This document shows, piece after piece, positions 1 to 64,000 of a stretch of DNA of 64,000 nucleotides (positions within the stretch are counted from its first letter, which is position 1; every line of letters starts with the position of its first letter). The stretch is from Myxococcales bacterium (lineage in GTDB: Bacteria; Myxococcota; Myxococcia; Myxococcales; Myxococcaceae): positions 1-64,000 of the forward strand of contig JACPVI010000053.1 of NCBI GenBank assembly GCA_016191815.1, given 5' to 3'. Below the pieces are notes generated by a model. It saw only the letters and a program-made list of their open reading frames with translations. It did not search any database and was not told the DNA's origin. A program made the position numbers and the translations under genes.

Positions 1-1
1 C

Positions 2-411
2 TTCGGCCAACTCCTCAAGGCGGCTCAATTGGCGCGGCACCCGCTTTCGGGGCTGGGCCCGCCGAAGGGGACAGAACTCGGCTCGGTGGCACCAAGCGGA
101 GCGACCGCAAGCCCGGTGCCGACCGCCGCAGGGGGCGCGGCCGAGGCCGTTAAGGTCGGCGATTACGCGCTGACCCGCACCGTCGCGGGGAAACTCGCCG
201 AAAGGCCGTATCTCAACTCGCCGCTCACGCTTCGCGAGATCATGGCGCCGGCAAGCCGATCCCGGATCCCGGAGGCGTCGCCGGAGCACTGCGCTGGGAC
301 GTGCCAGGAGCGTTCCGCGGCTCTGCGGGAACTTGGGAGCTAGTGGTCGAGCCGCAGTCGAAGACCGTCCTTCACTGGTTGTTCAAATCTGCGCCCACGG
401 CTGCGCCATGA
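2..411 (+). pseudogene. 3' remnant of a toxin-like C-terminal domain gene, frameshifted
   Basis: The reading frame is open from the window edge to about position 247, where it encodes RTVAGKLAERPYLNSPLTL and REIMA. The protein-like sequence then continues in another frame (KPIPDPGG, ALRWDVPGAFRGSAGTWEL, KTVLHWLF) and stops at 409-411. The simplest reading is a one-base deletion near 247-250. Alanine/proline-rich sequence precedes the domain, as in linkers before the C-terminal toxin domains of RHS or other polymorphic toxins. I recall similar tails in myxobacterial proteins but cannot assign a toxin family. The 5' part lies outside the window. The gene just downstream starts by an ATGA overlap with this stop, which fits a toxin-immunity layout. 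Confidence 0.45.
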
Positions 412-884
412 TCTCGATGAGGGTCGAGCAGGGGCAGCCTGCGGCTGGCAAGCTTGTCTATCGCACCGCCGAGTATGCCTTCGCCACGGAGCCGCGTCCG
501 GCAACCTGCGGTGCGTCCTACACCGTCAACGAGATCGAGCTGATGCTCGCCGACGAGGAGCGGCAGCGCGTCGCCTTTGTCGAAGGCTACTGCCCACATC
601 CTGGCTGGCGAACTTCTGTCCTCCGCCCTCCAGTTGCGCGCCCGGGCCTTCTCAGAGGCGAAGTCGGAAGGTCAATCATCTCCGGCAGCGCGATCGCGGT
701 TCACTCGAAGGACGACCGCTGGCCGGTGCTCGTTGATCCAGCGGCGGGTTGGGTCCGCTTGGGGAAGGGCGAGCCGGATGGGGATCGCGAAGGCGTGGAG
801 TTCGCTCCCGGCGCCATCGCCGTGCTCGAAGGCGACCGTCTTCGAGCGTTGTGGCTTCGTCCGGAGCGGCTTCCGGCCTTATGA
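408..884 (+). CDS. hypothetical protein, possible immunity partner
   Basis: This 158-residue protein is not one I recognise. The start at 408 is chosen because ATGA overlaps the stop of the preceding toxin-like remnant, which suggests translational coupling; the frame is also open upstream to about 333. The product looks soluble, with no signal peptide or membrane segment. It contains VYRTAEYAFATEPRP and VNEIELMLADEERQRVAFVE, then a Pro/Arg-rich middle, then DDRWPVLVDPAAGWVRLG and a short C-terminal block. Small soluble genes coupled directly behind toxin C-terminal domains are often immunity genes; here that is inference from position only. It could instead be a leftover accessory gene. Confidence 0.5.
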   Translation: MISMRVEQGQPAAGKLVYRTAEYAFATEPRPATCGASYTVNEIELMLADEERQRVAFVEGYCPHPGWRTSVLRPPVARPGLLRGEVGRSIISGSAIAVHSKDDRWPVLVDPAAGWVRLGKGEPDGDREGVEFAPGAIAVLEGDRLRALWLRPERLPAL

Positions 885-1130
885 CCGTGTGTACTGCCCA
901 CGCACCGACTCCACGCCGCGACGGCGGTCCGAAGGCTGCGCAGTTGAAGCGGGAGCGGGTAGAATTCGGGCGCACGTGGGCCGCGACGGACGCCAGAAGA
1001 AGCTGGAAGGTGTCAAAGAGCGGGCGCCGGGCCGACGTCCTCCCCGGCGCCGGAAGTCAACTGGAGACGATCCTCGAAAAGCGCGGCGAAACGATCGCGG
1101 GCACCGCGATCGCGACGATCGAAATCCCGC
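885..1130 (+). other. degenerate sequence without a supportable gene
   Basis: Several overlapping frames are open here, but none gives a protein with recognisable composition, and the frames change repeatedly. It lies between an accessory gene and a transposase remnant, so it is probably eroded mobile DNA. A similar gene-free stretch runs from 1464 to 1713 before hutH. Confidence 0.4.
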
Positions 1131-1133
1131 GCC

Positions 1134-1463
1134 TTACGAGGATCGTTACCACAGTGGCTGCTCGTGGTGCGCCGGCACTGGGCCGTCGAGAACAACTGCC
1201 ACCACACATGGGACACCGTCTTCGAGGAGGACAACCGCCCGTGGATTGAGAAGAGCCCCCAGGGGATGGTGGTGCTGATGCTGCTGCGCCGCATCGCGTA
1301 CAACATGCTGGCGCTGTTCCAGACCGTCACCCAGCGCTCGGAGGAGCGCCGGCAGACGCCGTGGCGGGACATCGTGCGCTGGCTCTACCAGGCGGTCAGC
1401 GCCGCGACGCAGGAGGACGTCGCCGGGCTCCGTGCCCGAGAGGCGTCTGCCGTCGTGTCCTGA
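1134..1463 (+). pseudogene. transposase 3' fragment
   Basis: The frame encodes PQWLLVVRRHWAVENNCHH, then DTVFEEDNRPWI and MLLRRIAYNMLALFQTVTQR before a TGA at 1461-1463. The (I/V)RRHW.(V/I)EN..H..DT.F.ED block is the C-terminal catalytic region, with the last acidic residue, of DDE transposases of the ISAs1/IS4 kind. The N-terminal two thirds with the first two aspartates cannot be found in any frame upstream, so this is a truncated remnant. I saw no terminal inverted repeats. It marks past insertion activity at the left end of the window. Confidence 0.65.
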
Positions 1464-1713
1464 GTCAGCCGGGCTCCGCTCCAGCACGGCCGGAAGGACA
1501 CGGGCGAACAGAGGCGGCACGAGCGACAGCTCGGAAACCTGGGGCGCAGGCGCCAGGAGCACCTGAGCCACGCGCCAAGTCTGCCGCCGCCGGGCACGCC
1601 GCCACTCCCGAGCGGCTGGCCGCTACGCGGCCCCGCGACTCCCGATCGAACCTACCCCGCGTTCGAGCATGCTTGCCGAACCCGCGCCCGAGTGCGCTAC
1701 GTTGGCCCAGACC

Positions 1714-3240
1714 ATGAGCCGGCCACCCGTGCAGATCGACGGCGATCGCCTCACCCTGGAGGACATCCACCGCGTCTCGCGAGCAGAGGCGGCAGTCGAG
1801 CTTGCCCCCGCCGCGTCCCAAAAGGTCCTCGCCGCGAGGGAGCTGGTGGACCGGATGGCCGCCGGCGACGAGGCGGTGTACGGCATCAACACCGGCTTTG
1901 GCACCCTGGCCGAGGTGCGGGTCGACAAGAAGGACCTCCGCCAGCTCCAGCGGAACCTGGTGCTCTCCCACGCGGCTGGAGTCGGCTTGCCGCTCCCCTT
2001 GCCCGAGGCGCGGGCGCTCCTGCTATTGCGCGCCAACGTCCTCGCCAAGGGCTACTCCGGCATCCGCCCAGAAACCCTGGCCCTGGCGATCGAGATGCTG
2101 AACCGCGATGTGGTTCCGGTGGTCCCCGAGCGGGGCAGCGTCGGCGCTTCCGGCGACCTCGCGCCGCTGGCCCACCTGGCGCTCAGCCTGATCGGAGAAG
2201 GTGAGGCCCACTACCGCGGCGAGCGGATGAGGTCGAAGGACGCCCTCTCCCGCGCCGGTCTCCGCCCGGTGACGCTCGAGGCAAAGGAGGGCCTGGCGCT
2301 GGTCAACGGCACCCAGGCCATGTGCGCGGTGGGCGCCTTGGCCCTCTTGCGCGGCGAGGCGCTCTCCGAAACCGCCGATCTCGCCGGCGCGATGGCGCTG
2401 GAGGGGCTGCTCGGCAGCCACAAGCCGTTCCTCGAGGAGATCCACCGGATCCGCCCCCACCCCGGCCAGCTGGCCTGCGCGGCGAACCTCCGGCGGCTGC
2501 TCCGGGGCTCCGAGCTGGTCAAGACCCACGAGCATTGCGGCAAGGTGCAAGACCCCTACTCCCTCCGCTGCATCCCGCAGGTGCACGGGGCGGCCAGGGA
2601 CGGCATCTCCTTCTGCCGGCGGACCCTGGAGGTGGAGGTGAACAGCGCCACCGACAACCCGCTCGTCTTCGTGGAAGGCGGAACGATCGTCTCCGGCGGC
2701 AACTTCCACGGCCAGCCCGCCTCGCTCGCCTTCGACGTGCTGGCGATCTGCCTCACCCAGCTCGCCACCATCAGCGAGCGGCGGGTGGAGCAGCTAGTCA
2801 ACCCGTCACTCTCCGGGCTGCCGCCGTTCCTCGCGAAGGACTCCGGCCTCAACTCCGGCTTCATGATTGCCCAGGTCACCTCCGCGGCGCTGGTGGCTGA
2901 GTCCCGCATTCTCTCGCACCCCGCCTCGGTGGATTCGATTCCCTCTTCCGCCGGGCGGGAGGACCACGTCTCCATGGGCATGACGGCCGCCCTCAAGGTG
3001 CGGCAGGTGGCCGAGCACGCGCGCAGCTGCCTGGCGATCGAGCTTTTGGTGGCCGCGCAGGCTTTGGACCTCCGGCTGCCCACCAGGCCCGGCCGCGGAG
3101 TCCAGGCCGCCTACGAGCTGATCCGCCAGTCGGTCCCCTCGATGGAGCACGACCGGGAGCTGCATTCCGACATCGCCGCGGTCTGCCGGCTCATCGACTC
3201 GGGCGAGCTGCTCCAGGCCTCCCGCTCCGCCAGTTCCTAG
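1714..3240 (+). CDS. hutH: histidine ammonia-lyase
   Basis: HutH deaminates L-histidine to trans-urocanate, the first step of histidine degradation, in the cytoplasm. The 508-residue length is normal for the family. The Ala145-Ser146-Gly147 triad that cyclises to the MIO electrophile is present within [25 protein letters not shown] near the N-terminus and [21 protein letters not shown] and [12 protein letters not shown] further on are all family signatures. The ATG at 1714 ([15 protein letters not shown]) is preferred to an in-frame ATG 45 bases upstream because it matches the usual N-terminus. No hutU, hutI or hutG is adjacent, so the pathway is split or incomplete. Confidence 0.95.
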
Positions 3241-3352
3241 GCCCCGCCCACCCCGGTCCGAATCGCCAGAGGTTCCGCGGCATTGCGGGATCGGAAGGGG
3301 CGTGGTACGACCCGGCCCTCAGTCCACCCTCGCAGTCCGGGAGCCGACGCCG

Positions 3353-6300
3353 ATGAGCGAGCGGAGCGACGTTCCGACCACCGCGACCAGTCCGGCCCAG
3401 CCAGGCGTTCCGCAGAGCGCGTCGATCGCCCAGGCGATGGCGAGCCACCTGACGCAGCCTCCCGCGGCGAGCTCGGCGGCCGAGGAAGACGCCCGCGCGC
3501 GGATCGCCATCCTGGAGCGCGAGGCGAAAGCGCTGGGAAACGATCCGGCCGCGGCGGTCCTCTTCCACGAGATCGGCCTGCTTTGGGAGGACCCCCTGCG
3601 CAACCCGCGCAACGCCGCGGTGGCCTATCAGAACGCGTACAAACTCGCCCCGCGGTTCCTCTCCAACATCCGCGCGGCGCGGCGGCTCTTCTCCGACGTG
3701 GGCAACTGGCAGATGGTGGTCCAGCTCATCGACGCCGAGCTGGCTGCCACCTCCGAGCCCCGCCCCAAGGCGGGACTGCTGTTCGAGAAGGCGCAGATCC
3801 TCGAGCACCGCCTCTCCCGGGAGGAGGACGCCGCCACCACCCTCAAGCAAACCCTGGAGCTTCGGCCCCAGGACCTCTCGCTTCTGGTCCAGCTCGAGCA
3901 GGCCTACGCCGAGAAGGCGGACCACGCCGCGTTGGTCGAGGTCTATCGGCTGCTCGCCGGTTCCCTCTCCGACGACGCGCTCAAGGCGCATTACCTCGCC
4001 AGCGCCGGCCAGCTTCTCGAGGACCGGCTCAACCGCCCCGACGCGGCCGCCTCCTGCTACCGGGAGGCCTTCGGGCTTGACCGGCGAAGCCCGCTGCTCC
4101 TGGCGGCCATGAAGGGTGTGGCCGAGCGCGAGGGGGCGGTGGACGATCTGCTCTCGGCCCTTGCCGCCGAGGCCGAGCTGCTGGGCCGCGACGCCGGCCC
4201 GGTCTACCTCCAGATCGCCAAGGTCTACACCAAGCTCGGGCGGGCGGAGGACGCCCTGGCCGCCCTGCTCGCCGCGCGGCGCGAGAGCCCCCAAGAGCCT
4301 TTGGTCCTCTCCGAGCTGGCGCAGATCTACGAGTCCCAGGGCCGACACGAGGAGCTGGCCGATGTGCTCCTCGCCTTGGTGGCGTCGATCACCGACGAGA
4401 GCGAGCTGGCGGCGATCAACCTCCGGCTGGCCGCGCTCTTCGAGGAGAATCTGAAGAGAGATCAAGACGCCATCGGCCGCTACCAGGCCATCCTCGCGCG
4501 GATCCCCGGCCACAGCGCCGCGCTGGCGGGGCTGGGCAAGCTCTACTACCGCAGCCAGGATTGGGCGGGGCTGCTCGCCACCTACGACGCCGAGCTCGCC
4601 GCCCTCACCGACGCGAGGCAGAAGGCCGCCCGCATGTACAAGGCGGCCGAGGTTCTAGAGGAGCGGCTCGGCCGCCAGGAGGAGGCGATCGCCCGCTACA
4701 ACCAGTGCCTCCAGCTCCAGCCCGGTTACCTCCCGGCCCAGAAGGCGCTCTCCCGGCTCTACGAGAAGCAGTCGCGCTTCGCCGAGCTGGTGGCGATGCA
4801 CGAGCAGGACCTGCTCCAGACCGCCGACCGCGAGCAGATCATCTCCACCCTGCACAAGATGGCCTCCCTCTACGAGGACCGGCTGAGCGACCTCGACCGG
4901 GCCATCGAGTGCATGCGGCGGGTTTTGGAGCTGGTCTCCGACCACCTTCCCACCATCAGGAACCTCTCCCGGCTCTTCGAGCGCGCCGGCAAGTGGAAGG
5001 AGCTGATCGAGATCCACGAGACCGAGGCCGCGCTGGCCGGAGACACCAAGCAGGTGCTCTCGCTGCACCACCACAACGCCGAGCTGCTCGAGGAGCAGCT
5101 CAAGGACCGGGCCGGGGCGATCGCCGCCTACGAGCGGCTGTTGTCGCTCTCGCCCTCCTACCTCCCGGCGCTCAAGGCCCTCGGCCGGCTCTACGCGCAG
5201 GACGCGCGGTGGCACGACCTGGTGCGGATGTACCGGGCGGAGGCGGAGATCTCGCCCTCCACCGAGCAGGCCGCGGCGCTGATCCACAAGGTGGGGGAGC
5301 TGTACGAGCAGAAGCTCGGCGACGAGAACGAGGCGATCGCCTCCTACCAGGAGGTGCTCACTCTCTGCCCGAGCTACTTCCCCGCGGTCCGCGCCCTCGC
5401 GCGCATCTACCGGAGCCAGGGAGCCTGGGAGAGCCTGATCGAGGTCTTGCGGGCCGAGGCCGCCAACCGCACCGACCCGGTCGAGCGCGCCAACGCGCTC
5501 TACCAGTCCGCCGGCATCTGGGAGGACCAGCTCGGGCGCACCGACATGGCCGCCCAGGGCTGCCAGGAGGTTTTGCGCCTCACCCCCGGCCACGCCGCCG
5601 CCCTCCGCGCCCTCGAGCGGCTGGCCACCGCGCAGAACGACGTCAAGGAGCTGATCGCCGTCCTCGACCGGCAGACCCAGGTGGGCGAGAGCGGAGCGAA
5701 GGTGACCGCCTATCTCAAGCTGTCGCGGATCTACCTCGATCGCCTCAACGAGCCGAACCGCGCCGCCCAGGGCTGCGAGGCGGCGCTGGCGCGCGAGCCG
5801 AGCAACCTAGGCGCCCTGAAGACGCTGGAGCGGATCCGCGCCGGCGATCGCGCGCGGAGGGCCGAGCTGAAGTCGCGCCTTTCGGAGGCGGTGGGCGATC
5901 AGAAGCTCAGAGCGGCGCTGAGACTGTCCGCATCGGCCGACCACGACGCCACCGCCATCGCCACCCCGGACGCCGGAGCCCACACCGCGCAGCTCTCGGA
6001 GCTCAGGAACGCCTTCGCCGCCGACCCCACCGACTCCGCGCTGGCGTTCGCCCTGGAGCGCTCGCTCCGTCTCGCGCACGACTTCCTCGGGCTGGTGGAG
6101 CTGTACGAGCGCCGCATCGCCGCCTCCGCCGAACCCTCCGAGCAGCTCGAGCTCACCTTGCGGGTGGCAGACCTCTGCGAGCTCAAGCTGGGAGACCTCC
6201 AGCGGGCCGCGGCGGCCTACCAGCGCTCGCTGGAGATGGACCCCACCCTCCTCCCCGCGCTGCAGGGAGCGCGGAGGGTCTGCCTCCGGCTGGGCGACTA

Positions 6301-8416
6301 CGCCGGCTCCCGGGAGGCCCTGGAGACCGAGGCCAAGCTCGCCCGCGACGTCCGCACCGCGATCGACTGCTTCGTCGCGGCCGGCAGACTGTCCGCCGAC
6401 CAGCTCGGAGATCCGGACCGCGCTGCCGCCAACTTCCGCAAGGCCCTCGAGAGGGATCCGCTCGACCCCACCGCCGGCGCCGGCCTCGAACAGATCCTGG
6501 CCGCCAGTGGCGACGCCGCTGACCTTGCCGCCCTCCACGAGCGGAAAGGAGAAGCGAAGCTGGCCCAGAAGGACACCGCGGCCGCCGCCGCCGAGTTCTA
6601 CTCTGCGGCCCGCACCTACCTCGACCGCCTGGGCGACCGGGAGCGCGCGCTCCTGGCGGCGGAGCGGGCGCTGGCGGCCCAGCCGACCCATCCGGAAGGC
6701 CTGGAGCTGAAAGGCGATCTGGCGATCGCCGGCGGTCACTACGCCGAGGCCGCCGCCGCCTTCGCGGTGCGCGTCCAGCAGGGCGGGGAAGCGAAGCGGC
6801 TCTCCGCCATCCACCTCAAGCTCGGCGCCATCTACCACGATCAGCTCTCGGACCTCACCCGGGCCGCGGCGCACCTCCAGACCGCGCTCTCGGGAGATCC
6901 GTCCAGCGCCGAGGCCCTGGAGCGCCTGGCCGCGATCCACACGGTCTCGCGCAACTGGACCGGCGCCGCCGACTGCCTCAAGAGGCTTCTGGAGATCGAG
7001 TCGCGGCCCGAAGCGGCCGCCCGGCACCACCTGGCGCTCGCCCGCATCCAGGACGAGGGCTTCGGCGATGCGGCCCAGGCAGCGGCGCTCTACCGGCGAG
7101 CGCTGGAGCTGGCGCCGGGAGACGGAGCGGTGATCGACCGGCTGGCGGAGATCTACCAGCGCACCGGGAACCTCTCCGAGTTGGTGCAGATCCTCGAGCA
7201 GCAGGCGCCGCGGGCGGGAGACGCCGGGAGAGCGGTTTCGCTCCGGCTCCGGGTCGGCGAGCTCTACGCCAAGTCGCTCGACCAGCCCCAGCGTGCGGTG
7301 ACGGCCTACCGGGCGGCGCTCGAGATGGACCCCGAGTGCGTACCCGCCCACGCGGCGCTGGCAGACCTCTACATGCGGGACGCGGCGGCGGCGCCGATGG
7401 CGATCGAGGAGCACCGGGCCCTCTTGCGGCTCGACCCCACCCGGGTGGAGAGCCTGCACGCCCTCTTCCGGCTGTGGGAGGGCCTCAAGCACTCCGACAA
7501 GGCGTTCTGCGCCGCCGGGATGCTCCACTACCTCAAGGCGGCCAACGAGGCGGAGACTGCTTTCTATTCGGAGGCGAAGAATCGGATTCCGCAGGACTGC
7601 CCCAACGGCCTCACTCCGATCGACATCGACAACCTGATGCACCCGGGCGCCCGGAACGTGCTGGTGGAGATCTTCCGGGCGATCGGCGACCAGCTCACCA
7701 AGCTCCATCCGCCGCAGTTCGAGGCGTTGGGCATCGACCGCAAGGCAGACCGGCTCAAGCCGGACCACGCCGTGCACAAGGCCGTCCGGGCGGTGGCGCA
7801 GGTCTTGGGCGTGGAGGACTTCGAGGTCTACCAGGCGCGGCGCGGCATGGTGTTCCTCGAGACGACGGAGCCCTTGGCGGTGTGCGTCGGACAGGACGTG
7901 GTGCGGAAGTTCAACGCCCGCGAGCAGAAGTTCCTCATCGGCCGGGCGGTGCTCGGGCTGCACCACAAGACCGCCATCGCGTCCAAGCTGGCCAACCGGG
8001 ACCTGATCGATCTGCTCGGAAACTCGGTGCGGATCTTCCACCCCGAGTTCGCGCTCCTGGGCCAGCGCAGCGACGAGACGAGCAAGCAGCTGAGGAAGGC
8101 CTATTCGCGGAAAGCGCTCAAGGCGCTGGAGGCTCCGGCCACCACCGCGGCGGCGGCGCACGCGCTGGACGTGCAGGGCACGGTGGAGGCCCTCTCGCTC
8201 TCCGCCAACCGGGCGGGGCTCTTGCTCTGCGGCGACGTGGCGGCCGGGCTGAACATGCTCTTGCGCGACGATCCGAACTTCTCCTCCATCCGCGGCGAGG
8301 GAGCAGACCTCGCCGCGGAGGCGCTCCGCCGGCGTCCCGACGTGCGCGAGCTGTTCGCCTTCGGACTCTCCGACGACTTCTTCCGGCTGCGCCAGAAGGT
8401 GGGCCTCGCTGCATAG
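3353..8416 (+). CDS. giant TPR protein with conserved C-terminal domain
   Basis: The protein has 1687 residues and no signal peptide, so it is probably cytoplasmic. Residues from about 60 to 1390 are an almost unbroken array of TPR-like helical pairs with a recurring LEDRL..LDRAI..Y..VL...P..LPAL..L.RLY pattern, which suggests a long superhelical scaffold for protein partners. The last 300 residues or so are not TPR: they contain LTPIDIDNLMHPGARNVLVE, GMVFLETTEPLAVCVGQD and FRLRQKVGLAA, and look like a separate folded domain. Proteins of this size and architecture are common in myxobacteria, but I know no function for this one. The start at 3353 (MSERSDVPTT) is chosen over an in-frame GTG at 3302. 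It faces the CinA-like gene with a 12-base gap. Confidence 0.85.
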   Translation: MSERSDVPTTATSPAQPGVPQSASIAQAMASHLTQPPAASSAAEEDARARIAILEREAKALGNDPAAAVLFHEIGLLWEDPLRNPRNAAVAYQNAYKLAPRFLSNIRAARRLFSDVGNWQMVVQLIDAELAATSEPRPKAGLLFEKAQILEHRLSREEDAATTLKQTLELRPQDLSLLVQLEQAYAEKADHAALVEVYRLLAGSLSDDALKAHYLASAGQLLEDRLNRPDAAASCYREAFGLDRRSPLLLAAMKGVAEREGAVDDLLSALAAEAELLGRDAGPVYLQIAKVYTKLGRAEDALAALLAARRESPQEPLVLSELAQIYESQGRHEELADVLLALVASITDESELAAINLRLAALFEENLKRDQDAIGRYQAILARIPGHSAALAGLGKLYYRSQDWAGLLATYDAELAALTDARQKAARMYKAAEVLEERLGRQEEAIARYNQCLQLQPGYLPAQKALSRLYEKQSRFAELVAMHEQDLLQTADREQIISTLHKMASLYEDRLSDLDRAIECMRRVLELVSDHLPTIRNLSRLFERAGKWKELIEIHETEAALAGDTKQVLSLHHHNAELLEEQLKDRAGAIAAYERLLSLSPSYLPALKALGRLYAQDARWHDLVRMYRAEAEISPSTEQAAALIHKVGELYEQKLGDENEAIASYQEVLTLCPSYFPAVRALARIYRSQGAWESLIEVLRAEAANRTDPVERANALYQSAGIWEDQLGRTDMAAQGCQEVLRLTPGHAAALRALERLATAQNDVKELIAVLDRQTQVGESGAKVTAYLKLSRIYLDRLNEPNRAAQGCEAALAREPSNLGALKTLERIRAGDRARRAELKSRLSEAVGDQKLRAALRLSASADHDATAIATPDAGAHTAQLSELRNAFAADPTDSALAFALERSLRLAHDFLGLVELYERRIAASAEPSEQLELTLRVADLCELKLGDLQRAAAAYQRSLEMDPTLLPALQGARRVCLRLGDYAGSREALETEAKLARDVRTAIDCFVAAGRLSADQLGDPDRAAANFRKALERDPLDPTAGAGLEQILAASGDAADLAALHERKGEAKLAQKDTAAAAAEFYSAARTYLDRLGDRERALLAAERALAAQPTHPEGLELKGDLAIAGGHYAEAAAAFAVRVQQGGEAKRLSAIHLKLGAIYHDQLSDLTRAAAHLQTALSGDPSSAEALERLAAIHTVSRNWTGAADCLKRLLEIESRPEAAARHHLALARIQDEGFGDAAQAAALYRRALELAPGDGAVIDRLAEIYQRTGNLSELVQILEQQAPRAGDAGRAVSLRLRVGELYAKSLDQPQRAVTAYRAALEMDPECVPAHAALADLYMRDAAAAPMAIEEHRALLRLDPTRVESLHALFRLWEGLKHSDKAFCAAGMLHYLKAANEAETAFYSEAKNRIPQDCPNGLTPIDIDNLMHPGARNVLVEIFRAIGDQLTKLHPPQFEALGIDRKADRLKPDHAVHKAVRAVAQVLGVEDFEVYQARRGMVFLETTEPLAVCVGQDVVRKFNAREQKFLIGRAVLGLHHKTAIASKLANRDLIDLLGNSVRIFHPEFALLGQRSDETSKQLRKAYSRKALKALEAPATTAAAAHALDVQGTVEALSLSANRAGLLLCGDVAAGLNMLLRDDPNFSSIRGEGADLAAEALRRRPDVRELFAFGLSDDFFRLRQKVGLAA

Positions 8417-8428
8417 GGAGACCGCCCG

Positions 8429-9178
8429 CTACTCCACCTTGAGGATAGAGCCCTCCGGCAACTCGCGGCGGAGGCGCGCCACCGCGTCCTCCACCCGCTC
8501 GGGTGAGGAGTGCTCCACGGTGAGCTTCACCCGGAAGCCGGCGCCTCTGTGCACCGCGGGGTACGAGCCGATCGCCACCTCGGGCATGGAGAGCGCCACC
8601 CGGTCCAGCGCCGCGGCGATCTCCGCCTCGCCCTCGGAGAGGTAGACGCAGCGGCACACTGCCGGCACCCCTTCCATCCGCGAAAGGACGACCTCGAGCT
8701 GCGCCTGGAAGAGAAATGGCACGCCGGGCAGCATGAAGACGTCGTCACAGCAGAGCACCGGGTACCAGATGCCCTCTCGTACCAAAAGCTCGGTGCCTTC
8801 CGGCGCGTCGGCGAGCCGCATCGCCGCCGCGATCGCCGCCTCTCCGTAGTGCGCCCGGATCATCTCCTCCATCTTTGGGAGCCGCACCACCGGCCGGCCG
8901 AGCGCCAGGGCTACCGCGCGCACCGTGACGTCGTCGTGGGTCGGCCCGATGCCGCCGCTGGTGATCACATAGCGGGCACGCCGCCTGGCCAGCGCGACCG
9001 CCTCCACGATCGCGTCGACCTCGTCCGGCACCACCGAAAGCGAGCGCAGCGGAACACCGCGCTCCCTGAGCCGGCGCACGAGCAGCGCACCGTTCTCGTC
9101 GACCACCTTGGCGGACAGCACCTCGTTGCCGACCACCACCGCGGCCGCCCCCGAGCGCGCGCATTTCGCTGAGCCCAC
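8429..9178 (-). CDS. CinA-like molybdopterin-binding domain protein
   Basis: The 249-residue protein carries a MoaB/Mog-type fold: VVGNEVLSAKVVDENGALL at the N-terminus, YVITSGGIGPTHDDVT with the typical SGG.GPT.DD motif, and MLPGVPFLF. This matches the N-terminal domain of CinA and FAD-synthase-like proteins. The C-terminal nicotinamide-nucleotide amidohydrolase domain of full CinA is absent; instead a ferredoxin-like tail follows (GSYPAVHRGAGFRVKLTVE). The start is a GTG at 9178, 7 bases behind tmk, so it is the last gene of the greA/recG-to-tmk run. The substrate is not known for this short form. Confidence 0.85.
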   Translation of the reverse strand: MGSAKCARSGAAAVVVGNEVLSAKVVDENGALLVRRLRERGVPLRSLSVVPDEVDAIVEAVALARRRARYVITSGGIGPTHDDVTVRAVALALGRPVVRLPKMEEMIRAHYGEAAIAAAMRLADAPEGTELLVREGIWYPVLCCDDVFMLPGVPFLFQAQLEVVLSRMEGVPAVCRCVYLSEGEAEIAAALDRVALSMPEVAIGSYPAVHRGAGFRVKLTVEHSSPERVEDAVARLRRELPEGSILKVE

Positions 9179-9185
9179 AGGGGGA

Positions 9186-9797
9186 CTATAGGCCGAGGCT
9201 CGATTCCAGGATTGCGAGGGCGCGCCGCGTCACCTCGGAGGCCGGCAGCTCGCCGTCGATGCGGGCAATTCGCTCGTCGCGCGAGCGCCTTCGAATGGCG
9301 CGCAGATAGGCAACGGCGATGCGGCGCTGGCTCCTCGCCGCGTCGAACAGCTCCGGAGCGCCCCCTCGCTCGGCCCTCCTGAGGGCTGCGGTGCGAGTGC
9401 TCACATCCAGGAAGAGGGTCAGGTCGGGCCGCGCCGCGCGACGGTTGATCTCCTCCACCCACCCGACCGGCAGCACCGCGCCCTGGTACGCGAGCGAGGA
9501 GAGCGCGTAGCGGTCGCAGATCACCCACCGGCCCTCGGAGAGGGCGGGGGAAATCTCCCGGGAGAGGTGCTCCATCCGATCGGCGGCGAAGAGCAGCGCG
9601 AGAGAGTCGTCGGGCAGCGAGAGCTCGTGGGCGAGCGCCCTGCGAATGAGCCGGCCGACCGGCCCGCGGGAAGGCTCTTGGGTGACGAGCACCGGGTGGC
9701 CGCGCAAGCGGAGCGCCCGGGCAATCGCCTTCGCCTGGGTGGTGGTGCCCGCCCCGTCGATCCCCTCGAGGACGATGAACCTGCCCCGCCGGCTCAT
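9186..9797 (-). CDS. tmk: thymidylate kinase (dTMP kinase)
   Basis: Tmk phosphorylates dTMP to dTDP for DNA synthesis. The 203-residue length and the family blocks RFIVLEGIDGAG, TQEPSRGPVGRLIR, DRYALSSLAYQGA and PDLTLFLDV support the call. The P-loop is unusual: it reads GIDGAGTTTQ, so the Walker A lysine position (normally GAGKTT or GSGKST) is a threonine; I checked the codon (ACC) on the complementary strand. The DR(Y/S) motif and LID region appear intact. The ATG at 9797 overlaps the stop of the upstream membrane-protein gene (ATGA), which fixes the start and implies coupling. Confidence 0.93.
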   Translation of the reverse strand: MSRRGRFIVLEGIDGAGTTTQAKAIARALRLRGHPVLVTQEPSRGPVGRLIRRALAHELSLPDDSLALLFAADRMEHLSREISPALSEGRWVICDRYALSSLAYQGAVLPVGWVEEINRRAARPDLTLFLDVSTRTAALRRAERGGAPELFDAARSQRRIAVAYLRAIRRRSRDERIARIDGELPASEVTRRALAILESSLGL

Positions 9798-10144
9798 CTG
9801 GGGAGGAGCGCCGAAGGGTCGTCCAGCCTGAGCGCGCGGCGCAGGGCCAGCAACTCCTCGTACATCCGGGCCTCGACCTTCAACACCCTCTTCCCCAAGA
9901 GGTAGCGGACCACCGAGTAGGCCGCCAGGCCCAGCGCCAAGAGCCACACCGCGGCGCCGAGGTAGAAGTAGCGCGGCTGGATGTCCCAGAAGAGTTTCGC
10001 CGCCATTCCGGCGATGATGAGGGCCAACAGCATCGAAACCGCGGCATGGGCGAAGTGGACCACGCTGCTGCGGCTGGACAGCTCGAGCTGGAGCCGGTCC
10101 AGCTCTTGGCGGGACGGGGTATCGGTCGTAGCGCCTGCGCTCAC
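9794..10144 (-). CDS. small two-helix membrane protein
   Basis: This 116-residue protein has a soluble N-terminus with a short amphipathic stretch (ELDRLQLELSSRSS), two hydrophobic segments at about residues 32-52 and 60-80 and a basic, helical C-terminus (VEARMYEELLALRRALRL). It starts with GTG at 10144, 19 bases behind thrC, and ends in an ATGA overlap with tmk, so it is co-transcribed with both. I do not recognise a family. Function unknown. Confidence 0.75.
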   Translation of the reverse strand: MSAGATTDTPSRQELDRLQLELSSRSSVVHFAHAAVSMLLALIIAGMAAKLFWDIQPRYFYLGAAVWLLALGLAAYSVVRYLLGKRVLKVEARMYEELLALRRALRLDDPSALLPR

Positions 10145-10163
10145 GGGGCGCGCAAGCTACCCT

Positions 10164-11498
10164 TCAACCGAGCCGGCGGTCCAGCGCCTCCTCGACCGCC
10201 TGGGCGGTCGCGCGAACCTCGACGGGAGGGTTTCTCCACCGCCCGTCCACCTCGGCGAGAGTGCCCCGGTGGTAGCCCTCCTTGAAGCCGTAGAACTTGA
10301 GCCCGTGGGCGGTGGAGACGACCACCACCCGGCTGCCCCGGGCGATAGTGCCCGCCCGGGCGAGCTTCGAGAGCGCTGCCAGCGCCACACCGGTCTGCGG
10401 GCAGGTGAAGGCGCCTTCGAGGTCCGCGCGCGCCGCCGCGTCGGAGAGATCCTGCTCCGCGGCCTCCTCCACCACGCCGTCGAAGGACCGCAAGGTGCGC
10501 GCCGCCCTCCGCATCGACACCGGACTGCCGATCTGGATTGCGGTGGCGAGGGTCGGCTGGGCCTGCACCGCAGAGAGATCGGCAAAGCCGCTCCGGAAGG
10601 CCCTGACGAGCGGGTTGGCCTTCTCCGCCTGCGCCACGGCGATCCGCGGCCTTCGATCGATGAGCCCGAGCGAGAGCATCAGCTCGAAGCCCATTCCCAG
10701 CGCGCCGGCGTTCCCGAGGTTGCCGCCGGGGACGATCACCCAGTCCGGCGCCTCCCAGCCGAGCTGCTGGCACAGCTCCACGGCGACGATCTTCTGCCCC
10801 TCGAGGCGAAGCGAGTTCATCGAGTTGGCGAGGTAGATGGAAGGATCGCGCGTCACCTCCTGCACGATCCGCATGCAGCCGTCGAAGTCGGTCTCCAGCG
10901 AGAGCACCAGGGCTCCGTTGGAGATGGGCTGGACGAGCTGCGCCAGCGAGACCTTTCCCCGCGGCAAGAAGACCACCGAGGGGATTCCGGCAGCGGCGCA
11001 GTACGCCGACAGCGCGGCCGAGGTGTCCCCGGTCGAAGCGCAGGCCACCGCGCGGACCCGCCGGCCCAGCCGCCTCATCCGAGCCACCGCCGAGACGAGC
11101 ACCGTCATCCCCAGGTCCTTGAAGGAGCCGGTGGCCGAGATGCCGCACTGCTTGAGGTCTACCGAAGCGAGTCCCAGCTCCGCGGCCAGGCGCGGGAGCG
11201 GCAACAGCGGCTGGCGGCCCTCGCCCAGGGAGACGATGTCGCCATCCTCCAGGTCCGGGTAGACCCACTCCCGCTTGCCCCAGACGCCCGAGGCGAGCGG
11301 AAGGCGGGCGGCGCCGAAGCGGGAGTCGAAGAGTGACCTCCACTCGGAGGCGGCTCTCGAGCGGAGGGCTGAAAGATCGTGGCGGACCTCCAGGAGGCCG
11401 CCGCAGGTCGGGCAGCGGTACACCACCTCGGTGAGGGACGCTCGGAAGTCACAGCCCTCGCTGCAGGCGAACTTGGCGCGGAAGGAGGGCTCGCTCAT
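10164..11498 (-). CDS. thrC: threonine synthase
   Basis: ThrC converts O-phospho-L-homoserine to L-threonine with PLP. The 444-residue protein starts with a four-cysteine zinc-ribbon-like segment (CSEGCDF and CPTCGGLLEV), as in the long class of ThrC. It then has the PLP-lysine motif ATGSFKDLGM, ACASTGDTSAALSAY, VPGGNLGNAGALGMG and TAHGLKFYGFKEGYH. The ATG at 11498 overlaps the stop of the upstream zinc-ribbon gene (ATGA). The operon context is mixed housekeeping, with no other threonine gene nearby. Confidence 0.93.
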   Translation of the reverse strand: MSEPSFRAKFACSEGCDFRASLTEVVYRCPTCGGLLEVRHDLSALRSRAASEWRSLFDSRFGAARLPLASGVWGKREWVYPDLEDGDIVSLGEGRQPLLPLPRLAAELGLASVDLKQCGISATGSFKDLGMTVLVSAVARMRRLGRRVRAVACASTGDTSAALSAYCAAAGIPSVVFLPRGKVSLAQLVQPISNGALVLSLETDFDGCMRIVQEVTRDPSIYLANSMNSLRLEGQKIVAVELCQQLGWEAPDWVIVPGGNLGNAGALGMGFELMLSLGLIDRRPRIAVAQAEKANPLVRAFRSGFADLSAVQAQPTLATAIQIGSPVSMRRAARTLRSFDGVVEEAAEQDLSDAAARADLEGAFTCPQTGVALAALSKLARAGTIARGSRVVVVSTAHGLKFYGFKEGYHRGTLAEVDGRWRNPPVEVRATAQAVEEALDRRLG

Positions 11499-12049
11499 GC
11501 TTCGGGCATCGGCACGGGCTGCCCGCACTCGGGGCACCGCTGGTCGGCCAGCGCCGGCGAGCCGCACTTTCGGCACCGCGTCACCTCCTCCACGCCGGGC
11601 GCGGGCGCTGGCAGAGCCGCAGCCCTGGGGAGCCGCATGCCGCAGCGATCGCACATCGCCCCCTCTGCCTGCACGTTCCGGCAGTAGCGGCAGGTCACCG
11701 GGCCGTCGGCCGGTGGAGGAGCGGATCGCTCCTCCGCCGGCTCCCGCGCCCGGTCGAGCCCGTCCACTTGCTCGACCGCGACCTCCCCCGCCTTGCGCTC
11801 GGCGTGGTGCTCGAGCTCTGCGACGCGCACCACCGGCAGATCGGGCCCCGAGAGAACGGCATTGCGCTCCAGCTCGCCCAGCGGCTGAGACGCCACCTGA
11901 GCTCGAGGATCGGCCAGCAGGTTTTGCTCGAGGCCCGCGACGGGCTCGACCGGCAAGGAGGGGACCTTGGCCCTGGAGAAGACCTTCCCGCACGCCTCGC
12001 ACTCGAGGCCCTGCTGCTGCTGGTGCTCGCAAACCGGGCAGACGATCAT
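11495..12049 (-). CDS. zinc-ribbon protein of unknown function
   Basis: The 184-residue product contains three CxxC..CxxC ribbons: CPVCEHQQQQGLECEACGKV at the N-terminus, CRYCRNVQAEGAMCDRCGM in the middle and CRKCGSPALADQRCPECGQP at the C-terminus, joined by charged, low-complexity linkers. Such proteins probably bind zinc and mediate protein contacts. It starts 10 bases behind pcm and overlaps thrC by ATGA, so it is embedded in the operon. No catalytic domain is visible. Confidence 0.85.
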   Translation of the reverse strand: MIVCPVCEHQQQQGLECEACGKVFSRAKVPSLPVEPVAGLEQNLLADPRAQVASQPLGELERNAVLSGPDLPVVRVAELEHHAERKAGEVAVEQVDGLDRAREPAEERSAPPPADGPVTCRYCRNVQAEGAMCDRCGMRLPRAAALPAPAPGVEEVTRCRKCGSPALADQRCPECGQPVPMPEA

Positions 12050-12059
12050 CTGCGCGAGT

Positions 12060-12704
12060 CTATGCCCTGCCCTGGTGGCTGTCGCCAGGCGCGGCGGCAG
12101 ACGCGCCTTTCATGGGCACGAAGCGCACCGGCAGCAGCCGGTAGCTCTGCAGCTCCTCCCCTCGCGTCTTTCTCACCAGCGTCAAGTCCTGCTCCCACTC
12201 GCCGATGGGCCCGAGGAGACGCCCACCTGGCTCCAATTGCCGGAGCAGCGCTTCGGGAATCTTGGGAGGCGCCGCGGTGAGCACGATCGCCCCGAAGGGC
12301 GCCGCCTCCGGCCACCCGAAGTAGCCGTCGCCCTCGCGCAGGTAGACGTTCGCAAGTCCCTTGAGCCGCTCGGCGGCCTCCCTGGCCAGCTCGGGGACGA
12401 TCTCGATCGAATAGACCTCTCGGCAGAGCCGGGAGCGCACCGCGGTCTGGTAGCCAGAACCCGTCCCCACCTCGAGCACCCGTTCCCCGCCGGAGAGCGC
12501 CAGCGCCTGGGTCATGAACGCGACCACGTAGGGCTGGCTGATGGTCTGCCCATGCCCGATCGGCAGCGGGAAGTCTCCGGTGGCGAAGGCGGCCATCTGC
12601 GGGCGAACGAAGTCAGCCCGGCTGAGCGAAGCGATCGCCGCCAGCACCCGCTCGTCGCGGATGCCTCTCCGCCTCAGCTCCTCCGCCAGCCTTGAGTCTC
12701 CCAC
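12060..12704 (-). CDS. pcm: protein-L-isoaspartate O-methyltransferase
   Basis: Pcm methylates isoaspartyl residues from SAM, starting repair of aged proteins. The 214-residue product has the family core: FVRPQMAAFATGDFPLPIGH, GQTISQPYVVAFMTQAL, the SAM motif VLEVGTGSGYQTA, VYSIEIVPELA and DGYFGWPEAAPFGAIVLTAA. The start is taken as GTG at 12704 because no ATG lies in frame before the conserved region and the upstream recG stop is at 12722. The GTG is preceded only by weak purine-rich sequence, so the exact start is uncertain by a few residues. Confidence 0.92.
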   Translation of the reverse strand: MGDSRLAEELRRRGIRDERVLAAIASLSRADFVRPQMAAFATGDFPLPIGHGQTISQPYVVAFMTQALALSGGERVLEVGTGSGYQTAVRSRLCREVYSIEIVPELAREAAERLKGLANVYLREGDGYFGWPEAAPFGAIVLTAAPPKIPEALLRQLEPGGRLLGPIGEWEQDLTLVRKTRGEELQSYRLLPVRFVPMKGASAAAPGDSHQGRA

Positions 12705-12721
12705 TCCGCCAATGTAGAGCC

Positions 12722-15259
12722 TCAGCCGACCCTCGCCAAAGCCAGGCGCCCCTCCCACCGCTCCTCGAGCGCCTTCACCAACCCCAGGTGCTCCGGCAAC
12801 CGCAGCCTCGGATCTCGCTCGACGATCGAGCGTGCCTCGTCGCGCGCAAGGTTGAGCAGCGGCTGGTCGCGCACCAGGTTCGCGACCGCCAGCTCGGGAA
12901 TCCCGCTCTGCCGGGTGCCCAGGAACTCGCCGGGACCGCGCAGCTCGAGGTCTTTCTCCGCGATCACGAAGCCGTCGTTGCTCTCTTCCATCACCCGCAG
13001 CCGGTCGCTCGACTCCTTGGAGCGCGCGTAGCCGGCGATGAGGTAGCAGTAGCTGGCGGCGGCGCCGCGCCCCACCCTCCCCCGCAGCTGGTGGAGCTGG
13101 GAGAGGCCAAACCGCTCGGCTCCCTCGATGACCATCACCGAGGCGTTGGGGACGTCGACCCCCACCTCCACCACCGTGGTGCAGACCATGATCTCGGTCC
13201 GCCGCGCGCGGAACTCCGCCATCACCTGCTCCTTCTCCTCCTGCCTGAGCCGCCCATGGAGCAGGCCCACCTTCCGATCCGGGAAGAGCCGAGCCAGCTC
13301 CTGCGCGCCGCGCGTGGCGTCGGCCAGGTCGACCTTCTCGGACTCCTCCACCAGCGGATACACCACGTAGCACTGGTGGCCCCGCTCCAGCTCCTCCCGC
13401 ATCCGCTCGTACACCCGCTCGCGGGCCTTCTCCACGTAGACCCTGGTGACGATCGGCGTCCGCCCCGGGGGTAGCTCGTCGATGAGCGACACCTCCAGAT
13501 CGCCGTAGACGGTCATCGCCAGCGTGCGCGGGATGGGAGTGGCGGTCATCACCAGGACGTCGGGCCGCCGGCCCTTGGACATCAGCGCGTGCCGCTGGAT
13601 CACTCCGAACCGATGCTGCTCGTCGATGATCACCAGCCCGAGCCGGTGGAGCTCCACTCCCTCCTGGATGAGGGCGTGGGTCCCCACCGCGACCGGGAGA
13701 CGGCCCGCACAGATGGCCTCGCGCACCTCCTTTCGCGCCCGCGGAGTGCCGGCCGCGGTGACGAGCCCCACCTCGAAGCCCAGCGCCCCCAGGTACCCGC
13801 GCAGGGTGTGATGGTGCTGCTCGGCGAGGATCTCGGTCGGCGCCATCAGCGCCACCTGATATCCGTCGAAGAGCGCCACCGCCGCCGCCACCGCCGCCAC
13901 CGCGGTCTTCCCCGAGCCCACGTCGCCCTGGAGCAGCCGGTTCATCGGCTCCGGGCTCGCCATGTCCCGGCAGATCTGTCGCACCGCCCTGGCCTGGGCC
14001 TCGGTGAGCTGGAAGGGCAGCATCGACCGGGCCCGCGAGAGCCTCGCCTCGGAGGCGTCGAAGGCGATTCCCGGCTGGAGCTTCACCCCCTGCCTCCTCA
14101 GCGAGAGCCCGAGCTGGAGGAAGAACAGCTCATCGAAGGCGAGGCGCCGGTGCGCCGCCGACTGGTGGGCGTCCAGCCGGGCGATCTCATCCTCCTCGCG
14201 GGGGAAGTGGATCCGCCTCAGCGCCTCGCCCAGCTCGAGCAGCGACAGCTTCTTCCTCAGCCACTGTGGGAGCGGCTCCTCGATGGAGCTGGCGAACTTC
14301 TCGGCGACCCGGAAGGTCAGCTCGCGGAAGGCGCGCTGCTCGTGCCGCTCGAAGCCGGGGTAGACCGGGACGATGCGGCCAAAGTGGATGGAGGAGGTGG
14401 CCTGATCGTCTGCGGGCTCCACCTCGGGGTGCGCCATCTCGCGTCCGTAGCCCGACGCCCTCACCTCGCCGGAGATCACCACCCGCTTCCCCACCGGGAA
14501 CTTGGCCTTGAGCCACGGCCCGGTCTGGAAAAAGGTGGCCGCGATGCTGCCGGACTTGTCGGCGATCACCGCGCGGAAACACCTCCGGCCGCGCCGCAGG
14601 GGCACCTCGCCGGCGGTCCTCACCTCGCCCACGGTGACGCCGCGCTCGCCGGGCGAAAGCTGGGCGATGAGCCTCATGCGCCGGCGGTCCTCGTACACTC
14701 GCGGGAGGAGAAACAAGACATCCCCGACCTTGCTCATCCCCTTCCGGTTGAGCTGGCCCAAAAGCCTCGGGTTGATCCGCCAGCCGGCCTGCTTGAGCGG
14801 CGTCGCCAAGGGGCCTTCGCGGGGCGCGATCGAGAGGAGCCTTGCCTGGTCGACCGGTTCGGGCCGCTCGTCGCTCTCGGGCTCGGGCGCCCCGCCCCCC
14901 TCGTCGGGCAGGCCCGGCTCGTTCTCGCCGGGGGGTCCGTTCGACGGCCCTTCGTGCTCACCGCCTTGGGCGACGAGGGCCGACAGCTCCGGCGGGAGCG
15001 AGAGCCCACCGGCACGAACCGCGGCCAGGACTCGGAGCAGCGACGCCTTGCGGCGCTCCGGCGCCGCGCTGTCGACGTGAGGCAGCTCCGCCCGGAGGGC
15101 GTCGATGGCCGAAGGCTCGAGCCCGCTCTTCTCCGCCGCGTCGATGGCGCCCCGCAACAGTGCGCCGAGGTCCTTCACCGTGGAGAGCTGAGCGAAGCCG
15201 CGGGCGCAGGCGTACCTCAGCGGACCGACCAGGCTGGCGAAGGGGTGCGGTGCGCTCAA
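12722..15259 (-). CDS. recG: ATP-dependent DNA helicase RecG, N-terminally extended
   Basis: RecG remodels stalled replication forks and branched DNA. The C-terminal about 690 residues are a complete RecG: OB-fold wedge region (LLPRVYEDRRRM), Walker A GDVGSGKTAVA, the DExH-box DEQHRFG, MTATPIPRTLAMT, VVYPLVEES, VVEVGVDVPNASVMVIE and QLRGRVGRG. At 845 residues it is about 150 longer than usual. The extra N-terminus has a helical part and then an acidic Pro/Gly/Glu-rich linker (about residues 98-135). The start is TTG at 15259 with GAGG about 9 bases upstream. It lies 69 bases behind greA and heads the pcm-thrC-tmk run. Confidence 0.95.
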   Translation of the reverse strand: MSAPHPFASLVGPLRYACARGFAQLSTVKDLGALLRGAIDAAEKSGLEPSAIDALRAELPHVDSAAPERRKASLLRVLAAVRAGGLSLPPELSALVAQGGEHEGPSNGPPGENEPGLPDEGGGAPEPESDERPEPVDQARLLSIAPREGPLATPLKQAGWRINPRLLGQLNRKGMSKVGDVLFLLPRVYEDRRRMRLIAQLSPGERGVTVGEVRTAGEVPLRRGRRCFRAVIADKSGSIAATFFQTGPWLKAKFPVGKRVVISGEVRASGYGREMAHPEVEPADDQATSSIHFGRIVPVYPGFERHEQRAFRELTFRVAEKFASSIEEPLPQWLRKKLSLLELGEALRRIHFPREEDEIARLDAHQSAAHRRLAFDELFFLQLGLSLRRQGVKLQPGIAFDASEARLSRARSMLPFQLTEAQARAVRQICRDMASPEPMNRLLQGDVGSGKTAVAAVAAAVALFDGYQVALMAPTEILAEQHHHTLRGYLGALGFEVGLVTAAGTPRARKEVREAICAGRLPVAVGTHALIQEGVELHRLGLVIIDEQHRFGVIQRHALMSKGRRPDVLVMTATPIPRTLAMTVYGDLEVSLIDELPPGRTPIVTRVYVEKARERVYERMREELERGHQCYVVYPLVEESEKVDLADATRGAQELARLFPDRKVGLLHGRLRQEEKEQVMAEFRARRTEIMVCTTVVEVGVDVPNASVMVIEGAERFGLSQLHQLRGRVGRGAAASYCYLIAGYARSKESSDRLRVMEESNDGFVIAEKDLELRGPGEFLGTRQSGIPELAVANLVRDQPLLNLARDEARSIVERDPRLRLPEHLGLVKALEERWEGRLALARVG

Positions 15260-15328
15260 GGCGTGGATTCCTCGTCGGGTCCATCCTAGGCGCGGGCGGT
15301 GACACCCGGACCCTGGCTTCTTCGGCCC

Positions 15329-15823
15329 TCAGGCCGCTTCGTCGTCCTCGAAGCGAACCTGGGACACCTCGTACTCCCGCGAGCCACCCGGGCTGTGGAC
15401 CAGGGCGATCTCCCCCACCCGCTTGCCAATGAGGCTCCGGGCGAGCGGCGAGGTGACCGAGACCCAACGCTTCTTGAGGTCTGCTTCCGGCTCGCCCACG
15501 ATCCGGTAGGTGACTTCCTTCTCCGAGTCCTGGTCCACCAGCACCACCGTCGCGCCGAACACCACCTGATCCGAGCCGCGCAGCTGCTTGGGGTCGATCA
15601 CCTCCGCACGCGACAGCCAACCGTTGATGTCGAGGATCCGGCCCTCGATGTGCGACTGCCGCTCCTTGGCGGCGTGGTACTCGGCGTTCTCGCTCAGGTC
15701 CCCGTGCCCGCGGGCGACTTCGATCTCCTGGGTGATCCGCGGCCGCTCCACCGACTGCAAGTGCTTGAGCTCCTCCCTCAGCTTGCGCAGGCCGGCCGGC
15801 GTCATCGGAATGCGGTCGCTCAT
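15329..15823 (-). CDS. greA: transcript cleavage factor GreA
   Basis: GreA stimulates RNA cleavage by backtracked RNA polymerase. The 164-residue length fits. The N-terminal coiled coil carries [19 protein letters not shown], which includes the acidic tip residues, and the C-terminal FKBP-like domain contains [20 protein letters not shown]. It has an ATG start at 15823. It is the first gene of the minus-strand run that continues with recG. Confidence 0.93.
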
Positions 15824-15992
15824 TGCGTGAACCTCTTCGATCCTCTTCGGGCCCTTTTTCGGGGGCGCGCACCCTAGCGGAGCAGGCCCCGCGAGGTCAA
15901 ACGCACGAAAGGCTCCGGGGACGCTGACCCCGCCTGCGGGCGCCGATCGAAGTCAAGGCCCGCTTCTTCGTCGTTGGGCTAGCATCTGCTTC

Positions 15993-16550
15993 GTGCTTTC
16001 GGTGAAGGAGCTTCGGGCGCTGGCGGCCGGCCTGGGGCCCGACAAGCTCCGGGCGCAGCTCGGACCGTTCGTGCTCATCCAGCGGCCGTCCGAGCCGGTG
16101 GGCGCCAGGACGGATCCGATGGGCTTGCCGATGAACGCGATGGCCACCGAGATGGCCCGCCCGGAGGAGATGTCCCAACGCAGCCTGGGGCTGTTGTTCC
16201 AGGTCGACGATCTGCTGGTGGCGACCCTTCCGCCGCTTGCGGGAACGGACGAGCTGACCGTGGGGCGCCAGCCCGACTGCGACCTGGTGCTCGACGACAA
16301 GTCCGTCTCCAAGCGTCACGCGGCGCTCCGCTGGGACGCTTCTTCGAGCCGCCGCACGGTGCGAGACCTTGGCTCCACCAACGGCACCGTCCTGAACGCG
16401 AGCATCCTGGTGCGCCGCGAGGTGTCGTTGCGCGACGGCGACATCGTCTCCTTCGGCGACGTGCCATTCTGGTACCTGCTCACCGAGACTTTGCACGCCT
16501 ACCTCGCGCGCCAGAGCGCCACCGCGAAGCTCGGGGCGAGGAGCGGGTGA
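15993..16550 (+). CDS. FHA-domain protein
   Basis: This 185-residue soluble protein has a C-terminal FHA domain (about residues 85-165) with the phosphothreonine-binding landmarks TVGRQPDCDLVLDD, SVSKRHAAL and DLGSTNGTVLN. The N-terminal 80 residues show no known domain. FHA proteins read Ser/Thr phosphorylation, and the same window encodes a Ser/Thr kinase, but no direct link is visible. The start may be GTG at 15993 or GTG at 16002; neither has a clear ribosome binding site. It converges on carB. Confidence 0.85.
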   Translation: MLSVKELRALAAGLGPDKLRAQLGPFVLIQRPSEPVGARTDPMGLPMNAMATEMARPEEMSQRSLGLLFQVDDLLVATLPPLAGTDELTVGRQPDCDLVLDDKSVSKRHAALRWDASSSRRTVRDLGSTNGTVLNASILVRREVSLRDGDIVSFGDVPFWYLLTETLHAYLARQSATAKLGARSG

Positions 16551-16551
16551 G

Positions 16552-16592
16552 CCCCCTCACCCCTGCCCTCTCCCCGCCGGAGAGAGGGGGGT
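16552..16592. repeat. REP-like palindrome, copy 1 (inside the carB 3' end)
   Basis: The element starts with CCCCCTCACCCC, then CCCTCTCCCC and a GGAGAGAGGGG arm. The same plan recurs at 24022-24058, 30632-30685 and 51675-51713. This copy contains the carB stop codon at 16557-16559 and encodes the last dozen CarB residues. It may also terminate the convergent FHA and carB transcripts. Confidence 0.7.
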
Positions 16593-19500
16593 GAAGCGGT
16601 AGTCCTGCAGAGATTTCACCGGCAGCTCGCCGCGGGCGAGCGCCTCCAGCGCCTCCACTGCCATCCGTCCCGCCTGCACGGTGGTGTAGTAGGGCAGCCC
16701 CTGCATCAAGGTCTCGCGGCGGATGGAGAAGCTGTCGGCGATCTCCTTCTTTCCGAAGGTGGTGTTGACCACCAGGACGATCTCCCCGTCGACGATCTTG
16801 TCCACGATGTTGGGGCGCCCTTCGATCACCTTGAGCACCAGCTCGGTGGGCACACCCTTGCGCGTGAGGTAGGCGTGGGTCCCGCGCGTGGCGACTACCT
16901 TGAAGCCGAGCGCGATGAGGCGCTTGGCGAGGTCCACCACCGCGGGCTTGTCGTCGTCCTTCACCGAGACGAAGACGTTGCCCGCCCTGGGCAGCCTCAC
17001 TCCCGCGGCGAGCTGCGCCTTGGCAAAGGCCGCCGGGTAGTCCATCGCCAGGCCCATCACCTCGCCGGTGGACTTCATCTCCGGGCCGAGGATGACGTCC
17101 ACCCCGGGGAAGCGGGCGAAGGGGAACACCGACTCCTTGCAGGCCTTGTGCTGGACCTCCGGATCGCTGGTGTACCCCAGCTCGGAGAGCGTCTTCCCCA
17201 CCATGCACAGAGCGGCGATCTTCGCCAGCGGAACTCCCACCGCCTTGGAAACGAAGGGCACGGTGCGGGACGCGCGGGGGTTGACCTCCAGGATGTACAG
17301 CGCCTTCCCCTGGATGGCGAACTGCGCGTTCATCAGCCCTACCACGCCCAGCTCGCGCGCGAGCAGGGCGGCCTGGTCCTTCATCCGCTCCACCAGATCC
17401 GGCGAGAGCGAGTGGGGAGGGAGCGTGCAGGCGGCATCTCCGGAGTGCACGCCCGCCTCTTGGATGTGCTCGAGCACCCCGCCCACCAGCACCCGACCCT
17501 CCCGGTCGGCCACGAGATCCAGGTCCACCTCGGTGGCGTCCTTGAGGAAGCGGTCGATCAGCACCGGGTGCTCGGGCGAGGCGCTCACCGCCTCGCGCAT
17601 GTACCGCTCGAGGCTGGGCGCGTCGTAGACGACCTCCATCGCCCGGCCGCCGAGCACGTAGGAGGGGCGGACCATCACCGGGTAGCCGATCCGCTCGGCG
17701 ACCCGGAACGCCTCCTCGTGCGAGCGGGCGACGCCGTTCTCCGGCTGCCGGAGCGACAGCTTCTCGATCAGATTGGCGAAGCGCTCGCGGTCCTCGGCGC
17801 GGTCGATCGCGTCCGGCGAGGTGCCGAGAATGGGGAGCCCCGCCTTCTCCAGCGGCACCGAGATGCGCAGCGGCGTCTGGCCGCCGAACTGGACGATCGC
17901 CCCGAGCGGCCGCTCGCGCTCCGCCACCTCCAACACGTCCTCGATGGTGAGCGGCTCGAAGTAGAGCCGATCCGAGGTGTCGTAGTCGGTCGAGACGGTC
18001 TCCGGGTTGCAGTTGATCATCACCGTCTCGTACCCCGCCTCGCGAAGGGCGAAGGCGGCGTGGACGCAGCAGTAGTCGAACTCGATCCCTTGCCCGATCC
18101 GGATCGGCCCGCTGCCCAGGATCAGCACCTTCTTCCGGTCCGAGGGCGGCGTCTCGTCCTCCTGCTCGTAGGTGGAGTACAGGTAGGGGGTGTAGGCCTC
18201 GAACTCGGCCGCGCAAGTGTCCACGCGCTTGTAGACCGGGCGGATGCCGCGGGCGCGGCGGTGGGCTCGGACCACTTCCTCCGAGGCGCCCAGGAGCCGG
18301 CCGAGGTAGCGGTCGGAGAAGCCGTGCGACTTGGCGGCGTGGAGCACCTCGTCCGGAAGCCGATCCACCCGCCCGAACTCCGAGATGCCCCGGGCCTCCT
18401 GCACCAGCTCGGCGATCTGCCGTAGGAACCAGGGGTCGACCCGGGTGAGCCGGTGCACCTCCTCGACCGACATTCCCTCCCGCAGTGTCTGGGCGATCGC
18501 CCACGGCCGCTCGGGCCGGGGTGTCCTCAAAGCCTCCCTCAGCGCCGTCTCTCGCTCGCCCCTCTCGCTCGGCAGCTCGGGCGTCTCAAGGGACAGCTTC
18601 CCCGCCTCCAGCGAGCGCAGCGCCTTGAGGTAGGCCTCCTTGAAGGTCCTCCCGATCGACATCACCTCGCCGACCGAGTGCATGGTGGTGTTGAGGGTGC
18701 GGTCCGAGCTGGGGAACTTCTCGAAGTTGAAGCGCGGCACCTTCACCACCACGTAGTCCACCGTCGGCTCGAACGAGGCCGGAGTGTCCCGGGTGATGTC
18801 GTTGCGAAGCTCGTCCAGGGTGTAGCCCAGCGCCAGCTTCGCCGCGACCTTGGCGATCGGGTACCCGGTGGCCTTGGAGGCCAGCGCGCTCGAGCGCGAC
18901 ACCCGGGGGTTCATCTCGATCACCACCACCCGCCCGTCCTCGGGGTTCACCGCGAACTGGATGTTGGAGCCCCCGGTGTCGACGCCGATCTCCCGGATGA
19001 TCGCCAAGGACGCCTGCCGGAGCCTCTGGTACTCCTTGTCGGTGAGCGTCTGGGCCGGAGCCACGGTGATCGAGTCGCCGGTGTGCACTCCCATCGGGTC
19101 CAGGTTCTCGATGGAGCAGACGATCACCACGTTGTCCTTGGTGTCGCGAACCACCTCCAGCTCGAACTCCTTCCACCCCAGCACCGACTCCTCGACGAGC
19201 ACGGTGTGGGTGGGGCTGGCCTTGAGCCCGTGCAGCACCAGCGCCTCGAGCTCGTCCCGGTTGTAGGCGATGCCGCCCCCGGTGCCGCCGAGGGTGAAGC
19301 TGGGCCTGAGGATGACCGGGAAGCCGATCCACTCGATCACCCGCGCGGCCTCCTCCCAGGTGCGGGCGAAGCCGCTCCTCGGGAGCGCCAGGCCGATCCG
19401 CTCCATCGCCTGCTTGAAGAGCTGGCGGTCCTCGGCCTTGTCGATGGCCTCGAGCGAGGCGCCGATCAACTTCACCCCGTATCGAGCCAGGACGCCCGCC

Positions 19501-19811
19501 TCGGCCAGCTCCTTGGCCAGGTTGAGCGCCGTCTGGCCGCCCATCGTCGGCAGCACCGAGTCGGGGCGCTCGCGGGCGATGATCTTCTCCGCGGTGGCGA
19601 GGTTGATCGGCTCGATGTACGTCCGGTTCGCCAGCTCCGGGTCCGTCATGATGGTGGCGGGGTTGGAGTTGAGCAGCACCACCTCCACCCCCTCTTCCCG
19701 CAGGGACTTGATCGCCTGCGTGCCCGAGTAGTCGAACTCGCAGGCTTGGCCGATCACGATCGGCCCCGAGCCGATCACCAGCACCTTCTTGACGTCCGCT
19801 CGCCGTGGCAT
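16557..19811 (-). CDS. carB: carbamoyl-phosphate synthase large subunit
   Basis: CarB makes carbamoyl phosphate from bicarbonate, ammonia (delivered by CarA) and two ATP, for arginine and pyrimidines. The 1084-residue protein has both ATP-grasp halves: [20 protein letters not shown] with [14 protein letters not shown] in the first, [18 protein letters not shown] with [11 protein letters not shown] in the second, and a C-terminal MGS-like domain ([15 protein letters not shown]). The start at 19811 ([14 protein letters not shown]) matches the usual N-terminus; an ATG at 19832 with a better purine-rich site is possible. The C-terminus reads [17 protein letters not shown], and its last dozen residues come from a REP-like element. 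No carA is in the window. Confidence 0.96.
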
Positions 19812-19906
19812 CGGGAGGGCCACATACCACATCGCGACCCTCTGCTCGGGCTGCCTTCCGCCTCAGCCCCGCTCTGCTAGCATCCCTTCGCCTCGCTCGC
19901 TCACCC

Positions 19907-20629
19907 ATGCGCCTCGCCTCCCTAGCCTTGCTGATGGCCGCCGCGGCCTCCGCCCAGCCTGAGCCGGCGGCCGAAGCGGAGAAACCGGCGCCCGCCCCCG
20001 AGGCCGAGGCCAAGCCCGCCGACCCGGCCCCCTCCCGCCCGGCCGATCCGTCTCCTCCGGAAAACGTGCTCCGCCCCAAGCGCACTCAGCCGAGCCAGGA
20101 GGAGATCCAGAGCGCGATCCAGCGAGTCCGCGACCTGCCGATCGAGCAGCAAGCGGAGGCCTGGCAGGAGCTGTCCCGCCGGTTCGGCCCGGGCAGCGCG
20201 CCCGAAAGGCCAGTGGCGCCCCACGCCGGCGAGTCCCTGAGCGGGAACGACCTGGAGATGGCGGGGCAAGTGGCGAGGGCCTTCCTCGATCACCTCCTCG
20301 CCGGCGACGCGCGGGCGCTGGTGGAGCACTCCGACTTCCCCTTCCAGCTCGAGGACCGGCGGGTCGGCACGCCCGAGGAGCTCTTCCAGGAGTGGCTGAA
20401 ACACCTCCGCACCAAGCGCACCGACCTGCTCGCCCTCTACGGAGTGGAGGTGCTGACGCCGGCGGAGATGGAGAAGAAGCACGGCCGCCCGCCCGCGCGG
20501 CTCCAATCGATGCCCTGGCGCGGCGCGCGCACCTTCCTCGCGGTGGCCAACCTCTCGGGCCGCCCGGCGGTGGTGCTGGTGAAGGACACCGGCCAGCGCG
20601 GCTGGAGGGTGGTCGGCTACCACGACTGA
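19907..20629 (+). CDS. secreted protein of unknown function
   Basis: The 240-residue product starts with a signal peptide (MRLASLALLMAAAASAQ), then a Pro/Ala/Glu-rich linker of about 45 residues. A helical segment (EEIQSAIQRVRDLPIEQQAE) follows. The C-terminal 130 residues look like a compact domain of the SnoaL/NTF2-like kind (VARAFLDHLLAGDARALVEH, FQLEDRR and RTFLAVANLSGRPAVVLVKD), but that assignment is by shape and not certain. It is divergent from carB and meets the aminotransferase gene after 9 bases. It is probably periplasmic. Confidence 0.75.
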   Translation: MRLASLALLMAAAASAQPEPAAEAEKPAPAPEAEAKPADPAPSRPADPSPPENVLRPKRTQPSQEEIQSAIQRVRDLPIEQQAEAWQELSRRFGPGSAPERPVAPHAGESLSGNDLEMAGQVARAFLDHLLAGDARALVEHSDFPFQLEDRRVGTPEELFQEWLKHLRTKRTDLLALYGVEVLTPAEMEKKHGRPPARLQSMPWRGARTFLAVANLSGRPAVVLVKDTGQRGWRVVGYHD

Positions 20630-20638
20630 GCGGCCGGC

Positions 20639-21847
20639 TCAGGCCAGAGCCGCCACCAGCTCGGAGATCCTGCTCAGGCCCTTTTCGATCGCCTCGCGCG
20701 AGGTGCAGAAGCTCAGGCGAAGGTAGCCCTCCGCACCGAAGGCCAGGCCAGGCACCGCGGCCACCTTCGCCTCGCCGAGCAGCAACTCCGACAGGTGCAT
20801 CGAACCGGTGATCGGCTGGCCCTTGAAGCGCCGCCCGATCAGGGGCTCCACGTTCGGGAAGCAATAGAACGCGCCCTCCGGCGATCGGCAGCGGATGCCC
20901 TCGATCGCGTTCAGGCCGGAAACCAGCCGGTCGCGCCTCGACTTGAACTCGGCCACCATCCGCTCCATCGGCTCTTGGGGCCCCTCCAGCGCCGCCACCG
21001 CGGCTTTTTGCGCGAACGAGGTCGGGTTGGAGGTGGACTGATCTTGCACCGACTGCATCGCCGCGATCAGCTCGCGCGGCCCCGCCGCGTAGCCCAGCCT
21101 GAAGCCGGTCATCGAGAACGCCTTCGAGAACCCGTTCACCACCACCGTGCGGGGCAAGAGGTCGGGCGCGACGTTGGCGATGTCCGCGAACGGCTCCGGC
21201 AGGTAGAGCAGCTTCTCGTAGATGTCGTCGGTGACGATCAGGCAGTCGTGCCCGCGGAGGACGGCGGCGATCCGCCCAAGCGCCTGCCGCGAGAGCACCG
21301 CCCCGGTCGGGTTGGTAGGGCTGTTGAGCACCACCGCCCTGGTCCGCGCGGAGAGCGCCCGCGAGAGCTGCCTGGGGTCGGGGACGTAGCCGTCCTCCTC
21401 ACTGGTCTCGATGATCACCGGCGTCCCGTCGGCGAGGCGGACCATCTCCGGGTAGCTCACCCAGTAGGGGGCGAAGATCACCACCTCGTCGCCCTCGGAG
21501 AGCAGCGCCTGGAAGAAGTTGTACAGGGACTGCTTGGCGCCGCAGGAGACGAGCACCTGTTCCGGCGCGAAGGAGAGCCCGTTCTCCCGCTTGAGCTTGT
21601 TGGCGATGGCCGCCCTGAGCTCCGGGATGCCGGCGGTGGCGGTGTACTTGGTGAACCCCGCCCGGAGCGCGGCGATGGCCGCCTCCTTCACGTGCTCCGG
21701 AGTGTCGAAGTCCGGCTCCCCGGCCGCGAAGCTCACCAGGTCCACTCCCTGCGCCGCGAGCGACTTGGCCTTCGCCAAGAGCGACAGGGTCGGCGAGGGC
21801 CGCACCTCCCGGAGCCTCCGCGCCAGCCTGAAAGGAGAGTTTCCCAT
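20639..21847 (-). CDS. class I aspartate/aromatic aminotransferase
   Basis: The 402-residue PLP enzyme belongs to the aspartate aminotransferase branch that also includes prephenate aminotransferases. Visible motifs are VSFAAGEPDFDTP, KYTATAGIPELRAAIA, VVLNSPTNPTGAVLS, DDIYEKLLY, the PLP-lysine motif NGFSKAFSMTGFRLGY and YLRLSFCTS with the carboxylate-binding arginine. It transfers amino groups between aspartate or aromatic amino acids and 2-oxo acids. The ATG at 21847 is 5 bases behind coaD, so it is co-transcribed with it. Confidence 0.92.
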   Translation of the reverse strand: MGNSPFRLARRLREVRPSPTLSLLAKAKSLAAQGVDLVSFAAGEPDFDTPEHVKEAAIAALRAGFTKYTATAGIPELRAAIANKLKRENGLSFAPEQVLVSCGAKQSLYNFFQALLSEGDEVVIFAPYWVSYPEMVRLADGTPVIIETSEEDGYVPDPRQLSRALSARTRAVVLNSPTNPTGAVLSRQALGRIAAVLRGHDCLIVTDDIYEKLLYLPEPFADIANVAPDLLPRTVVVNGFSKAFSMTGFRLGYAAGPRELIAAMQSVQDQSTSNPTSFAQKAAVAALEGPQEPMERMVAEFKSRRDRLVSGLNAIEGIRCRSPEGAFYCFPNVEPLIGRRFKGQPITGSMHLSELLLGEAKVAAVPGLAFGAEGYLRLSFCTSREAIEKGLSRISELVAALA

Positions 21848-21852
21848 CGCGC

Positions 21853-22338
21853 CTACTCCCGCCCGCCGAACCGGGCCTGGAGCTTGTGGTGCACGTTGGG
21901 CGGGACCATTCCCTTCACGTTTCCGCCCAGCGAGGCGACCTCCCTCACGATCCGGGAGGAGATGTAGAAGTAGTCTTCTCCGGTCATCATGAACACCGTC
22001 TCCACCTTCGGGTCGAGGGTTCGATTCATGTTGGCCATCTGGAACTCGTACTCGAAGTCCGAGACCGCCCGGAGCCCGCGCAGGATGACGTGCACTCCCT
22101 TGCGCTTGGCATACTCCACCAAGAGGCCGTGGAAGTCGTCCACCTCGACCCTGGGGTCCGGGCAAGCCTCCCTGATGAGCTGGCGCCGCTCCTCCACCGA
22201 GAACAGCGCCGCCTGCTTGTCGGGGTTGCTGGCAATCGCCACCACCACTCGGTCGAACACCTCGAGTCCCCGCTGGATGAGGCTCAGGTGACCGTTGGTG
22301 ATGGGGTCGAAGGATCCCGGGTAGATGGCCGCCAGCAT
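21853..22338 (-). CDS. coaD: phosphopantetheine adenylyltransferase
   Basis: CoaD transfers AMP from ATP to 4'-phosphopantetheine in CoA synthesis. The 161-residue length is typical. The T/HxGH motif is in [19 protein letters not shown], and the ISSR.(V/I)RE motif is in [14 protein letters not shown]. The ATG at 22338 ([12 protein letters not shown]) is chosen over an in-frame TTG three codons upstream. It lies 33 bases behind rsmD, the common rsmD-coaD pairing. Confidence 0.95.
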
Positions 22339-22371
22339 CGGCGCCAAGTGTGGTCGCGACCCGAGCGTCGG

Positions 22372-22935
22372 TCAAGGCTGGCCGGCGTGGGCGTAGAAGC
22401 TCACCACCGTGTCGCCGAAGCGCCGCTCGTCCACGCGCACGAGCGCCGCCCCCCGCTCCAAAGCGGCTTCTTTGCGATCGTGCTCGATGCACAGCCGGCC
22501 GGCCGGCGCGAGCACGCCCGACGACTCGACCTGCGAGAGCACCGAGGCCGCCGCGCGCGCGGAATACGGAGGATCGGCGAACACCAGGTCGAACTGCTCG
22601 CGCATCCGTGCCAGGTGGGCGAGCGCCGCGTCCACCGGTTGCCTCATCACCTCCACCCGATCGGCGAAGCCCAAGGCCTCGGCGTTGGCTCGGCAGAGCG
22701 CCGCCGCCTGCCGGCCCGAGTCCACCATCACCGCCCGGGAGGCGCCGCGGGAGATCGCTTCCAGCGCGAGGGCGCCGGTCCCGGCGAACAGATCCAGCAC
22801 TCGCAAGCCCTCCATCCACTGGCCGAGCACGTTGAAGATCGACTCGCGGACCCGGTCCGCGGTCGGGCGGATCTCCTTGGCACCCCGCGGCCCGAGGAGG
22901 CTCCTGCCTCGCGCGCTGCCGGCGACGATCCGCAT
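22372..22935 (-). CDS. rsmD: 16S rRNA (guanine-N2)-methyltransferase RsmD
   Basis: RsmD methylates G966 of 16S rRNA (E. coli numbering). The 187-residue product shows MRIVAGSARGRSL, RPTADRVRESIFNVL, the SAM motif VLDLFAGTGALALEAISRGA and the catalytic DPPY in LVFADPPYSA. Its ATG at 22935 overlaps the stop of the upstream gene (TGATG), and coaD follows. This is a standard conserved gene pair. Confidence 0.94.
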   Translation of the reverse strand: MRIVAGSARGRSLLGPRGAKEIRPTADRVRESIFNVLGQWMEGLRVLDLFAGTGALALEAISRGASRAVMVDSGRQAAALCRANAEALGFADRVEVMRQPVDAALAHLARMREQFDLVFADPPYSARAAASVLSQVESSGVLAPAGRLCIEHDRKEAALERGAALVRVDERRFGDTVVSFYAHAGQP

Positions 22936-23987
22936 CAGTACCCAGAGCGGTGGGCGAGGAAATTGGCCGCCCGCCGGGCCGAGCCGGCCCCTCCCAGGGC
23001 CTCGAGCCACCCTTCCGCTTCGAAGAAGCTCATCGCCTCGATCCGCTCCGCGGCCGGGGCGGGTAGCTCGGAGAGCGCCGCCCAGACGAGCGCCAGGAGG
23101 TCCGAGAGGGGAAGCTGCGCCGCCCGGGCCTTGGAGGAGAGCTTTTCGCGGTCTTTGCCGGGCAAGACCTGCGCAGCAATCCGTGCGAAGACCTCGGCGG
23201 CGTCGAGCTTGCGCACCCCGGCCTCGACCAGGCTCCCTGCGAGGCGGAACGGCACGGCCCCGTCGTCCTCCAAGGTGAGCGCTGCGCCCTGTCCCGCCGC
23301 GACCAGGGCCAGCTCCCGAATCCGGTCGAAGTCCGGTGCCGCCTCGCCCTCCGGCCCTCCCCCGAGCACGAGCGAGGACGCTTCGACGCGGAGGTAACGC
23401 GGCGGCAACCGCTCGGCCCGCAACGCCTCCAGCCACTCCTCGAGCGCCGAGCCGGATCTCGCCACGCGCGGCAGTGCGAGCTCGACGGGCAGCTCTCTCT
23501 CCAGCGCCGGCTGGGCGATCCGCGCGCACGCCTGGGCGGCGGCTTCGGGAGCCAGCCGCGAGGCGTCGACGGAGAGCAAGGTGAATCCCGCGTCCACGAA
23601 CCGGAACGCCGCCTCCTCGAGGGCACCGACGTTTTCCGCGCTCGCCTGGCTGACTCGGATCGGCCCCGCCTGGGCGAAGATCGGCCTTTGGTGCCCGGTC
23701 GCCTCGGCGGCCTCGATCATCTCCCCGAAAAGGCGCGCGGCCCCGTCCCGATCGGCGGGTGTGAATGGGGCGGAGATCCCGAGCACCGCGTCGGCCAGCC
23801 GGGCGGCGCGAAATAGCCCGCCGAGCGCCGCGCGTGCCACCACCGGAACGCACAGCAGCGCGGCCGGCGGCTCGCCCAGCGCCCGGGTGAGATCGCCCGG
23901 GTTGAGCAGCGGCAGGGCCGACGCCTGCCCCAGCCGAGCCACCGCATTGGTCGGCCGGAGCGCGAGCAGCTTCCCGAGAGCGCCCAT
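22935..23987 (-). CDS. unrecognised protein, possible TIM-barrel fold
   Basis: The 350-residue protein is Ala/Leu-rich and soluble. Parts resemble class II aldolase-like or other TIM-barrel proteins: ALGKLLALRPTNAVARLGQA, PIFAQAGPIRVSQASAENV, EEAAFRFVDAGFTLLSVDAS and LRVEASSLVLGGGP. No zinc-binding histidine pattern of a class II aldolase is evident, so a catalytic role cannot be claimed. It overlaps rsmD by TGATG. The ATG at 23987 is preferred to a GTG one codon upstream. A REP-like element lies just upstream. Confidence 0.6.
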   Translation of the reverse strand: MGALGKLLALRPTNAVARLGQASALPLLNPGDLTRALGEPPAALLCVPVVARAALGGLFRAARLADAVLGISAPFTPADRDGAARLFGEMIEAAEATGHQRPIFAQAGPIRVSQASAENVGALEEAAFRFVDAGFTLLSVDASRLAPEAAAQACARIAQPALERELPVELALPRVARSGSALEEWLEALRAERLPPRYLRVEASSLVLGGGPEGEAAPDFDRIRELALVAAGQGAALTLEDDGAVPFRLAGSLVEAGVRKLDAAEVFARIAAQVLPGKDREKLSSKARAAQLPLSDLLALVWAALSELPAPAAERIEAMSFFEAEGWLEALGGAGSARRAANFLAHRSGY

Positions 23988-24021
23988 CACCCTGCCTCTA
24001 CCAGATCGAGCGCCCCTTGAA

Positions 24022-24058
24022 ACCCTCCCCGCCGGGGAGAGGGCCAGGGTGAGGGGTC
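24022..24058. repeat. REP-like palindrome, copy 2
   Basis: The sequence has ACCCTCCCCG, GGGGAGAGGG and AGGGTGAGGGG; read on the minus strand it begins CCCCTCACCCT. It lies 5 bases past the stop of the cation-efflux gene and 35 bases before the next gene on that strand, so it may form a terminator hairpin between them. Confidence 0.7.
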
Positions 24059-24063
24059 CCTGC

Positions 24064-25029
24064 TCAATGCACCTCGCCGAGGTGAGCGTAGGTCTCGCTC
24101 TCGATCTGAATGGTGGTGTGGTCGATGCCGAAGCGGTCGAACAGCCCGTGCTTCACCGCCGAGAGGATCACGTCGTTGTTGCAGACCATCGGGTCCACCA
24201 CCACCAGGTGCGCCGAGAGGGCGTAGATCCCGCTGGAGATGGTCCACACGTGGAGGTCGTGCACCGCGATCACGCCCTCCACCCGCGTCATGATCTCGCG
24301 CACCGCCTCGAGGTCCACGTGGGCCGGGGCGGCCTCCAAGAGGACGTCGGTGGCGTCGCGCACCAGCCTCACCGCTCCGACCACGATCACGATCCCGATC
24401 GCCACCGAGACGGCCGCGTCGACCACGAACCATCCGGTGAGCCAGATGATCCCGGTCCCGACCAGGACTCCCACGGACGACAGCGCGTCCCCCATCACGT
24501 GAAGGAGCGCCCCGCGCACGTTGAGCGTGTGCGCCCGGTGCAGAAAGGCGAGCGCCAGCACGTTCGCGCCCAGGCCGATCGCCCCCACCACCGCCGCCGT
24601 CCCGACCTTCACCGGCTCCGGCTCTTGGAAGCGCTGGTAGGCCTCGTAGAGGATGAACCCGGTGATGCCCAAAAGCAGAATGCCGTTCAACAGCGCGCTC
24701 AGGATCTCCGCCCGGTAGTAGCCGTACGTCCGCTTCGGGTCCGCCGGCCTTCCCCCGAACCACAGCGCGATCAGCGAGAGGCTGATCGCCGAGAGGTCCG
24801 TCAGCATGTGCCCGGAGTCGGAGATCAGCGAGAGCGAGTTCGCCACCAACCCGCCAGTCAACTCTGCCCCCGCGATGACCGCGGTCACTCCCAGCGCCCA
24901 CAGCAGGCGGCGCTTGTCCTTCCGGCGCTCCTCTTCTGGAGTTCGCCTCTTCGGCGCTCGGTGATGCACCGCGCCAAGCAGGCGGTGCCCCACTCCGTGC
25001 CCGTCGGAGCTGTGCGCGGAAGTGCCCAA
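24064..25029 (-). CDS. cation diffusion facilitator, CzcD/ZitB type
   Basis: This 321-residue inner-membrane protein of the CDF family exports Zn2+ or similar divalent ions in exchange for protons. It has about six hydrophobic segments, a His-rich N-terminus (SAHSSDGHGVGH), the metal-site motifs SDSGHMLTD in helix 2 and HVMGDALSS in helix 5, and a C-terminal cytoplasmic domain with VHDLHVWTISSG. The start is a TTG at 25029, and the true start could be slightly downstream. Substrate is inferred from the family; iron or cobalt cannot be excluded. Confidence 0.9.
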   Translation of the reverse strand: MGTSAHSSDGHGVGHRLLGAVHHRAPKRRTPEEERRKDKRRLLWALGVTAVIAGAELTGGLVANSLSLISDSGHMLTDLSAISLSLIALWFGGRPADPKRTYGYYRAEILSALLNGILLLGITGFILYEAYQRFQEPEPVKVGTAAVVGAIGLGANVLALAFLHRAHTLNVRGALLHVMGDALSSVGVLVGTGIIWLTGWFVVDAAVSVAIGIVIVVGAVRLVRDATDVLLEAAPAHVDLEAVREIMTRVEGVIAVHDLHVWTISSGIYALSAHLVVVDPMVCNNDVILSAVKHGLFDRFGIDHTTIQIESETYAHLGEVH

Positions 25030-25134
25030 CTCGCCGACTCTTCCTTCCCTCCCGTTGTGGCGCGGCCCGCCTAGCGGCTAAAGTTCGGACACTCGCGCGG
25101 TCGTCCTGTCCTAAGTTGAGTCAAGAGGGGCGCT

Positions 25135-26727
<1,593 letters not shown>

Positions 26728-26774
26728 CGGCCAGCGGCGCCGTCGAAGTGCGGCACGGCACCTCGCGCTGAGCT

Positions 26775-27692
26775 TTGGCGACCTATTACCGCCAGGACTT
26801 CCTCCGCACCCCCGATGGCGCCTCGCTGTACTTCCGGGTCCAGGGAGAGGGGCAGCCAGCGATGGTGCTCTGCGACGGCCTGGGGTGCGACGGGTTCGCC
26901 TGGAAGTACCTCGACCCATACCTCTCGGAACGGCACCGGGTGCTCCGCTGGCACTACCGCGGGCATGGCAGCTCGAGCATGCCGGAGGACGACCGCCGGA
27001 TCGGCATGGACTACACCTGCGCCGACCTCGAGCAACTGATGGAGGCGGTAGGTCTCCCGAGCGCCATCCTCTTCGGACATTCGATGGGGGTGCAGGTGGC
27101 CCTGGAGTTCCATCGGCGGTGCCCGAGCCGGGTGGCGGGGCTGGTGCTGGTGTGTGGCTCCTACGGGAACCCGCTGGACACCTTCCATGACCACACCCTC
27201 TTGCGGCGTGCGTTCCCTGCGGTGCGGGACGCCATCGAGAACCGGCGAGTGCTGGCGAGGAAGGTCACCTCGCTTTTGATGAAGACCGAGCTCGTGGTCC
27301 AGTTCGCCCTGCGCACCGAGCTGAACCGCTTCCTCCTCGACCGAGGCGACATCGCCCCCTACTTCGACCACCTGGCGCGAATGGATCCGGTCGCCTTCGT
27401 GCGAACCCTCGATTCGCTCAAGGACCACACCACCTGGGATCATCTTCCCCACGTCCGCGTCCCCACGCTGGTGTTCGGCGGGGAGACCGACCGCTTCACT
27501 CCCGCTTGGCTGTCGCGCCGGATGGCCGAGACGATTCCCGGCGGTGAGTTCACCTTGATCCCCGGCGGGAGCCACACCGCGCCGCTGGAGCAGCCCGGCC
27601 TGGTGCAGCGGCGGGTGGAGCGCTTCCTCCGCACCCACTTCGGCGTCCGGCCCGGACCGCCCCCGCCGGGAGTCGTGCCGCCCTCGGGGTGA
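26775..27692 (+). CDS. alpha/beta hydrolase
   Basis: The 305-residue protein has the alpha/beta-hydrolase fold with the nucleophile elbow GHSMGV, an acid in GGETDRFTP and a histidine in PGGSHTAP. RGHGSSSMPE after strand 4 is also typical. No signal peptide is seen, so it is probably cytoplasmic. It lies 47 bases behind the PocR-type regulator on the same strand and may be under its control. The start is a TTG at 26775 with no strong ribosome binding site, so the N-terminus is uncertain. Substrate cannot be inferred. Confidence 0.88.
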   Translation: MATYYRQDFLRTPDGASLYFRVQGEGQPAMVLCDGLGCDGFAWKYLDPYLSERHRVLRWHYRGHGSSSMPEDDRRIGMDYTCADLEQLMEAVGLPSAILFGHSMGVQVALEFHRRCPSRVAGLVLVCGSYGNPLDTFHDHTLLRRAFPAVRDAIENRRVLARKVTSLLMKTELVVQFALRTELNRFLLDRGDIAPYFDHLARMDPVAFVRTLDSLKDHTTWDHLPHVRVPTLVFGGETDRFTPAWLSRRMAETIPGGEFTLIPGGSHTAPLEQPGLVQRRVERFLRTHFGVRPGPPPPGVVPPSG

Positions 27693-27787
27693 CCCTGCCG
27701 AGGTGCGCCAGGAGTTGCGCACCGCTGCGCACTCCGGCCAATGGTTCGCTCGATCCGTCTCCACGCGATTCTGCCTACAGTCGCGGC

Positions 27788-30625
27788 GTGCGCCCGGCCG
27801 TCGCCGCCACTGCCCTCCTCCTGCCGCTGGGCGCGAGCGCGTTCGATCCATCGCTCCCCTGGTTCACCGTCGAGACGCCCAGCTTCCGCGTCCATTACCA
27901 CCAGGGTCCCGGCCAGCATGAGCTGGCGCAAAGAGTCGCCCGCACCTGCGAAGCCGCCCACCGCGTGCTGGTGCCGCTTCTGGGCTGGGCGCCCAGCCGG
28001 AAGACCGAGGTGCTGCTCACCGACGACGTCGACTCCGCCAACGGCTCGGCCACGGCCTTCCTGCGCCCGATGATCGCCCTCCTCGCGGAGCCGCCGGGAG
28101 ATCTCTCGGTGCTCAACGACTACGAGGACCACCTGTGGGACCTGGTGACGCACGAGTACGCGCACGTCCTGCACCTGGACAACGCCCGCGGAGTCCCCGC
28201 GCTGGCGAACGCGGTGTTCGGGAAGCTCTACACCCCCAACGCCTACGTCCCCCGCTGGCTCGTGGAGGGCGTCGCCACCTACCAAGAGTCGAACGTCTCC
28301 TCGGCCGGGCGAAACCGCTCGGCGCTGTTCGACATGTGGCTGCGGGCCGGCGTCCTCTTTGGGCTCCCCTTCCGGCTCGACGAGGTGACGCACTACCCGA
28401 CGCGATGGCCGCGCGGGAACATCGCCTACCTCTACGGAGGCCGCTTCCTGCGCTACATCGCCGAGCGGATCGGCGAGGAGAGACTTGCCAATTTCTTCTC
28501 CAACTACGGCTCGCGGCTGGTGCCGTTCGCCCTCAACGTCGTCGCCGCCCAGGAGCTGGGAGTCGACTTCGCCACCCTTTTCGGCGACTGGCAGGCTGCC
28601 CTCGCAGAGCGGTACCGCGTCCAGGCCCGGGACATCGAGGCGCGCGGGGCAACGCGGTACTCGGTGCTCACCAGGAGCGGTGAAGAGACCGGCAACCCCC
28701 GCTTCTCGCACGACGGCACCCGGATCTTCTACCTGGAGGGAGGACCCGACCGCCGGGCCTCGATCCGCTCGGTGGCCGCGGACGGAACCGGCGATCGCCA
28801 GGAGCTCGAGCTGTGGGCGGACGCGGTGTTCGACCTCTCCCCGGACGATTCGCGGATCGCGCTCGCCTTCCCATCGGTGTGGCAGGAGCACAGCTTCTAT
28901 GACGACCTCTATGAAGCCGACCTTTCCACCAAGGAGCTCAAGAGGCTCACCCACGGGCTTCGAGCCACCGAGCCCTCGTACGGACCCGACGGCCATCGCC
29001 TGGCCTTCGTCGGAAGGAGCGGGGCGGGCTGGAGCTACCTTGGGCTATTCGACCTGCGCACCCACGATGTCCGGCGGCTGGTCGAGGCCGGGCCGGCCGA
29101 AAAACTCTTCACCCCGGCCTTCGCCGACGAAAAGACCCTGATCTTCACCCAGCAATCCGGCCGGGCGCGCATCCTACGAAGACTCGATCTCGACACTGGC
29201 GAAGTGCGCACGGTGATCGCGGGAGACTTCCTCGTCCTCCAGGCTCGGCCGTGGCAGGGCGGCCGGGTCCTGGTCGCCTCCGATCGGTCCGGCGTCTACA
29301 ACCTCTACGCGGTCGACCTCGAGACCGGCTCGATGGAGCCGCTCACCAACGTTCTTTTGGGAGCGTTCCTCCCCGCTCCTTCCCCCGACGGAAGCTCCAT
29401 CGCGTTCGCCGCCTACTCGGACCGCGGCTACGACGTCGCGTTGATGCCGCTCGAAGCACGCTTCCGCGGCGAGCTGCCCGCCCGCGCGGAGCGGCCGGAT
29501 CCCGCCTACCGCGACGAGCCCCGCCTCGCCTACCCCGTCCGGGAGTACGAGACCATCGAGTGGATGGCGCCGCAATACTGGCTCCCCCTACTCGGAGAAG
29601 ATCCGGCCGGCCCGGCCGCGGGAGCGTTCACCGAGGCCGGTGACTTGACCGGACGGCACCACCTCGCCCTCGGGGCGAGCTGGGGGTTCGCCTCGGGCGA
29701 GCCGTCGGTCCACGCCGGCTACGGAGCCAACGTTGCCTATCCATCCCTCAGCGCCTCCTTCTCCACTTTCCTCCAGCAAGCAGCCGGATTCCCCCGCGGG
29801 GTGCACGACCGGGTGTGGACCACCCACGTGTCGGCGACCTTCTCCCGTTCCCTTCCCGAGGCCTTCACCTCCCTCTCGGTTGGCCACGACTGGCGGCTGC
29901 TCAATCCCCGTCCCCTGGCCAACCTCCTGCCGGACGCCCCGGCGCCGCGGATTCCCGCGCGAGGGGCGGTGAGCGCACTGCAGCTCTCCTGGGTCTTCTC
30001 CACGGTGCGTCGCTTCGCCCACTCGGTGAGCGCCGAAGAAGGGCACCTGCTCGCCCTCTCGGTGCGCCGGTCGGGGCGCGAGACCCTGGCCAGCTTCGAC
30101 TTCACCTCCTTCGACGCCCGGTACCAGACATACCTCGCCCTCCCCTGGGCCTCGCACCACGCCGCCGCGCTCAGGCTGGCGGCGGGCGCCGCGGTGGGCG
30201 ACATCGGGAGCCGGCGGGTCTTCTCCCTGGGCGGCATCGAGCTGAACGACCCCTTGGTGCAGCTCTTGCGTGGAGACCGCTCCGGCCCCGGCCACCTTCG
30301 CGGCTACCCGCCAGGGGCGTTCGCCGGCAACTCCTTCGCGCTCGCCAGCCTGGAATACCGCTTCCCCATCGTCGAGGTCGGGCGGGGGGTTTCCTCGCTG
30401 CCCTTCTTCATCCGCCGGCTGCACGGGGCCGCCTTCGCTGACCTGGGCGCGGTGGGCGACGGGGGACCCGAGCTGGCCTCCCCGAAGCCGTCGCTGGGCG
30501 CCGAGCTTCGGGGCGAGCTCTTCTTCGCCTACTACGCGGGCACCGAGCTGCGCCTGGGGGTCGCCCGAGGGCTCGCCGAGCGCGGCGAGATCGACCTCTA
30601 CCTGAGCCTCGGCACTTCCTTCTGA
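27788..30625 (+). CDS. secreted metallopeptidase / beta-propeller / outer-membrane barrel fusion
   Basis: The 945-residue protein starts with a signal peptide (MRPAVAATALLLPLGASA). Residues about 20-290 are a gluzincin-type peptidase domain with HEYAH (His122, Glu123, His126) and a downstream glutamate in WLVEGVATYQ. Residues about 300-570 are a WD40/TolB-like beta-propeller (GNPRFSHDGTRIFYLEG, EPSYGPDGHRLAFVG and PSPDGSSIAFAAYSDRG). The C-terminal part resembles an Omp85/surface-antigen beta-barrel (HLRGYPPGAFAGNSFALASL, EYRFPIVEVG) and ends in Phe. This architecture would anchor a peptidase at the outer membrane. The GTG start is chosen because the signal peptide follows it immediately. Confidence 0.85.
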   Translation: MRPAVAATALLLPLGASAFDPSLPWFTVETPSFRVHYHQGPGQHELAQRVARTCEAAHRVLVPLLGWAPSRKTEVLLTDDVDSANGSATAFLRPMIALLAEPPGDLSVLNDYEDHLWDLVTHEYAHVLHLDNARGVPALANAVFGKLYTPNAYVPRWLVEGVATYQESNVSSAGRNRSALFDMWLRAGVLFGLPFRLDEVTHYPTRWPRGNIAYLYGGRFLRYIAERIGEERLANFFSNYGSRLVPFALNVVAAQELGVDFATLFGDWQAALAERYRVQARDIEARGATRYSVLTRSGEETGNPRFSHDGTRIFYLEGGPDRRASIRSVAADGTGDRQELELWADAVFDLSPDDSRIALAFPSVWQEHSFYDDLYEADLSTKELKRLTHGLRATEPSYGPDGHRLAFVGRSGAGWSYLGLFDLRTHDVRRLVEAGPAEKLFTPAFADEKTLIFTQQSGRARILRRLDLDTGEVRTVIAGDFLVLQARPWQGGRVLVASDRSGVYNLYAVDLETGSMEPLTNVLLGAFLPAPSPDGSSIAFAAYSDRGYDVALMPLEARFRGELPARAERPDPAYRDEPRLAYPVREYETIEWMAPQYWLPLLGEDPAGPAAGAFTEAGDLTGRHHLALGASWGFASGEPSVHAGYGANVAYPSLSASFSTFLQQAAGFPRGVHDRVWTTHVSATFSRSLPEAFTSLSVGHDWRLLNPRPLANLLPDAPAPRIPARGAVSALQLSWVFSTVRRFAHSVSAEEGHLLALSVRRSGRETLASFDFTSFDARYQTYLALPWASHHAAALRLAAGAAVGDIGSRRVFSLGGIELNDPLVQLLRGDRSGPGHLRGYPPGAFAGNSFALASLEYRFPIVEVGRGVSSLPFFIRRLHGAAFADLGAVGDGGPELASPKPSLGAELRGELFFAYYAGTELRLGVARGLAERGEIDLYLSLGTSF

Positions 30626-30631
30626 CAGCTT

Positions 30632-30685
30632 CCCCTCACCGCTCCTCTCTCCTCCGCTCGCGGGGAGAGGGCTCGTTGGGGCGAG
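30632..30685. repeat. REP-like palindrome, copy 3
   Basis: The element contains CCCCTCACCGCTCC, CTCTCCTCCG and GCGGGGAGAGGGCTC. It begins 6 bases past the stop of the peptidase-barrel gene and ends about 60 bases before typA, a position that suits termination of the upstream transcript. Confidence 0.65.
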
Positions 30686-30744
30686 CGCGGATTGCGAGCG
30701 GGAGACCAGCGGCATATAAGCCCCGCCCTCCCACCCACCGCCAG

Positions 30745-32586
30745 ATGATCCCCCGCCAGCAGATCCGCAACGTCGCCATCGTGGCCCACGTCGACCACGG
30801 CAAGACGACCCTGGTGGACTTCATGCTGCGCCAGGCCGGGGTGTTCCGCTCCAACGAGGCGGTCGCCGAGCGGGTGATGGACTCCTTCGACCTCGAGCGG
30901 GAGAAGGGCATCACCATCCTCGCCAAGAACACCGCGGTCACCTACGGCGGATACCAGATCGCCATCGTCGACACCCCGGGCCACGCGGACTTCGGGGGCG
31001 AGGTCGAACGGGGGCTGAGGCTGGTGGACGGAGTCCTGCTCCTGGTCGACGCCGCGGAGGGCCCGCTGCCGCAGACCCGCTTCGTGCTCTCCAAGGCGCT
31101 CTCCATGGGGCTCGCCACGGTGCTGGTGATCAACAAGATCGACCGCCAGGACGCCCGACCCCGCGTGGTGCTGGACGAGGTGTACTCGCTCTACATCGAC
31201 CTGGGCGCCGACGAGCGGCAGCTCGAGTTCCCCGTCCTCTACGCGGTGGCGCGCGCCGGGCAGGCCTCCCGCTCGCTCGAGGAGCCGGGCACCGACCTGC
31301 GGCCCCTGTTCGAGGCCATCGTCGAGCACATCCCTCCTCCGCCCGGCGCCGCCGAGGGCGAGCCCCTGCAGATGCTGGTCGACAACCTCGACTACGACGA
31401 CTACGTCGGCCGGCTGGCGATCGGGAGGATCCACGCCGGCAGGCTCTGCCCGTCGATGCCGGTGGCGGTGGCCCGCGAAGGAGGAGAGCTGATCCCAGGC
31501 AAGGTGCTCAAGCTGTACGGCTTCTCCGGGCTCAAGCGCGTCGAGCTGAACGACGCCGGCCCGGGGGAGATCGTCTGCCTCGCCGGCCTGGACACGGTCT
31601 CGATCGGCGACACCGTCACCTTGCCGGATTCGCCCCGGGCGCTCCCGCGGATCCGGGTGGACGAGCCGACGATGATGATGGTGTTCCGGGTGAACGACGG
31701 GCCGCTCTCCGGGCGCGAGGGAAAGTACGTCACCTCGCGGAACCTGCGCGAGCGCCTCTTCAAGGAGGCCTACCGCAACGTCTCCATCCGGGTGGAGGAG
31801 ACCGACTCCCCCGACGCCTTCCGGGTGGTCGGCAGAGGCGAGCTGCAGCTCGCGGTGATCATCGAGACCATGCGGAGAGAGGGCTACGAGCTGACCGCCT
31901 CCAACCCCGAGCCGGTGACGCGGGAGATCGACGGCAAGTTGCACGAGCCGATGGAGCTGTTGGTCTGCGACGTGCCGGACGCGGCGGTGGGCCTGGTGAC
32001 GGAGCGGCTGGGCCCGCGAAAGGGGCGGATGGTGCACATGGCGGCCATCGGCTCCGGCCGCACCAGGCTGCACTTCCGGGTGCCTTCGCGGGGGCTGATC
32101 GGCTTCCGGAACGAGTTCCTCACCATCACCCGCGGCGAGGGCATCACCTCGGCCCAGTTCGACGGGTACGAGCCGTGGTTCGGCCACATCCCCAAGCGCA
32201 CCTCGGGGGCGATCGTCTCCGACCGGCTGGGCGAGACGGTGCCCTACGCGCTCTTCTCCATCCAGGAGCGGGGCATCCTCTTCGTCGGCCCGGGAGTGCA
32301 GGTCTACGCGGGGATGGTGATCGGCGAGCACGCCCACCCGCCCGAGCTGAACGTGAACGCCTGCCGCGGCCGCAAGCTGACCAACATCCGCGCCGCCAAC
32401 CGCGACGAGAACGTCATCCTCACGCCTCCCACCGAGATGACGCTGGAGCGATCGCTCGAGTGGATCGCCCCCGACGAGCTGGTGGAGGTGACCCCGCGTT
32501 CGGTCCGCCTGCGAAAGAAGCTGCTCGATTACACCGCGCGCTACCGGGCGGAACGCGAGCGAAAGCGTGAGGCCGAGGAGGGCTGA
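30745..32586 (+). CDS. typA: ribosome-associated GTPase TypA/BipA
   Basis: TypA is a translational GTPase related to EF-G that acts in ribosome assembly and stress adaptation. The 613-residue length is normal. G1 is [12 protein letters not shown]3 is [12 protein letters not shown] and G4 is [10 protein letters not shown]. The C-terminal domain shows [17 protein letters not shown] and [16 protein letters not shown]. The ATG at 30745 ([19 protein letters not shown]) fits the family N-terminus. It converges on the PilZ-kinase gene. Confidence 0.95.
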
Positions 32587-32606
32587 TCGCGAGCGCCGAG
32601 GCCCCC

Positions 32607-32636
32607 AAAGCCGGGTTCGGGACCGGGACCGGCTTT
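32607..32636. terminator. probable bidirectional terminator between typA and the PilZ-kinase gene
   Basis: AAAGCCGG at 32607-32614 pairs perfectly with CCGGCTTT at 32629-32636, leaving a 14-base loop. It has A on one side and T on the other, so it could end transcripts from both convergent genes. Confidence 0.6.
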
Positions 32637-32656
32637 TCCTACGTCAACTTGATCGC

Positions 32657-34324
32657 TCAGGGCCGCCCGCCCCCGTCGCTCGCCCAGAGGTAGAAGACCG
32701 ATCGCGCGGAGGCCGCCTCCAGCGCGGAGGGACACTCCCCCGTCGCGTACAGCGCATCGCAGAAGGCCCGGGCGCCCTGCGGCCGCTTGCGGGGCTCATA
32801 GGAGAGCCCCTGGAGGATCAGCTTCTCCAGCGCCCGCGTCACCTCGGGGTTCATGCGCGAGGGGGCGATCGGGCCCCGCTTGATCGCCTTGCACATCTCG
32901 TTGGGGTCCTGGGCCTTGAAGGGCATCACCCCGGTGGCGGACTCGTACAAGAGCACCGCCACCTGGAAGACATCCACCAGCGGGGTGGCCGGCGGGCCGG
33001 AGAGGTACAGCTCCGGGGCCAGGTAGGAGAGCTTGGTGGCGAACGCCGGCTGCTCGCCGAGCTCGCTCACCTTGGTGCTGGCGGCGCCGAAATCGGTCAG
33101 CCGGACTGCTCCCTCCTCGGTGAGCAGCACGTTCGAAGGCGTGACGTCTCCGTGCACCACCTCGATCGGCCGCCCGGAGAGCGAGGAGAAGCCGTGGCAG
33201 TGCTCGAGGATGGTCAACAGCTCCTCGCCGATCGACATGAGCGAGCGGATCGGCGGGCGCACCCCCGCCCGCGTGTACACCATCAGGATGTCGGCCAGCG
33301 AGCGGCCATCGACGTACTCCATCGCGATCCAGTGCTCCCCCCCGAAGTTGAGCGCGGTGTGCGCGTGCACCACGCCGGGGTGCTTGAGCAGCCGGCCCAG
33401 GTCGGCCTCGGTGGTGAAGCGCTCGACCGCCCCCGGCTCGGAGGCCAGCTCCGGCCTCAGCCGCTTGAGGGCGACCTGCTTGCCCGAGAGCGGCCCCTCC
33501 ACCGCGCGCCCGCGGTAGACGTCGCACATGCCGCCTCGGGCGATGAACTCCTCGATCTCGAACTGGCCGACCCTGGCGATGGGCCGCGAGTCGGGCGGCG
33601 TCTTCACCCTCCTCGGCAGGAAAAGGAATGAGCGGAGCACCCTCGCCAGGAAGGCCCGCTGGCCCGCGTCCCCGGTGAACTTGAGGCCTGCCCAGTCCTC
33701 CGGGTCGCCGCTGCGCGTCCACACCACCTGCGCGGAGACGAGCTGCATCTTGCCGTCCTCGGCGCAGACCAGCGAGAGCTCGCCCTGGAAGTCCTTTTGC
33801 GGTACCTCCGGGCCAACCACGAGCGCGCCGCTGACGCTCATGTTCCTCAGCCGGAGCGCCAGCGCGGGCTCGTCCGGCCTGCCCTGCCAGGAGGTCTCCG
33901 CGCTCAGCTCTATTCGCCGACGGGCGCGCTTCCCGTCGGGGATCGTCAACAGGCGCAGGAACAGCGACTCGAAGGTCGGCACCAGGCCCGGATCGATGTG
34001 GGTGATCTTCAGGCCGGCCCGGTAGGGCAGCTCGCTGGAGGCATCGGCGCCACCCGCCACCTGCTCGATGGTGGAGACGCGGGCCATCACCGGGACCTCG
34101 CAGGCGCCATCCGGCGCGGGGATCACCAGCTCCACCGGGGAGCCGGGGAGCAACAGCTCCCGGGTGGCGATCGCCAGCCCGGCATAGGAGATGTTCAGGG
34201 CGCGCTCTCCGACGAAGCCCTGCCCGGAACGGCGCAGCACGGGGATGTCCACCCGCAGCCTCGGGAATCGGCGGTTCTCTTGCGCCTCCCCCCTCGATGC
34301 CGCGAGGTCATCGGCCAGCGACAT
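32657..34324 (-). CDS. PilZ-PilZ-Ser/Thr protein kinase fusion
   Basis: The 555-residue soluble protein begins with two PilZ domains. The first has the RxxxR motif at 18-22 and NxSxxG (NISYAG, 44-49); the second has RARRR and NMSVSG, so both keep the two c-di-GMP-binding motifs. A Hanks-type kinase domain follows (about residues 260-530) with a glycine loop (ARGGMCDVYRG), VALKRL, HGDVTPSN in the catalytic loop (HGD instead of HRD, catalytic Asp kept), TDFGAA and YLAPEL. No transmembrane segment is seen. It lies 46 bases behind the GltH-like gene on the same strand. A role in coupling c-di-GMP to the envelope complex is inference. Confidence 0.92.
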   Translation of the reverse strand: MSLADDLAASRGEAQENRRFPRLRVDIPVLRRSGQGFVGERALNISYAGLAIATRELLLPGSPVELVIPAPDGACEVPVMARVSTIEQVAGGADASSELPYRAGLKITHIDPGLVPTFESLFLRLLTIPDGKRARRRIELSAETSWQGRPDEPALALRLRNMSVSGALVVGPEVPQKDFQGELSLVCAEDGKMQLVSAQVVWTRSGDPEDWAGLKFTGDAGQRAFLARVLRSFLFLPRRVKTPPDSRPIARVGQFEIEEFIARGGMCDVYRGRAVEGPLSGKQVALKRLRPELASEPGAVERFTTEADLGRLLKHPGVVHAHTALNFGGEHWIAMEYVDGRSLADILMVYTRAGVRPPIRSLMSIGEELLTILEHCHGFSSLSGRPIEVVHGDVTPSNVLLTEEGAVRLTDFGAASTKVSELGEQPAFATKLSYLAPELYLSGPPATPLVDVFQVAVLLYESATGVMPFKAQDPNEMCKAIKRGPIAPSRMNPEVTRALEKLILQGLSYEPRKRPQGARAFCDALYATGECPSALEAASARSVFYLWASDGGGRP

Positions 34325-34370
34325 GGGCCAAGGCTACCAGAGGCGCAGGCGATCGGCCCGCGCGTCCTCG

Positions 34371-34988
34371 TTAGAAGGTGTACTTCACCCGGGGGAAGAA
34401 CTGCAGCGAGGTGATGTTCGCGCCGACGATGTACCGCCCCATCACGTCGAAGCCGATGCTGAAGTGGTCCATCGAGGTGGCGTATTCCACGCCGAGCCCA
34501 ACGCCTGCGTTCGGTCCCCGATCGATTGCCCCGTTGGGGTCCTGGGACCCTTTGGGACGAGGCGGGTTGAACGTGGGCGCGGGCTGCATCAGCGTGTAGC
34601 CGCCCACCAACTTGGGGGTGACGTAGAAGCGCTCCGCGATCCGGAAGAGGTAGGCCGCGGTGAGGTCGATGAACATCACCGTGAAGTTGTCGGCCTCGAC
34701 GCACTCCTCCCTCTCCTTGCGGTCCCAGCAGTTCTGGGCGTTCGCGCCGATGCCGGCGTGAAGGCCCAGCTCGATCGTCTGGCTCACGTCGTAGCCGATG
34801 CCGAGCTGGAGGTAGGTCTGAAGGTTCGAGTAGCCGTCCTCGCCGCCGACGGTCATGAAGCCGCCGATGTCGGTCTCGGTGAAGAAGCCGCGGCGCACCA
34901 CGAGCGCCACGCCTTCCGGCGGGGTGGCGGCAGTGGCCGCGAACGCCGACAGAGCGGCGGCCACCGCGAGGAGCCTGCGCACGAGCAT
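34371..34988 (-). CDS. outer-membrane beta-barrel protein, GltH/NfsH-like by position
   Basis: The 205-residue product has a signal peptide (MLVRRLLAVAAALSAFAATA), alternating beta-strand sequence throughout (LQLGIGYDVSQTIELGLHAG, GVGLGVEYATSMDHFSIGFD) and a terminal aromatic residue in PRVKYTF, the signal for barrel assembly. It is the last of the three barrels in the Glt/Nfs-type cluster and sits where GltH or NfsH does in M. xanthus. Homology is judged from position and type, not from an alignment. The ATG at 34988 is chosen because the signal peptide follows. Confidence 0.75.
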   Translation of the reverse strand: MLVRRLLAVAAALSAFAATAATPPEGVALVVRRGFFTETDIGGFMTVGGEDGYSNLQTYLQLGIGYDVSQTIELGLHAGIGANAQNCWDRKEREECVEADNFTVMFIDLTAAYLFRIAERFYVTPKLVGGYTLMQPAPTFNPPRPKGSQDPNGAIDRGPNAGVGLGVEYATSMDHFSIGFDVMGRYIVGANITSLQFFPRVKYTF

Positions 34989-35064
34989 TGCTGGCACCGT
35001 CCTTGTCCTAGGAGCGTGCCAACTTACCCGTGCCCCCACACAAGCCGCAACGGAGAATCGGCGT

Positions 35065-36246
35065 TCACTCCGCGTCGCCGGCGGCCTTGAACACCCAGCG
35101 GAAGCTGACCTCCACCACGCCTCCGCCTTCGGGCTCGGGAAAGCGCCAGCGGCGAACACTCTCCAGCATGCAGGCCTCCACGTTGGCGTTGGCCAGAGAC
35201 GACTCGGCGACCTGCGCCTCGGACACCTCACCCGCCGGATCGATCACGAAGCGCACCGCCACCTTCCCCGCCAGATCGGGCAGCCTCGCCAGCTCCGACT
35301 CGTAACAGAACTTGATCTCCGATTGGTGCCGCCGGACCACGCGCGAGATGACCTCCCTCGGGAGGCCGCCGATCACCCGGGTGGGACCTCTGGGCGGGGT
35401 CTCCTCGCGCTTGCGGAGAGCGTTCGGAGCGAGGCCGCCTCCAGGGCCTCGCTCCGGGCCTCCCAGGCCAGGCAGCCTGCCGAGCCCCAGGGGTCCTCCA
35501 CCCCAGCCGGGCGTGGAGCCGCGCGCGTCGATCCCGTACAGGCCAAGCGCGTCGCTCAGCATCGGACCTCCGGTCAGGCCCTCCAGGGCGGCGTCGATCC
35601 CGCGCCCCAAGCCGGCTCCGATGACCGCATCCGCCTTGGCGCCGAGCTGGTCGAGCACTCCCAAAAGACCCAGCCGGGTCCGCTTCCTCCCCGGCCCCCC
35701 CGCGCCCCGAGGGCCTCGCTCGTCAGCCTGCCGCTCCTGCTTGCGCACGGCTGGCTGCTCGGGGAGCAGCAGGCGTGGCACCTTGAGGCGCGGAACATCT
35801 CTCAGCAGGTCGCCGAGGCTGGCGGAGGGTCCAATGGCCAGCACCGAGCCGTCGTCCTCGGCGCCCGGGGTGAGGTGAAAGGCGGCGGCGAGGGCAAGGA
35901 GCACGAGGACTCCGAAGCTGGTGAGCTTGAAGAACTGGATCTCCGCGAAATCGAGCTCCCGCCGCGAGAGGGCGCCTTCGGGCGCGGCAGGTCCCAGCTC
36001 GAACGTCAGCCCCGACCAGGCGATCGTGGCCCGGGCTCCCACCTCGAGCTCCACCGGCTCGGCGCAAGGCGCGCGGCTCTCGCCCGGGGCGGTGAGCTCG
36101 GCCCCATGAGGCAACTCGACGCGCGCGCTCCCGCTCGAGTCGGTGGTGATCGCCAATCCTTCGATTTCCACCCGCTGGCGAGCGGCGAGGTGGACCACGT
36201 CGAGGAGCTGATCGCCCCAGCGGAGCGCAACCGAAACCCTTTCCAT
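35065..36246 (-). CDS. second GltG-like protein without FHA domain (AgmX/PglI C-terminal domain)
   Basis: The 393-residue protein repeats the plan of its upstream neighbour minus the FHA domain. The N-terminus (VALRWGDQLLDVVHL) matches VALLWGDTLINVGHF of the neighbour. One membrane helix follows at about residues 105-124 (FFKLTSFGVLVLLALAAAF), then a Gly/Pro-rich periplasmic linker and a C-terminal TonB-like AgmX/PglI domain with IKFCYESELARLPDLAGKV, IDPAGEVSEAQV and MLESVRRWRFPEPEGG. The likely topology is cytoplasmic N-terminus and periplasmic C-terminus. It looks like a tandem duplicate of the GltG-like gene, 67 bases downstream of it. Confidence 0.85.
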   Translation of the reverse strand: MERVSVALRWGDQLLDVVHLAARQRVEIEGLAITTDSSGSARVELPHGAELTAPGESRAPCAEPVELEVGARATIAWSGLTFELGPAAPEGALSRRELDFAEIQFFKLTSFGVLVLLALAAAFHLTPGAEDDGSVLAIGPSASLGDLLRDVPRLKVPRLLLPEQPAVRKQERQADERGPRGAGGPGRKRTRLGLLGVLDQLGAKADAVIGAGLGRGIDAALEGLTGGPMLSDALGLYGIDARGSTPGWGGGPLGLGRLPGLGGPERGPGGGLAPNALRKREETPPRGPTRVIGGLPREVISRVVRRHQSEIKFCYESELARLPDLAGKVAVRFVIDPAGEVSEAQVAESSLANANVEACMLESVRRWRFPEPEGGGVVEVSFRWVFKAAGDAE

Positions 36247-36313
36247 CGCGTCTTCCCCCTAGAAGGTGCAGGGGGTAAGACAACCCGCACTGGATTGGGT
36301 TCTCTCGAAGCGG

Positions 36314-38203
36314 CTACTCGTCTCCCGAGTCCGCGCCCGCGGACTTGAACACCCAGGGGAAGCTGACGGTGACCACGCCTCCGCCCTGCGGTTCGGGGAA
36401 CTTCCACCGCCGGATGCGCGACAGCATGCAGTTCTCGGCGTTGGCGCTGCCCAAGGACGACTCGGAGACGTTGGCCTCGGACACCGCTCCTGCGGGGTCG
36501 ATTGTGAACACCACCGCCACCTTGCCGGCCAGGTCGGGCACCTTCTGCAGCTCCTGCTCGTAGCAGAACTTGATCTCGTTCTGGTGGCGCTTGATCACCT
36601 TGGCGATCACGTCCTTGGAGAGGCCGCCCACCACGGTGGTCTTGCCCGGCACCACGCGGGTGGTGTCCTTGCCGCGCCCGCCCAGGTCAATCGAGCCATA
36701 GCCGCCGGCGCCCCGCCCGGTGCCCTTGGTCCCCAGGCCGCCGAGCCCGAGCCCGGTGCCGCCGCCGCCCGGACCGGTGCCGCGCGAGCCGAGGCCGCCC
36801 ACGCCGTGAGCGTCGCCCAGCCCGGCGCCGCCCTGCAGCCCTCCCAGCGCGTTGTTGATCCCGGTGCCCAGGCCGCCCGGGCCGAACACGTTCGAAGCGC
36901 CGCCCGCCGCGCCGCCGAGCGCGCCGAGCAGCCCCGCCGCCATCACCTTCTTGCGGTCCTCCTCGCGCTTGTTGGCGTCGACCACCGGGCTGCCCTTCTT
37001 CGAGGGGTCCGCCTGGTCCTTCTTCGCGTCCTGCTTGCCGAACTTGCCCTCTTTCTCCTTCGCCTTGGCGCCCTCTTGCAGGCCGGAGAGATCCTTGAAC
37101 TTCTTGATCTCGATCTTCTTCTCCGGCTTGACGAGCAGCTTCACGTACTTGGAGGGGTTCTGGAAGATGTCGTCGGAGGTGCCCCACTCGCCCTGCGGAG
37201 TGAGGAGCATCGCCGCCACCATGGCGATGAAGGCCATGATGCAGATGGAGGAGATCTTGAAGAAGGTGAAGTCGGCCTCCTCCATCCGGCCGACCGCGAC
37301 CGCGGCGGAGGGCCGCACGTAGCGGATGATGAAGGCCACGTTCTCGAAGGAGACCTGGGCCCGGTCGTGCAGCCCCAGCTCGATCGAGTCGGCGCGGATC
37401 GGGCCATCCGAGCCGCGCAGCTTGCCCTCGGCGCGCAGCTGCTCCTTCGACTTGTGGCTGTCGCCGCGGGTCGACACCACCACGCCGGCGTCGTGGGGCA
37501 CGTCCACCTGCATGGTGGAGCCCTTGGACCGGACCAGGGTGAAGCTGTCGCCGATGGAGGGGGCGAAGACGTGGAAGTGGTTCCGCTTCGCCTCGCCGAT
37601 GGTGACCGGCACCCCGTCGGCGAAGTGCCCCACGTTGATCAGCGTGTCGCCCCACAACAGCGCTACCTGGAGGACCTTGCTGTCTTCGGCCGGAGTGGCC
37701 TCGGCGGGGAGCGGATCGTTGAAGAGGATCGCCGCGTTCTTCCCGGTGCCCGCCAGGGCCCGCGGGACCAGCGGCTTGGGAGCGGGCTTTATGGCGGGGG
37801 CGGCCGCCGGAGGAGGCGGGGCTAGAGGCATCGCCTTGGCCGCGATGTCGCGGGCCAGCTGATCGTTCGGCACCGCCTCGGTGGAGTCGGCGTCGCCGAA
37901 GAGCACCTTCACCTTGGAGCCGCCGAGGTGCAGAACGTCGCCGGAGGCCAGCGCCACCGGGTTGTTGATCGGCTCGTCGCCCAGCTTGGTGCCGTGCTCG
38001 CTCCCCAAGTCGATGGCGGTGACGATCCCGCTCTTCTCCACCTTGAGCATCACGTGGAGGTTGGAGACCTTCGGATCCGGGATTTTCACCGCGGCGCCCG
38101 CGCCGGAGCCGAGGATGACGCTCTCCAGCTCTGAGCGGGACTCGAGGGTCGTCCCGTCCGGGCCGGTGATGCGGAAGGTGAGCGCGTTCTTCTTCGAAGC
38201 CAT
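36314..38203 (-). CDS. FHA-TM-AgmX/TonB-like inner-membrane protein, GltG/NfsG-like
   Basis: The 629-residue protein has an N-terminal FHA domain (about residues 20-105) with KVSNLHVMLKVE and DLGSEHGTKLG, then a long domain (175-300). One transmembrane helix spans about 314-334 (FFKISSICIMAFIAMVAAML), followed by a Lys-rich stretch, a Gly-rich linker and a C-terminal AgmX/PglI domain (IKFCYEQELQKVPDLAGKV, MLSRIRRWKFPEPQGGG). This is the architecture of M. xanthus GltG and NfsG, which bridge cytoplasm and periplasm. The FHA domain could read phosphothreonine signals. It stands in the G position of the cluster. Confidence 0.88.
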   Translation of the reverse strand: MASKKNALTFRITGPDGTTLESRSELESVILGSGAGAAVKIPDPKVSNLHVMLKVEKSGIVTAIDLGSEHGTKLGDEPINNPVALASGDVLHLGGSKVKVLFGDADSTEAVPNDQLARDIAAKAMPLAPPPPAAAPAIKPAPKPLVPRALAGTGKNAAILFNDPLPAEATPAEDSKVLQVALLWGDTLINVGHFADGVPVTIGEAKRNHFHVFAPSIGDSFTLVRSKGSTMQVDVPHDAGVVVSTRGDSHKSKEQLRAEGKLRGSDGPIRADSIELGLHDRAQVSFENVAFIIRYVRPSAAVAVGRMEEADFTFFKISSICIMAFIAMVAAMLLTPQGEWGTSDDIFQNPSKYVKLLVKPEKKIEIKKFKDLSGLQEGAKAKEKEGKFGKQDAKKDQADPSKKGSPVVDANKREEDRKKVMAAGLLGALGGAAGGASNVFGPGGLGTGINNALGGLQGGAGLGDAHGVGGLGSRGTGPGGGGTGLGLGGLGTKGTGRGAGGYGSIDLGGRGKDTTRVVPGKTTVVGGLSKDVIAKVIKRHQNEIKFCYEQELQKVPDLAGKVAVVFTIDPAGAVSEANVSESSLGSANAENCMLSRIRRWKFPEPQGGGVVTVSFPWVFKSAGADSGDE

Positions 38204-38255
38204 GAGCCTGCCTCTTGTCTCCGGTAGCGAAATGCGCGGGCCGACGGCGCCCGAC

Positions 38256-38519
38256 CTACAGGTTGTCCACCGACTTCTGGAGCTCGGGCGAGAAATTCTC
38301 GCGGACCTTGATCAGGCTCTTGAAGTTGGTCTTCTTCTTCGACAGGGCGTAGGTGCCTTCGGGCTTGGTCAGCTCCCCTTCGACGGCGACGTCGGTGAAG
38401 TCGATGACGGTCTTCTTGCGGTACACCGTGCGATCCGCCTCGCGGATTACCTTCTCCTGCGCCAAGGCGGGCGCCGAGAACAGCGCCAAGAGGCCCGCCG
38501 CAAGCCACATACGCTTCAT
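38256..38519 (-). CDS. small periplasmic protein, GltF/NfsF-like by position
   Basis: The 87-residue product has a signal peptide ending at ALAQ (MKRMWLAAGLLALFSAPALAQ) and a 66-residue mature part. That part contains TVYRKKTVIDFTDVAVEGEL, a run of lysines (KKKTNFKSL) and a C-terminal helix FSPELQKSVDNL. It has AGGAGA six bases before the ATG. It lies between the GltE- and GltG-like genes, which is the F position in M. xanthus glt and nfs loci. Partner identity is inferred from position. Confidence 0.8.
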   Translation of the reverse strand: MKRMWLAAGLLALFSAPALAQEKVIREADRTVYRKKTVIDFTDVAVEGELTKPEGTYALSKKKTNFKSLIKVRENFSPELQKSVDNL

Positions 38520-38552
38520 CGAGTATCTCCTGCGCGGGTGAGACAACTGGAC

Positions 38553-38589
38553 ACCCGATCGGGTTCCTCCGGGCGGTGCATCGCCCGGA
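38553..38589. promoter_or_regulatory. palindrome and hairpin in the leader of the GltF-like gene
   Basis: A perfect 12-bp palindrome ACCCGATCGGGT (38553-38564) is followed by an 8-bp perfect stem (TCCGGGCG at 38568-38575 with CGCCCGGA at 38582-38589). They lie in the 217-base gap between the GltE- and GltF-like genes, the widest gap in this operon. There is no T-run, so a simple terminator is unlikely; an operator or an RNA processing site is possible. Confidence 0.3.
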
Positions 38590-38736
38590 CCGGCCGAAAG
38601 GCGGCGCATAGTAAGGGATTTCAGGGCCATTTGTCACGGCCCGGCCCGGCGCGGCGAACGCGATTCGCCACTGGCGGCACTCCTCTTCCAGCCTCGCCAG
38701 CGCCGCTGATGACGCCGCGCGGCAAGCGAACTGAAG

Positions 38737-40089
38737 CTACTGCTTGGCCTCAGTGGGAGCGGGCGCGGGCTCGGACTTGGGGGCCTCTCCCTGGGGCTGG
38801 GCGCCGGCTGGGGGCGGCTGAGGCTGGCCTTCGGGCGGAGGCTGCGCGCCCTCCTCCTTCGCAGCCTGATCAGCCACCTTGTCGAGCAGGGACTCGCCGC
38901 CCTTGACCTCCTTGGGCTTCTGCCGCTCCTGAGGCGGAGCGCCCTGCTGGGCGCCGGTCTTCTGCATCGCCAGGATGCCCTTCATCTTGTTGTCGACGAG
39001 TTGCTGGTCCTGGGCGCTGGTGGTGAGCAAACCCTTGCACTTCTCGAGGAGGGTGAGCGCCTTGTCCCATCCGCTGCGGTCGGCCGCGTAGGCCCAGCCC
39101 GCACCGCAGATGGCGTCGGGGTGGTCGGCGCGGATGGCGAGCACCTTCTCGAAGGCGGCGCCAGCGGCGAGGCCCTTCTTCGGATCCCGACCCTTCTGGC
39201 CGTCCAGCGCAAAGGCGAAGCCGAGATGCCCTTCATAGGAGGTTGGATCGAGGGCGACCGCCTTGCCGAAGGCCTTCTCCGCCCCCTCGTAGTCGCGGTA
39301 GGAGAGCGCCATCGCCCCGATGTTCATGTGGCCCGGGGCGAACTTGTCATTGAGGGTGACCGCCTTCTGGAACTCGCCCAGGGCCCTCCGCCGATCCTCC
39401 AGCTTGAGGTGGATCATCCCCAGGTTGTTGTGGACGCCTGGATCCTTGTCGTCGAGCTTGCGGGCGTTGCCGGAGATGAACTCGGCGAGCCGGAAATTCC
39501 CCTGGTCGTAGTAGATGAGGGCCAGGTTCTTGTAGGCGTCGGGGTTGTCCTTGGTGCGGGAGAGCACCTTCCTCACGGTGGCCTCGGCGTCCTTGAAGCG
39601 CTTGCCCAGCCGGTAGGCGACGGTGAGGTTGTTGAGCAGGGCGACGTCGTGCTCGCGCCCCGGCTGCTTGAGGGCCTGCTCGTAGAGGGAGATCGCCTTC
39701 TCGAACTTGTCCCGGAGGCGGTACACCTTGCCGAGGTTGAGCAAGGTGGGGGTGTGGTTGGGGTCGAGCTTCCGGGTGGCTTCGTAGGCGGCCTCGGCCT
39801 CGGCGAGGTTTCCCAGCCGCTCCTTCACTACGCCCAGGTTGTACTGGGCGTTCACCATCTGGGGCGCCTTCTCCAAGACTTTCTGGAAGGCCGCCTCGGC
39901 GTCCTCCAGCTTGCCCGCGTCGAAGGCCTTCACCCCTTGGGAGAACAGCTCTTCCGGAGTCCTCTCCTTGGGAGGCGGCGGTGGCGCGGCGGCGAGCGCA
40001 GGATCGGGCTTCACCACCTCCGGGGCGGTCTTGCAGGCGAACAGCGCCAGGGCGAAAAGGGCGAGGGCGGCGATGGAAAGTGACTTCAT
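38737..40089 (-). CDS. TPR lipoprotein, GltE/AglT-like
   Basis: The 450-residue protein has a lipoprotein signal with lipobox LFAC (Cys19), then a short Pro-rich spacer. About seven TPR units follow (from about residue 45 to 350), for example DAEAAFQKVLEKAPQMVNAQ, YNLGVVKERLGNLAEAEAAY and NNLGMIHLKLEDRRRALGEF. The C-terminal 80 residues are Pro/Gln/Ala-rich. This is the organisation of AglT (GltE) in M. xanthus. It probably sits at the outer-membrane inner leaflet or in the periplasm as a scaffold of the complex. It follows the GltD-like gene by 30 bases. Confidence 0.88.
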   Translation of the reverse strand: MKSLSIAALALFALALFACKTAPEVVKPDPALAAAPPPPPKERTPEELFSQGVKAFDAGKLEDAEAAFQKVLEKAPQMVNAQYNLGVVKERLGNLAEAEAAYEATRKLDPNHTPTLLNLGKVYRLRDKFEKAISLYEQALKQPGREHDVALLNNLTVAYRLGKRFKDAEATVRKVLSRTKDNPDAYKNLALIYYDQGNFRLAEFISGNARKLDDKDPGVHNNLGMIHLKLEDRRRALGEFQKAVTLNDKFAPGHMNIGAMALSYRDYEGAEKAFGKAVALDPTSYEGHLGFAFALDGQKGRDPKKGLAAGAAFEKVLAIRADHPDAICGAGWAYAADRSGWDKALTLLEKCKGLLTTSAQDQQLVDNKMKGILAMQKTGAQQGAPPQERQKPKEVKGGESLLDKVADQAAKEEGAQPPPEGQPQPPPAGAQPQGEAPKSEPAPAPTEAKQ

Positions 40090-40119
40090 GGCGGGTTCCG
40101 TTGGATAGGGAGTCGAGGC

Positions 40120-43100
40120 TCAGTGCGCGCCGGCGCCGGTGCCGGCGGGCGGCGACTTCTCGGCGAACGCCGCCTCCTTGGCGACCGATTCCTGGAAGAA
40201 GAACTCCGAGCCCCGGAAGGGCACCTCGCGCACCTTGCCGTAGGTTCCGGGCCGGTACTTGTTCAGCTTGTCCTGGGCCTGGAGGGTCCACTCGTTGTAG
40301 ATGGCCAGCTCGTAGCTCTTGGCGAGCGCCTTCTCGAGCGCCTCGATCGACTTCTCCTCCAGCGGGAAGGCCTTCTCCTCCAGGGCCCCGCGGTACATCT
40401 CGAGCTGCTCCTCGTCGAGCCCTTTGGGGTTGGGGGAGTCGATGAAGTTCTGCGCGAAGTCGGCGTAGGCCGTGCCGATGCGGGTGAGCGCGGCGATGCC
40501 CCACTCCCCTGCCCCGATGGCGAGCACCTCGGTGTAGGCCTTCTCGACCTCCTGGATCTTCTTCAGCTTCGCCTCGAGGTCCTTCTTGAGGGTGGCCACC
40601 TTGCCGAACTTGATTTCCAGGTACTGCTTCCACATCGGCTCCAGCGAGAGGAAGCGGGCGTGGCCGAAGCCGTTCATCGGCCCGTCCTTCTTCTTGTCCT
40701 CGGCGGAGAGCTTCGCGTAAGCAGCGATCAGCTCCTTCATCAGCTTCTCCGATTCCGCCTGGTTCTTGAGCGCCCGGTGCGCCTTGAACTGGCGGTACCT
40801 CGCCTCGTAGAGGCTCACCGCAGTGACGCGGGAGTCCTTGCCGTAGGTGGTCAGGTAGGCCTCGTAGCCCTTGATCGCCTCGGGCAACTTCTTGTCCTTC
40901 TCCTGGATGTCGCCGAGGTGGAAGGCGATCGCCGGGACATCCTTGCGCTCCTTGAATCGGGCCATGTACCGATGGTAGGCGGAGATGGCCTTTTCAGACT
41001 TGCCCAGGCCCTCCCACCACAGGGCGGCGTTGAACTGGGCGTCGGCGACCCAGCAGTCGTCGGGCTTGGCGCAGGCCTCCTTGATGAGGTCCTCCCGCTC
41101 CTTGGGGTCGACCTTCTTCGTCTCGGCGGCCTTGCCCGCCTTCGCCTTTTGGGCGACCGCCTTGGCGGGCTTGCCCTTGGCCTCCTTGGCCTCCTTCTTC
41201 AACAGCTCCTTCATGTTCTCGTAGCCCACGGCCTTGGGCCCGGCGGCTTGGTCGTAGGCGGCGATGAAGGCCTCGTACATCTCGGCTGACCTGGTGAAGT
41301 CGGCGAGCTTCTCGTAGAAGCGGGCCAGCGAGTAGCGGGCCTTCAGCTCGAACACCGAGCCCGGGTACTCCTTGAGCACGCGCTCCCCGGCCTCCACGCC
41401 GCGGTCGAGCTGATCCGCCTCCCGGAAGATCAGCATCGCGTGGGTGAGCGCGCGGTCGGCGTTGTCCGACTTGGGGAACTCGGCGACGAACTTCTGGAAC
41501 TCCTCGGCGGCCCGGGCCGGGTTCTTCTCCTTCTTGTAGATGACCTCGTCGACCCACTTGTACTGGGAGTTCTCGACGATGGTGCCCACCCGCTTGGTGA
41601 ACTCGGTGCCCGGCTTGGAGAGCTTCTTGTTGGCGAGGAACTGGCGGGAGAGCTTGTTGATCTCCAGCCACTCTTCCTTCTCCTCGAGGACGGACATCGA
41701 GATGTCGGCCGCGTCCTGCGAGCGCTTCTCCTCCGGCCACTTGAGGATGACTTCTCCGAGCCGCTTGGCGGCCTCCACGAAGTGGTTGCGGTCGTAGTAC
41801 ACGACCGCGGCCATGTAGCGGACCTCGATCTCGTCCTGGTTGTTCGGGTACAGCTCGTTGTACTTGTCGCAGGCCTCGGCGAGCTTCTGCTCGAACTTGG
41901 AGATCGGCTGCTCCACGAGATCCTTGGGCGAACGCTTCTCGATCTTCTTCTGCTTCTCCACCACCCCCTTCTTCTTGGTCTCCTCGACCTTCTGCCCGGC
42001 CTTGATGTCGGCCTTGGCGAGGAGCCCGCGCTCGATCTTCACCAGCTTGTCGTAGGTGAGGATGGCGTTGTACGCCGCCGACTGCCGGTACTTCTCCTGG
42101 GTGACTTCCTTGGCGGTGTCGCGGTTGGGGACCTTGAAGGCCACCACGCTCTGGTACTCGCGGGCGGCGTGCTCCCACTCCTCGAGGGCCCAGAGGATCT
42201 CCGCGTAGTAGAACTTCATGTTGAAGGCGGAGTCGGAGACGAACTGCTCCTCCTCGCTGGTGGCGAAGGCGTCGACGTACTCCTTGTAGATGTCGCGGGC
42301 GAGCCGGTAGGTCTCGACCTGCTTGGTCTTCTGCGCCTCCTGGTGGTAGTCGGTGACCACCTTCCGCATCGCCTCTTCGGAGACGTTGAAGGCGTCGCGC
42401 AAAACCTCCTTCTTGCTCTCGTTGGCCTTCCACCATTCGCTGCCCGGCCGGTAGAGGGTGGCGAGCTTCTTCACCTCGGCCTTGACCATCTCGCGCTGGC
42501 GCAGGCCCTCGTAGCTGTTGATCACGGCCTGCTGGAACTCGGGCGCCTTGGGCTGCATGGGGTTCTCGCCCAAGAGGTACTGGTAGGTCTTGATGGCGTT
42601 GTCGTGGTGGCCGGCCTCGGCGAGCCCGTCGGCGAGCCTGGCGATCAGGCGGGCCTGGGCCTTCTTCCCGGCGTGGGCCTTGTAGTAGGCGACGGCGTCC
42701 TGGGCCCGGTTGAGCTGGACCCACATCCGGATCATGTCGTTCAGCGCCTCGTTCTTGAGGTCGGTGAACTGCTTCTTCTCCGACTGCCGCTCGGTGTAGT
42801 CGACCACGTCCTGGAGCTTCTTGAGGGCGCGCTCGTGCTCGCCGGCGTTGAAGTCGCACCAGGCCAGCTTGTAGAGGGCGTAGCTCTTGATCCTCGGCTG
42901 GTTGGAGCCGAAGGCGCGCTCGAACATGTCCTTGGCCTTGGGGAGGTTTCCGGCCACGTCGAAGTAGTGGTTGCCGAGCTGGACGTAGGTGTCGGCGATG
43001 AACTTCGAGCCAGGGTAGTTCTTGATCAGCTCCTCGTAGCGCTTGACGGCCTGCTCGCGCTTGTTGGTCTCGTAGAGGTTGTAGCCGAGCGAGAAGAGCA

Positions 43101-43653
43101 CCTCGTCCTTGCGCTCATAGGCGGGGGCCTCGCGGAGGATCTGCTCGTAGAGGGTCATCGCCTGGGCGCGGTAGGACTCGCTCTCGCGGTGGTCCTCCTT
43201 GGCGTCGGCAATCTTCTCGCCGCGGTTTCTGGCGGCGTCGACCTTCTTCTCCTCCTCCTGGAAGCGGAACATCTCCCTGCGGTAGAGGTACTTGGACTTC
43301 TCCCAGTACAGCTCGGCGAGCTGGAACCACAGCTCGGCCTTCTCGTTGGAGCCGTCCTGGAACCTGGGGATGATCTTCCTCAGGCTCTCGATGGTCTCGT
43401 CGCGCTTCTTGTCGGCGATCGCCTCCCGCTCGGCGTCTTCCAGCTTGTACTCCTGCTTGAGCTGGAAGGAGCCCTTTCGCTCCTCTTCCTTCTTCTTCTT
43501 CTTGGGTTCCTCGGGCTTGGCGGCGGTGGGGGCGGGTTTGCTCTCGACCTTGGGGGCGGCCTTCTTCCCCTTCTTCTGGGCAAGGGAGGTGGCCGGCGCG
43601 CCGGCGAGGGCGGCGGCGAGCGCGAAGGTGAAGACCCGATGAAGCGACTTCAT
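40120..43653 (-). CDS. large periplasmic TPR protein, GltD/AgmU-like
   Basis: The 1177-residue product has a signal peptide (MKSLHRVFTFALAAALAG) and a Lys/Glu-rich segment (residues about 28-62). Long arrays of TPR-like helical repeats follow (for example ELWFQLAELYWEKSKYLYRR and YEELIKNYPGSKFIADTYVQ), interrupted by a lysine-rich linker near residues 830-860. The C-terminus contains KYRPGTYGKVREVPFRGSEF. Length and layout match AgmU (GltD) of M. xanthus, a periplasmic scaffold. It is the largest gene of the cluster. The ATG at 43653 directly precedes the signal peptide. Confidence 0.88.
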   Translation of the reverse strand: MKSLHRVFTFALAAALAGAPATSLAQKKGKKAAPKVESKPAPTAAKPEEPKKKKKEEERKGSFQLKQEYKLEDAEREAIADKKRDETIESLRKIIPRFQDGSNEKAELWFQLAELYWEKSKYLYRREMFRFQEEEKKVDAARNRGEKIADAKEDHRESESYRAQAMTLYEQILREAPAYERKDEVLFSLGYNLYETNKREQAVKRYEELIKNYPGSKFIADTYVQLGNHYFDVAGNLPKAKDMFERAFGSNQPRIKSYALYKLAWCDFNAGEHERALKKLQDVVDYTERQSEKKQFTDLKNEALNDMIRMWVQLNRAQDAVAYYKAHAGKKAQARLIARLADGLAEAGHHDNAIKTYQYLLGENPMQPKAPEFQQAVINSYEGLRQREMVKAEVKKLATLYRPGSEWWKANESKKEVLRDAFNVSEEAMRKVVTDYHQEAQKTKQVETYRLARDIYKEYVDAFATSEEEQFVSDSAFNMKFYYAEILWALEEWEHAAREYQSVVAFKVPNRDTAKEVTQEKYRQSAAYNAILTYDKLVKIERGLLAKADIKAGQKVEETKKKGVVEKQKKIEKRSPKDLVEQPISKFEQKLAEACDKYNELYPNNQDEIEVRYMAAVVYYDRNHFVEAAKRLGEVILKWPEEKRSQDAADISMSVLEEKEEWLEINKLSRQFLANKKLSKPGTEFTKRVGTIVENSQYKWVDEVIYKKEKNPARAAEEFQKFVAEFPKSDNADRALTHAMLIFREADQLDRGVEAGERVLKEYPGSVFELKARYSLARFYEKLADFTRSAEMYEAFIAAYDQAAGPKAVGYENMKELLKKEAKEAKGKPAKAVAQKAKAGKAAETKKVDPKEREDLIKEACAKPDDCWVADAQFNAALWWEGLGKSEKAISAYHRYMARFKERKDVPAIAFHLGDIQEKDKKLPEAIKGYEAYLTTYGKDSRVTAVSLYEARYRQFKAHRALKNQAESEKLMKELIAAYAKLSAEDKKKDGPMNGFGHARFLSLEPMWKQYLEIKFGKVATLKKDLEAKLKKIQEVEKAYTEVLAIGAGEWGIAALTRIGTAYADFAQNFIDSPNPKGLDEEQLEMYRGALEEKAFPLEEKSIEALEKALAKSYELAIYNEWTLQAQDKLNKYRPGTYGKVREVPFRGSEFFFQESVAKEAAFAEKSPPAGTGAGAH

Positions 43654-43744
43654 GCTGGCTCCTGCGTTCGGATGCTCGGGAGGAGAAAGTCGGCGAAAGC
43701 TACACTCCCGCCGGGTTTTTTGAAAAGGCCCGGCCCGGCCGGGG

Positions 43745-44065
43745 TCAGGAGCGAGGCGACTGGGCCTGTTCGATGCAGAGCATCGCGTGGCCCTCGCCGG
43801 ACTCGGTGACGAGGTCGAGGCAGCCGCGGGACACCCGCTGGATCCGCAGGCGATCCCGGGAGATGAAATCTCCTTGCCGGACGATGATCACCTGGCCTCG
43901 AGGATCCTCCACGGCGGCGGAGGGCGTCCGCCCGCGGAGTGGCTGGACGTGCACGAGGGTGAGCGACGAGAGCGGCGCCTTGTCGAAGTGATGCGCCACA
44001 GGCTCTGCCGCGGCAGGCCAGGCAACCAGCCCAAGAAGGACCCACCACCGGACCGCGCTTTTCAC
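43745..44065 (-). CDS. small periplasmic protein with a PilP/GspC-like domain
   Basis: The 106-residue product has a signal peptide (MKSAVRWWVLLGLVAWPAAA) and a mature part of about 86 residues. The segment RGQVIIVRQGDFISRDRLRI followed by QRVSRGCLDLVTE resembles the beta-rich domain of PilP and GspC, where a glycine-aspartate turn (V.. .GD.I) precedes two short strands. PilP and GspC link inner- and outer-membrane parts of type IV pilus and type II secretion machines. Its GTG start overlaps the GltC-like stop (GTGA); an ATG at 44074 is the alternative. I do not recall this gene in M. xanthus glt or nfs loci. Confidence 0.7.
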   Translation of the reverse strand: MKSAVRWWVLLGLVAWPAAAEPVAHHFDKAPLSSLTLVHVQPLRGRTPSAAVEDPRGQVIIVRQGDFISRDRLRIQRVSRGCLDLVTESGEGHAMLCIEQAQSPRS

Positions 44066-45555
44066 TCCGCACATCCTCTCTTCAAGGTGTACTGGTAATA
44101 GCCGATCTCGTCGATCCAGAACTCGCCCTGGAACTTCCAGTAGTTCCAGTCCTCCGCCGGCATCTTGGGCCGGTAGAGCGACTTCTCGGTGAGCATCTTC
44201 CGCTGGTTGACCCCGGCCTCGGCCATCTCCTTCTCGGCCTTGGAGGTCTCGAACCGGACGATCTCCGCCTGGTTCTGGAAGTGGCTTATCGCCTCGTTCG
44301 CCTCGGTGAGCCGGTTCTTGGCCAGCTTGCCCGCCACCTTCACCAGCACCGCCCGGTTCTGATCCAGAAGGCTGACCAGGTCCGGCCCGAGCTTCGAGCC
44401 GCGCCACGCCTGGTTGGCGGTGATCGCCGCCTTCTCCTTGTCGATCTGGTTCAGCATCGCGAACAGCCCGAGCATGCGCTCGTTGCTCCTCACCCAGTTG
44501 AGCACCGGCTTGGGGATCTTCTCCGAGCTGTCGTTGACCAGCTTGAAGAAGAACTCCTCGTCCTTGCCATCGGCGGTGACCAGCGGCGTCAGCTTCTCGC
44601 GCATCGGCACGTAGATCTCGTCGAACGCCGCCAGCGCGGTCTTGGCCTCCTCGTAGAGGCAGCTGAAGTAGTAGGTGATGCTCTTGAGGTACCAGGACTC
44701 GGGCTGGAAGGCCCCGGCGAACTGGGGCGCGTGGAGCGCCTGCAGGGAGCCGAGCGCCCCGCCGAGATCGTCGTTCTGGTAGCGGGCCCAGCCGTCCTCG
44801 AACAGGGCGACGTCCCAGAACTTGGTGAAGCGGGGGATGCGCTCGTAGGCCTCCACCGCCCGCTGGTACTGGCCCATCCCGTAGTGGACGCGGCCGAGCC
44901 CGAGCAGCGAGAGGTGCTGGGTGGCGAGCAAGTCTTCCTGCTTTTCGGTCTTGAGCGCCAGCACGCGCTCGAACGCCTTGATCGCCTGCTCGTACTTGGG
45001 GCCGCCGGGGAAGCGCGGATCCGAGAGCACCACCCCGAGCAGGTATTGCGCCTTGGCGTAGATCGCGGTTTCTCTGGGCACCGCCTCGAGGAAGGCCTGG
45101 GCCTCGTCGAACTTCGCCTTGCGCTGGTCGATCTGTCCGATGAGGTAGTTGATGCGCGCCAAGACCTCGAGCGGGAGGGTGGCCCACTCGTCGGAGTACC
45201 TCTTCTCCAGTTGGTTTGGGATGAGGTACTGGTCATCGAGCTGCTGCTGGACGTTGACCAGCCCCTCCACCGCCTTGAGGTAGAAGGGGTGGGCCTTCCC
45301 CGCCCGCAGGATGGACTGGTAGTGGATGAAGGCGGTGACCGGCAGCTCCTTCTTCGCGAAGGACTGCGCCAGGTAATACTCCGACTTGGTGCGCAGGTCC
45401 GCGTCGGTGGAGGTCTCGTTCACCTCGAAGAAGGCCTGGGCGGCGGCGTCGTAGTCGCCCGAGTTGAAGGCGGACAGGGCGCGGTTGTACAGCGCGAGGT
45501 CCTGGGCCCAGGCGGCCGAGGGCAACAGCGAGGCGAGGAGGAGGATTCGCTTCAT
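44062..45555 (-). CDS. periplasmic TPR protein, GltC/NfsC-like
   Basis: The 497-residue product has a signal peptide (MKRILLLASLLPSAAWAQ). TPR-like repeats follow across residues 20-330 (NRALSAFNSGDYDAAAQAFF, HYQSILRAGKAHPFYLKAVE and RVHYGMGQYQRAVEAYERIP). A coiled-coil region (KNRLTEANEAISHFQNQAEI) and an aromatic-rich C-terminus (DWNYWKFQGEFWIDEIGYYQ) complete it. This matches the GltC position and type, directly behind the two barrels. It follows the second barrel gene by 5 bases and overlaps the next gene. Confidence 0.85.
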   Translation of the reverse strand: MKRILLLASLLPSAAWAQDLALYNRALSAFNSGDYDAAAQAFFEVNETSTDADLRTKSEYYLAQSFAKKELPVTAFIHYQSILRAGKAHPFYLKAVEGLVNVQQQLDDQYLIPNQLEKRYSDEWATLPLEVLARINYLIGQIDQRKAKFDEAQAFLEAVPRETAIYAKAQYLLGVVLSDPRFPGGPKYEQAIKAFERVLALKTEKQEDLLATQHLSLLGLGRVHYGMGQYQRAVEAYERIPRFTKFWDVALFEDGWARYQNDDLGGALGSLQALHAPQFAGAFQPESWYLKSITYYFSCLYEEAKTALAAFDEIYVPMREKLTPLVTADGKDEEFFFKLVNDSSEKIPKPVLNWVRSNERMLGLFAMLNQIDKEKAAITANQAWRGSKLGPDLVSLLDQNRAVLVKVAGKLAKNRLTEANEAISHFQNQAEIVRFETSKAEKEMAEAGVNQRKMLTEKSLYRPKMPAEDWNYWKFQGEFWIDEIGYYQYTLKRGCAE

Positions 45556-45560
45556 GGCGG

Positions 45561-46646
45561 TCAGAAGAGCAAGGACACCCCGGCGTAGAAGCCGAGGTTG
45601 TTGAGCACGTCCGACGACGGGGTGGATACCAGGTTCTTCGCCAGCGGGATGTCCATGGTGTGCTTGTAGCCGTCGTCCCTCACCTTCGCGAAGACCTTCT
45701 TCCCGAGCGCCACGCACGAGGGGCTGACGTTCACTCCGTCCAGGCTGCTGCCGTTGCGGATCGCCTTGTCCATGGCGTCGAGGTCTCCGAAGTCGCAGCC
45801 GTTCACCGCGTCGAACTTCGCGGTGTAGACGAGGTCGCGGATCTCGGCGCGGAAGGCGAACCGCTCGCCGAACTGCAGCCGCACGCCTGCGCCCAACGAG
45901 CCCAAAAACTTGTTCCCAGTCTCTCCGAAGGTCGCCGCGCCGGTGCCCCCTTCTGACGTCGGGTCGCCGGCCGGCTTGAGCTGGTGCCGGGTGGCGCCGA
46001 TGCCCGCGCCGCCGTTCACCACCACCGAGAAGTGCGCCAGGCTGTCCTCGTACCAGGCGAACTTGCCGTAGAGCGGAGTCACCTCCACCCCGCCCTGGAC
46101 TCCCCACACCAACAGGAGCGAGGTGGCCGCCTGGAACTCGCGCCGCGCCTTCTCGATCAGCTCCTGGTTGAAGGCCGACTCGGTGGTGACCCAGTGGTAA
46201 TGCCCCGAGACCTGGAACCCGAAGTTCTCGTGCAGGTGCCACACCGCGGTGGCCGCGGTGCCGATGTGCTGGGTCGCCTTCCCGTTCGCTTGAATCGTGA
46301 GCGGGTAGAGGGCCACCTCCCGCTTGCCGTTGTCAGAGAAGATCTTCTTCTCCACGATGTGGACCGCGACGTTCGGGTTGAACAGCGGGGCCCCGGAGAC
46401 CAGGCGCTGCTGCCCGGCGGGGGCCTGCGGCGCGGCCGGAACGGCGGCGGGCGCGGGCTTCTCCTCGGGCTTGGCAACCTTGTCGCCTGGCTTGGGCGGC
46501 GGCTGATCCTTGGGCTTCAAAGGCGCCTCCTCTTCTTCCTCCTCCTCGTCGTCGGTCTGGCCGAGCACCAGGTCCAACAGGCGAGGCGCAGAGAGGGCCT
46601 GGGCCGCAGAGGCGCAGAGCAGGGCGAGGAACAGAAGCAGTCTCAT
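45561..46646 (-). CDS. outer-membrane beta-barrel protein, GltB/NfsB-like
   Basis: The 361-residue protein has a signal peptide (MRLLLFLALLCASAAQA). An acidic run (DDEEEEEEEA) and a Pro/Lys/Ala linker to about residue 80 follow. A beta-barrel of amphipathic strands comes next (HIGTAATAVWHLHENFGFQV, FSVVVNGGAGIGATRHQL and GSLGAGVRLQFGERFAFRAE) and ends with a terminal Phe in GFYAGVSLLF. It is one of two adjacent barrels in the A/B position of the Glt/Nfs complex. In M. xanthus these form the outer-membrane part of the machine. Confidence 0.82.
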   Translation of the reverse strand: MRLLLFLALLCASAAQALSAPRLLDLVLGQTDDEEEEEEEAPLKPKDQPPPKPGDKVAKPEEKPAPAAVPAAPQAPAGQQRLVSGAPLFNPNVAVHIVEKKIFSDNGKREVALYPLTIQANGKATQHIGTAATAVWHLHENFGFQVSGHYHWVTTESAFNQELIEKARREFQAATSLLLVWGVQGGVEVTPLYGKFAWYEDSLAHFSVVVNGGAGIGATRHQLKPAGDPTSEGGTGAATFGETGNKFLGSLGAGVRLQFGERFAFRAEIRDLVYTAKFDAVNGCDFGDLDAMDKAIRNGSSLDGVNVSPSCVALGKKVFAKVRDDGYKHTMDIPLAKNLVSTPSSDVLNNLGFYAGVSLLF

Positions 46647-46655
46647 CGTCGCACC

Positions 46656-47465
46656 TTAAAAGAGGAACGAGTAGCCGATGTCGATCATCACGAGGTTGGT
46701 GAGGCCGCTCCGCACCGCAGTGCCCCCGCCGTCGGGAGGGCTCCGGTTGAGCGCCTTGGCGTAGTCCACGTCGGCGAGCCACTCGTCGCGGTAGGAATAG
46801 TCCCGTAGCTCGATGGCGATGGAGTGGCTGGGTGTGAGGAAGAAGCGCGTGCCCAGCGCGACGCTCGCCATCCCGTCGAACTTGTCCTGGGTGTAGAACT
46901 CGGCGCAGGAGCTGCCCGACTTCTGGTTGCAGATCATCACCGACTCGCGATGGAGCTGGACCGCGCCCCCTCCCAGCCAGAGGTAGGCCTGGAAGTGCAG
47001 CGGCAGCTCGGCCATCAGCGAGATCTTCCCGTAGATCGGCGCCCAGCGGACTCCCACGGCGGCGTTCCCGTGCATCTCCCACAGATCCGAGAGATCGCTC
47101 ACCGTTCCTGGGCTGGAGGCTCCGATCTTCTCCGCCGCCAGCTCCTCGGCGATCTGGCCCGCCAGGTTGGTGTGGTGGGACAGGGTCGGCCACCGGCTCG
47201 CCGGCCCCAACGCATAACCTCCGCGGACCTCCAAGGCCAGCGTGTCCGAGAGGTTGTAGGCGAAGTGGCCGTTGAAGTTGACGTGGTCGGTCAGCCGCGA
47301 CATCGGCATGAAGCCGACGTTGAGGCCGAGCTCCAGCCGCCCCTTCAGGGTGTAGAGGCGGTTTCGAACCACCACCTTCTCGATCAGCTCTTCCTGGTTT
47401 TCGGCGGCCGCGGCGGGTGCGGCGGCGAGGCAGAGGGCTGCCAACAGCAGGGTCGCTCTCGTCAT
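46656..47465 (-). CDS. outer-membrane beta-barrel protein, GltA/NfsA-like
   Basis: The 269-residue protein has a signal peptide (MTRATLLLAALCLAAAPAAA), a short helical segment and a beta-barrel (LELGLNVGFMPMSRLTDHVN, FNGHFAYNLSDTLALEVRGG and SVALGTRFFLTPSHSIAIEL) ending in IDIGYSFLF with terminal Phe. It shares its general plan with the next gene. It lies 8 bases behind the VWA lipoprotein gene. Which of the two barrels is A or B is set by order only. Confidence 0.82.
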   Translation of the reverse strand: MTRATLLLAALCLAAAPAAAAENQEELIEKVVVRNRLYTLKGRLELGLNVGFMPMSRLTDHVNFNGHFAYNLSDTLALEVRGGYALGPASRWPTLSHHTNLAGQIAEELAAEKIGASSPGTVSDLSDLWEMHGNAAVGVRWAPIYGKISLMAELPLHFQAYLWLGGGAVQLHRESVMICNQKSGSSCAEFYTQDKFDGMASVALGTRFFLTPSHSIAIELRDYSYRDEWLADVDYAKALNRSPPDGGGTAVRSGLTNLVMIDIGYSFLF

Positions 47466-47473
47466 GGCTCTCT

Positions 47474-48937
47474 TCACGGACAACTCGTCTGGAATTCGGC
47501 CTGCACGTCGTAGCAGATTTCTACGGCGCTCAGGGATTCGGGGACCGCGGCTCCGTCGAACCGCACCACATTTCGGAAGGCCGAAGCGTCGCACTTCACG
47601 TACTGGGCCGCGTCCTTGGTTGCCGCCAGGTCGACGTCCAGCTTCCTGGCACAGCGGTTGGAGCGGCAGAACTGTCCTGCGGGGCAATTGCCGTCCACCT
47701 GGCAGTTGGCGGCGTTGGGGGGCGAGACGTAGAGCTGGATCCCGGCGGCCTTCCCGCCCGAGGGCTGAACGTCGGGCCCGCGGGTGAGCCGGAATTCCCG
47801 GCGAAGGCCCGAGGCCGCGTACCCCAGCGAGGCGAGCGCGCCCGAAAAGCTGCTGTCGCAGATGGACACCGCCACTCCGCCGGTGTCCGAGGCGACCTTC
47901 ACGTAGCGCCCGCCGAAGTAGGCGATCTCGTAGCCGCCGTCGTTCTGCCCCCCGGTCGGGCACGGCAAAGCGGAGGCCGAGCGGCAGCAGCCGGCATGCT
48001 GGTTGGGGTCTCCGAACTGGGAGGGGACTCCGGCGTCGGCGGTGCCTTCGAGCGCCACGATCGCCGCCAGCGCCACCAGCTCGCCCTGGCCGTAGCCCTT
48101 GTACGTCTCGAGGAAGCGGGTGAAGTAGGAGGTGCTGCCGTAGGCCCCGGCGCCCCCGAGGATGGCGTCGGGCGCGCACCGGCAGCCTGGGTCGGCGGTG
48201 CAGATGGACTGGGTCACCAGCGGATGGCAGGAGGAGTCGTCCTCGTCGGAGACGACCACCACGTAGAGCGCCGCCTCCGGGCGGATGAAGCGCTCGGCTC
48301 CCGGCTTGGAGAGGTTGTTGGGGTTGGTGAGGGCGAGGTAGGCCGCGAGCAGACCACGCTCCTGGGCGCTCCCCGCAGTGCCCACGGTGGCCATCTGCTG
48401 GAAGGCGGTCACCGCCTCGGAGGTGCCGCCGTCGGCGCCCTGGTTGGTGTTGCAGCGCGAGGTGCCGTCGGGCTGCGGGGTGCAGGCGATGAAGTCGGAG
48501 GTGGTGGGGCCGACGATCCACTTCCTGAGCGCCCCGCGGGTGGCCGGGTCGTCGGTGTCGGTGGGGGTGACCGCGATGTGGAAGTCGATCGGGGGCTTGG
48601 CGTTGACGAGCTGGCTGATGAAGCCGTTGAAGTTCGCCGCCAGCCGGGCCTGCTTGGGCGCCATCGAGCCCGAGGAGTCCACCACCCAGAGGATGTCCAC
48701 CTTCCTCACCGAGAGCTGCTGGTAGAGGTCGCACTGCCTGGGGACGTTGATGGAGAAGCTGGAGGTCTCCCGGGTCGGGTCGGTGAGGACCTTGGGCGCG
48801 CCGGTGTCGACTTGAGGGGTGCCGGGGACCACCGCGTAGGGCTCGAGGACTTTCCGGGTGCGGCCGCCGCGCTCTTCGCAGCCGATCGCGACGAGCGTCG
48901 CGCCCGCCAGCAACGCAGCCCTCGGCAGCCGAGACAT
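47474..48937 (-). CDS. VWA-domain lipoprotein, CglB-like adhesin candidate
   Basis: The 487-residue protein has a lipoprotein signal with Cys20 (LVAIGC). A VWA domain starts near residue 79, with a complete MIDAS start DxSxS at Asp87-Ser89-Ser91 (WVVDSSGSM) and an acidic SDEDDSSCH motif later in the domain. It is cysteine-rich, including DPGCRCAP, HAGCCRS and NCPAGQFCRSNRCAR near the C-terminus, so several disulphides are likely. M. xanthus CglB is an outer-membrane VWA lipoprotein that acts as the gliding adhesin with the GltA/B/H barrels. This gene opens the Glt/Nfs-type operon, which supports a similar role. Orthology to CglB is inferred. Confidence 0.85.
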   Translation of the reverse strand: MSRLPRAALLAGATLVAIGCEERGGRTRKVLEPYAVVPGTPQVDTGAPKVLTDPTRETSSFSINVPRQCDLYQQLSVRKVDILWVVDSSGSMAPKQARLAANFNGFISQLVNAKPPIDFHIAVTPTDTDDPATRGALRKWIVGPTTSDFIACTPQPDGTSRCNTNQGADGGTSEAVTAFQQMATVGTAGSAQERGLLAAYLALTNPNNLSKPGAERFIRPEAALYVVVVSDEDDSSCHPLVTQSICTADPGCRCAPDAILGGAGAYGSTSYFTRFLETYKGYGQGELVALAAIVALEGTADAGVPSQFGDPNQHAGCCRSASALPCPTGGQNDGGYEIAYFGGRYVKVASDTGGVAVSICDSSFSGALASLGYAASGLRREFRLTRGPDVQPSGGKAAGIQLYVSPPNAANCQVDGNCPAGQFCRSNRCARKLDVDLAATKDAAQYVKCDASAFRNVVRFDGAAVPESLSAVEICYDVQAEFQTSCP

Positions 48938-49123
48938 GGAGGCCAGTGCCTAGCACAGCCTCGCGGGTGCAAGAAGCCTTTCCGTGACAGCCCGGTGCGC
49001 GCAGGTGGACCCCGAGTAGACCTGCGACCACGGCGCGGCGCCGTTCCGGCCGGGGAGCGCGAGCGGCCCTCGGGGCGGGGAAGGATTGCGGCGTCGCGGC
49101 CGTGGCATTATCGTCCCCCGTGA

Positions 49124-49429
49124 ATGGCACGACGTCCGGCAAGCAAGCGCGGCGGCAGGCCCGCTCGCGTGAGGGAGGACGTGGTGCGAATGGGGGAGCA
49201 GGGCCGCATCGTACTGCCGAGGAGTCTCCGCTACCGATTGGGTCTGGCTGCGGGAGACGAGCTTTCGCTGGTGGAGAAGGACGAGGGAATCTTCCTGAGG
49301 CCGCTTCGGGATCGCCGCGTGCTTCTCCGGCAGATCCGGCAGCGCTGGTCGGAGCTCGGCGTGAGGTTGGAGGACCTGCTCCGCGAGCGACGCGTGGAGG
49401 CGGCGCGTGAGCGATCGCGGCGGGGCTGA
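49124..49429 (+). CDS. AbrB/MazE-type antitoxin
   Basis: The 101-residue protein has a SpoVT/AbrB swapped-hairpin DNA-binding motif (VRMGEQGRIVLPRSLRYRLG and LAAGDELSLVEKDEGIFLRP) with a basic N-terminal tail and a helical C-terminus that could bind the toxin. It overlaps the downstream PIN-domain gene by 23 bases. As in such pairs, it probably represses its own operon and neutralises the toxin. Confidence 0.85.
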   Translation: MARRPASKRGGRPARVREDVVRMGEQGRIVLPRSLRYRLGLAAGDELSLVEKDEGIFLRPLRDRRVLLRQIRQRWSELGVRLEDLLRERRVEAARERSRRG

Positions 49430-49862
49430 CCTCGACTACGTCCTCGATGCGTCCGCCGTCCTGGCGCTCATGTTGGGAGAGCCGGGAGGAGAGTGGGTAG
49501 AAGCGCGCCTCGATCATTGTGGGATGTCGGTGATCAACCTCGAGGAGGTCCTCGGGCGGTTGTCCGAGAAGGGGGCGAGCGTCGACCGGGAGCTCGAGGA
49601 CCTCGCGCGATTGCGGCTGGCGATCTTCCCGTTCACCGCGGCCGACGCGCTTTTCTCCGCGAAACTTCGTCCCCGGCTCGCGGCCCGGGGACTCTCGCTC
49701 GGCGATCGCGCCTGCCTCTTGAGCGCGCGACGGCTGGGGGTTCCGGCGGTCACCGCGGACGGGTCGTGGACGATGAAGCCGGACGGCAGCGTGCCCAAGC
49801 GGGCGAAGCTCGAGGGCGTCGCAGTGATTCAGCTCCGGCCGCGCGGGCCGACCGAGGCGTGA
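49407..49862 (+). CDS. VapC-like PIN-domain toxin
   Basis: The 151-residue protein is a PIN-domain ribonuclease: YVLDASAVLALMLGEPGGE has the first acidic residue, VINLEEVLGRL has the second and LSLGDRACLLSARRLGVPAV has the third, followed by TADGSW. VapC toxins cleave tRNA or rRNA. The start is a GTG at 49407 inside the antitoxin gene. The pair is self-contained between the Glt/Nfs-type operon and a lipoprotein gene on the other strand. Confidence 0.88.
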   Translation: MSDRGGADLDYVLDASAVLALMLGEPGGEWVEARLDHCGMSVINLEEVLGRLSEKGASVDRELEDLARLRLAIFPFTAADALFSAKLRPRLAARGLSLGDRACLLSARRLGVPAVTADGSWTMKPDGSVPKRAKLEGVAVIQLRPRGPTEA

Positions 49863-49927
49863 TGAAGGGGTCGTCCGGGAGAACCGCTGGTCGAGGCCCC
49901 ATCTGGCTGGGCCAATGGCCGCGAGAA

Positions 49928-51664
49928 TCACTGCACCGACGGCGGCAGGCAGGCCTGCACCGGCTGCCCGTCGATCGCGAGCACCTGGGTGCAGCTCCAG
50001 CCCTCGGGGCACTCGGTGACGTCCGCGCAGTGAGCAGAGCAGACCGGCCCCGAATCCTTGCGGATGCACAGGCCGCTCTCACAGGCAGCCGGGCCGAAGC
50101 TGCAGTCCGCCCCCGCCTTCCCTCCGCCTTCGGGGAAGCACACCTCCCTCTGCTGGGTTCCGGCGTCGGCCGAGCCCAACAGCTCCGCCTTGCGGCAGGT
50201 GAAGCCGGCCGGGCAGGACAGCCCCGAGCCGCAGGGAAGCGTGCACACCCGGGCGGTGCCCAGATCCAGGCAGGTGCCGGTCTGGCACGGGGGCCTCCCG
50301 GGGCTGCAGTCGTCGCCGAAGAGCCCGCCGAGAGGCGCGCAGACTCCGGTGCCGCTCTTGGGCCCAGAGGTAGACCGTTTCTCCGCCGAGCAGTCGTAGC
50401 CGTTCGCGGTGTACTCGCAGCAGAGGTAGCGCGTGTCGCCGCAGTCCACGTCCTGCTTGCACGGCACCGAGCACAGGGAGGTGGTGCCCGCGACCAGGCA
50501 GATGCCCGCCACACAGTCCTGGGCGCCCCCCGCCGAGCAGTCGTCGCCCAGCCGGCCCAAGCCGGAGCGGCAGGTGCCGCGCTGGGGCACGCAGAAGCTC
50601 CGCGTGCCGCCGGAGGGCTCCGCCACCGCGATGCAGGCGAACCCGGGGCCGAAGGTCGCGGCGCAGGCGGCGTCGTCCGCGCACGGAGTGGAGCAGAACG
50701 CCTCTCCCCTGAAGCTGCAGCTCGCGCAGTTGTTGACGATGCACCGGTTCTCGGGGTGCGTGCCGCGCCGGCAGTCGTCGTTGTCCAGGCAGGGCGAGCA
50801 CATGCGGCCGTCCGTGGCCGCCCGGCAGCTCTTGCTGACCAGATCGCACTCCTGGCCCAGGCCGCACTGGCGGATCTGCCCCAGCTCATCGGCGCTGTCG
50901 CAGTAGGCCTTGCAGGTGTTGGAGTTGGGCACGCACTGGAAGGGGCCGCCGATGTCCACGCAGGAGAAGCCCTCAGGGCAACTGGCATTCTGCGGATCGC
51001 AGTCGCGGCCGCAGAACGTCTCTTGGGAGACCACGTTTCGGACGCAGAGATCCATCGGCCCGCCGCACTCGGAGTCGCCTTCGCAGCTCGTGCAGATCGG
51101 CTTGCCCAAGTTGCAGCTCATGCTCCTGGGGACGCACTGCTTGATCAGGGCCCGGTCCTTGCCGGCGGGAATGTCCTTGCACTCGAACCCCAAGGGGCAG
51201 CCGCCGGAGGCGCCGCAGGGGCCGGTGCAGAACTGTTCGCCGCTGCCGAGGGCGGTGAAGCAGGCGCCGCCCTGGGGGCACTGGAGCACGTCCTGGCAGG
51301 GAGAGCAGAGAGTGCGCGAGACCTTGATGTAGCAGTTGCGGGTGTCTGGGTTGCAGGCGTGGCCCGCGGGGCAGTCGGTGTCGAGCTTGCAGCCGGTCAG
51401 CTTGCGGCAGACCTTTCCGTAGCGGCCGGCGGCCTGGCAGAGGAAGTCGGTGGGGCAGCCCGAGTCGTCGGTGCACGAGAGGGTGCAGAAGCCGGAGGCG
51501 GCGTCCAGGGCGACGCAGACTCCGTCGGCGCACTCGGTGGAGCTCTCGCCTGGAGGCGCCGGGGTGCAGGGCTCGCCGGTGCCGAGCAGAGGGGTCCGCG
51601 TCGGGCCGCAGGACAACAGGAGCGCGAGGGCCACTGCCAACCGCCATAGGTGCGCTCGAGTCAC
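49928..51664 (-). CDS. large cysteine-rich lipoprotein
   Basis: The 578-residue protein has a lipoprotein signal (VALALLLSCGP, Cys19). It contains dozens of cysteines in repeated small modules of the type C..D..C..G..C (for example CTDDSGCPTDFLC, CKLDTDCPAGHACNPDTRNC and CSAHCADVTECPEGWSC). Such modules are common in myxobacterial secreted proteins and are presumably disulphide-bonded surface domains. No catalytic domain is visible. The start is taken as GTG at 51664; a GTG at 51682 lies inside a REP-like element. It could be an adhesin-like surface protein, but nothing proves that. Confidence 0.82.
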   Translation of the reverse strand: MTRAHLWRLAVALALLLSCGPTRTPLLGTGEPCTPAPPGESSTECADGVCVALDAASGFCTLSCTDDSGCPTDFLCQAAGRYGKVCRKLTGCKLDTDCPAGHACNPDTRNCYIKVSRTLCSPCQDVLQCPQGGACFTALGSGEQFCTGPCGASGGCPLGFECKDIPAGKDRALIKQCVPRSMSCNLGKPICTSCEGDSECGGPMDLCVRNVVSQETFCGRDCDPQNASCPEGFSCVDIGGPFQCVPNSNTCKAYCDSADELGQIRQCGLGQECDLVSKSCRAATDGRMCSPCLDNDDCRRGTHPENRCIVNNCASCSFRGEAFCSTPCADDAACAATFGPGFACIAVAEPSGGTRSFCVPQRGTCRSGLGRLGDDCSAGGAQDCVAGICLVAGTTSLCSVPCKQDVDCGDTRYLCCEYTANGYDCSAEKRSTSGPKSGTGVCAPLGGLFGDDCSPGRPPCQTGTCLDLGTARVCTLPCGSGLSCPAGFTCRKAELLGSADAGTQQREVCFPEGGGKAGADCSFGPAACESGLCIRKDSGPVCSAHCADVTECPEGWSCTQVLAIDGQPVQACLPPSVQ

Positions 51665-51674
51665 GGGACGCTCG

Positions 51675-51713
51675 CCCCTCACCCAAACCCTCTCCCATCC
51701 CGGGAGGGGGATT
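51675..51713. repeat. REP-like palindrome, copy 4
   Basis: The element contains CCCCTCACCC, ACCCTCTCCC and CGGGAGGGGG. It fills the gap between the rplC stop at 51720 and the start of the Cys-rich lipoprotein gene, both on the minus strand, and could separate their transcripts. Confidence 0.7.
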
Positions 51714-51719
51714 TCTGGT

Positions 51720-52385
51720 CTAGGCCTTCTTGTGCGCTTGGCGGATGGCCGATTTGACTGCCGGCCGCACGTAGACCACGGCGTCGTTGTGGCCGGGGAT
51801 GGCGCCCATCACCAGGAGGAGGCCCTTCTCTGCCACCACCTCCACGACGGTGAGGTTCTGGGTGGTGACGCGGTCGACGCCCAGGTGGCCCGGCATCTTC
51901 TTGTTGGGGTAGACGCGGCCGGGCGTCTTCCGCTGGCCGATGGCGCCGGGGTGGCGGCGGTACTCGTGGGTGCCGTGCGTCTGGGCGAAGCCGGAGAAGT
52001 TCCACCGCTTCATCACGCCCTGGGTGCCGCGGCCCTTGGTGGTGCCGGAGACGTCGACCAGCTGGCCCTTCTTGAAATAGAGGTCCGGCTTCACCTCGTC
52101 ACCGACCTTGAGCTTGTCGGCCTCCTCCGCGCTGACCCGGAACTCCTTGAGGTGGCGGCGCAGCGGGGCGCCGTTCTTCTTGAGCGATCCTGCCTCCGCC
52201 TTGGAGAGGCGCTTCTCCTTCACCTCGCCGATGCCCAGCATCAGCGCGGAGTAGCCGTCCTTGTCGGGGGTCCGCTTTCCGACCACCACGCAGCCGGAGG
52301 CGTCGATCACCGTCACCGGGACCAGGTTGCCCTCGTCGGAGAACACCTGCGTCATTCCGACCTTCTTGCCAATCAGGCCCTGCAT
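51720..52385 (-). CDS. rplC: 50S ribosomal protein L3
   Basis: The 221-residue protein is a full-length L3: QGLIGKKVGMTQVFSDEG at the N-terminus, GTTKGRGTQGVMKRWNFSG, THGTHEYRRHPGAIGQRKTP and RVYPNKKMPGHLGVDRVT. L3 starts 23S rRNA assembly and its loop reaches the peptidyl-transferase centre. The ATG at 52385 (MQGLIGKKVG) is chosen over an upstream in-frame start. It is odd that rpsJ, rplD and rplW of the S10 operon are not beside it: it stands alone between a coiled-coil gene and a lipoprotein gene. It may be a displaced single copy or a second copy. Confidence 0.95.
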   Translation of the reverse strand: MQGLIGKKVGMTQVFSDEGNLVPVTVIDASGCVVVGKRTPDKDGYSALMLGIGEVKEKRLSKAEAGSLKKNGAPLRRHLKEFRVSAEEADKLKVGDEVKPDLYFKKGQLVDVSGTTKGRGTQGVMKRWNFSGFAQTHGTHEYRRHPGAIGQRKTPGRVYPNKKMPGHLGVDRVTTQNLTVVEVVAEKGLLLVMGAIPGHNDAVVYVRPAVKSAIRQAHKKA

Positions 52386-52448
52386 TGCTCGCTCCTTCTC
52401 TCGCACACGGACGATCGTCCGGCGGTGCGGCGAGGGCGCCTAGTAGCA

Positions 52449-52586
52449 GGTCGAGGGTCGAGAGTCGAGTGTCGAGCCAAAAGCGTCCAGCGCCCGTCCA
52501 GAGCCCACGGTTTCCCGTCGACTCCAGGCGTCATGCGCTGGACGCCGCTAGACGGCCGCTCGACGCTAGACCCTCGACCCTCGACC
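52449..52586. repeat. nested inverted-repeat element upstream of rplC
   Basis: An outer pair of 28-base arms (52449-52476 and 52559-52586) is built from GGTCGAGGGTCGAG units; the arms match with a few mismatches. Inside them a perfect 11-bp pair, GCGTCCAGCGC (52483-52493) and GCGCTGGACGC (52535-52545), forms a second stem. It fills most of the gap between the coiled-coil gene and rplC. It could fold as a long hairpin in RNA or be a small non-autonomous repeat. Confidence 0.7.
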
Positions 52587-53360
52587 CTACGACGCTTTGT
52601 CAACTCTCAGATACAGCGCCGCGAGCGCGGGGTCGGGAATGCGCTGGGAGTAGACCTCCTCCCCCAGGATGTAGGCCGCTTGGTCGAGGTAGTCCTCCGC
52701 AGCGGCCACCTCTTGATCCTTCGCCGCGAGCTGTGCGTCCAGCTCCGCCATCAGCTGGTCGTGCTCCTCCTTGCGCGCCTCCGCCTCGTCCTCCATCTCC
52801 ATCAGCCGCTTGTGCGCCAGGATGCCTGCCGCTCCAGGCTGCCCAGGCCGCGGCGTCAGGATCGTCTCCAGCTCCGCCTCCAGCTCCTCGATGTCCCGCT
52901 GCATCCGCATCTGCGCCAGGCGGAATTTTTTCAGGTTCTCCCTCGAGAGCGCGATCTTCGCCTCTTCGTGATGCTGCGTCATCTCGAGGTCCTTGTGGCG
53001 CTCCTCGGCCTTCTTGAGCGCCTCCTTCTGGTACCGCAAGGTCGCCCGCTGCGTGGACATCTTCTTGCGCAGGTTCTTCGTCCGCCCCTCGATCCCCTCC
53101 ACCGCCCTCCGCCATTTCTTCACGATCTCCTGCTGCTCCAGCCGCTCCGCTTCCTGCTGGGCCTGGAAGTCGCGATACCCGCCGTCCTCGTCGTTCATCT
53201 GGCGCTCCAACTCCTCCATCTCCTCGCGCCGCGCCAAGAGCGCCTCCTCGGCCTTGAGCACCCGCTCCATCGCCCGGGGCCGGTTGGCCTTGTTCGCCAG
53301 ACGCTCCCTCGCCAGATCCCCAAGCTGGAAAATCAGGTCGTCGTAGCTGTCCTTGCCCAT
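52587..53360 (-). CDS. coiled-coil protein of unknown function
   Basis: The 257-residue protein is almost entirely charged helix, with long heptad stretches (REEMEELERQMNDEDGGYRD, YQKEALKKAEERHKDLEMTQ and MQRDIEELEAELETILTPRP). It begins with MGKDSYDDLIFQLGDLARER, and the C-terminus contains DYLDQAAYILGEEVYSQRIP. No signal peptide or membrane segment is seen. A structural or scaffold role is likely but not demonstrable. The stop is directly next to the inverted-repeat element. The ATG at 53360 is the most natural start. Confidence 0.8.
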   Translation of the reverse strand: MGKDSYDDLIFQLGDLARERLANKANRPRAMERVLKAEEALLARREEMEELERQMNDEDGGYRDFQAQQEAERLEQQEIVKKWRRAVEGIEGRTKNLRKKMSTQRATLRYQKEALKKAEERHKDLEMTQHHEEAKIALSRENLKKFRLAQMRMQRDIEELEAELETILTPRPGQPGAAGILAHKRLMEMEDEAEARKEEHDQLMAELDAQLAAKDQEVAAAEDYLDQAAYILGEEVYSQRIPDPALAALYLRVDKAS

Positions 53361-53394
53361 CGGCCGCCTTCTTAGCAGCACCAGGGCAAGTTGG

Positions 53395-53856
53395 TCAGGC
53401 GCCCCGCCCTTCCTCCACCCGGCCGACCTCCTCGACCCCCACCTGGACCAGCCGGTTCAACTCGAGCACCAGGTCTTCTTCCTCGCTCCGGTTTAGCTCA
53501 CACACCCACGCCGACGAGAGGTCCGCCTGGCCCCTCGCCGCCTCCGCCATCTCCTCGTAGCGCACCGCAGCGGCCCGGGCCAGGCTCGCCTCGCGCCGGA
53601 GCGAATCGGCCAACCCCTGCCCCTCGCCTCCCACGTCCTCGGGAGGCACCGGCAACGGCCCCCGCCCGAGCGCAGCCAGCCTCGCCAGGATCCGCGACGC
53701 GTGCGCACGACAGAAGGCGGCCAGCACCAAAAGCCGCGCCCGGACGGACGGGTCGGCGGCCCGCTCGGCGAACCCCGTGAGTCGCCTGGCGGACACCACC
53801 TCGGCCTCCCAAGCCGCCGCCAGCGACGCCGCCAGCCGGCTGTGCCTCGGCCCCAT
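53395..53856 (-). CDS. helical protein of unknown function
   Basis: The 153-residue product is Ala/Arg/Glu-rich and predicted helical (LAASLAAAWEAEVVSARRLT, RARLLVLAAFCRAHASRILA and EEEDLVLELNRLVQVGVEEV). The pattern suggests a four-helix bundle such as ferritin-like proteins, but no metal-ligand set is evident. It lies 34 bases upstream of the coiled-coil gene on the same strand. The ATG at 53856 (MGPRHSRLAAS) is chosen over an ATG at 53895. Confidence 0.6.
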   Translation of the reverse strand: MGPRHSRLAASLAAAWEAEVVSARRLTGFAERAADPSVRARLLVLAAFCRAHASRILARLAALGRGPLPVPPEDVGGEGQGLADSLRREASLARAAAVRYEEMAEAARGQADLSSAWVCELNRSEEEDLVLELNRLVQVGVEEVGRVEEGRGA

Positions 53857-53932
53857 GCCCAGTCCTTCCCGCTCGCCCGGCCCCCAGAGGGGCACCTCGA
53901 CCGCTACAAGCTAGGGCCGACCCGGCGCAGCT

Positions 53933-55000
53933 TCAACCGAGCACTCGTTCCGCCAGCCAATACCCGCCTGCACCCAGGATGGCCAAGCTCGCCACTCGCA
54001 CCGCCCACACTGCGGCCTGGCGCCGCCGGTCCAACAGCCGGAGCAACGGGTAGAACGCCAACACCAGCGCCGCCTGCCCCAACTCCACCCCGAGGTTGAA
54101 CCCGAATAGCCCCGCCACCGCGTCATCCCCGAGGCCGTAGCCCTTCAGCACCGAGGCGAAGCCGAACCCGTGCACCAACCCGAAGGCGAAGGTGATCAGC
54201 GCCCGGTGCCGGTGCTGCTTCAACACCAGATTCTCCACCGCCACCCAGACGATACTGGCCGCGATCGCTGCCTCCACCCAACGCGCCGAGGCCGGCGAGA
54301 GCCGGATCGCCTCCAGCGCAGTCGCCCCGAGAGTGATGGAGTGCGCCACCGTGAACGCCGTCACCATCACCAGCACCCGCCTCCAGCCCCCCGCCACCAA
54401 GAGCAACGCGATGAGGAAACAGACGTGATCCACCCCGGTGAAGATGTGGAATACCCCGAGCTCGATCCATGACCAAAGACCGCTCACCCGGCGCGCTCTG
54501 CCTTTGGCGGGAATGATCAGCGTCTGCTGGTGCCCCTGAGCGAAGAGCTGCCCCCGCTCTCCCTCGACCACGCTCCCCAGCACCACCCTGTACGCCGCCG
54601 GGAGCACCGACAGCACCCGGAAAGTCTGTTTCAGCTCGCCTGGTCCACAGTGGTAGCGCGCGCGCAGCTCCACGTAGGTCTCCCGAAGCAGCGCCTCGCT
54701 CCCAGTCCGGTGGCATGGGGACTCGGCGGCGGTGAGCGGCATCCACTCCCACACCCCCGCCTCGATCGCCTCGCGGCCCGCCTCCAGCTCCGCCTCGGAG
54801 ATCTCCCCATCCCGGTCGGCGTCCACCGGCGCCAGCGACTGCAAGGTCGCGGCGGTGAGCGTGCACACTTCCGCAACCTCCTCGGCCCCTTCGGCGCGGC
54901 CAAGCTGGGCGTAGATGATGTCCGCGTCGTGAGCGGCCGCCGCGCTCGCAAACAACGCGCCGGCCGCGGCCACAAGGCGCAGCCAGACGGCCCCGGTCAC
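53933..55000 (-). CDS. HupE/UreJ-like membrane protein with an N-terminal EF-hand domain
   Basis: The 355-residue protein has a signal peptide (RLVAAAGALFASAAAA) and a periplasmic domain of about 190 residues with an EF-hand-like loop (DADRDGEISEAELEAG). A C-terminal HupE/UreJ-type membrane domain of about seven helices carries HIFTGVDHVCFLIALLLV, FTVAHSITLG and GLVHGFGFASVLKG. The conserved histidines and Asp are those linked to nickel or cobalt transport in this family. Metal uptake is therefore a possible role, but many related proteins are unassigned. The start is GTG at 55000. A strong inverted repeat lies 79 bases upstream. Confidence 0.8.
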   Translation of the reverse strand: MTGAVWLRLVAAAGALFASAAAAHDADIIYAQLGRAEGAEEVAEVCTLTAATLQSLAPVDADRDGEISEAELEAGREAIEAGVWEWMPLTAAESPCHRTGSEALLRETYVELRARYHCGPGELKQTFRVLSVLPAAYRVVLGSVVEGERGQLFAQGHQQTLIIPAKGRARRVSGLWSWIELGVFHIFTGVDHVCFLIALLLVAGGWRRVLVMVTAFTVAHSITLGATALEAIRLSPASARWVEAAIAASIVWVAVENLVLKQHRHRALITFAFGLVHGFGFASVLKGYGLGDDAVAGLFGFNLGVELGQAALVLAFYPLLRLLDRRRQAAVWAVRVASLAILGAGGYWLAERVLG

Positions 55001-55393
55001 CTCGACGGCGCCGCTGCCCTGATGCCCGCGCCCATGCCAGTCCCCTCCCCGCAGCCCTACCCCCGAGCCGGCGCTCGCTTTTTTCCATCGTGAATGTGAA
55101 TTCATGTTCACGAAAAACCGCACCCGCAGTGCGACCTGACCGCCGGTTTTCTCCAGTCCTTGCGCTGGGTTGCCGCGAGACTCGGTGGCCGAAAGTGGCT
55201 GGGGAAAATGAACGTGAATTCACATTCACGTTGGAAAAAAGGCAAGGGAGCGCGGGCGCGGGGCACGGACGAGCGGATGGCAGCGGCCGGAGGGTCGGGA
55301 GTTGGCCGCCGCATCTGATCAGATCTCCGCATCGAGGCGCCAGTGGTGACGGCCACGTCGTCCCGCGCGCGGTTTCGATGCCTTCATCGCTTC
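55001..55393. other. 393-base gene-free region upstream of the HupE-like gene
   Basis: It holds the 32-bp inverted repeat at 55079-55240 and a perfect palindrome ATCTGATCAGAT at 55313-55324. It is locally rich in A and T runs compared with its surroundings. Frames across it look like shadows. It probably contains the promoter of the HupE-like gene on the minus strand. Confidence 0.5.
55079..55240. promoter_or_regulatory. 32-bp inverted repeat, probable paired operators
   Basis: Arm 1 (55079-55110) and the reverse complement of arm 2 (55209-55240) differ at 2 of 32 positions and are 98 bases apart. Each arm has a T6 or A6 run at its outer end and a core with TGAATTCA and TTCACG. Each core is itself a dyad, for example AACGTGAA...TTCACGTT in arm 2. 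This looks like two binding sites for a dimeric repressor (TetR-like in size) in the promoter region of the HupE-like gene, or the ends of a small hairpin element. Confidence 0.65.
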
Positions 55394-55942
55394 TCAACAG
55401 CTGCCCGGGTCGCTGGCGCCAGGGAGAGCGGAGGTTCGGTCGAGCAGCCCTCCCTGCCGGGCCCCACAGCGCGGGCAATGCACGAGCTGCTGCCAGCCCT
55501 CGATGGCCTTGGCCTCCTCGCCGCAGCAGATGAGCGGGACGGGAGCGAGGTCGTCCGGCTCGGGAGGCAACGCCGAGGGCGGCGGCCTCGGAGGGACCGC
55601 CACGAACGTCACCCGCGGGTTCATCGACAGGGTACGGAATACGTGCATCAGCTGCCGGTACCGGACTTCGGACCGGAGCGCAGCCGCGTGCTCCTCCACG
55701 AAGCGCCGCTGAGCCTCGGTGAGCCACTGCTCCGGAGGCGCCACTTTCCCGCAGTAGAGGCAGGCGCGAAGCGCCGAGCCCTCCAGCTCGTGCGAGTTCT
55801 CGTGCCGCGTCCCGCCCGCGACCGCGCGGTGCACCGCCAGGCCGTCGGTCGGAAAGGGCCGCGTCTTGAACTCCCTTTGACAGTGCGGGCAACGGCGGCG
55901 GACGAAGCCACTCGAGTCCTGCGGAAGAGCGAGGGTCCGCAC
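55394..55942 (-). CDS. zinc-ribbon protein of unknown function
   Basis: The 182-residue product has four cysteine pairs: RRRCPHCQREFKTRPFPTD, RACLYCGKVAPPEQWLTEAQ, LICCGEEAKAIEGWQQL and HCPRCGARQGGL, consistent with two or more zinc sites. A helical middle part (FVEEHAAALRSEVRYRQLMH) follows the second pair. The start is GTG at 55942 with GAGG six bases upstream, 2 bases behind the small membrane-protein gene. No enzyme domain is visible. Confidence 0.75.
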   Translation of the reverse strand: MRTLALPQDSSGFVRRRCPHCQREFKTRPFPTDGLAVHRAVAGGTRHENSHELEGSALRACLYCGKVAPPEQWLTEAQRRFVEEHAAALRSEVRYRQLMHVFRTLSMNPRVTFVAVPPRPPPSALPPEPDDLAPVPLICCGEEAKAIEGWQQLVHCPRCGARQGGLLDRTSALPGASDPGSC

Positions 55943-55944
55943 GA

Positions 55945-56109
55945 TCAACCTCGAGATCGCCGCCACCGCCCCGCCGCACCCAGCACCGCGGCGAGCAAGC
56001 TCACCATCGCCAGCGCGAGGAAGAGGTGTACCCACGGCCCCATCGGGGCGCGGCTCAGCACCCCCAGCGCCCATAGCACCGAGAGGATGATCGAGATGGT
56101 CCAGAACAT
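55945..56109 (-). CDS. 54-residue membrane protein, lmo0937/DUF5670-like
   Basis: The product has two hydrophobic helices: MFWTISIILSVLWALGVLS and VHLFLALAMVSLLAAVLGA, separated by RAPMGPW and followed by a basic tail (GRWRRSRG). Size, the two-helix plan and the (L/F)WTI..IL..LW.LG..S...(M)G...H pattern match the lmo0937 family of small membrane proteins. GGAGG lies about 8 bases before the ATG. Its function is unknown. It is too short to be found by common gene-length cut-offs. Confidence 0.8.
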   Translation of the reverse strand: MFWTISIILSVLWALGVLSRAPMGPWVHLFLALAMVSLLAAVLGAAGRWRRSRG

Positions 56110-56318
56110 CGCGCCGCCTCCCGGGCCAAGCTATGGACGCGCCCGCGCGGCAACAACCACTCCCGCCACCTCGCCGGCCTGAAACTCCTGCAGGTCGTGG
56201 CTGGAAAAACTTTCCTCCTCGAGCCGACTGCTCGCGGGAACGGCTCGCCATCCCAGGCCGGGGTCTGGCCTGCGCCGTGCTTCGCTGCTCGGGTCACCGC
56301 GTGAGCAGGAGCCGACGG

Positions 56319-56633
56319 ATGAATGCCGAGGTGAGCGCGCAGCCGGGCCTACAGGCGAGGAGCCTCAGGGTTGAAGGCACCTTCGACCGGCGCGCCGCGC
56401 TCGAGCTGAGGGAGTTGCTGGAGGGGCTCTCCGACGCCGAGGTGGAGCTGGACTTCTCGCGCGTCCGGGAGATGCAGGACCTCGCGGTTCACATCCTCAC
56501 CCGAGGCCTGGTTCGGCCGAGCTTGCGGCTCCGCGGCCTTGCCCGAAGGCACGAGCGGCTCTTTCGCTACCTGGGACTGCTACCGCCGCACCCGGAGGGC
56601 GCCGCCCCCGGCGAGGAGCCGCCGGTGGCCTGA
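56319..56633 (+). CDS. STAS-domain-like protein
   Basis: The 104-residue soluble protein has the alternating strand-helix pattern of STAS or anti-sigma-factor-antagonist proteins (SLRVEGTFDRRAALELRELL, AEVELDFSRVREMQDLAVHI and LRLRGLARRHERLFRYLGL). The DFS motif stands where STAS proteins have D(F/L)S before the regulatory serine, but the following residues (RVREMQD) lack the typical phosphorylated serine. AGGA lies 10 bases before the ATG. It may be a structural variant of STAS that is not phosphorylated. Confidence 0.65.
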   Translation: MNAEVSAQPGLQARSLRVEGTFDRRAALELRELLEGLSDAEVELDFSRVREMQDLAVHILTRGLVRPSLRLRGLARRHERLFRYLGLLPPHPEGAAPGEEPPVA

Positions 56634-56742
56634 GGTCGAGCTAGAAGCCCAGAATTCGCCTGGGCTGATCAGTCCCCGCTTGGCCTTCCGCCCGATCCCC
56701 TGGTCGACCCCGGCGAGCTCTGGGCTTAAGCTTTTGGCCGCC

Positions 56743-57723
56743 GTGACCCAGCCGGCCCGCCCGCTCAACTCGCTGCTCGATCCCACGTCCGCCCGCGAGG
56801 CCATGGAGCGCGTCTCGCGAAACCTCGCTCGGGTCGTGCTCGGCAAGCCCCGGCAGATCCAGCTCGCGGTGAGCTGCCTGGTCGCCCGCGGCCACCTGCT
56901 CCTGGAGGACGTGCCGGGCGTCGGGAAGACGACGCTGGCCGAGGCGCTGGCCCGCTCCTGCGCGCTGAGCTTCGCCCGCATCCAGTTCACCGCCGACCTT
57001 TTGCCGGCGGACATCTTGGGGGCGCAGATCTTCCACGCGGGGCAGTCGCGCTTCGAGTTCCGGCCGGGGCCGCTGTTCCACCAACTGGTCCTCGCGGACG
57101 AGCTGAACCGCGCGCCGCCGAGGACCCAGTCCGCGCTGCTCGAGGCGATGTCGCAGGGACAGGTCACCGTGGACGGCGTCACCCACCCTCTGCCCGCCAG
57201 CTTCACGGTGGTGGCCACCCAGAACCCTTCCGACTTCTCCGGCACGTATCCCTTGCCCGACTCCCAGCTCGATCGGTTCCTCATGCGGCTCACCCTCGGG
57301 CATCCCTCGCCCAAGATCGAGGCGGAGCTGTTGAGGACACGGGGCGCCGAAGATCCGCTGCGGGGGCTCGCGAGCGCGATCACCGCGGAAGAGCTGCTGG
57401 GCCTGCAGAAGCTCGCCGCCGCGGCGAGCGTCGACGAGTCGGTGGCGGAATACGCGGTGCGCCTCGCCACCGCCACCCGAGAGCATCCGGACATCGACCG
57501 CGGAGCCTCGACCCGGGCGGCCCTCTCGCTGGTGGCCGCGGCCAAGGCCCACGCCCTGTGGGATTCCCGCGACTTCGTCACTCCGGGCGACGTGAAGGCC
57601 GCCCTGGTGCCCACGCTCTCACACCGCATGCTCCTCAAGAGCGCGGTGCAGGGGGCCTACGCGCGCGACGAGGCGGCGCACCTTCTGGAAGAGATCGCCA
57701 GGAAAGTCCCGGCCCCGAGGTGA
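56743..57723 (+). CDS. MoxR-type AAA+ ATPase
   Basis: The 326-residue protein has Walker A DVPGVGKTTLAEALA, LPADILGAQIF, Walker B LVLADELNRAPPRTQSALLE, sensor 1 (VVATQNPSDFSGTYPLPDSQ) and sensor 2 in RAALSLVAAAKAHALWDSRD. MoxR ATPases act as chaperones that mature partner proteins, often with VWA or DUF58 proteins. The GTG at 56743 is the likeliest start but lacks a good ribosome binding site. It overlaps the DUF58 gene (GTGA), forming the first gene of a three-gene operon. Confidence 0.92.
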   Translation: MTQPARPLNSLLDPTSAREAMERVSRNLARVVLGKPRQIQLAVSCLVARGHLLLEDVPGVGKTTLAEALARSCALSFARIQFTADLLPADILGAQIFHAGQSRFEFRPGPLFHQLVLADELNRAPPRTQSALLEAMSQGQVTVDGVTHPLPASFTVVATQNPSDFSGTYPLPDSQLDRFLMRLTLGHPSPKIEAELLRTRGAEDPLRGLASAITAEELLGLQKLAAAASVDESVAEYAVRLATATREHPDIDRGASTRAALSLVAAAKAHALWDSRDFVTPGDVKAALVPTLSHRMLLKSAVQGAYARDEAAHLLEEIARKVPAPR

Positions 57724-58667
57724 ACCCCCGCGCGCTCTGGCCTCGAGTCCGAGCGTTCCTGCGGCCGCCGCGGACGCTGAAGATCACCCGTGCCGGGAGG
57801 ACCTTCCTGGTGGTGACCATCGGGGTCGGGCTGGGGGCGCTCAACACCGGCAACAATCTGCTCTACCTGGTCCTAGGAGTGCTGCTGGGCACGATCATCG
57901 CCTCGGGGGTGCTCTCGGAGTCGGCCTTGCGCGGCCTCAGGCTCCGCAGGCTGGGCACCGAGTCTGCCCATGCCGGAGAGCCCTTCGCCTACCGCTATGC
58001 GTTGTCGAAGGCCTCTGGCGCCTCCTTCGCCCTCACCCTCTCCGAGCACGGCGCGGAGGTCTCCGGCGAGGGCAGCCTGGCCTACCTCGCGCCGGGAGCG
58101 GAAGCGGTGGTGCGCGCCGACCTCACCGCTCCGAGGCGGGGGCCAAAGCGCCTCAGGGGCGTCAAGGTGACCACCACCTTTCCGCTCGGGCTGTTCGCGA
58201 AGAGCCGGGTCATCGAGCTGGAAGATCTGCTCTTGGTCTACCCCCGCCGCGGCTACACCTGCGCGGATCCTCCCGAGCAGGCCAGTGGCCCGGTCGGCGA
58301 GGGCGGCAACCCCAGGAGGCGCGACGGCACCGGAGACCTTCTCGGGCTGCGCGAGCTTTCCTTCGGGGAGGACGCGCGGCGCGTGCACTGGGTGAAGAGC
58401 GCCTCGGTTGGCAAGCTGCTCCGCACCGAGCGCGAGCGCGAGGAGCGGAGGCAGTACACGCTGGAGGTGGAGGGCCTCGAGGTGAGCGAGGCCCTGGACC
58501 GGCGCTGTGAGGAGGCGGCGGCGATCGCTCACCGGCTGCTCGGCGCCGGGCACGAGGTGGGACTTCGGGCGGGAGGCCGACGCCTCCGGCCAGCTTCCGG
58601 GTCCGGGCAGGAGCGGCGGATCCTCACCGCCCTCGCGTGGCTGGGATTTGGAGAGGCAGCGCGGTGA
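57720..58667 (+). CDS. DUF58-family membrane protein
   Basis: The 315-residue protein has two adjacent N-terminal membrane helices (TFLVVTIGVGLGALNTGN and LLYLVLGVLLGTIIASGVLS). The body ends with the family motif (RDGTGDLLGLRELSFGEDAR then RVHWVKSASVGKLLRTERER). DUF58 proteins work with MoxR ATPases and transglutaminase-like proteins, probably in envelope or cell-wall processes. Both ends overlap neighbours by GTGA, so the three genes are translated together. Confidence 0.9.
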   Translation: MNPRALWPRVRAFLRPPRTLKITRAGRTFLVVTIGVGLGALNTGNNLLYLVLGVLLGTIIASGVLSESALRGLRLRRLGTESAHAGEPFAYRYALSKASGASFALTLSEHGAEVSGEGSLAYLAPGAEAVVRADLTAPRRGPKRLRGVKVTTTFPLGLFAKSRVIELEDLLLVYPRRGYTCADPPEQASGPVGEGGNPRRRDGTGDLLGLRELSFGEDARRVHWVKSASVGKLLRTEREREERRQYTLEVEGLEVSEALDRRCEEAAAIAHRLLGAGHEVGLRAGGRRLRPASGSGQERRILTALAWLGFGEAAR

Positions 58668-60643
58668 GCTACCAGGCGCGAGAGCGGCTGAGGACGGTGC
58701 TGAGGGACCTCGCCGCGGCGGCCGCGTTCGGCTCGATGGTCGTCTCGGGGAGCGTGCCCCTCTGGGCGGTGGCGATCTTCGCGATGTCTCTGGCGCTGGC
58801 GCTCTTCGGGAAGCGGATCCTGGAGGGGCGGGGGAAGCTCGCCGGCGTGGGCCTGGGGCTCTTGGCGCTGGCGGCTTTCGGCGTCGTGCTGCTAGGCCGG
58901 CTGGACCTGGTGGTGGCCGCTTGCGCCTTCGCCTCGGCGGTGACCTCCTATCGGATGCTGTCGGCGATGGGACCGGCGGCGGACCGCCAAGTATTGCTCA
59001 CCGGAGTGCTGATGCTCTCGGGCGGCGCGGCGCTCTCCGGCGATCTCCTGTTCGCGCCGTTCCTTGCCGCGTTCGCGCTCCTGGCGATCCCGGCCCTGGC
59101 CGTCGGCACGCTCGACTCGCCCATGGATCTGCCGGTGGGGCCTGTCCTCCGCCACGCCGCGGCAGGCGCCGCGCTGGCGCTTCTCGCCGGAGCTGCGGTG
59201 TTCATCGCCTTCCCCCGCCTCTCCTGGAGCCTCGGTGCGAGACGCACCTCTCCGGGCCTGGGCGGAGCCACCGCAGGCTTCTCCGAGCGGGTCCGGCTGG
59301 GCGGCCAAGGCAGCATCAAGACCAGCCCGCGCGTGGTGGCGCGCGTCCACATCTCCCCGGAGCCGGAAGCGGATCGACTCGACGCCTACTGGTTCGGCCG
59401 CGCCTTCGACACCTTCACCGGCCGGGAGTGGCGAGGGGCGGGTCGGCAGCTGGCACCCGCTCCATCGATCAAGCTCGGCCCGTCGGGCACCGAGATGTTG
59501 CGCCAGGAGATCGAGCTGCTGCCGGCGTACTCCGCGCGCACGCTGATCGGGCTGGATCCGGTAGTGTCGTTCGGACAGGCCGCCGCCCACACCCAGGGCG
59601 GGACGGGCCGGACCCAGCTCGTGGAGGTGGAGGGAGAAGAGGTTCGCTTCGCAGAGGACGCGCTCGCCTACACCTACTACGCGTACAGCCTGGCCTTCCC
59701 TCTGCCGCGGAAGGAGAGGATCAGCCGGGACCGCTTCCTCTCGCTCCCGGAGCCGCTCGATCCACGGGTCGGCGCGCTGGCGCGGAGGATCGCGGGCGGC
59801 GAGCGAGACCCACTCGCGGCGGCGCGAAAGCTGGCCGAGCACCTCCGTTCCGAGTATCGCTACACCCTGGAGCTTCCCGGGGAGGTGGAGGATCCCCTCG
59901 CCGACTTCCTCTTCGAGCGCAAGGAGGGGCACTGCGAGCACTTCGCCACCGCCCTGGCGGTGATGCTGCGGACCTTGGGCTACCCCTCGCGGGTGGCGGG
60001 TGGCTTCTTCGGCGGCGAGCGCGTGCGCGGCTCCTTCGTGCTCAGGGCGGGGGACGCTCACGCCTGGACCCAGGTGTTCGTTGAGGGCCGCGGCTTCGTC
60101 ACGGTGGACGCCACCCCGGACGCCAACCGCGCCGGCCAGCCCGCGCCGCTGCTCGAGTGGCTCTCGCTGCGCTACGAGGAGCTGGAGTCGCACTGGCGGG
60201 GCTGGGTCCTGGACTACACGCTGAGAGATCAGATCGATCTCGCCTACGCGCTGGTCCGGCCTCCGCGGGAACCATCGGTGGGAGCCACGCTCCCGCCGCT
60301 CCGCGCCTGGCTCGCGGCTGCGCTCGCCGGGGCGTGCGCCTATTCGGTCTGGAGAGCGCTCACCCGCCGGGCCGGCCGCCCGCGGCGGCACCGCGCCAGC
60401 ACCCTCCTCGACGGCATCGAGCGGATTCTCGCCGCCGAGGGAATCGAACGGAGAGCGGGAGAGACCACCGAGGAGCTCTCGGTGCGGCTCGCCAGCGGGC
60501 GTCACCCGTGGGCGCCCGAGGTATCGAGGGCGACGCGCCGATACCTGGAGGCGCGCTTCGGGCGGAGGCCGCTCGGGCCAGGGGAGCGGGAGGCGCTGCT
60601 CGAGGGCCTTCGCCGTTCGGCCCCGGGCAGGCGGCGCGTCTGA
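58664..60643 (+). CDS. TgpA-like transglutaminase membrane protein
   Basis: The 659-residue protein has about six N-terminal membrane helices, then a periplasmic transglutaminase-like domain. The triad is Cys424 (KEGHCEHFATAL), His466 (DAHAWTQVFV) and Asp482 (VTVDATPDAN). A last helix near residue 550 (RAWLAAALAGACAYSVWRAL) and a basic cytoplasmic tail follow. Proteins of this plan (TgpA/TransglutN) are found with MoxR and DUF58 and are thought to modify periplasmic proteins. The GTG start at 58664 overlaps the DUF58 stop. Confidence 0.92.
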   Translation: MSYQARERLRTVLRDLAAAAAFGSMVVSGSVPLWAVAIFAMSLALALFGKRILEGRGKLAGVGLGLLALAAFGVVLLGRLDLVVAACAFASAVTSYRMLSAMGPAADRQVLLTGVLMLSGGAALSGDLLFAPFLAAFALLAIPALAVGTLDSPMDLPVGPVLRHAAAGAALALLAGAAVFIAFPRLSWSLGARRTSPGLGGATAGFSERVRLGGQGSIKTSPRVVARVHISPEPEADRLDAYWFGRAFDTFTGREWRGAGRQLAPAPSIKLGPSGTEMLRQEIELLPAYSARTLIGLDPVVSFGQAAAHTQGGTGRTQLVEVEGEEVRFAEDALAYTYYAYSLAFPLPRKERISRDRFLSLPEPLDPRVGALARRIAGGERDPLAAARKLAEHLRSEYRYTLELPGEVEDPLADFLFERKEGHCEHFATALAVMLRTLGYPSRVAGGFFGGERVRGSFVLRAGDAHAWTQVFVEGRGFVTVDATPDANRAGQPAPLLEWLSLRYEELESHWRGWVLDYTLRDQIDLAYALVRPPREPSVGATLPPLRAWLAAALAGACAYSVWRALTRRAGRPRRHRASTLLDGIERILAAEGIERRAGETTEELSVRLASGRHPWAPEVSRATRRYLEARFGRRPLGPGEREALLEGLRRSAPGRRRV

Positions 60644-60680
60644 TAGAAGGGCGCGAAGGAACCACCGGTGGGAGAGATGG

Positions 60681-60902
60681 CACCTCCGAAGCACGCAGGT
60701 CGAGATCCGGAGGAATGGCAACAGCGGCGACGTCGACTACGCCTTCCAGGTGGTCAGCTTCACCGATGGGACCTCCGTGCGCTCGGGAGCGGACGTGTGT
60801 TCGCACGAGTTGCGGAGCACCGGCCGCTCAGGCTCGCCGGCCGGTGAGCCGGGGAGCACCAAGCAGCTTCGCGTCGGGAGCAGGACGTGGTCGCAGACCT
60901 GA
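60681..60902 (+). pseudogene. short coding fragment of unknown origin
   Basis: The frame reads VEIRRNGNSGDVDYAFQVVS then FTDGTSVRSGADVCSHELRS and stops at 60900-60902. It looks like protein-coding sequence, but no start or full domain is present and the frame breaks upstream near 60681. It is about 73 codons long. It is probably the eroded end of a larger gene lost at the edge of the transglutaminase operon. Confidence 0.35.
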
Positions 60903-60936
60903 ACTTGAACGTGGTCGTCGGTGAACGCGAGCCCGA

Positions 60937-61578
60937 TCAGGCGTCGGGCGGAAGGATCGACGAGACGGCGACCTCGATGGCTTGTGCCCCCAGCTCGAGC
61001 CGAACCGACTCTCCCCGCTTGAACACCGCGCTGTGCGCGTATCGCTCTTCCTGGGGGATCGGCACGCGGAAGGCTTCCATCTGACGATCCGGCAGGTTGA
61101 CGATCCAGTACGTCGGCACGCCCGTGGCCGCGTACAACCGCAGCTTGGTGGTCCGGTCGTAGTGAAGGGAGCTCTCGGCGACCTCGATCGCCACCGCGAC
61201 GTCTTCCGGCCCGGGATGGCGTGCGGAGTAGTCCGTGGCGGCGCCGCGCACCACCGAGGCATCGGGCTCGGGCTCGCTGGTGGCAGAGAGCGTCACCGGT
61301 TGCTGGACTCGAACGTGATGCCCGAACGGCTCGACCGATCGATCGAGCTGGCCTAGGCGGGTGACCACCAGCGAGTGTTCAGTGCTGATGACCATCGGGT
61401 TCCCCTCTGGCCCGCGGTCCTTGCGGACGAGGAGGCCATCGATGAGCTCGATTGGCTCCCCGTCGCGCAAGATGCCGGCAGCAATCATGCGATGCACCTG
61501 CTCGACGGTCAAACGGAAGACTCCAGCCCTGGCCGGGGAGGCCTGCTCGAGCCCTCGGGTCTCGTTGGAGTGAGGCAC
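60937..61578 (-). CDS. Uma2-family (PD-(D/E)xK) protein
   Basis: The 213-residue protein has the Uma2/DUF820 layout: YNALV precedes the start, then FRLTVEQVHRMIAAGIL, the (G)EPIELIDGLLVRK block, EPDASVVRG with the nuclease Asp and VAIEVAESSLHYDRTTKLRL with the E.K-like residues, then YAATGVPTYWIVNL. The family is widespread and mostly of unknown role, often in mobile or toxin-antitoxin contexts. The GTG at 61578 is the likely start. It is followed upstream by a terminator belonging to the TRL-like gene. Confidence 0.85.
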   Translation of the reverse strand: MPHSNETRGLEQASPARAGVFRLTVEQVHRMIAAGILRDGEPIELIDGLLVRKDRGPEGNPMVISTEHSLVVTRLGQLDRSVEPFGHHVRVQQPVTLSATSEPEPDASVVRGAATDYSARHPGPEDVAVAIEVAESSLHYDRTTKLRLYAATGVPTYWIVNLPDRQMEAFRVPIPQEERYAHSAVFKRGESVRLELGAQAIEVAVSSILPPDA

Positions 61579-61638
61579 GAGGGCATTATAGGCGCACCGG
61601 CCTGCGCCTGCCCGCGAGCGCCCCTTTCCATCGGCCGC

Positions 61639-61671
61639 AAAAAAATGAAAGGGAGCGCGGGTGGCGCTCCC
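61639..61671 (-). terminator. rho-independent terminator of the TRL-like gene
   Basis: On the minus strand GGGAGCGC and GCGCTCCC form an 8-bp stem with a 5-base loop, followed by TTTCATTTTTTT. It lies 28 bases past the stop of the TRL-like lipoprotein gene. It is the cleanest terminator in the window. Confidence 0.9.
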
Positions 61672-61699
61672 CTTCGGTGCGACTGTCGGGAGTGCAGGA

Positions 61700-62032
61700 C
61701 TACTCGCCGGAGACGACGACGCAGTACTTCGCGTACAGGCCAAGGATGTTGCTGTACTTGTTGTCGACCACGCCGATCTTGGTGATTCCGGCGTTCGCCG
61801 CGGCCTGCTGCACCGACGCGTCGCCGGTGGTGATGATCCCGAGGATACTGGCAGCGCAGGCTTCACCCTTCTTGGCCGCGCTGATCGCGTTGTCGGTCAC
61901 CGCCTCGTTCGCCATGGTGTCCGAGTAGAGGTCAGCAGGGCCCCCCGCCACGCGGCGGCTCATGAACGCCATGCCCGCCAGGCATCCCGAAAGGAGCGGC
62001 ATCAAGACTACGAGTGCTAGCAGCTTCTTCAC
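61700..62032 (-). CDS. TRL-like family lipoprotein
   Basis: The 110-residue product has a lipoprotein signal (ALVVLMPLLSGC, Cys17) and a mature part with GEACAASILGIITTGDASVQ, ITKIGVVDNKYSNILGLYAK and YCVVVSGE. This matches the TRL domain (named after a tRNA-linked locus), small lipoproteins seen in many Gram-negatives without known function. The start is GTG at 62032, with GGGAGG about 7 bases upstream. The gene ends at a strong terminator, so it is monocistronic. Confidence 0.85.
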   Translation of the reverse strand: MKKLLALVVLMPLLSGCLAGMAFMSRRVAGGPADLYSDTMANEAVTDNAISAAKKGEACAASILGIITTGDASVQQAAANAGITKIGVVDNKYSNILGLYAKYCVVVSGE

Positions 62033-62235
62033 GTGTTCCCTCCCTAGCGCCTCATTGGACCTAAGCTCGAGGCGGCGCCGCTTCTTACCGTTTTTCAGCC
62101 GCGGCGCAAACGGTTTTGAACAATCCGTCGGAGGGCTCGGCCTCGAGCAGCGGCGGAGTTTCCAGTCGTTGCGGCGGCGATGGCGATGCGATAGGGAAAC
62201 GAGCGCTCACCAGGGGCGAGCGCCGGAGGGCAACC

Positions 62236-62916
62236 ATGTTCGCAGGGCTTTTAGCAGTCGCGGCGTCGGTCGCGGCTGGGGCCTCCGATCCGTGCACGGA
62301 GATTCGCTCGGTGCGCGCTCTGGCAGTCAAGGACGGATTGGATGACGCGACCCTGCTCACGCTGGAGCGGCGCTACTGCGGCACGAAGTCCGCCAGTCTC
62401 AGCGCCCCGCCGCTGCCGAGCCCCTCTGGGGGGCAGGCCGCCATCTCGCCGGAGTGTGAGGAGTTCCGGCTGCTCGCGGTGCTGGCCCGCATCGGAGATG
62501 CCGCCGAGACAGTGCAACAGACCATCGATCACCAGGTTGGCCGCGTGTGCAGCCAGGACGGAGTGGACGTGACCCGCTGGCCGGCCGGAGGCCTGGCTCG
62601 CTCTTCGACCGGGGCGCTGAACTATCCCCAGGGGAAGACCGCCAAGAGCACCACCGGCAACTGGTACTACCCCAACGGCACGGTCGCCAAGTACGCGACC
62701 GGTTCCTGGAACTACCCCGACGGGAAGACCGCCCGGTACTCCGACGGGAGCTGGCGCGCGCCAAAGGGAGGAGCCACCACCGCGCAGGTGGTGCTGGAAG
62801 CGGCCTGCGCGCAAAGGGACTGCTCCGAGGTCCGCAGCACCATCGACGCGATGAGCCCCGATCTGAAGACGGCGACGATCATCGGCCTGGCGTGGCAGGC
62901 CTCGAAGCGGAAGTAG
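62236..62916 (+). CDS. secreted protein with W/YP-N-G repeats
   Basis: The 226-residue product has a short signal peptide (MFAGLLAVAASVAAGAS) and a helical N-terminal part with two cysteines. A run of about four short repeats follows: LNYPQGKTAKSTTG, NWYYPNGTVAKYATG, SWNYPDGKTARYSDG and SWRAPKG. A C-terminal helical part follows (VVLEAACAQRDCSEVRSTID). Each repeat is about 15 residues with an aromatic-YP-x-G core, similar in style to MORN repeats. GGAGGG lies about 7 bases before the ATG. Its 3' end overlaps the convergent SAF gene. Confidence 0.78.
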   Translation: MFAGLLAVAASVAAGASDPCTEIRSVRALAVKDGLDDATLLTLERRYCGTKSASLSAPPLPSPSGGQAAISPECEEFRLLAVLARIGDAAETVQQTIDHQVGRVCSQDGVDVTRWPAGGLARSSTGALNYPQGKTAKSTTGNWYYPNGTVAKYATGSWNYPDGKTARYSDGSWRAPKGGATTAQVVLEAACAQRDCSEVRSTIDAMSPDLKTATIIGLAWQASKRK

Positions 62917-63262
62917 CGTTCCCGCTGCAGAGGGCTTCGCACCACCCGGCATCGGGAGCGAGGAAGGCTCCAGAGAGCACTGGATCTCCCAGCGCGAGCG
63001 CCACCGCGGCGGCGCGGCCGACCACCTCGTCCTTCCGGATCGGGGTGAGCATGGACGGCGTCACGCAACTGACTGGCACCTTCTGAACCACCACCTGGTC
63101 GCGGCTGACCGTGGCCCCCCGGGCGATGGGAGTGCCGGCGATCAACACCTGTGTTTCCTCCGGCCGAGCGGTCGCCGCCCCCAGCGAGCTGCCGAGGATC
63201 CAGCCGATCGCGCCGCCTGCCATCAGGCCCGTGGTCAACGTCTTCCAGCGACTGCGGTCCAT
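62879..63262 (-). CDS. SAF-domain protein
   Basis: The 127-residue protein has an N-terminal membrane anchor (LTTGLMAGGAIGWILGSSLG) and a SAF domain (VLIAGTPIARGATVSRDQVV, MLTPIRKDEVVGRAAAVALA and LGDPVLSGAFLAPDA), as in CpaB/RcpC pilus-assembly proteins and related periplasmic factors. It is shorter than CpaB and has no neighbouring pilus genes. Its 3' end overlaps the repeat-protein gene by 38 bases on the opposite strand. Confidence 0.8.
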   Translation of the reverse strand: MDRSRWKTLTTGLMAGGAIGWILGSSLGAATARPEETQVLIAGTPIARGATVSRDQVVVQKVPVSCVTPSMLTPIRKDEVVGRAAAVALALGDPVLSGAFLAPDAGWCEALCSGNATSASRPATPGR

Positions 63263-63365
63263 GTGACGGGCAGATACCAGCTTTCATGCCCTTCGGGGCA
63301 GCTGGCGTGCGCCCGCCCCGCTCCTGGGTGCAGCCGGGCGAGGTTGCCACTAATCCGCGGGATCA

Positions 63366-63380
63366 GGAGGCGAGCGCGTG
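63366..63380 (+). promoter_or_regulatory. strong ribosome binding site for a possible extended rpoH start
   Basis: GGAGG at 63366-63370 lies 7 bases before a GTG at 63378-63380. From that GTG the frame is open without stops for 81 codons into the rpoH-type coding sequence. A second GGAGG (63606-63610) precedes the ATG at 63621. The region 63263-63377 has no other visible gene. Confidence 0.5.
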
Positions 63381-63620
63381 AACCGCAAAGGGATGGACGT
63401 TCCCAATTCGCCGGAGTGGCCGCCTCGACCGGGCGAGGCTGTAGAGGTTACCGCTGGGGCACCCTGCATTGCGGTGCCCGAGCGCAACCCACCGTCGGGG
63501 CTGGCGAAACGCGAGGGCGCCCCTGGCACCCCGGTTGCTCGCCGGCAGGGGAAGCCGCGCGGGCCGGTCCGGAGGCAGAGAGCGGCCCGCGCCACGGATC
63601 TCAACGGAGGAAGCGTTCCG

Positions 63621-64000
63621 ATGCACACCGCCAGCGAGCAGTCCTCCTCGAGCTCCTTGTCGATGTATCTCGCGGAGATCAACCGCTACCCGCTGCTCAC
63701 CGTCGACGAGGAGCAGCGGCTTGCCCGCCGGTACAAGCGGGGAGACTTTCACGCCGGGCACCGGCTGGTGACCTCCAACCTCCGGTTCGTGGTGAAGGTC
63801 AGCTACGAGTACCGGTCGTACGGCATCAAGATGGCGGATCTCATCCAGGAGGGAAACATCGGGTTGATGAAGGCGGTACAGAAGTTCGAGCCCGACAAGG
63901 GCATCCGACTCATTTCCTACGCGGTGTGGTGGATCAGGGCCTACATCCAAAACTACATCCTCAAGAGCTGGTCGCTGGTGAAGCTCGGCACGACGCAGGC
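63621..64000 (+). CDS. rpoH: RNA polymerase sigma-32 (RpoH-type) factor, partial
   Basis: The first 126 residues are present; the gene is cut by the window end. Sigma region 1.2 and region 2 are visible: [39 protein letters not shown] and [20 protein letters not shown]. Region 2.3-2.4 reads [31 protein letters not shown] at the window end is the RpoH signature that separates heat-shock sigma factors from RpoD. Myxobacteria have several RpoH-type factors used in development. The ATG has GGAGG 10 bases upstream; an extended form from 63378 is also possible. Confidence 0.93.

Follow-up and report, generated by a model that had tools for sequence, protein, structure and literature searches.

A cluster of 11 genes in a Myxococcales bacterium (GCA_016191815.1, contig JACPVI010000053.1) is, as judged from gene order and phylogeny, a syntenic orthologue of the Myxococcus xanthus nfsA-H genes, and not a novel or primitive Glt machine. 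It is well supported that the system is a variant of a known machine, new by the pair of adhesin-related genes at its head, rather than a new kind of system. The window analysed here is the whole stretch of 64,000 nucleotides from position 1 of the contig, read on the forward strand; the genome to which it belongs (6.77 Mb, 98.8% complete) was searched piecewise. Glt and Nfs are a well-known pair of specialised paralogues.

The 11 genes lie on the minus strand between 48937 and 34371, in the order VWA lipoprotein, A, B, C, X, D, E, F, G, G2 and H (Table 1); ORF calls and NCBIfam matches confirm the gene order, from VWA lipoprotein to barrel, that was given by a first-pass annotation of the window. 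The spacing is operon-like, with gaps of 8 bp (VWA-A), 9 bp (A-B) and 5 bp (B-C) and an overlap of 13 bp between X and the end of C. Codon-position GC agrees with the called frames of the cluster genes, the start of H being placed near 34988, and the profile search indicated that all Nfs core parts are intact; no Rfam match was obtained across 32-53.5 kb of the window. The unit reaches further upstream, to a gene for a Cys-rich lipoprotein that goes with the VWA gene; a MazE/PIN toxin-antitoxin pair, on the plus strand, is inserted between the two.

Table 1. Features of the nfs-like cluster and its flank, in order of transcription from the synteny anchor.
Feature	Coordinates	Strand	Evidence
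rplC (ribosomal protein L3), synteny anchor outside the machine	51720..52406	-	TIGR03625 264 bits
Cys-rich lipoprotein, 584 aa, 75 Cys	49928..51682	-	lipobox-like LLLSC; between rplC and nfsA, VWA partner
VWA/MIDAS lipoprotein, 487 aa, predicted surface adhesin	47474..48937	-	DxSxS, lipobox Cys20, NF052240, AF2 model
nfsA-like outer-membrane beta-barrel, 269 aa	46656..47465	-	TIGR04565 (OMP_myx_plus) E 2e-33; 38% to M. xanthus nfs locus
nfsB-like outer-membrane beta-barrel, 361 aa	45561..46646	-	TIGR04565 (OMP_myx_plus) E 6.5e-16; 52% to M. xanthus locus
nfsC-like periplasmic TPR protein, 497 aa	44062..45555	-	NF033756 GltC E 2e-70; 56% to M. xanthus locus
X, small secreted protein of predicted PilP/GspC-HR fold, 109 aa, lineage-specific extra	43745..44074	-	Foldseek PilP matches
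nfsD-like large TPR protein, 1177 aa	40120..43653	-	53% to M. xanthus NfsD locus; Nfs side of D tree
nfsE-like TPR lipoprotein, 450 aa	38737..40089	-	NF033758 GltE E 6e-31; 50% to M. xanthus locus
nfsF-like small periplasmic protein, 87 aa	38256..38519	-	NF033764 CglF (CglF/GltF) E 5e-19; 67% to M. xanthus locus
nfsG-like FHA-TM-AgmX tail protein, 629 aa, expected motor contact	36314..38203	-	FHA E 4e-11, NF033760 GltG E 5e-95, NF033768 tail; 54% to M. xanthus locus
G2, second G-like protein without FHA, 393 aa, lineage-specific extra	35065..36246	-	NF033760 E 3e-43 over GltG 419-650
nfsH-like outer-membrane beta-barrel, 205 aa	34371..34988	-	NF033755 CglE/GltH 185 bits, cut-off 70; 55% to M. 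xanthus locus

The eight paralogous parts A-H stand in one cluster, in Nfs order, and their strong similarity to Glt and Nfs components bears out the homology and the A-to-H succession of part types that the first-pass annotation had proposed; the absence of any such similarity, which it had named as evidence against itself, is the opposite of what the profile search gave. Its label of a Glt/Nfs-type cluster, correct as to homology, was underspecified, since rplC synteny and the tree of the D proteins place the cluster specifically with nfs. The cluster shares with M. xanthus Nfs (nfsA-H, MXAN_3371-3378; PMC2875238, PMC3858216) the content and order of A-H, the strand and the rplC neighbour, and the gaps are similar (E-F, 217 bp in the window versus 207 bp; F-G, 52 versus 55 bp); only the window adds the Cys-rich and VWA genes at the head, X between C and D, and G2 between G and H. 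In the locus of M. xanthus AM003 (L185), rplC is followed by A-H with no extra genes, and per-protein identity to the window is 38-67% across A-H. With the published NfsA-H size table as length reference (PMC2875238), possible ORFs of this locus have the lengths of NfsA, C, D, F and H (294, 512, 1202, 94 and 200 aa), while G and B differ from their published sizes by no more than 2-3 aa.

Nearly all Myxococcaceae carry an NfsD-type orthologue, at 52-71% identity, and rplC adjoins the cluster in most loci whose contig extends far enough. In the D tree, a quick search with SH-aLRT support, the window belongs to a clade of 19 rows (clade I, 100%), sister to the clade of M. xanthus (clade II, 96%); their joint fork has 100% support, and a branch with 100% support sets the same-family GltD sequences apart with the outgroup. 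The same rplC neighbour, the same gene order and this sister position thus identify the cluster as the nfs orthologue. The scores against the Glt equivalog profiles stayed below the cut-offs for GltC (238 bits, cut-off 450), GltE (108, 225), GltG (319, 650) and CglF (68, 90), and only GltH (CglE) passed.

Among the possible functions, we consider it fairly probable that the cluster codes for an AglRQS-powered surface-transport machine of the Nfs branch, in an older, adhesin-bearing form that was later specialised for Exo. Two-hybrid and genetic data from M. xanthus indicate that AglR binds NfsG and that AglRQS drives Nfs (PMC3858216); furthermore, CglB is reported to co-purify with outer-membrane parts of Glt and to be unmasked at adhesion sites (PMC12288465, PMC13104615). 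Most simply, by analogy, the VWA lipoprotein coded next to nfsA would ride on barrels A, B and H and be driven by this motor as well. The motor coupling would start from AglRQS, a proton-driven inner-membrane motor coded on another contig, which would pull NfsG, and perhaps also G2; the AgmX/TonB-like tails of G and G2 would extend into the periplasm, and D, E, C, F and X would relay the force across the envelope. At the outer membrane, the three barrels would be loaded with the VWA/MIDAS lipoprotein and its Cys-rich partner, holding them at the cell surface as the Glt barrels hold CglB, and the machine would move a surface adhesin, or the ligand of the adhesin, along the cell, with adhesion and transport taking place at the surface. 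The loss of the adhesin pair in the lineage ancestral to the cultured fruiting Myxococcaceae would have left a machine that winds the Exo spore-coat polymer. The likeness to the Glt machine with CglB (gltA-K, aglRQS; PMC3169522, PMC4488436) comprises the paralogous parts A-H and a VWA outer-membrane lipoprotein proposed to ride the barrels; the window differs in that its candidate adhesin is coded in the same operon and is not a CglB orthologue, and in that the cluster contains no I/J.

The M. xanthus Nfs winds the Exo polymer, powered by AglRQS (PMC3858216; PMC12288465), and the cluster could be an ordinary sporulation Nfs with the same task, in which the role of the VWA and Cys-rich proteins would be limited to assistance in gripping polymer or coat; the intact core parts and the presence of ExoC in the window genome (64%) and in the sister genome G107 (53%) speak for this possibility. 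It appears unlikely to us, however, given that 13 relatives have both cluster and pair but no ExoC, and that the Exo-winding clade lacks the pair, which is thus not needed for winding. The pair is retained in 15 uncultured Myxococcaceae genomes of clade I, G107 being counted among them from a contig-end piece of the Cys-rich gene; ExoC was not found in the 13 pair-bearing genomes of this clade other than the window genome and G107, several of which are 97-100% complete, and the Exo-like matches in most clade I genomes were discarded as generic Wza/Wzc-like only. Most pair lineages, therefore, keep the full Nfs core without its known substrate. Conversely, ExoC is present in each of the nine clade II genomes in which both traits were examined, and genome-wide searches of nine clade II genomes yielded no orthologue of VWA or of the Cys-rich protein; G147 has neither the pair nor ExoC. 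In the Myxococcus genome (G121), whose AglRQS, CglB and Exo loci were assigned by relative chromosome position, size and motif rather than by accession, the exo-like locus (L235) lies at the expected distance from nfs. The contrast between pair and Exo rests on a very small number of independent events in the tree and does not amount to statistical proof. The window lineage retains both the pair and the exo locus, and its machine may serve adhesin and Exo alike.

The VWA lipoprotein is a predicted surface adhesin. In alignment A3, the DxSxS motif (D87, S89, S91) and the lipobox Cys20 are invariant. The AF2 model, with a mean pLDDT of 70 and most of the core at 77-90, aligns from residue 61 to residue 486 with integrin beta headpieces (Z 14.8, rmsd 5.6, 266 residues), so that DxSxS and an integrin-like fold are combined, the latter on a predicted model; the fold would be that of a split beta domain interrupted by a MIDAS domain, as in integrin beta. 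No solved structure matching the protein by sequence was found. The best family match is NF052240, the model of the Bdellovibrio MIDAS adhesins (E 4e-14), at 52.5 bits, which is below the equivalog cut-off of 700. CglB was rejected as its identity (blastp E 0.25; 15 aligned columns in hhalign), the CglB orthologues being elsewhere in the genome. As to the Cys-rich partner, it belongs to no Pfam family, and its orthologues share 58-67% identity in clade I and 43-52% in other families.

Bd0875, a Bdellovibrio MIDAS adhesin needed for prey invasion, has the same split-domain architecture (PMC11003981), and a second surface-motility or predation-adhesion system, in which VWA would act like Bd0875 and be presented or retracted by the Nfs core, could account for both this likeness, which extends to the lipobox and the inserted MIDAS domain, and the best family match. 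The window protein, however, is linked to the nfs operon and is distant in sequence, its score pointing to a different protein and a distant relative, and the cited work gives no Nfs link for Bd0875; we regard this explanation as improbable.

Many VWA lipoprotein genes are present in the genome (17 matches among VWA paralogues) and the toxin-antitoxin pair has been inserted at the same spot, as would be expected if the VWA and Cys-rich genes were unrelated neighbours brought by chance between rplC and nfsA; this is quite improbable, since both genes occur between rplC and A, on the same strand, in five families (the Myxococcaceae of clade I and families f2, f7, f9 and f10), the VWA gene of clade I lies 8-36 bp from A (11-36 bp in the loci other than the window), and the two genes are jointly absent in clade II and in G147. 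A directly follows rplC in Myxococcus, Corallococcus, Archangium, Pyxidicoccus and Citreicoccus, which are the cultured fruiting genera. The branching order of the VWA tree matches that of the D tree, with 98/98 support for clade I plus L189/L222, and this agreement indicates vertical descent of VWA, followed by loss. The sequence data thus speak for an adhesin pair that was inherited and then lost in the forerunner of the cultured fruiting clade. In the deeper outgroups f11 and f19, rplC stands directly before A, which makes the pair ancestral to a class-level clade and not to all Nfs/Glt systems.

The three extra genes that the first-pass annotation saw woven into the cluster (VWA, a PilP-like gene and a second G) are all real; its suggestion of an ancestral or alternative version holds for VWA, which, together with the Cys-rich partner omitted there, is apparently old and lost in the fruiting clade, but not for X and G2, which comparison among genomes identifies as lineage-specific additions. 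X corresponds to 43745-44074, while the 140-aa ORF at 43650-44072 was discarded as being in the wrong frame (GC3 0.55). Its model, built from two sequences and therefore of moderate quality (pLDDT 70.5), matched in Foldseek the PilP structures 3jc8_Pa (3.8e-5) and 2y4y_B (2.5e-4), as well as GspC HR structures; the PilP/GspC-like assignment made earlier is accordingly good at the level of the predicted fold, although the sequence has no significant match to Pfam PilP (E 0.16) and the cluster contains no secretin. An orthologue (38%) was found only in the sister genome L149, and the M. xanthus C-D gap has no convincing ORF (PMC2875238), hence X was rejected as a general Nfs part. The AgmX tail of G2 is 69% identical to that of the window G, and FHA is absent. 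G2 was seen only in the window: the G-H gaps of other Myxococcaceae loci, of 216 bp or less, leave no room for it, and in the sister G107 the contig stops short of the G2 position. A second G devoid of FHA is also found between E and F in locus L151.

The gliding parts missing from the window are unlinked, not absent from the genome. The first-pass annotation had reported neither gltI/gltJ nor AglRQS, which is correct for the window, and had advised a search for them elsewhere in the genome; this located AglRQS on contig C25 and GltJ and a GltI-like protein on C77, beside another cluster. C77 codes for GltJ (640 bits, cut-off 450), GltG (984, 650) and GltE (572, 225), with a 4096-aa GltI-like TPR protein in the GltI position next to them; this glt cluster also has a second G of 486 aa without FHA. 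GltC is on C67 (935 bits, cut-off 450), and two further Glt-like clusters are on C17 and C11. The AglR of C25 (L052) is 82% identical to the G121 locus at the AglRQS position, 8.16 Mb, and is followed by two ExbD-like genes. C75 contains two tandem CglB orthologues (46% and 42%) and a second motor set (L053), which was rejected as AglRQS in favour of L052, its counterpart in G121 being at 3.54 Mb, the expected place of M2 (MXAN_3003-5). The reading of the cluster as a primitive or alternative gliding machine, standing in for Glt where AglRQS, GltI and GltJ are absent, was drawn from their absence in the window; it is refuted as stated and retains practically no credence, since this genome also codes for GltJ, GltI-like, GltG, GltC, GltE, AglRQS and CglB orthologues and the cluster is thus no substitute for a lost gliding machine.

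Which of gliding, performed by Glt, and sporulation, served by Nfs, is the more recent process was not clear to Luciano et al. 2011 (PMC3169522). The loss of both adhesin genes in the cultured fruiting species suggests that adhesin movement predates spore making. Tentatively, Nfs may first have been an adhesin-carrying surface transporter, a second "focal adhesion" with an integrin-like foot, and the loss of this foot may have turned it into the spore-coat winder of the fruiting Myxococcaceae, while uncultured relatives, most of them without the genes for the spore-coat polymer, may still run the original form. Nfs keeps the predicted integrin-like adhesin where Exo genes are mostly absent, and this adhesin is lost from the lineages known to wind Exo, which provides a testable order of events and names two parts, the VWA and the Cys-rich lipoproteins, that may set the load of the machine.

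The lipoprotein gene pair lying between rplC and nfsA in the window is itself interrupted, since a MazE/AbrB-like antitoxin gene and a PIN-domain toxin gene are inserted between the Cys-rich and the VWA genes, on the strand opposite to theirs. In relatives, the Cys-rich/VWA intergenic space is at most about 170 bp, whereas in the window it holds this toxin-antitoxin pair. Genome G147 is an exception to the pattern of the pair and of ExoC, which belongs to the spore-coat polymer locus: its nfs locus (L214) encodes a NfsD (68%) of the type found in clade I, the window's own clade, and has rplC directly before nfsA. A genome-wide search of G147 turned up no ExoC and no member of the VWA/Cys-rich pair. 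The nfsC-nfsD gap of one other genome, a clade I member, is 2.25 kb long and contains an inserted gene (locus L091). Finally, a Myxococcus nfs locus, placed beside M. xanthus in the tree, occurs in a record titled Comamonas sp. KCTC 72670 (L177), which is probably mislabelled or contaminated.

Features of the window, of its genome (G000) and of one relative
Feature	Location	Strand	Remark
PilZ-domain Ser/Thr kinase	window 32657-34324		46 bp after nfsH
MazE/AbrB-like antitoxin	window 49124-49429	+	first gene of pair
PIN-domain toxin	window 49407-49862	+	second gene of pair
rplC (L3)	window 51720-52406		adjoins nfs cluster
FHA-less second GltG	L039:2819-4279		486 aa, 372 bits
Second VWA lipoprotein region	L240:9404-16693 (G000 C25:84403-91692)		~7 kb from AglRQS genes
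Tandem CglB orthologues	G000 C75:203762-206331		46% and 42%
677-aa gene between nfsC and nfsD	L091:11572-13605		same genome as L150

The genome containing the window carries a further VWA lipoprotein (31% with that of the window, E 2e-31), accompanied by PKD/HYDIN, 43-Cys and TIG-repeat proteins. More than one orthologue of CglB, the Glt adhesin, is present also in several clade I genomes. A second GltG devoid of the FHA domain is also found in the canonical glt cluster of the window's genome.

As for the flanking genes, the position of the kinase gene next to nfsH is not conserved among the relatives examined, and rplC adjoins the nfs cluster in most loci of the phylum. In all four genomes tested, this rplC was the sole L3 match; thus, in these genomes, ribosomal protein L3 seems to be encoded beside the nfs cluster and nowhere else.

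Follow-up and report, generated by a model that had tools for sequence, protein, structure and literature searches.

The inverted repeat upstream of a HupE-like gene in the window, a 64,000-nt stretch of a Myxococcales draft genome, is probably one copy of a dispersed cassette of two operators, derived from the control region of an autoregulated orphan TetR-family gene. We read it as a known kind of site, a TetR-type operator, in an unusual, mobile-looking package. The operator identity of its palindromes is fairly well supported by context: the same palindrome stands before a TetR-family gene both elsewhere in this genome (contig C30) and in a Desulfovibrio MAG, which makes the two repressor operators proposed in the initial annotation the best-supported part of that reading, its interpretation as a whole being partly supported. 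The palindrome as such is in both cases found in a tetR promoter region, and the window copy has no adjoining tetR. The genome is a draft of 6.77 Mb in 89 contigs, 98.8% complete, and the window lies on contig C45.

A repeat search of the window returned two 33-nt arms (55078-55110 and 55209-55241), 94% complementary and separated by 98 nt, in agreement with the 32-bp inverted repeat with arms 98 bases apart that had been described initially; the same search also reported the arm pair as a direct repeat with a spacing of 118. For 32-nt arms within 300 bp and up to four mismatches, it is the single repeat in the window (seven registers, the best with two mismatches), and four of four dinucleotide shuffles of the window gave no match of this arm length and separation at up to six mismatches. 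This confirms the inverted repeat, at a level far exceeding chance. The T6 and A6 runs, the TGAATTCA core and the CGTGAA/TTCACG dyads attributed to it are all found in the window sequence as well; what the initial annotation missed is a near-perfect 24-bp palindrome inside each arm (Table 1; consensus CGTGAACGTGAATTCACGTTCACG). The arms register as both inverted and direct repeat because each is itself palindromic, and since a palindrome present twice necessarily forms both kinds, the palindrome is the meaningful unit. Arm A and arm B lie 118 bp apart in the window, centre to centre, and the outer T6 run, together with an A6 run at 55235-55240, carries the inverted repeat outward past the palindromes; comparable outer runs flank the palindrome before the tetR gene at C30. 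In its standard orientation, with arm B first, the element reads along the minus strand of the window, toward HupE. Beyond arm B lies a non-coding repeat of about 78 bp (Table 1) that recurs at C86:41779-41855 and C44:784-867, beside two palindrome pairs and, at C44, without palindromes; it may be a separate dispersed repeat.

Table 1. Coordinates of the paired-palindrome element, its surroundings in the window and the related tetR gene (window positions unless a contig is named)
Feature	Position	Strand	Basis
Whole paired-palindrome element	55076..55244	-	Profile R1 positions 3-171, E=1.6e-38, with the window copy among the six pairs from which R1 was built
Arm A, putative TetR-type operator nearer HupE, 24-bp palindrome CGTGAATGTGAATTCATGTTCACG	55089..55112	.	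2 mismatches to consensus
Arm B, second putative operator, 24-bp palindrome AATGAACGTGAATTCACATTCACG	55207..55230	.	3 mismatches to consensus
Spacer, 94 bp, homologous to five other spacers	55113..55206	.	Alignment A1 of six copies
Outer T6 run of arm A	55079..55084	.	Sequence
Flank repeat, arm-B side	55242..55318	.	88% to C86 copy; 83% to C44:784-867
HupE/UreJ-family membrane protein gene, probable target	53933..55000	-	Pfam HupE_UreJ_2 E=1.9e-41 (match to the longer ORF 53933-55123); sequence-inferred GTG start at 55000
ORF upstream of HupE	55394..56251	-	Beside HupE in relatives, gap much shorter
Orphan TetR-family gene (protein P0001)	C30:3216-3962		TetR_N E=1.1e-6

A search of the genome with a 201-bp stretch returned the window copy, one full-length copy at 89% and four at 69-73%. 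Every one of the 27 strand-wise matches to the 17-base core (up to two mismatches) falls at one of eight loci, six of them paired, and the 24-base consensus (up to three mismatches) occurs at 14 sites in the genome. Pairs are present at C45 (the window), C86, C75:4530 (C75a), C72, C7 and C48, with a spacing of 118 bp in five and of 117 bp in one (C7), and single palindromes at C30:3169-3192 and C75:123846-123869 (C75b). Within the genome, profile R1 added no locus to these eight at E<=0.001, and three places scored more weakly (E 0.1-7). Arm identity among the six aligned pairs is 88-100%, and the 94-bp spacers are 46-62% identical pairwise (84% for C45/C86) with almost no change in length. 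Arms this similar around spacers that diverged at a near-constant length mark the copies as old homologues, in which palindromes and spacing were preserved while the spacer drifted. Comparison of the 150-bp flanks of all eight loci (120 pairs) disclosed clear homology between C45 and C86 on the arm-B side, where the two copies have 78 bp of flank in common, and between C7 and C30 on the arm-A side; 0 of 200 shuffles scored as high for each of these, and 2 of 200 for the next pair. The initial annotation had posed a choice between a unique site, to be taken as an operator, and a repeated one, to be taken as mobile. That either/or does not hold: a sequence present at eight loci, six of them paired, with its window copy inside a lineage-specific insertion, looks like both.

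At C30 the palindrome grows to a perfect 46 bp, failing at 48 bp, and ends 12 bp ahead of the start codon of an intact TetR-family gene, whose product P0001 scores weakly against TetR_N (28.8 bits; cut-off 24). A protein search identified one other copy of this gene in the genome, a fragment at C7 (65% at the amino-acid level over 93 residues; TetR_N 20.4 bits, below the cut-off of 24) whose start lies 417 bp from the pair at this locus. Homology between C7 and C30 extends to both flanks, at 83% over 293 bp and 68% over 156 bp, and the palindromic stretches of C7 equal those of C30 at 30/30 and 28/28 nt, identities biased somewhat upward in that BLAST picks exact stretches, next to 83% over 293 bp for the adjoining tetR copy. 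The C7 flank away from tetR carries an alpha/beta-hydrolase-like gene, represented by its 3' end and broken across two frames; its downstream piece matches Abhydrolase_1 (E=2.8e-9) and its upstream piece gives no Pfam match. The C7 pair is thereby flanked by the tetR fragment (L054:7104-7382, minus strand) and the split hydrolase-like gene (L054 ~8010-8576, minus strand); both genes look broken, and the palindromes between them are intact. A search of 146 other genomes of the class for P0001 returned no homologue at E<=1e-12, so footprinting across species is not possible, and plasmids and viral contigs gave no match to the C30 TetR. A PDB sequence search with P0001 yielded TetR-family chains at E 3e-5 and weaker, the two lower E-values belonging to designed helical proteins, and a single-sequence fold of the protein (pLDDT 54) was too poor for use.

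Among 195 genomes of the phylum, this is the one genome with sites for the 22-base pattern at up to two mismatches (14 sites), and the 24-mer at up to three mismatches occurs in 1 of 40 genomes, its own included. Across 84,980 species genomes, the one match to the 22-bp pattern is in a Desulfovibrio sp. MAG, where it stands directly before a TetR-family gene (PF00440, TetR_N E=7.5e-10) different from the tetR at C30. The Desulfovibrio palindrome has the same C/T-variable position as the sites analyzed here, and the recognition helix of its TetR is, by eye, unlike that of P0001. Plasmids, phages and viral contigs held no match to the element. One profile hit among the 195 genomes, in another family of the order (G046:C184:10426-10548, equivalent to L070:1501-1623; E=1.1e-5), is without a second palindrome and was rejected as probably due to chance. 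TetR genes make up about 1% of genes. A rough chance estimate resting on this share gives ~0.1 for a tetR behind one of the eight loci and ~0.01-0.02 for the Desulfovibrio match; the joint value of ~1e-3 for tetR adjacency is good, not conclusive, evidence. Judged by the titles of the papers listed, a literature search for GTGAATTCAC with TetR found no report of the palindrome as a TetR operator, work on SbtR sites (PMC4948773) possibly excepted, and, judged by listings, searches on Myxococcus MITEs, TetR with MITEs, looping between paired TetR operators and mobile regulatory repeats produced nothing to the point.

Comparison with relatives outlines how the window copy is placed. HupE matches occur in 52 of the 57 other genomes of the family that were searched. 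At 7 of 11 relatives' HupE loci (L088, L089, L090, L092, L095, L096 and L097) the upstream gene is the same and the window genome is 368-372 bp longer between the anchors; among the others, the difference is +348 bp for L094, these anchors give no synteny for L093 (-184), and one anchor is missing from L087 and L091. The palindrome is absent at up to two mismatches from the genomes of all 11 relatives, a subset of the 195-genome scan. The same neighbours are kept and ~370 bp are absent in relatives; the element therefore sits in a lineage-specific insertion of ~370 bp between two co-directional genes. The upstream ORF has no Pfam or NCBIfam match. HupE would now need a promoter of its own, and the element, with the outer end of arm A ~78 bp ahead of the inferred GTG start, probably supplies and regulates it; promoter motifs were sought by eye, and a consensus promoter was not established. 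Just ahead of the gene, the stop of a 12-codon ORF (window 54997-55035, minus strand) overlaps the inferred HupE start (GTGA), and this ORF is a possible leader for translational coupling of HupE.

The other copies have varied neighbours, among which, for the eight loci, no coherent regulon is visible. The C72 pair lies ahead of a ZIP-family transporter, the C48 pair between divergent holB and SDR genes and the C86 pair ~500 bp ahead of a secreted-protein ORF, while the C75a pair is located ~34 bp past the end of an ORF that by eye reads like a cold-shock protein and is followed by a small ORF without Pfam match. The C75b solo occupies the interval between the 3' ends of a trypsin/PDZ protease gene and a Uma2 gene. 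The C48 locus, tried as an empty-site test via holB, was uninformative, with the upstream SDR gene in 0 of 13 relatives' loci.

Taken together, we infer a model that spans TetR binding, promoter activity, means of dispersal, order of derivation, recombination at C30 and regulation of HupE. The 24-bp palindrome of each arm would be read by one repressor dimer, with GTGAAYGTGAA as half-site. Judging from C7 and C30, the ancestral order would have been hydrolase 3' end, arm A, spacer, arm B and tetR. Copies of the cassette, mobile or duplicated, would then have dispersed to six intergenic loci, with two loci keeping one palindrome, and at C30 the spacer would have been lost, joining the outer halves of both arms as the perfect palindrome of 46 bp. 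The window copy lies within the ~370-bp insertion, which parts HupE from the preceding gene. Two repressor dimers would bind the cassette and control outward-reading promoters, here probably that of HupE, which TetR on one or both operators would shut and the repressor's ligand would open. Looping between the arms is possible, 118 bp corresponding to ~11.2 turns at 10.5 bp per turn.

Three observations sit uneasily with this model. The solo at C75:123846 counts against the operator reading, no promoter being expected between two gene 3' ends. At C7 the neighbours are broken yet the palindromes are intact, and local regulation therefore leaves their preservation unexplained. In the six-pair alignment, co-variation is stronger between the outer half of one arm and that of the other than between the two halves of a single arm, which speaks against the simplest picture of one dimer per arm and for some joint use of both arms. 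Because local repression does not explain palindromes kept beside broken genes (C7) and between convergent genes (C75b), a chromosome-level role or self-spreading may play a part. A TetR-family protein might use the 118-bp pairs as a unit, as a fixed-size loop, for organising the chromosome or for spreading its own cassette beyond local repression, the pairs being kept despite the decay of their neighbours; we rate this wider role as rather improbable. A different proposal, that a TetR-type protein marks or organises DNA through scattered palindromes in the manner of SlmA or Noc, and does not act on each neighbour, gains from the palindromes that persist where neighbours are broken (C7) or a promoter is unexpected (C75b) and from an orphan TetR with scattered sites. 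We find it very unlikely, however: there are just eight loci in 6.8 Mb, placed on 89 draft contigs and not on a chromosome, and a comparison of P0001 with the SlmA model gave no match at E<=0.01.

A selfish mobile element resembling a MITE or a REPIN, with a transposase that reads the palindromic ends and a TetR adjacency that hitch-hikes from one ancestral insertion beside a tetR gene, would account for the conserved inverted ends, the diverged spacer of constant length and the solo relics, much as in REPINs (PMC8049555). It would also fit the lineage-specific insertion at the window locus, the 78 bp of flank common to C45 and C86, and the placement of C75b and C7, which is not tied to an intact promoter. 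Yet the Y1/RAYT transposase (PF01797) is found in 0 of 1 genome here, with 5 of 14 control genomes positive, and a REPIN is unlikely because this genome has no Y1 transposase. No transposase was seen among the neighbour genes scanned, and matches to the ends and to the profile (E<=0.001) are confined to the eight loci of the 98.8% complete draft, with no further copy in which these ends surround a larger, autonomous element. With just six pairs, no target-site duplication recognised by eye (the relatives being too diverged to define the exact insertion point) and the Desulfovibrio tetR site left unexplained, a purely selfish origin appears doubtful to us. The arms might instead form the ~30-bp basal stem of a structured RNA that encloses one or more spacer hairpins and is transcribed from the arm-B side. 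Folding energies for the window copy are -84 kcal/mol (plus strand, z -7.35) and -75.4 kcal/mol (minus strand, z -5.98); in the six-copy alignment the arms pair in 98.3% of cells, inter-arm pairs at columns 13/163 and 23/153 are changed on both sides, with C75a holding a G-U intermediate, and the spacer hairpin pairs in 78.8% of cells (19 of 500 shuffles as high). We nevertheless consider an RNA most unlikely, as the helix-1 spacer pairs are unpaired in one or two of six copies, the RNAalifold covariation term is -0.02 (six copies), and Rfam on 601 bases gave none near E<1 (best snoZ206, E=2.3, a chance-level snoRNA). There are, moreover, six copies in all, two of them near-duplicates, concerted change of DNA ends yields the same pattern, and the solo palindrome before tetR is without a spacer.

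If the double-operator reading is true, this locus lets one see a repressor operator spread across a genome in the form of a ready-made cassette of two sites, one that inserts between genes that are conserved neighbours in relatives, and regulon growth by moving operators, not by point mutation, becomes testable. The strict 118-bp spacing, combined with diverged spacers, constitutes a natural series for short-range looping by TetR-type proteins.

Several known systems share features with the element. SlmA sites are likewise scattered palindromic sites of a TetR-fold protein, and the core GTGAATTCAC resembles the SlmA-site sequence GTGAGTACTCAC; in contrast, the candidate P0001 is not SlmA, and the sites here are few and mostly paired. 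As with MITEs, the element is short and non-coding, has terminal inverted repeats and forms an insertion absent from relatives, its presence or absence at a syntenic site being seen at the window locus (7 of 11 relatives, 368-372 bp), but each terminal repeat is here a palindrome and no target duplication was recognised by eye. REPINs are extragenic and consist of two inverted palindromic units with a diverse spacer, leaving singlet remnants (PMC8049555); the present element likewise combines a diverged spacer with two inverted palindromic units and occurs extragenically, with solo remnants. Unlike REPINs, it resides in a genome without a RAYT/Y1 transposase, its palindromes also precede tetR genes, and it numbers 6 copies against 69-235 in E. 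coli (PMC8049555), its 6 pairs and 2 solos falling short of a large REPIN-type population. With TetR-family autoregulatory operators it shares a near-perfect palindrome directly before tetR, at C30 and in the Desulfovibrio MAG, and it departs from them in that the palindrome is here doubled at 118 bp (once 117) around a homologous spacer, dispersed to loci without tetR and, at C30, extended to a perfect 46 bp.
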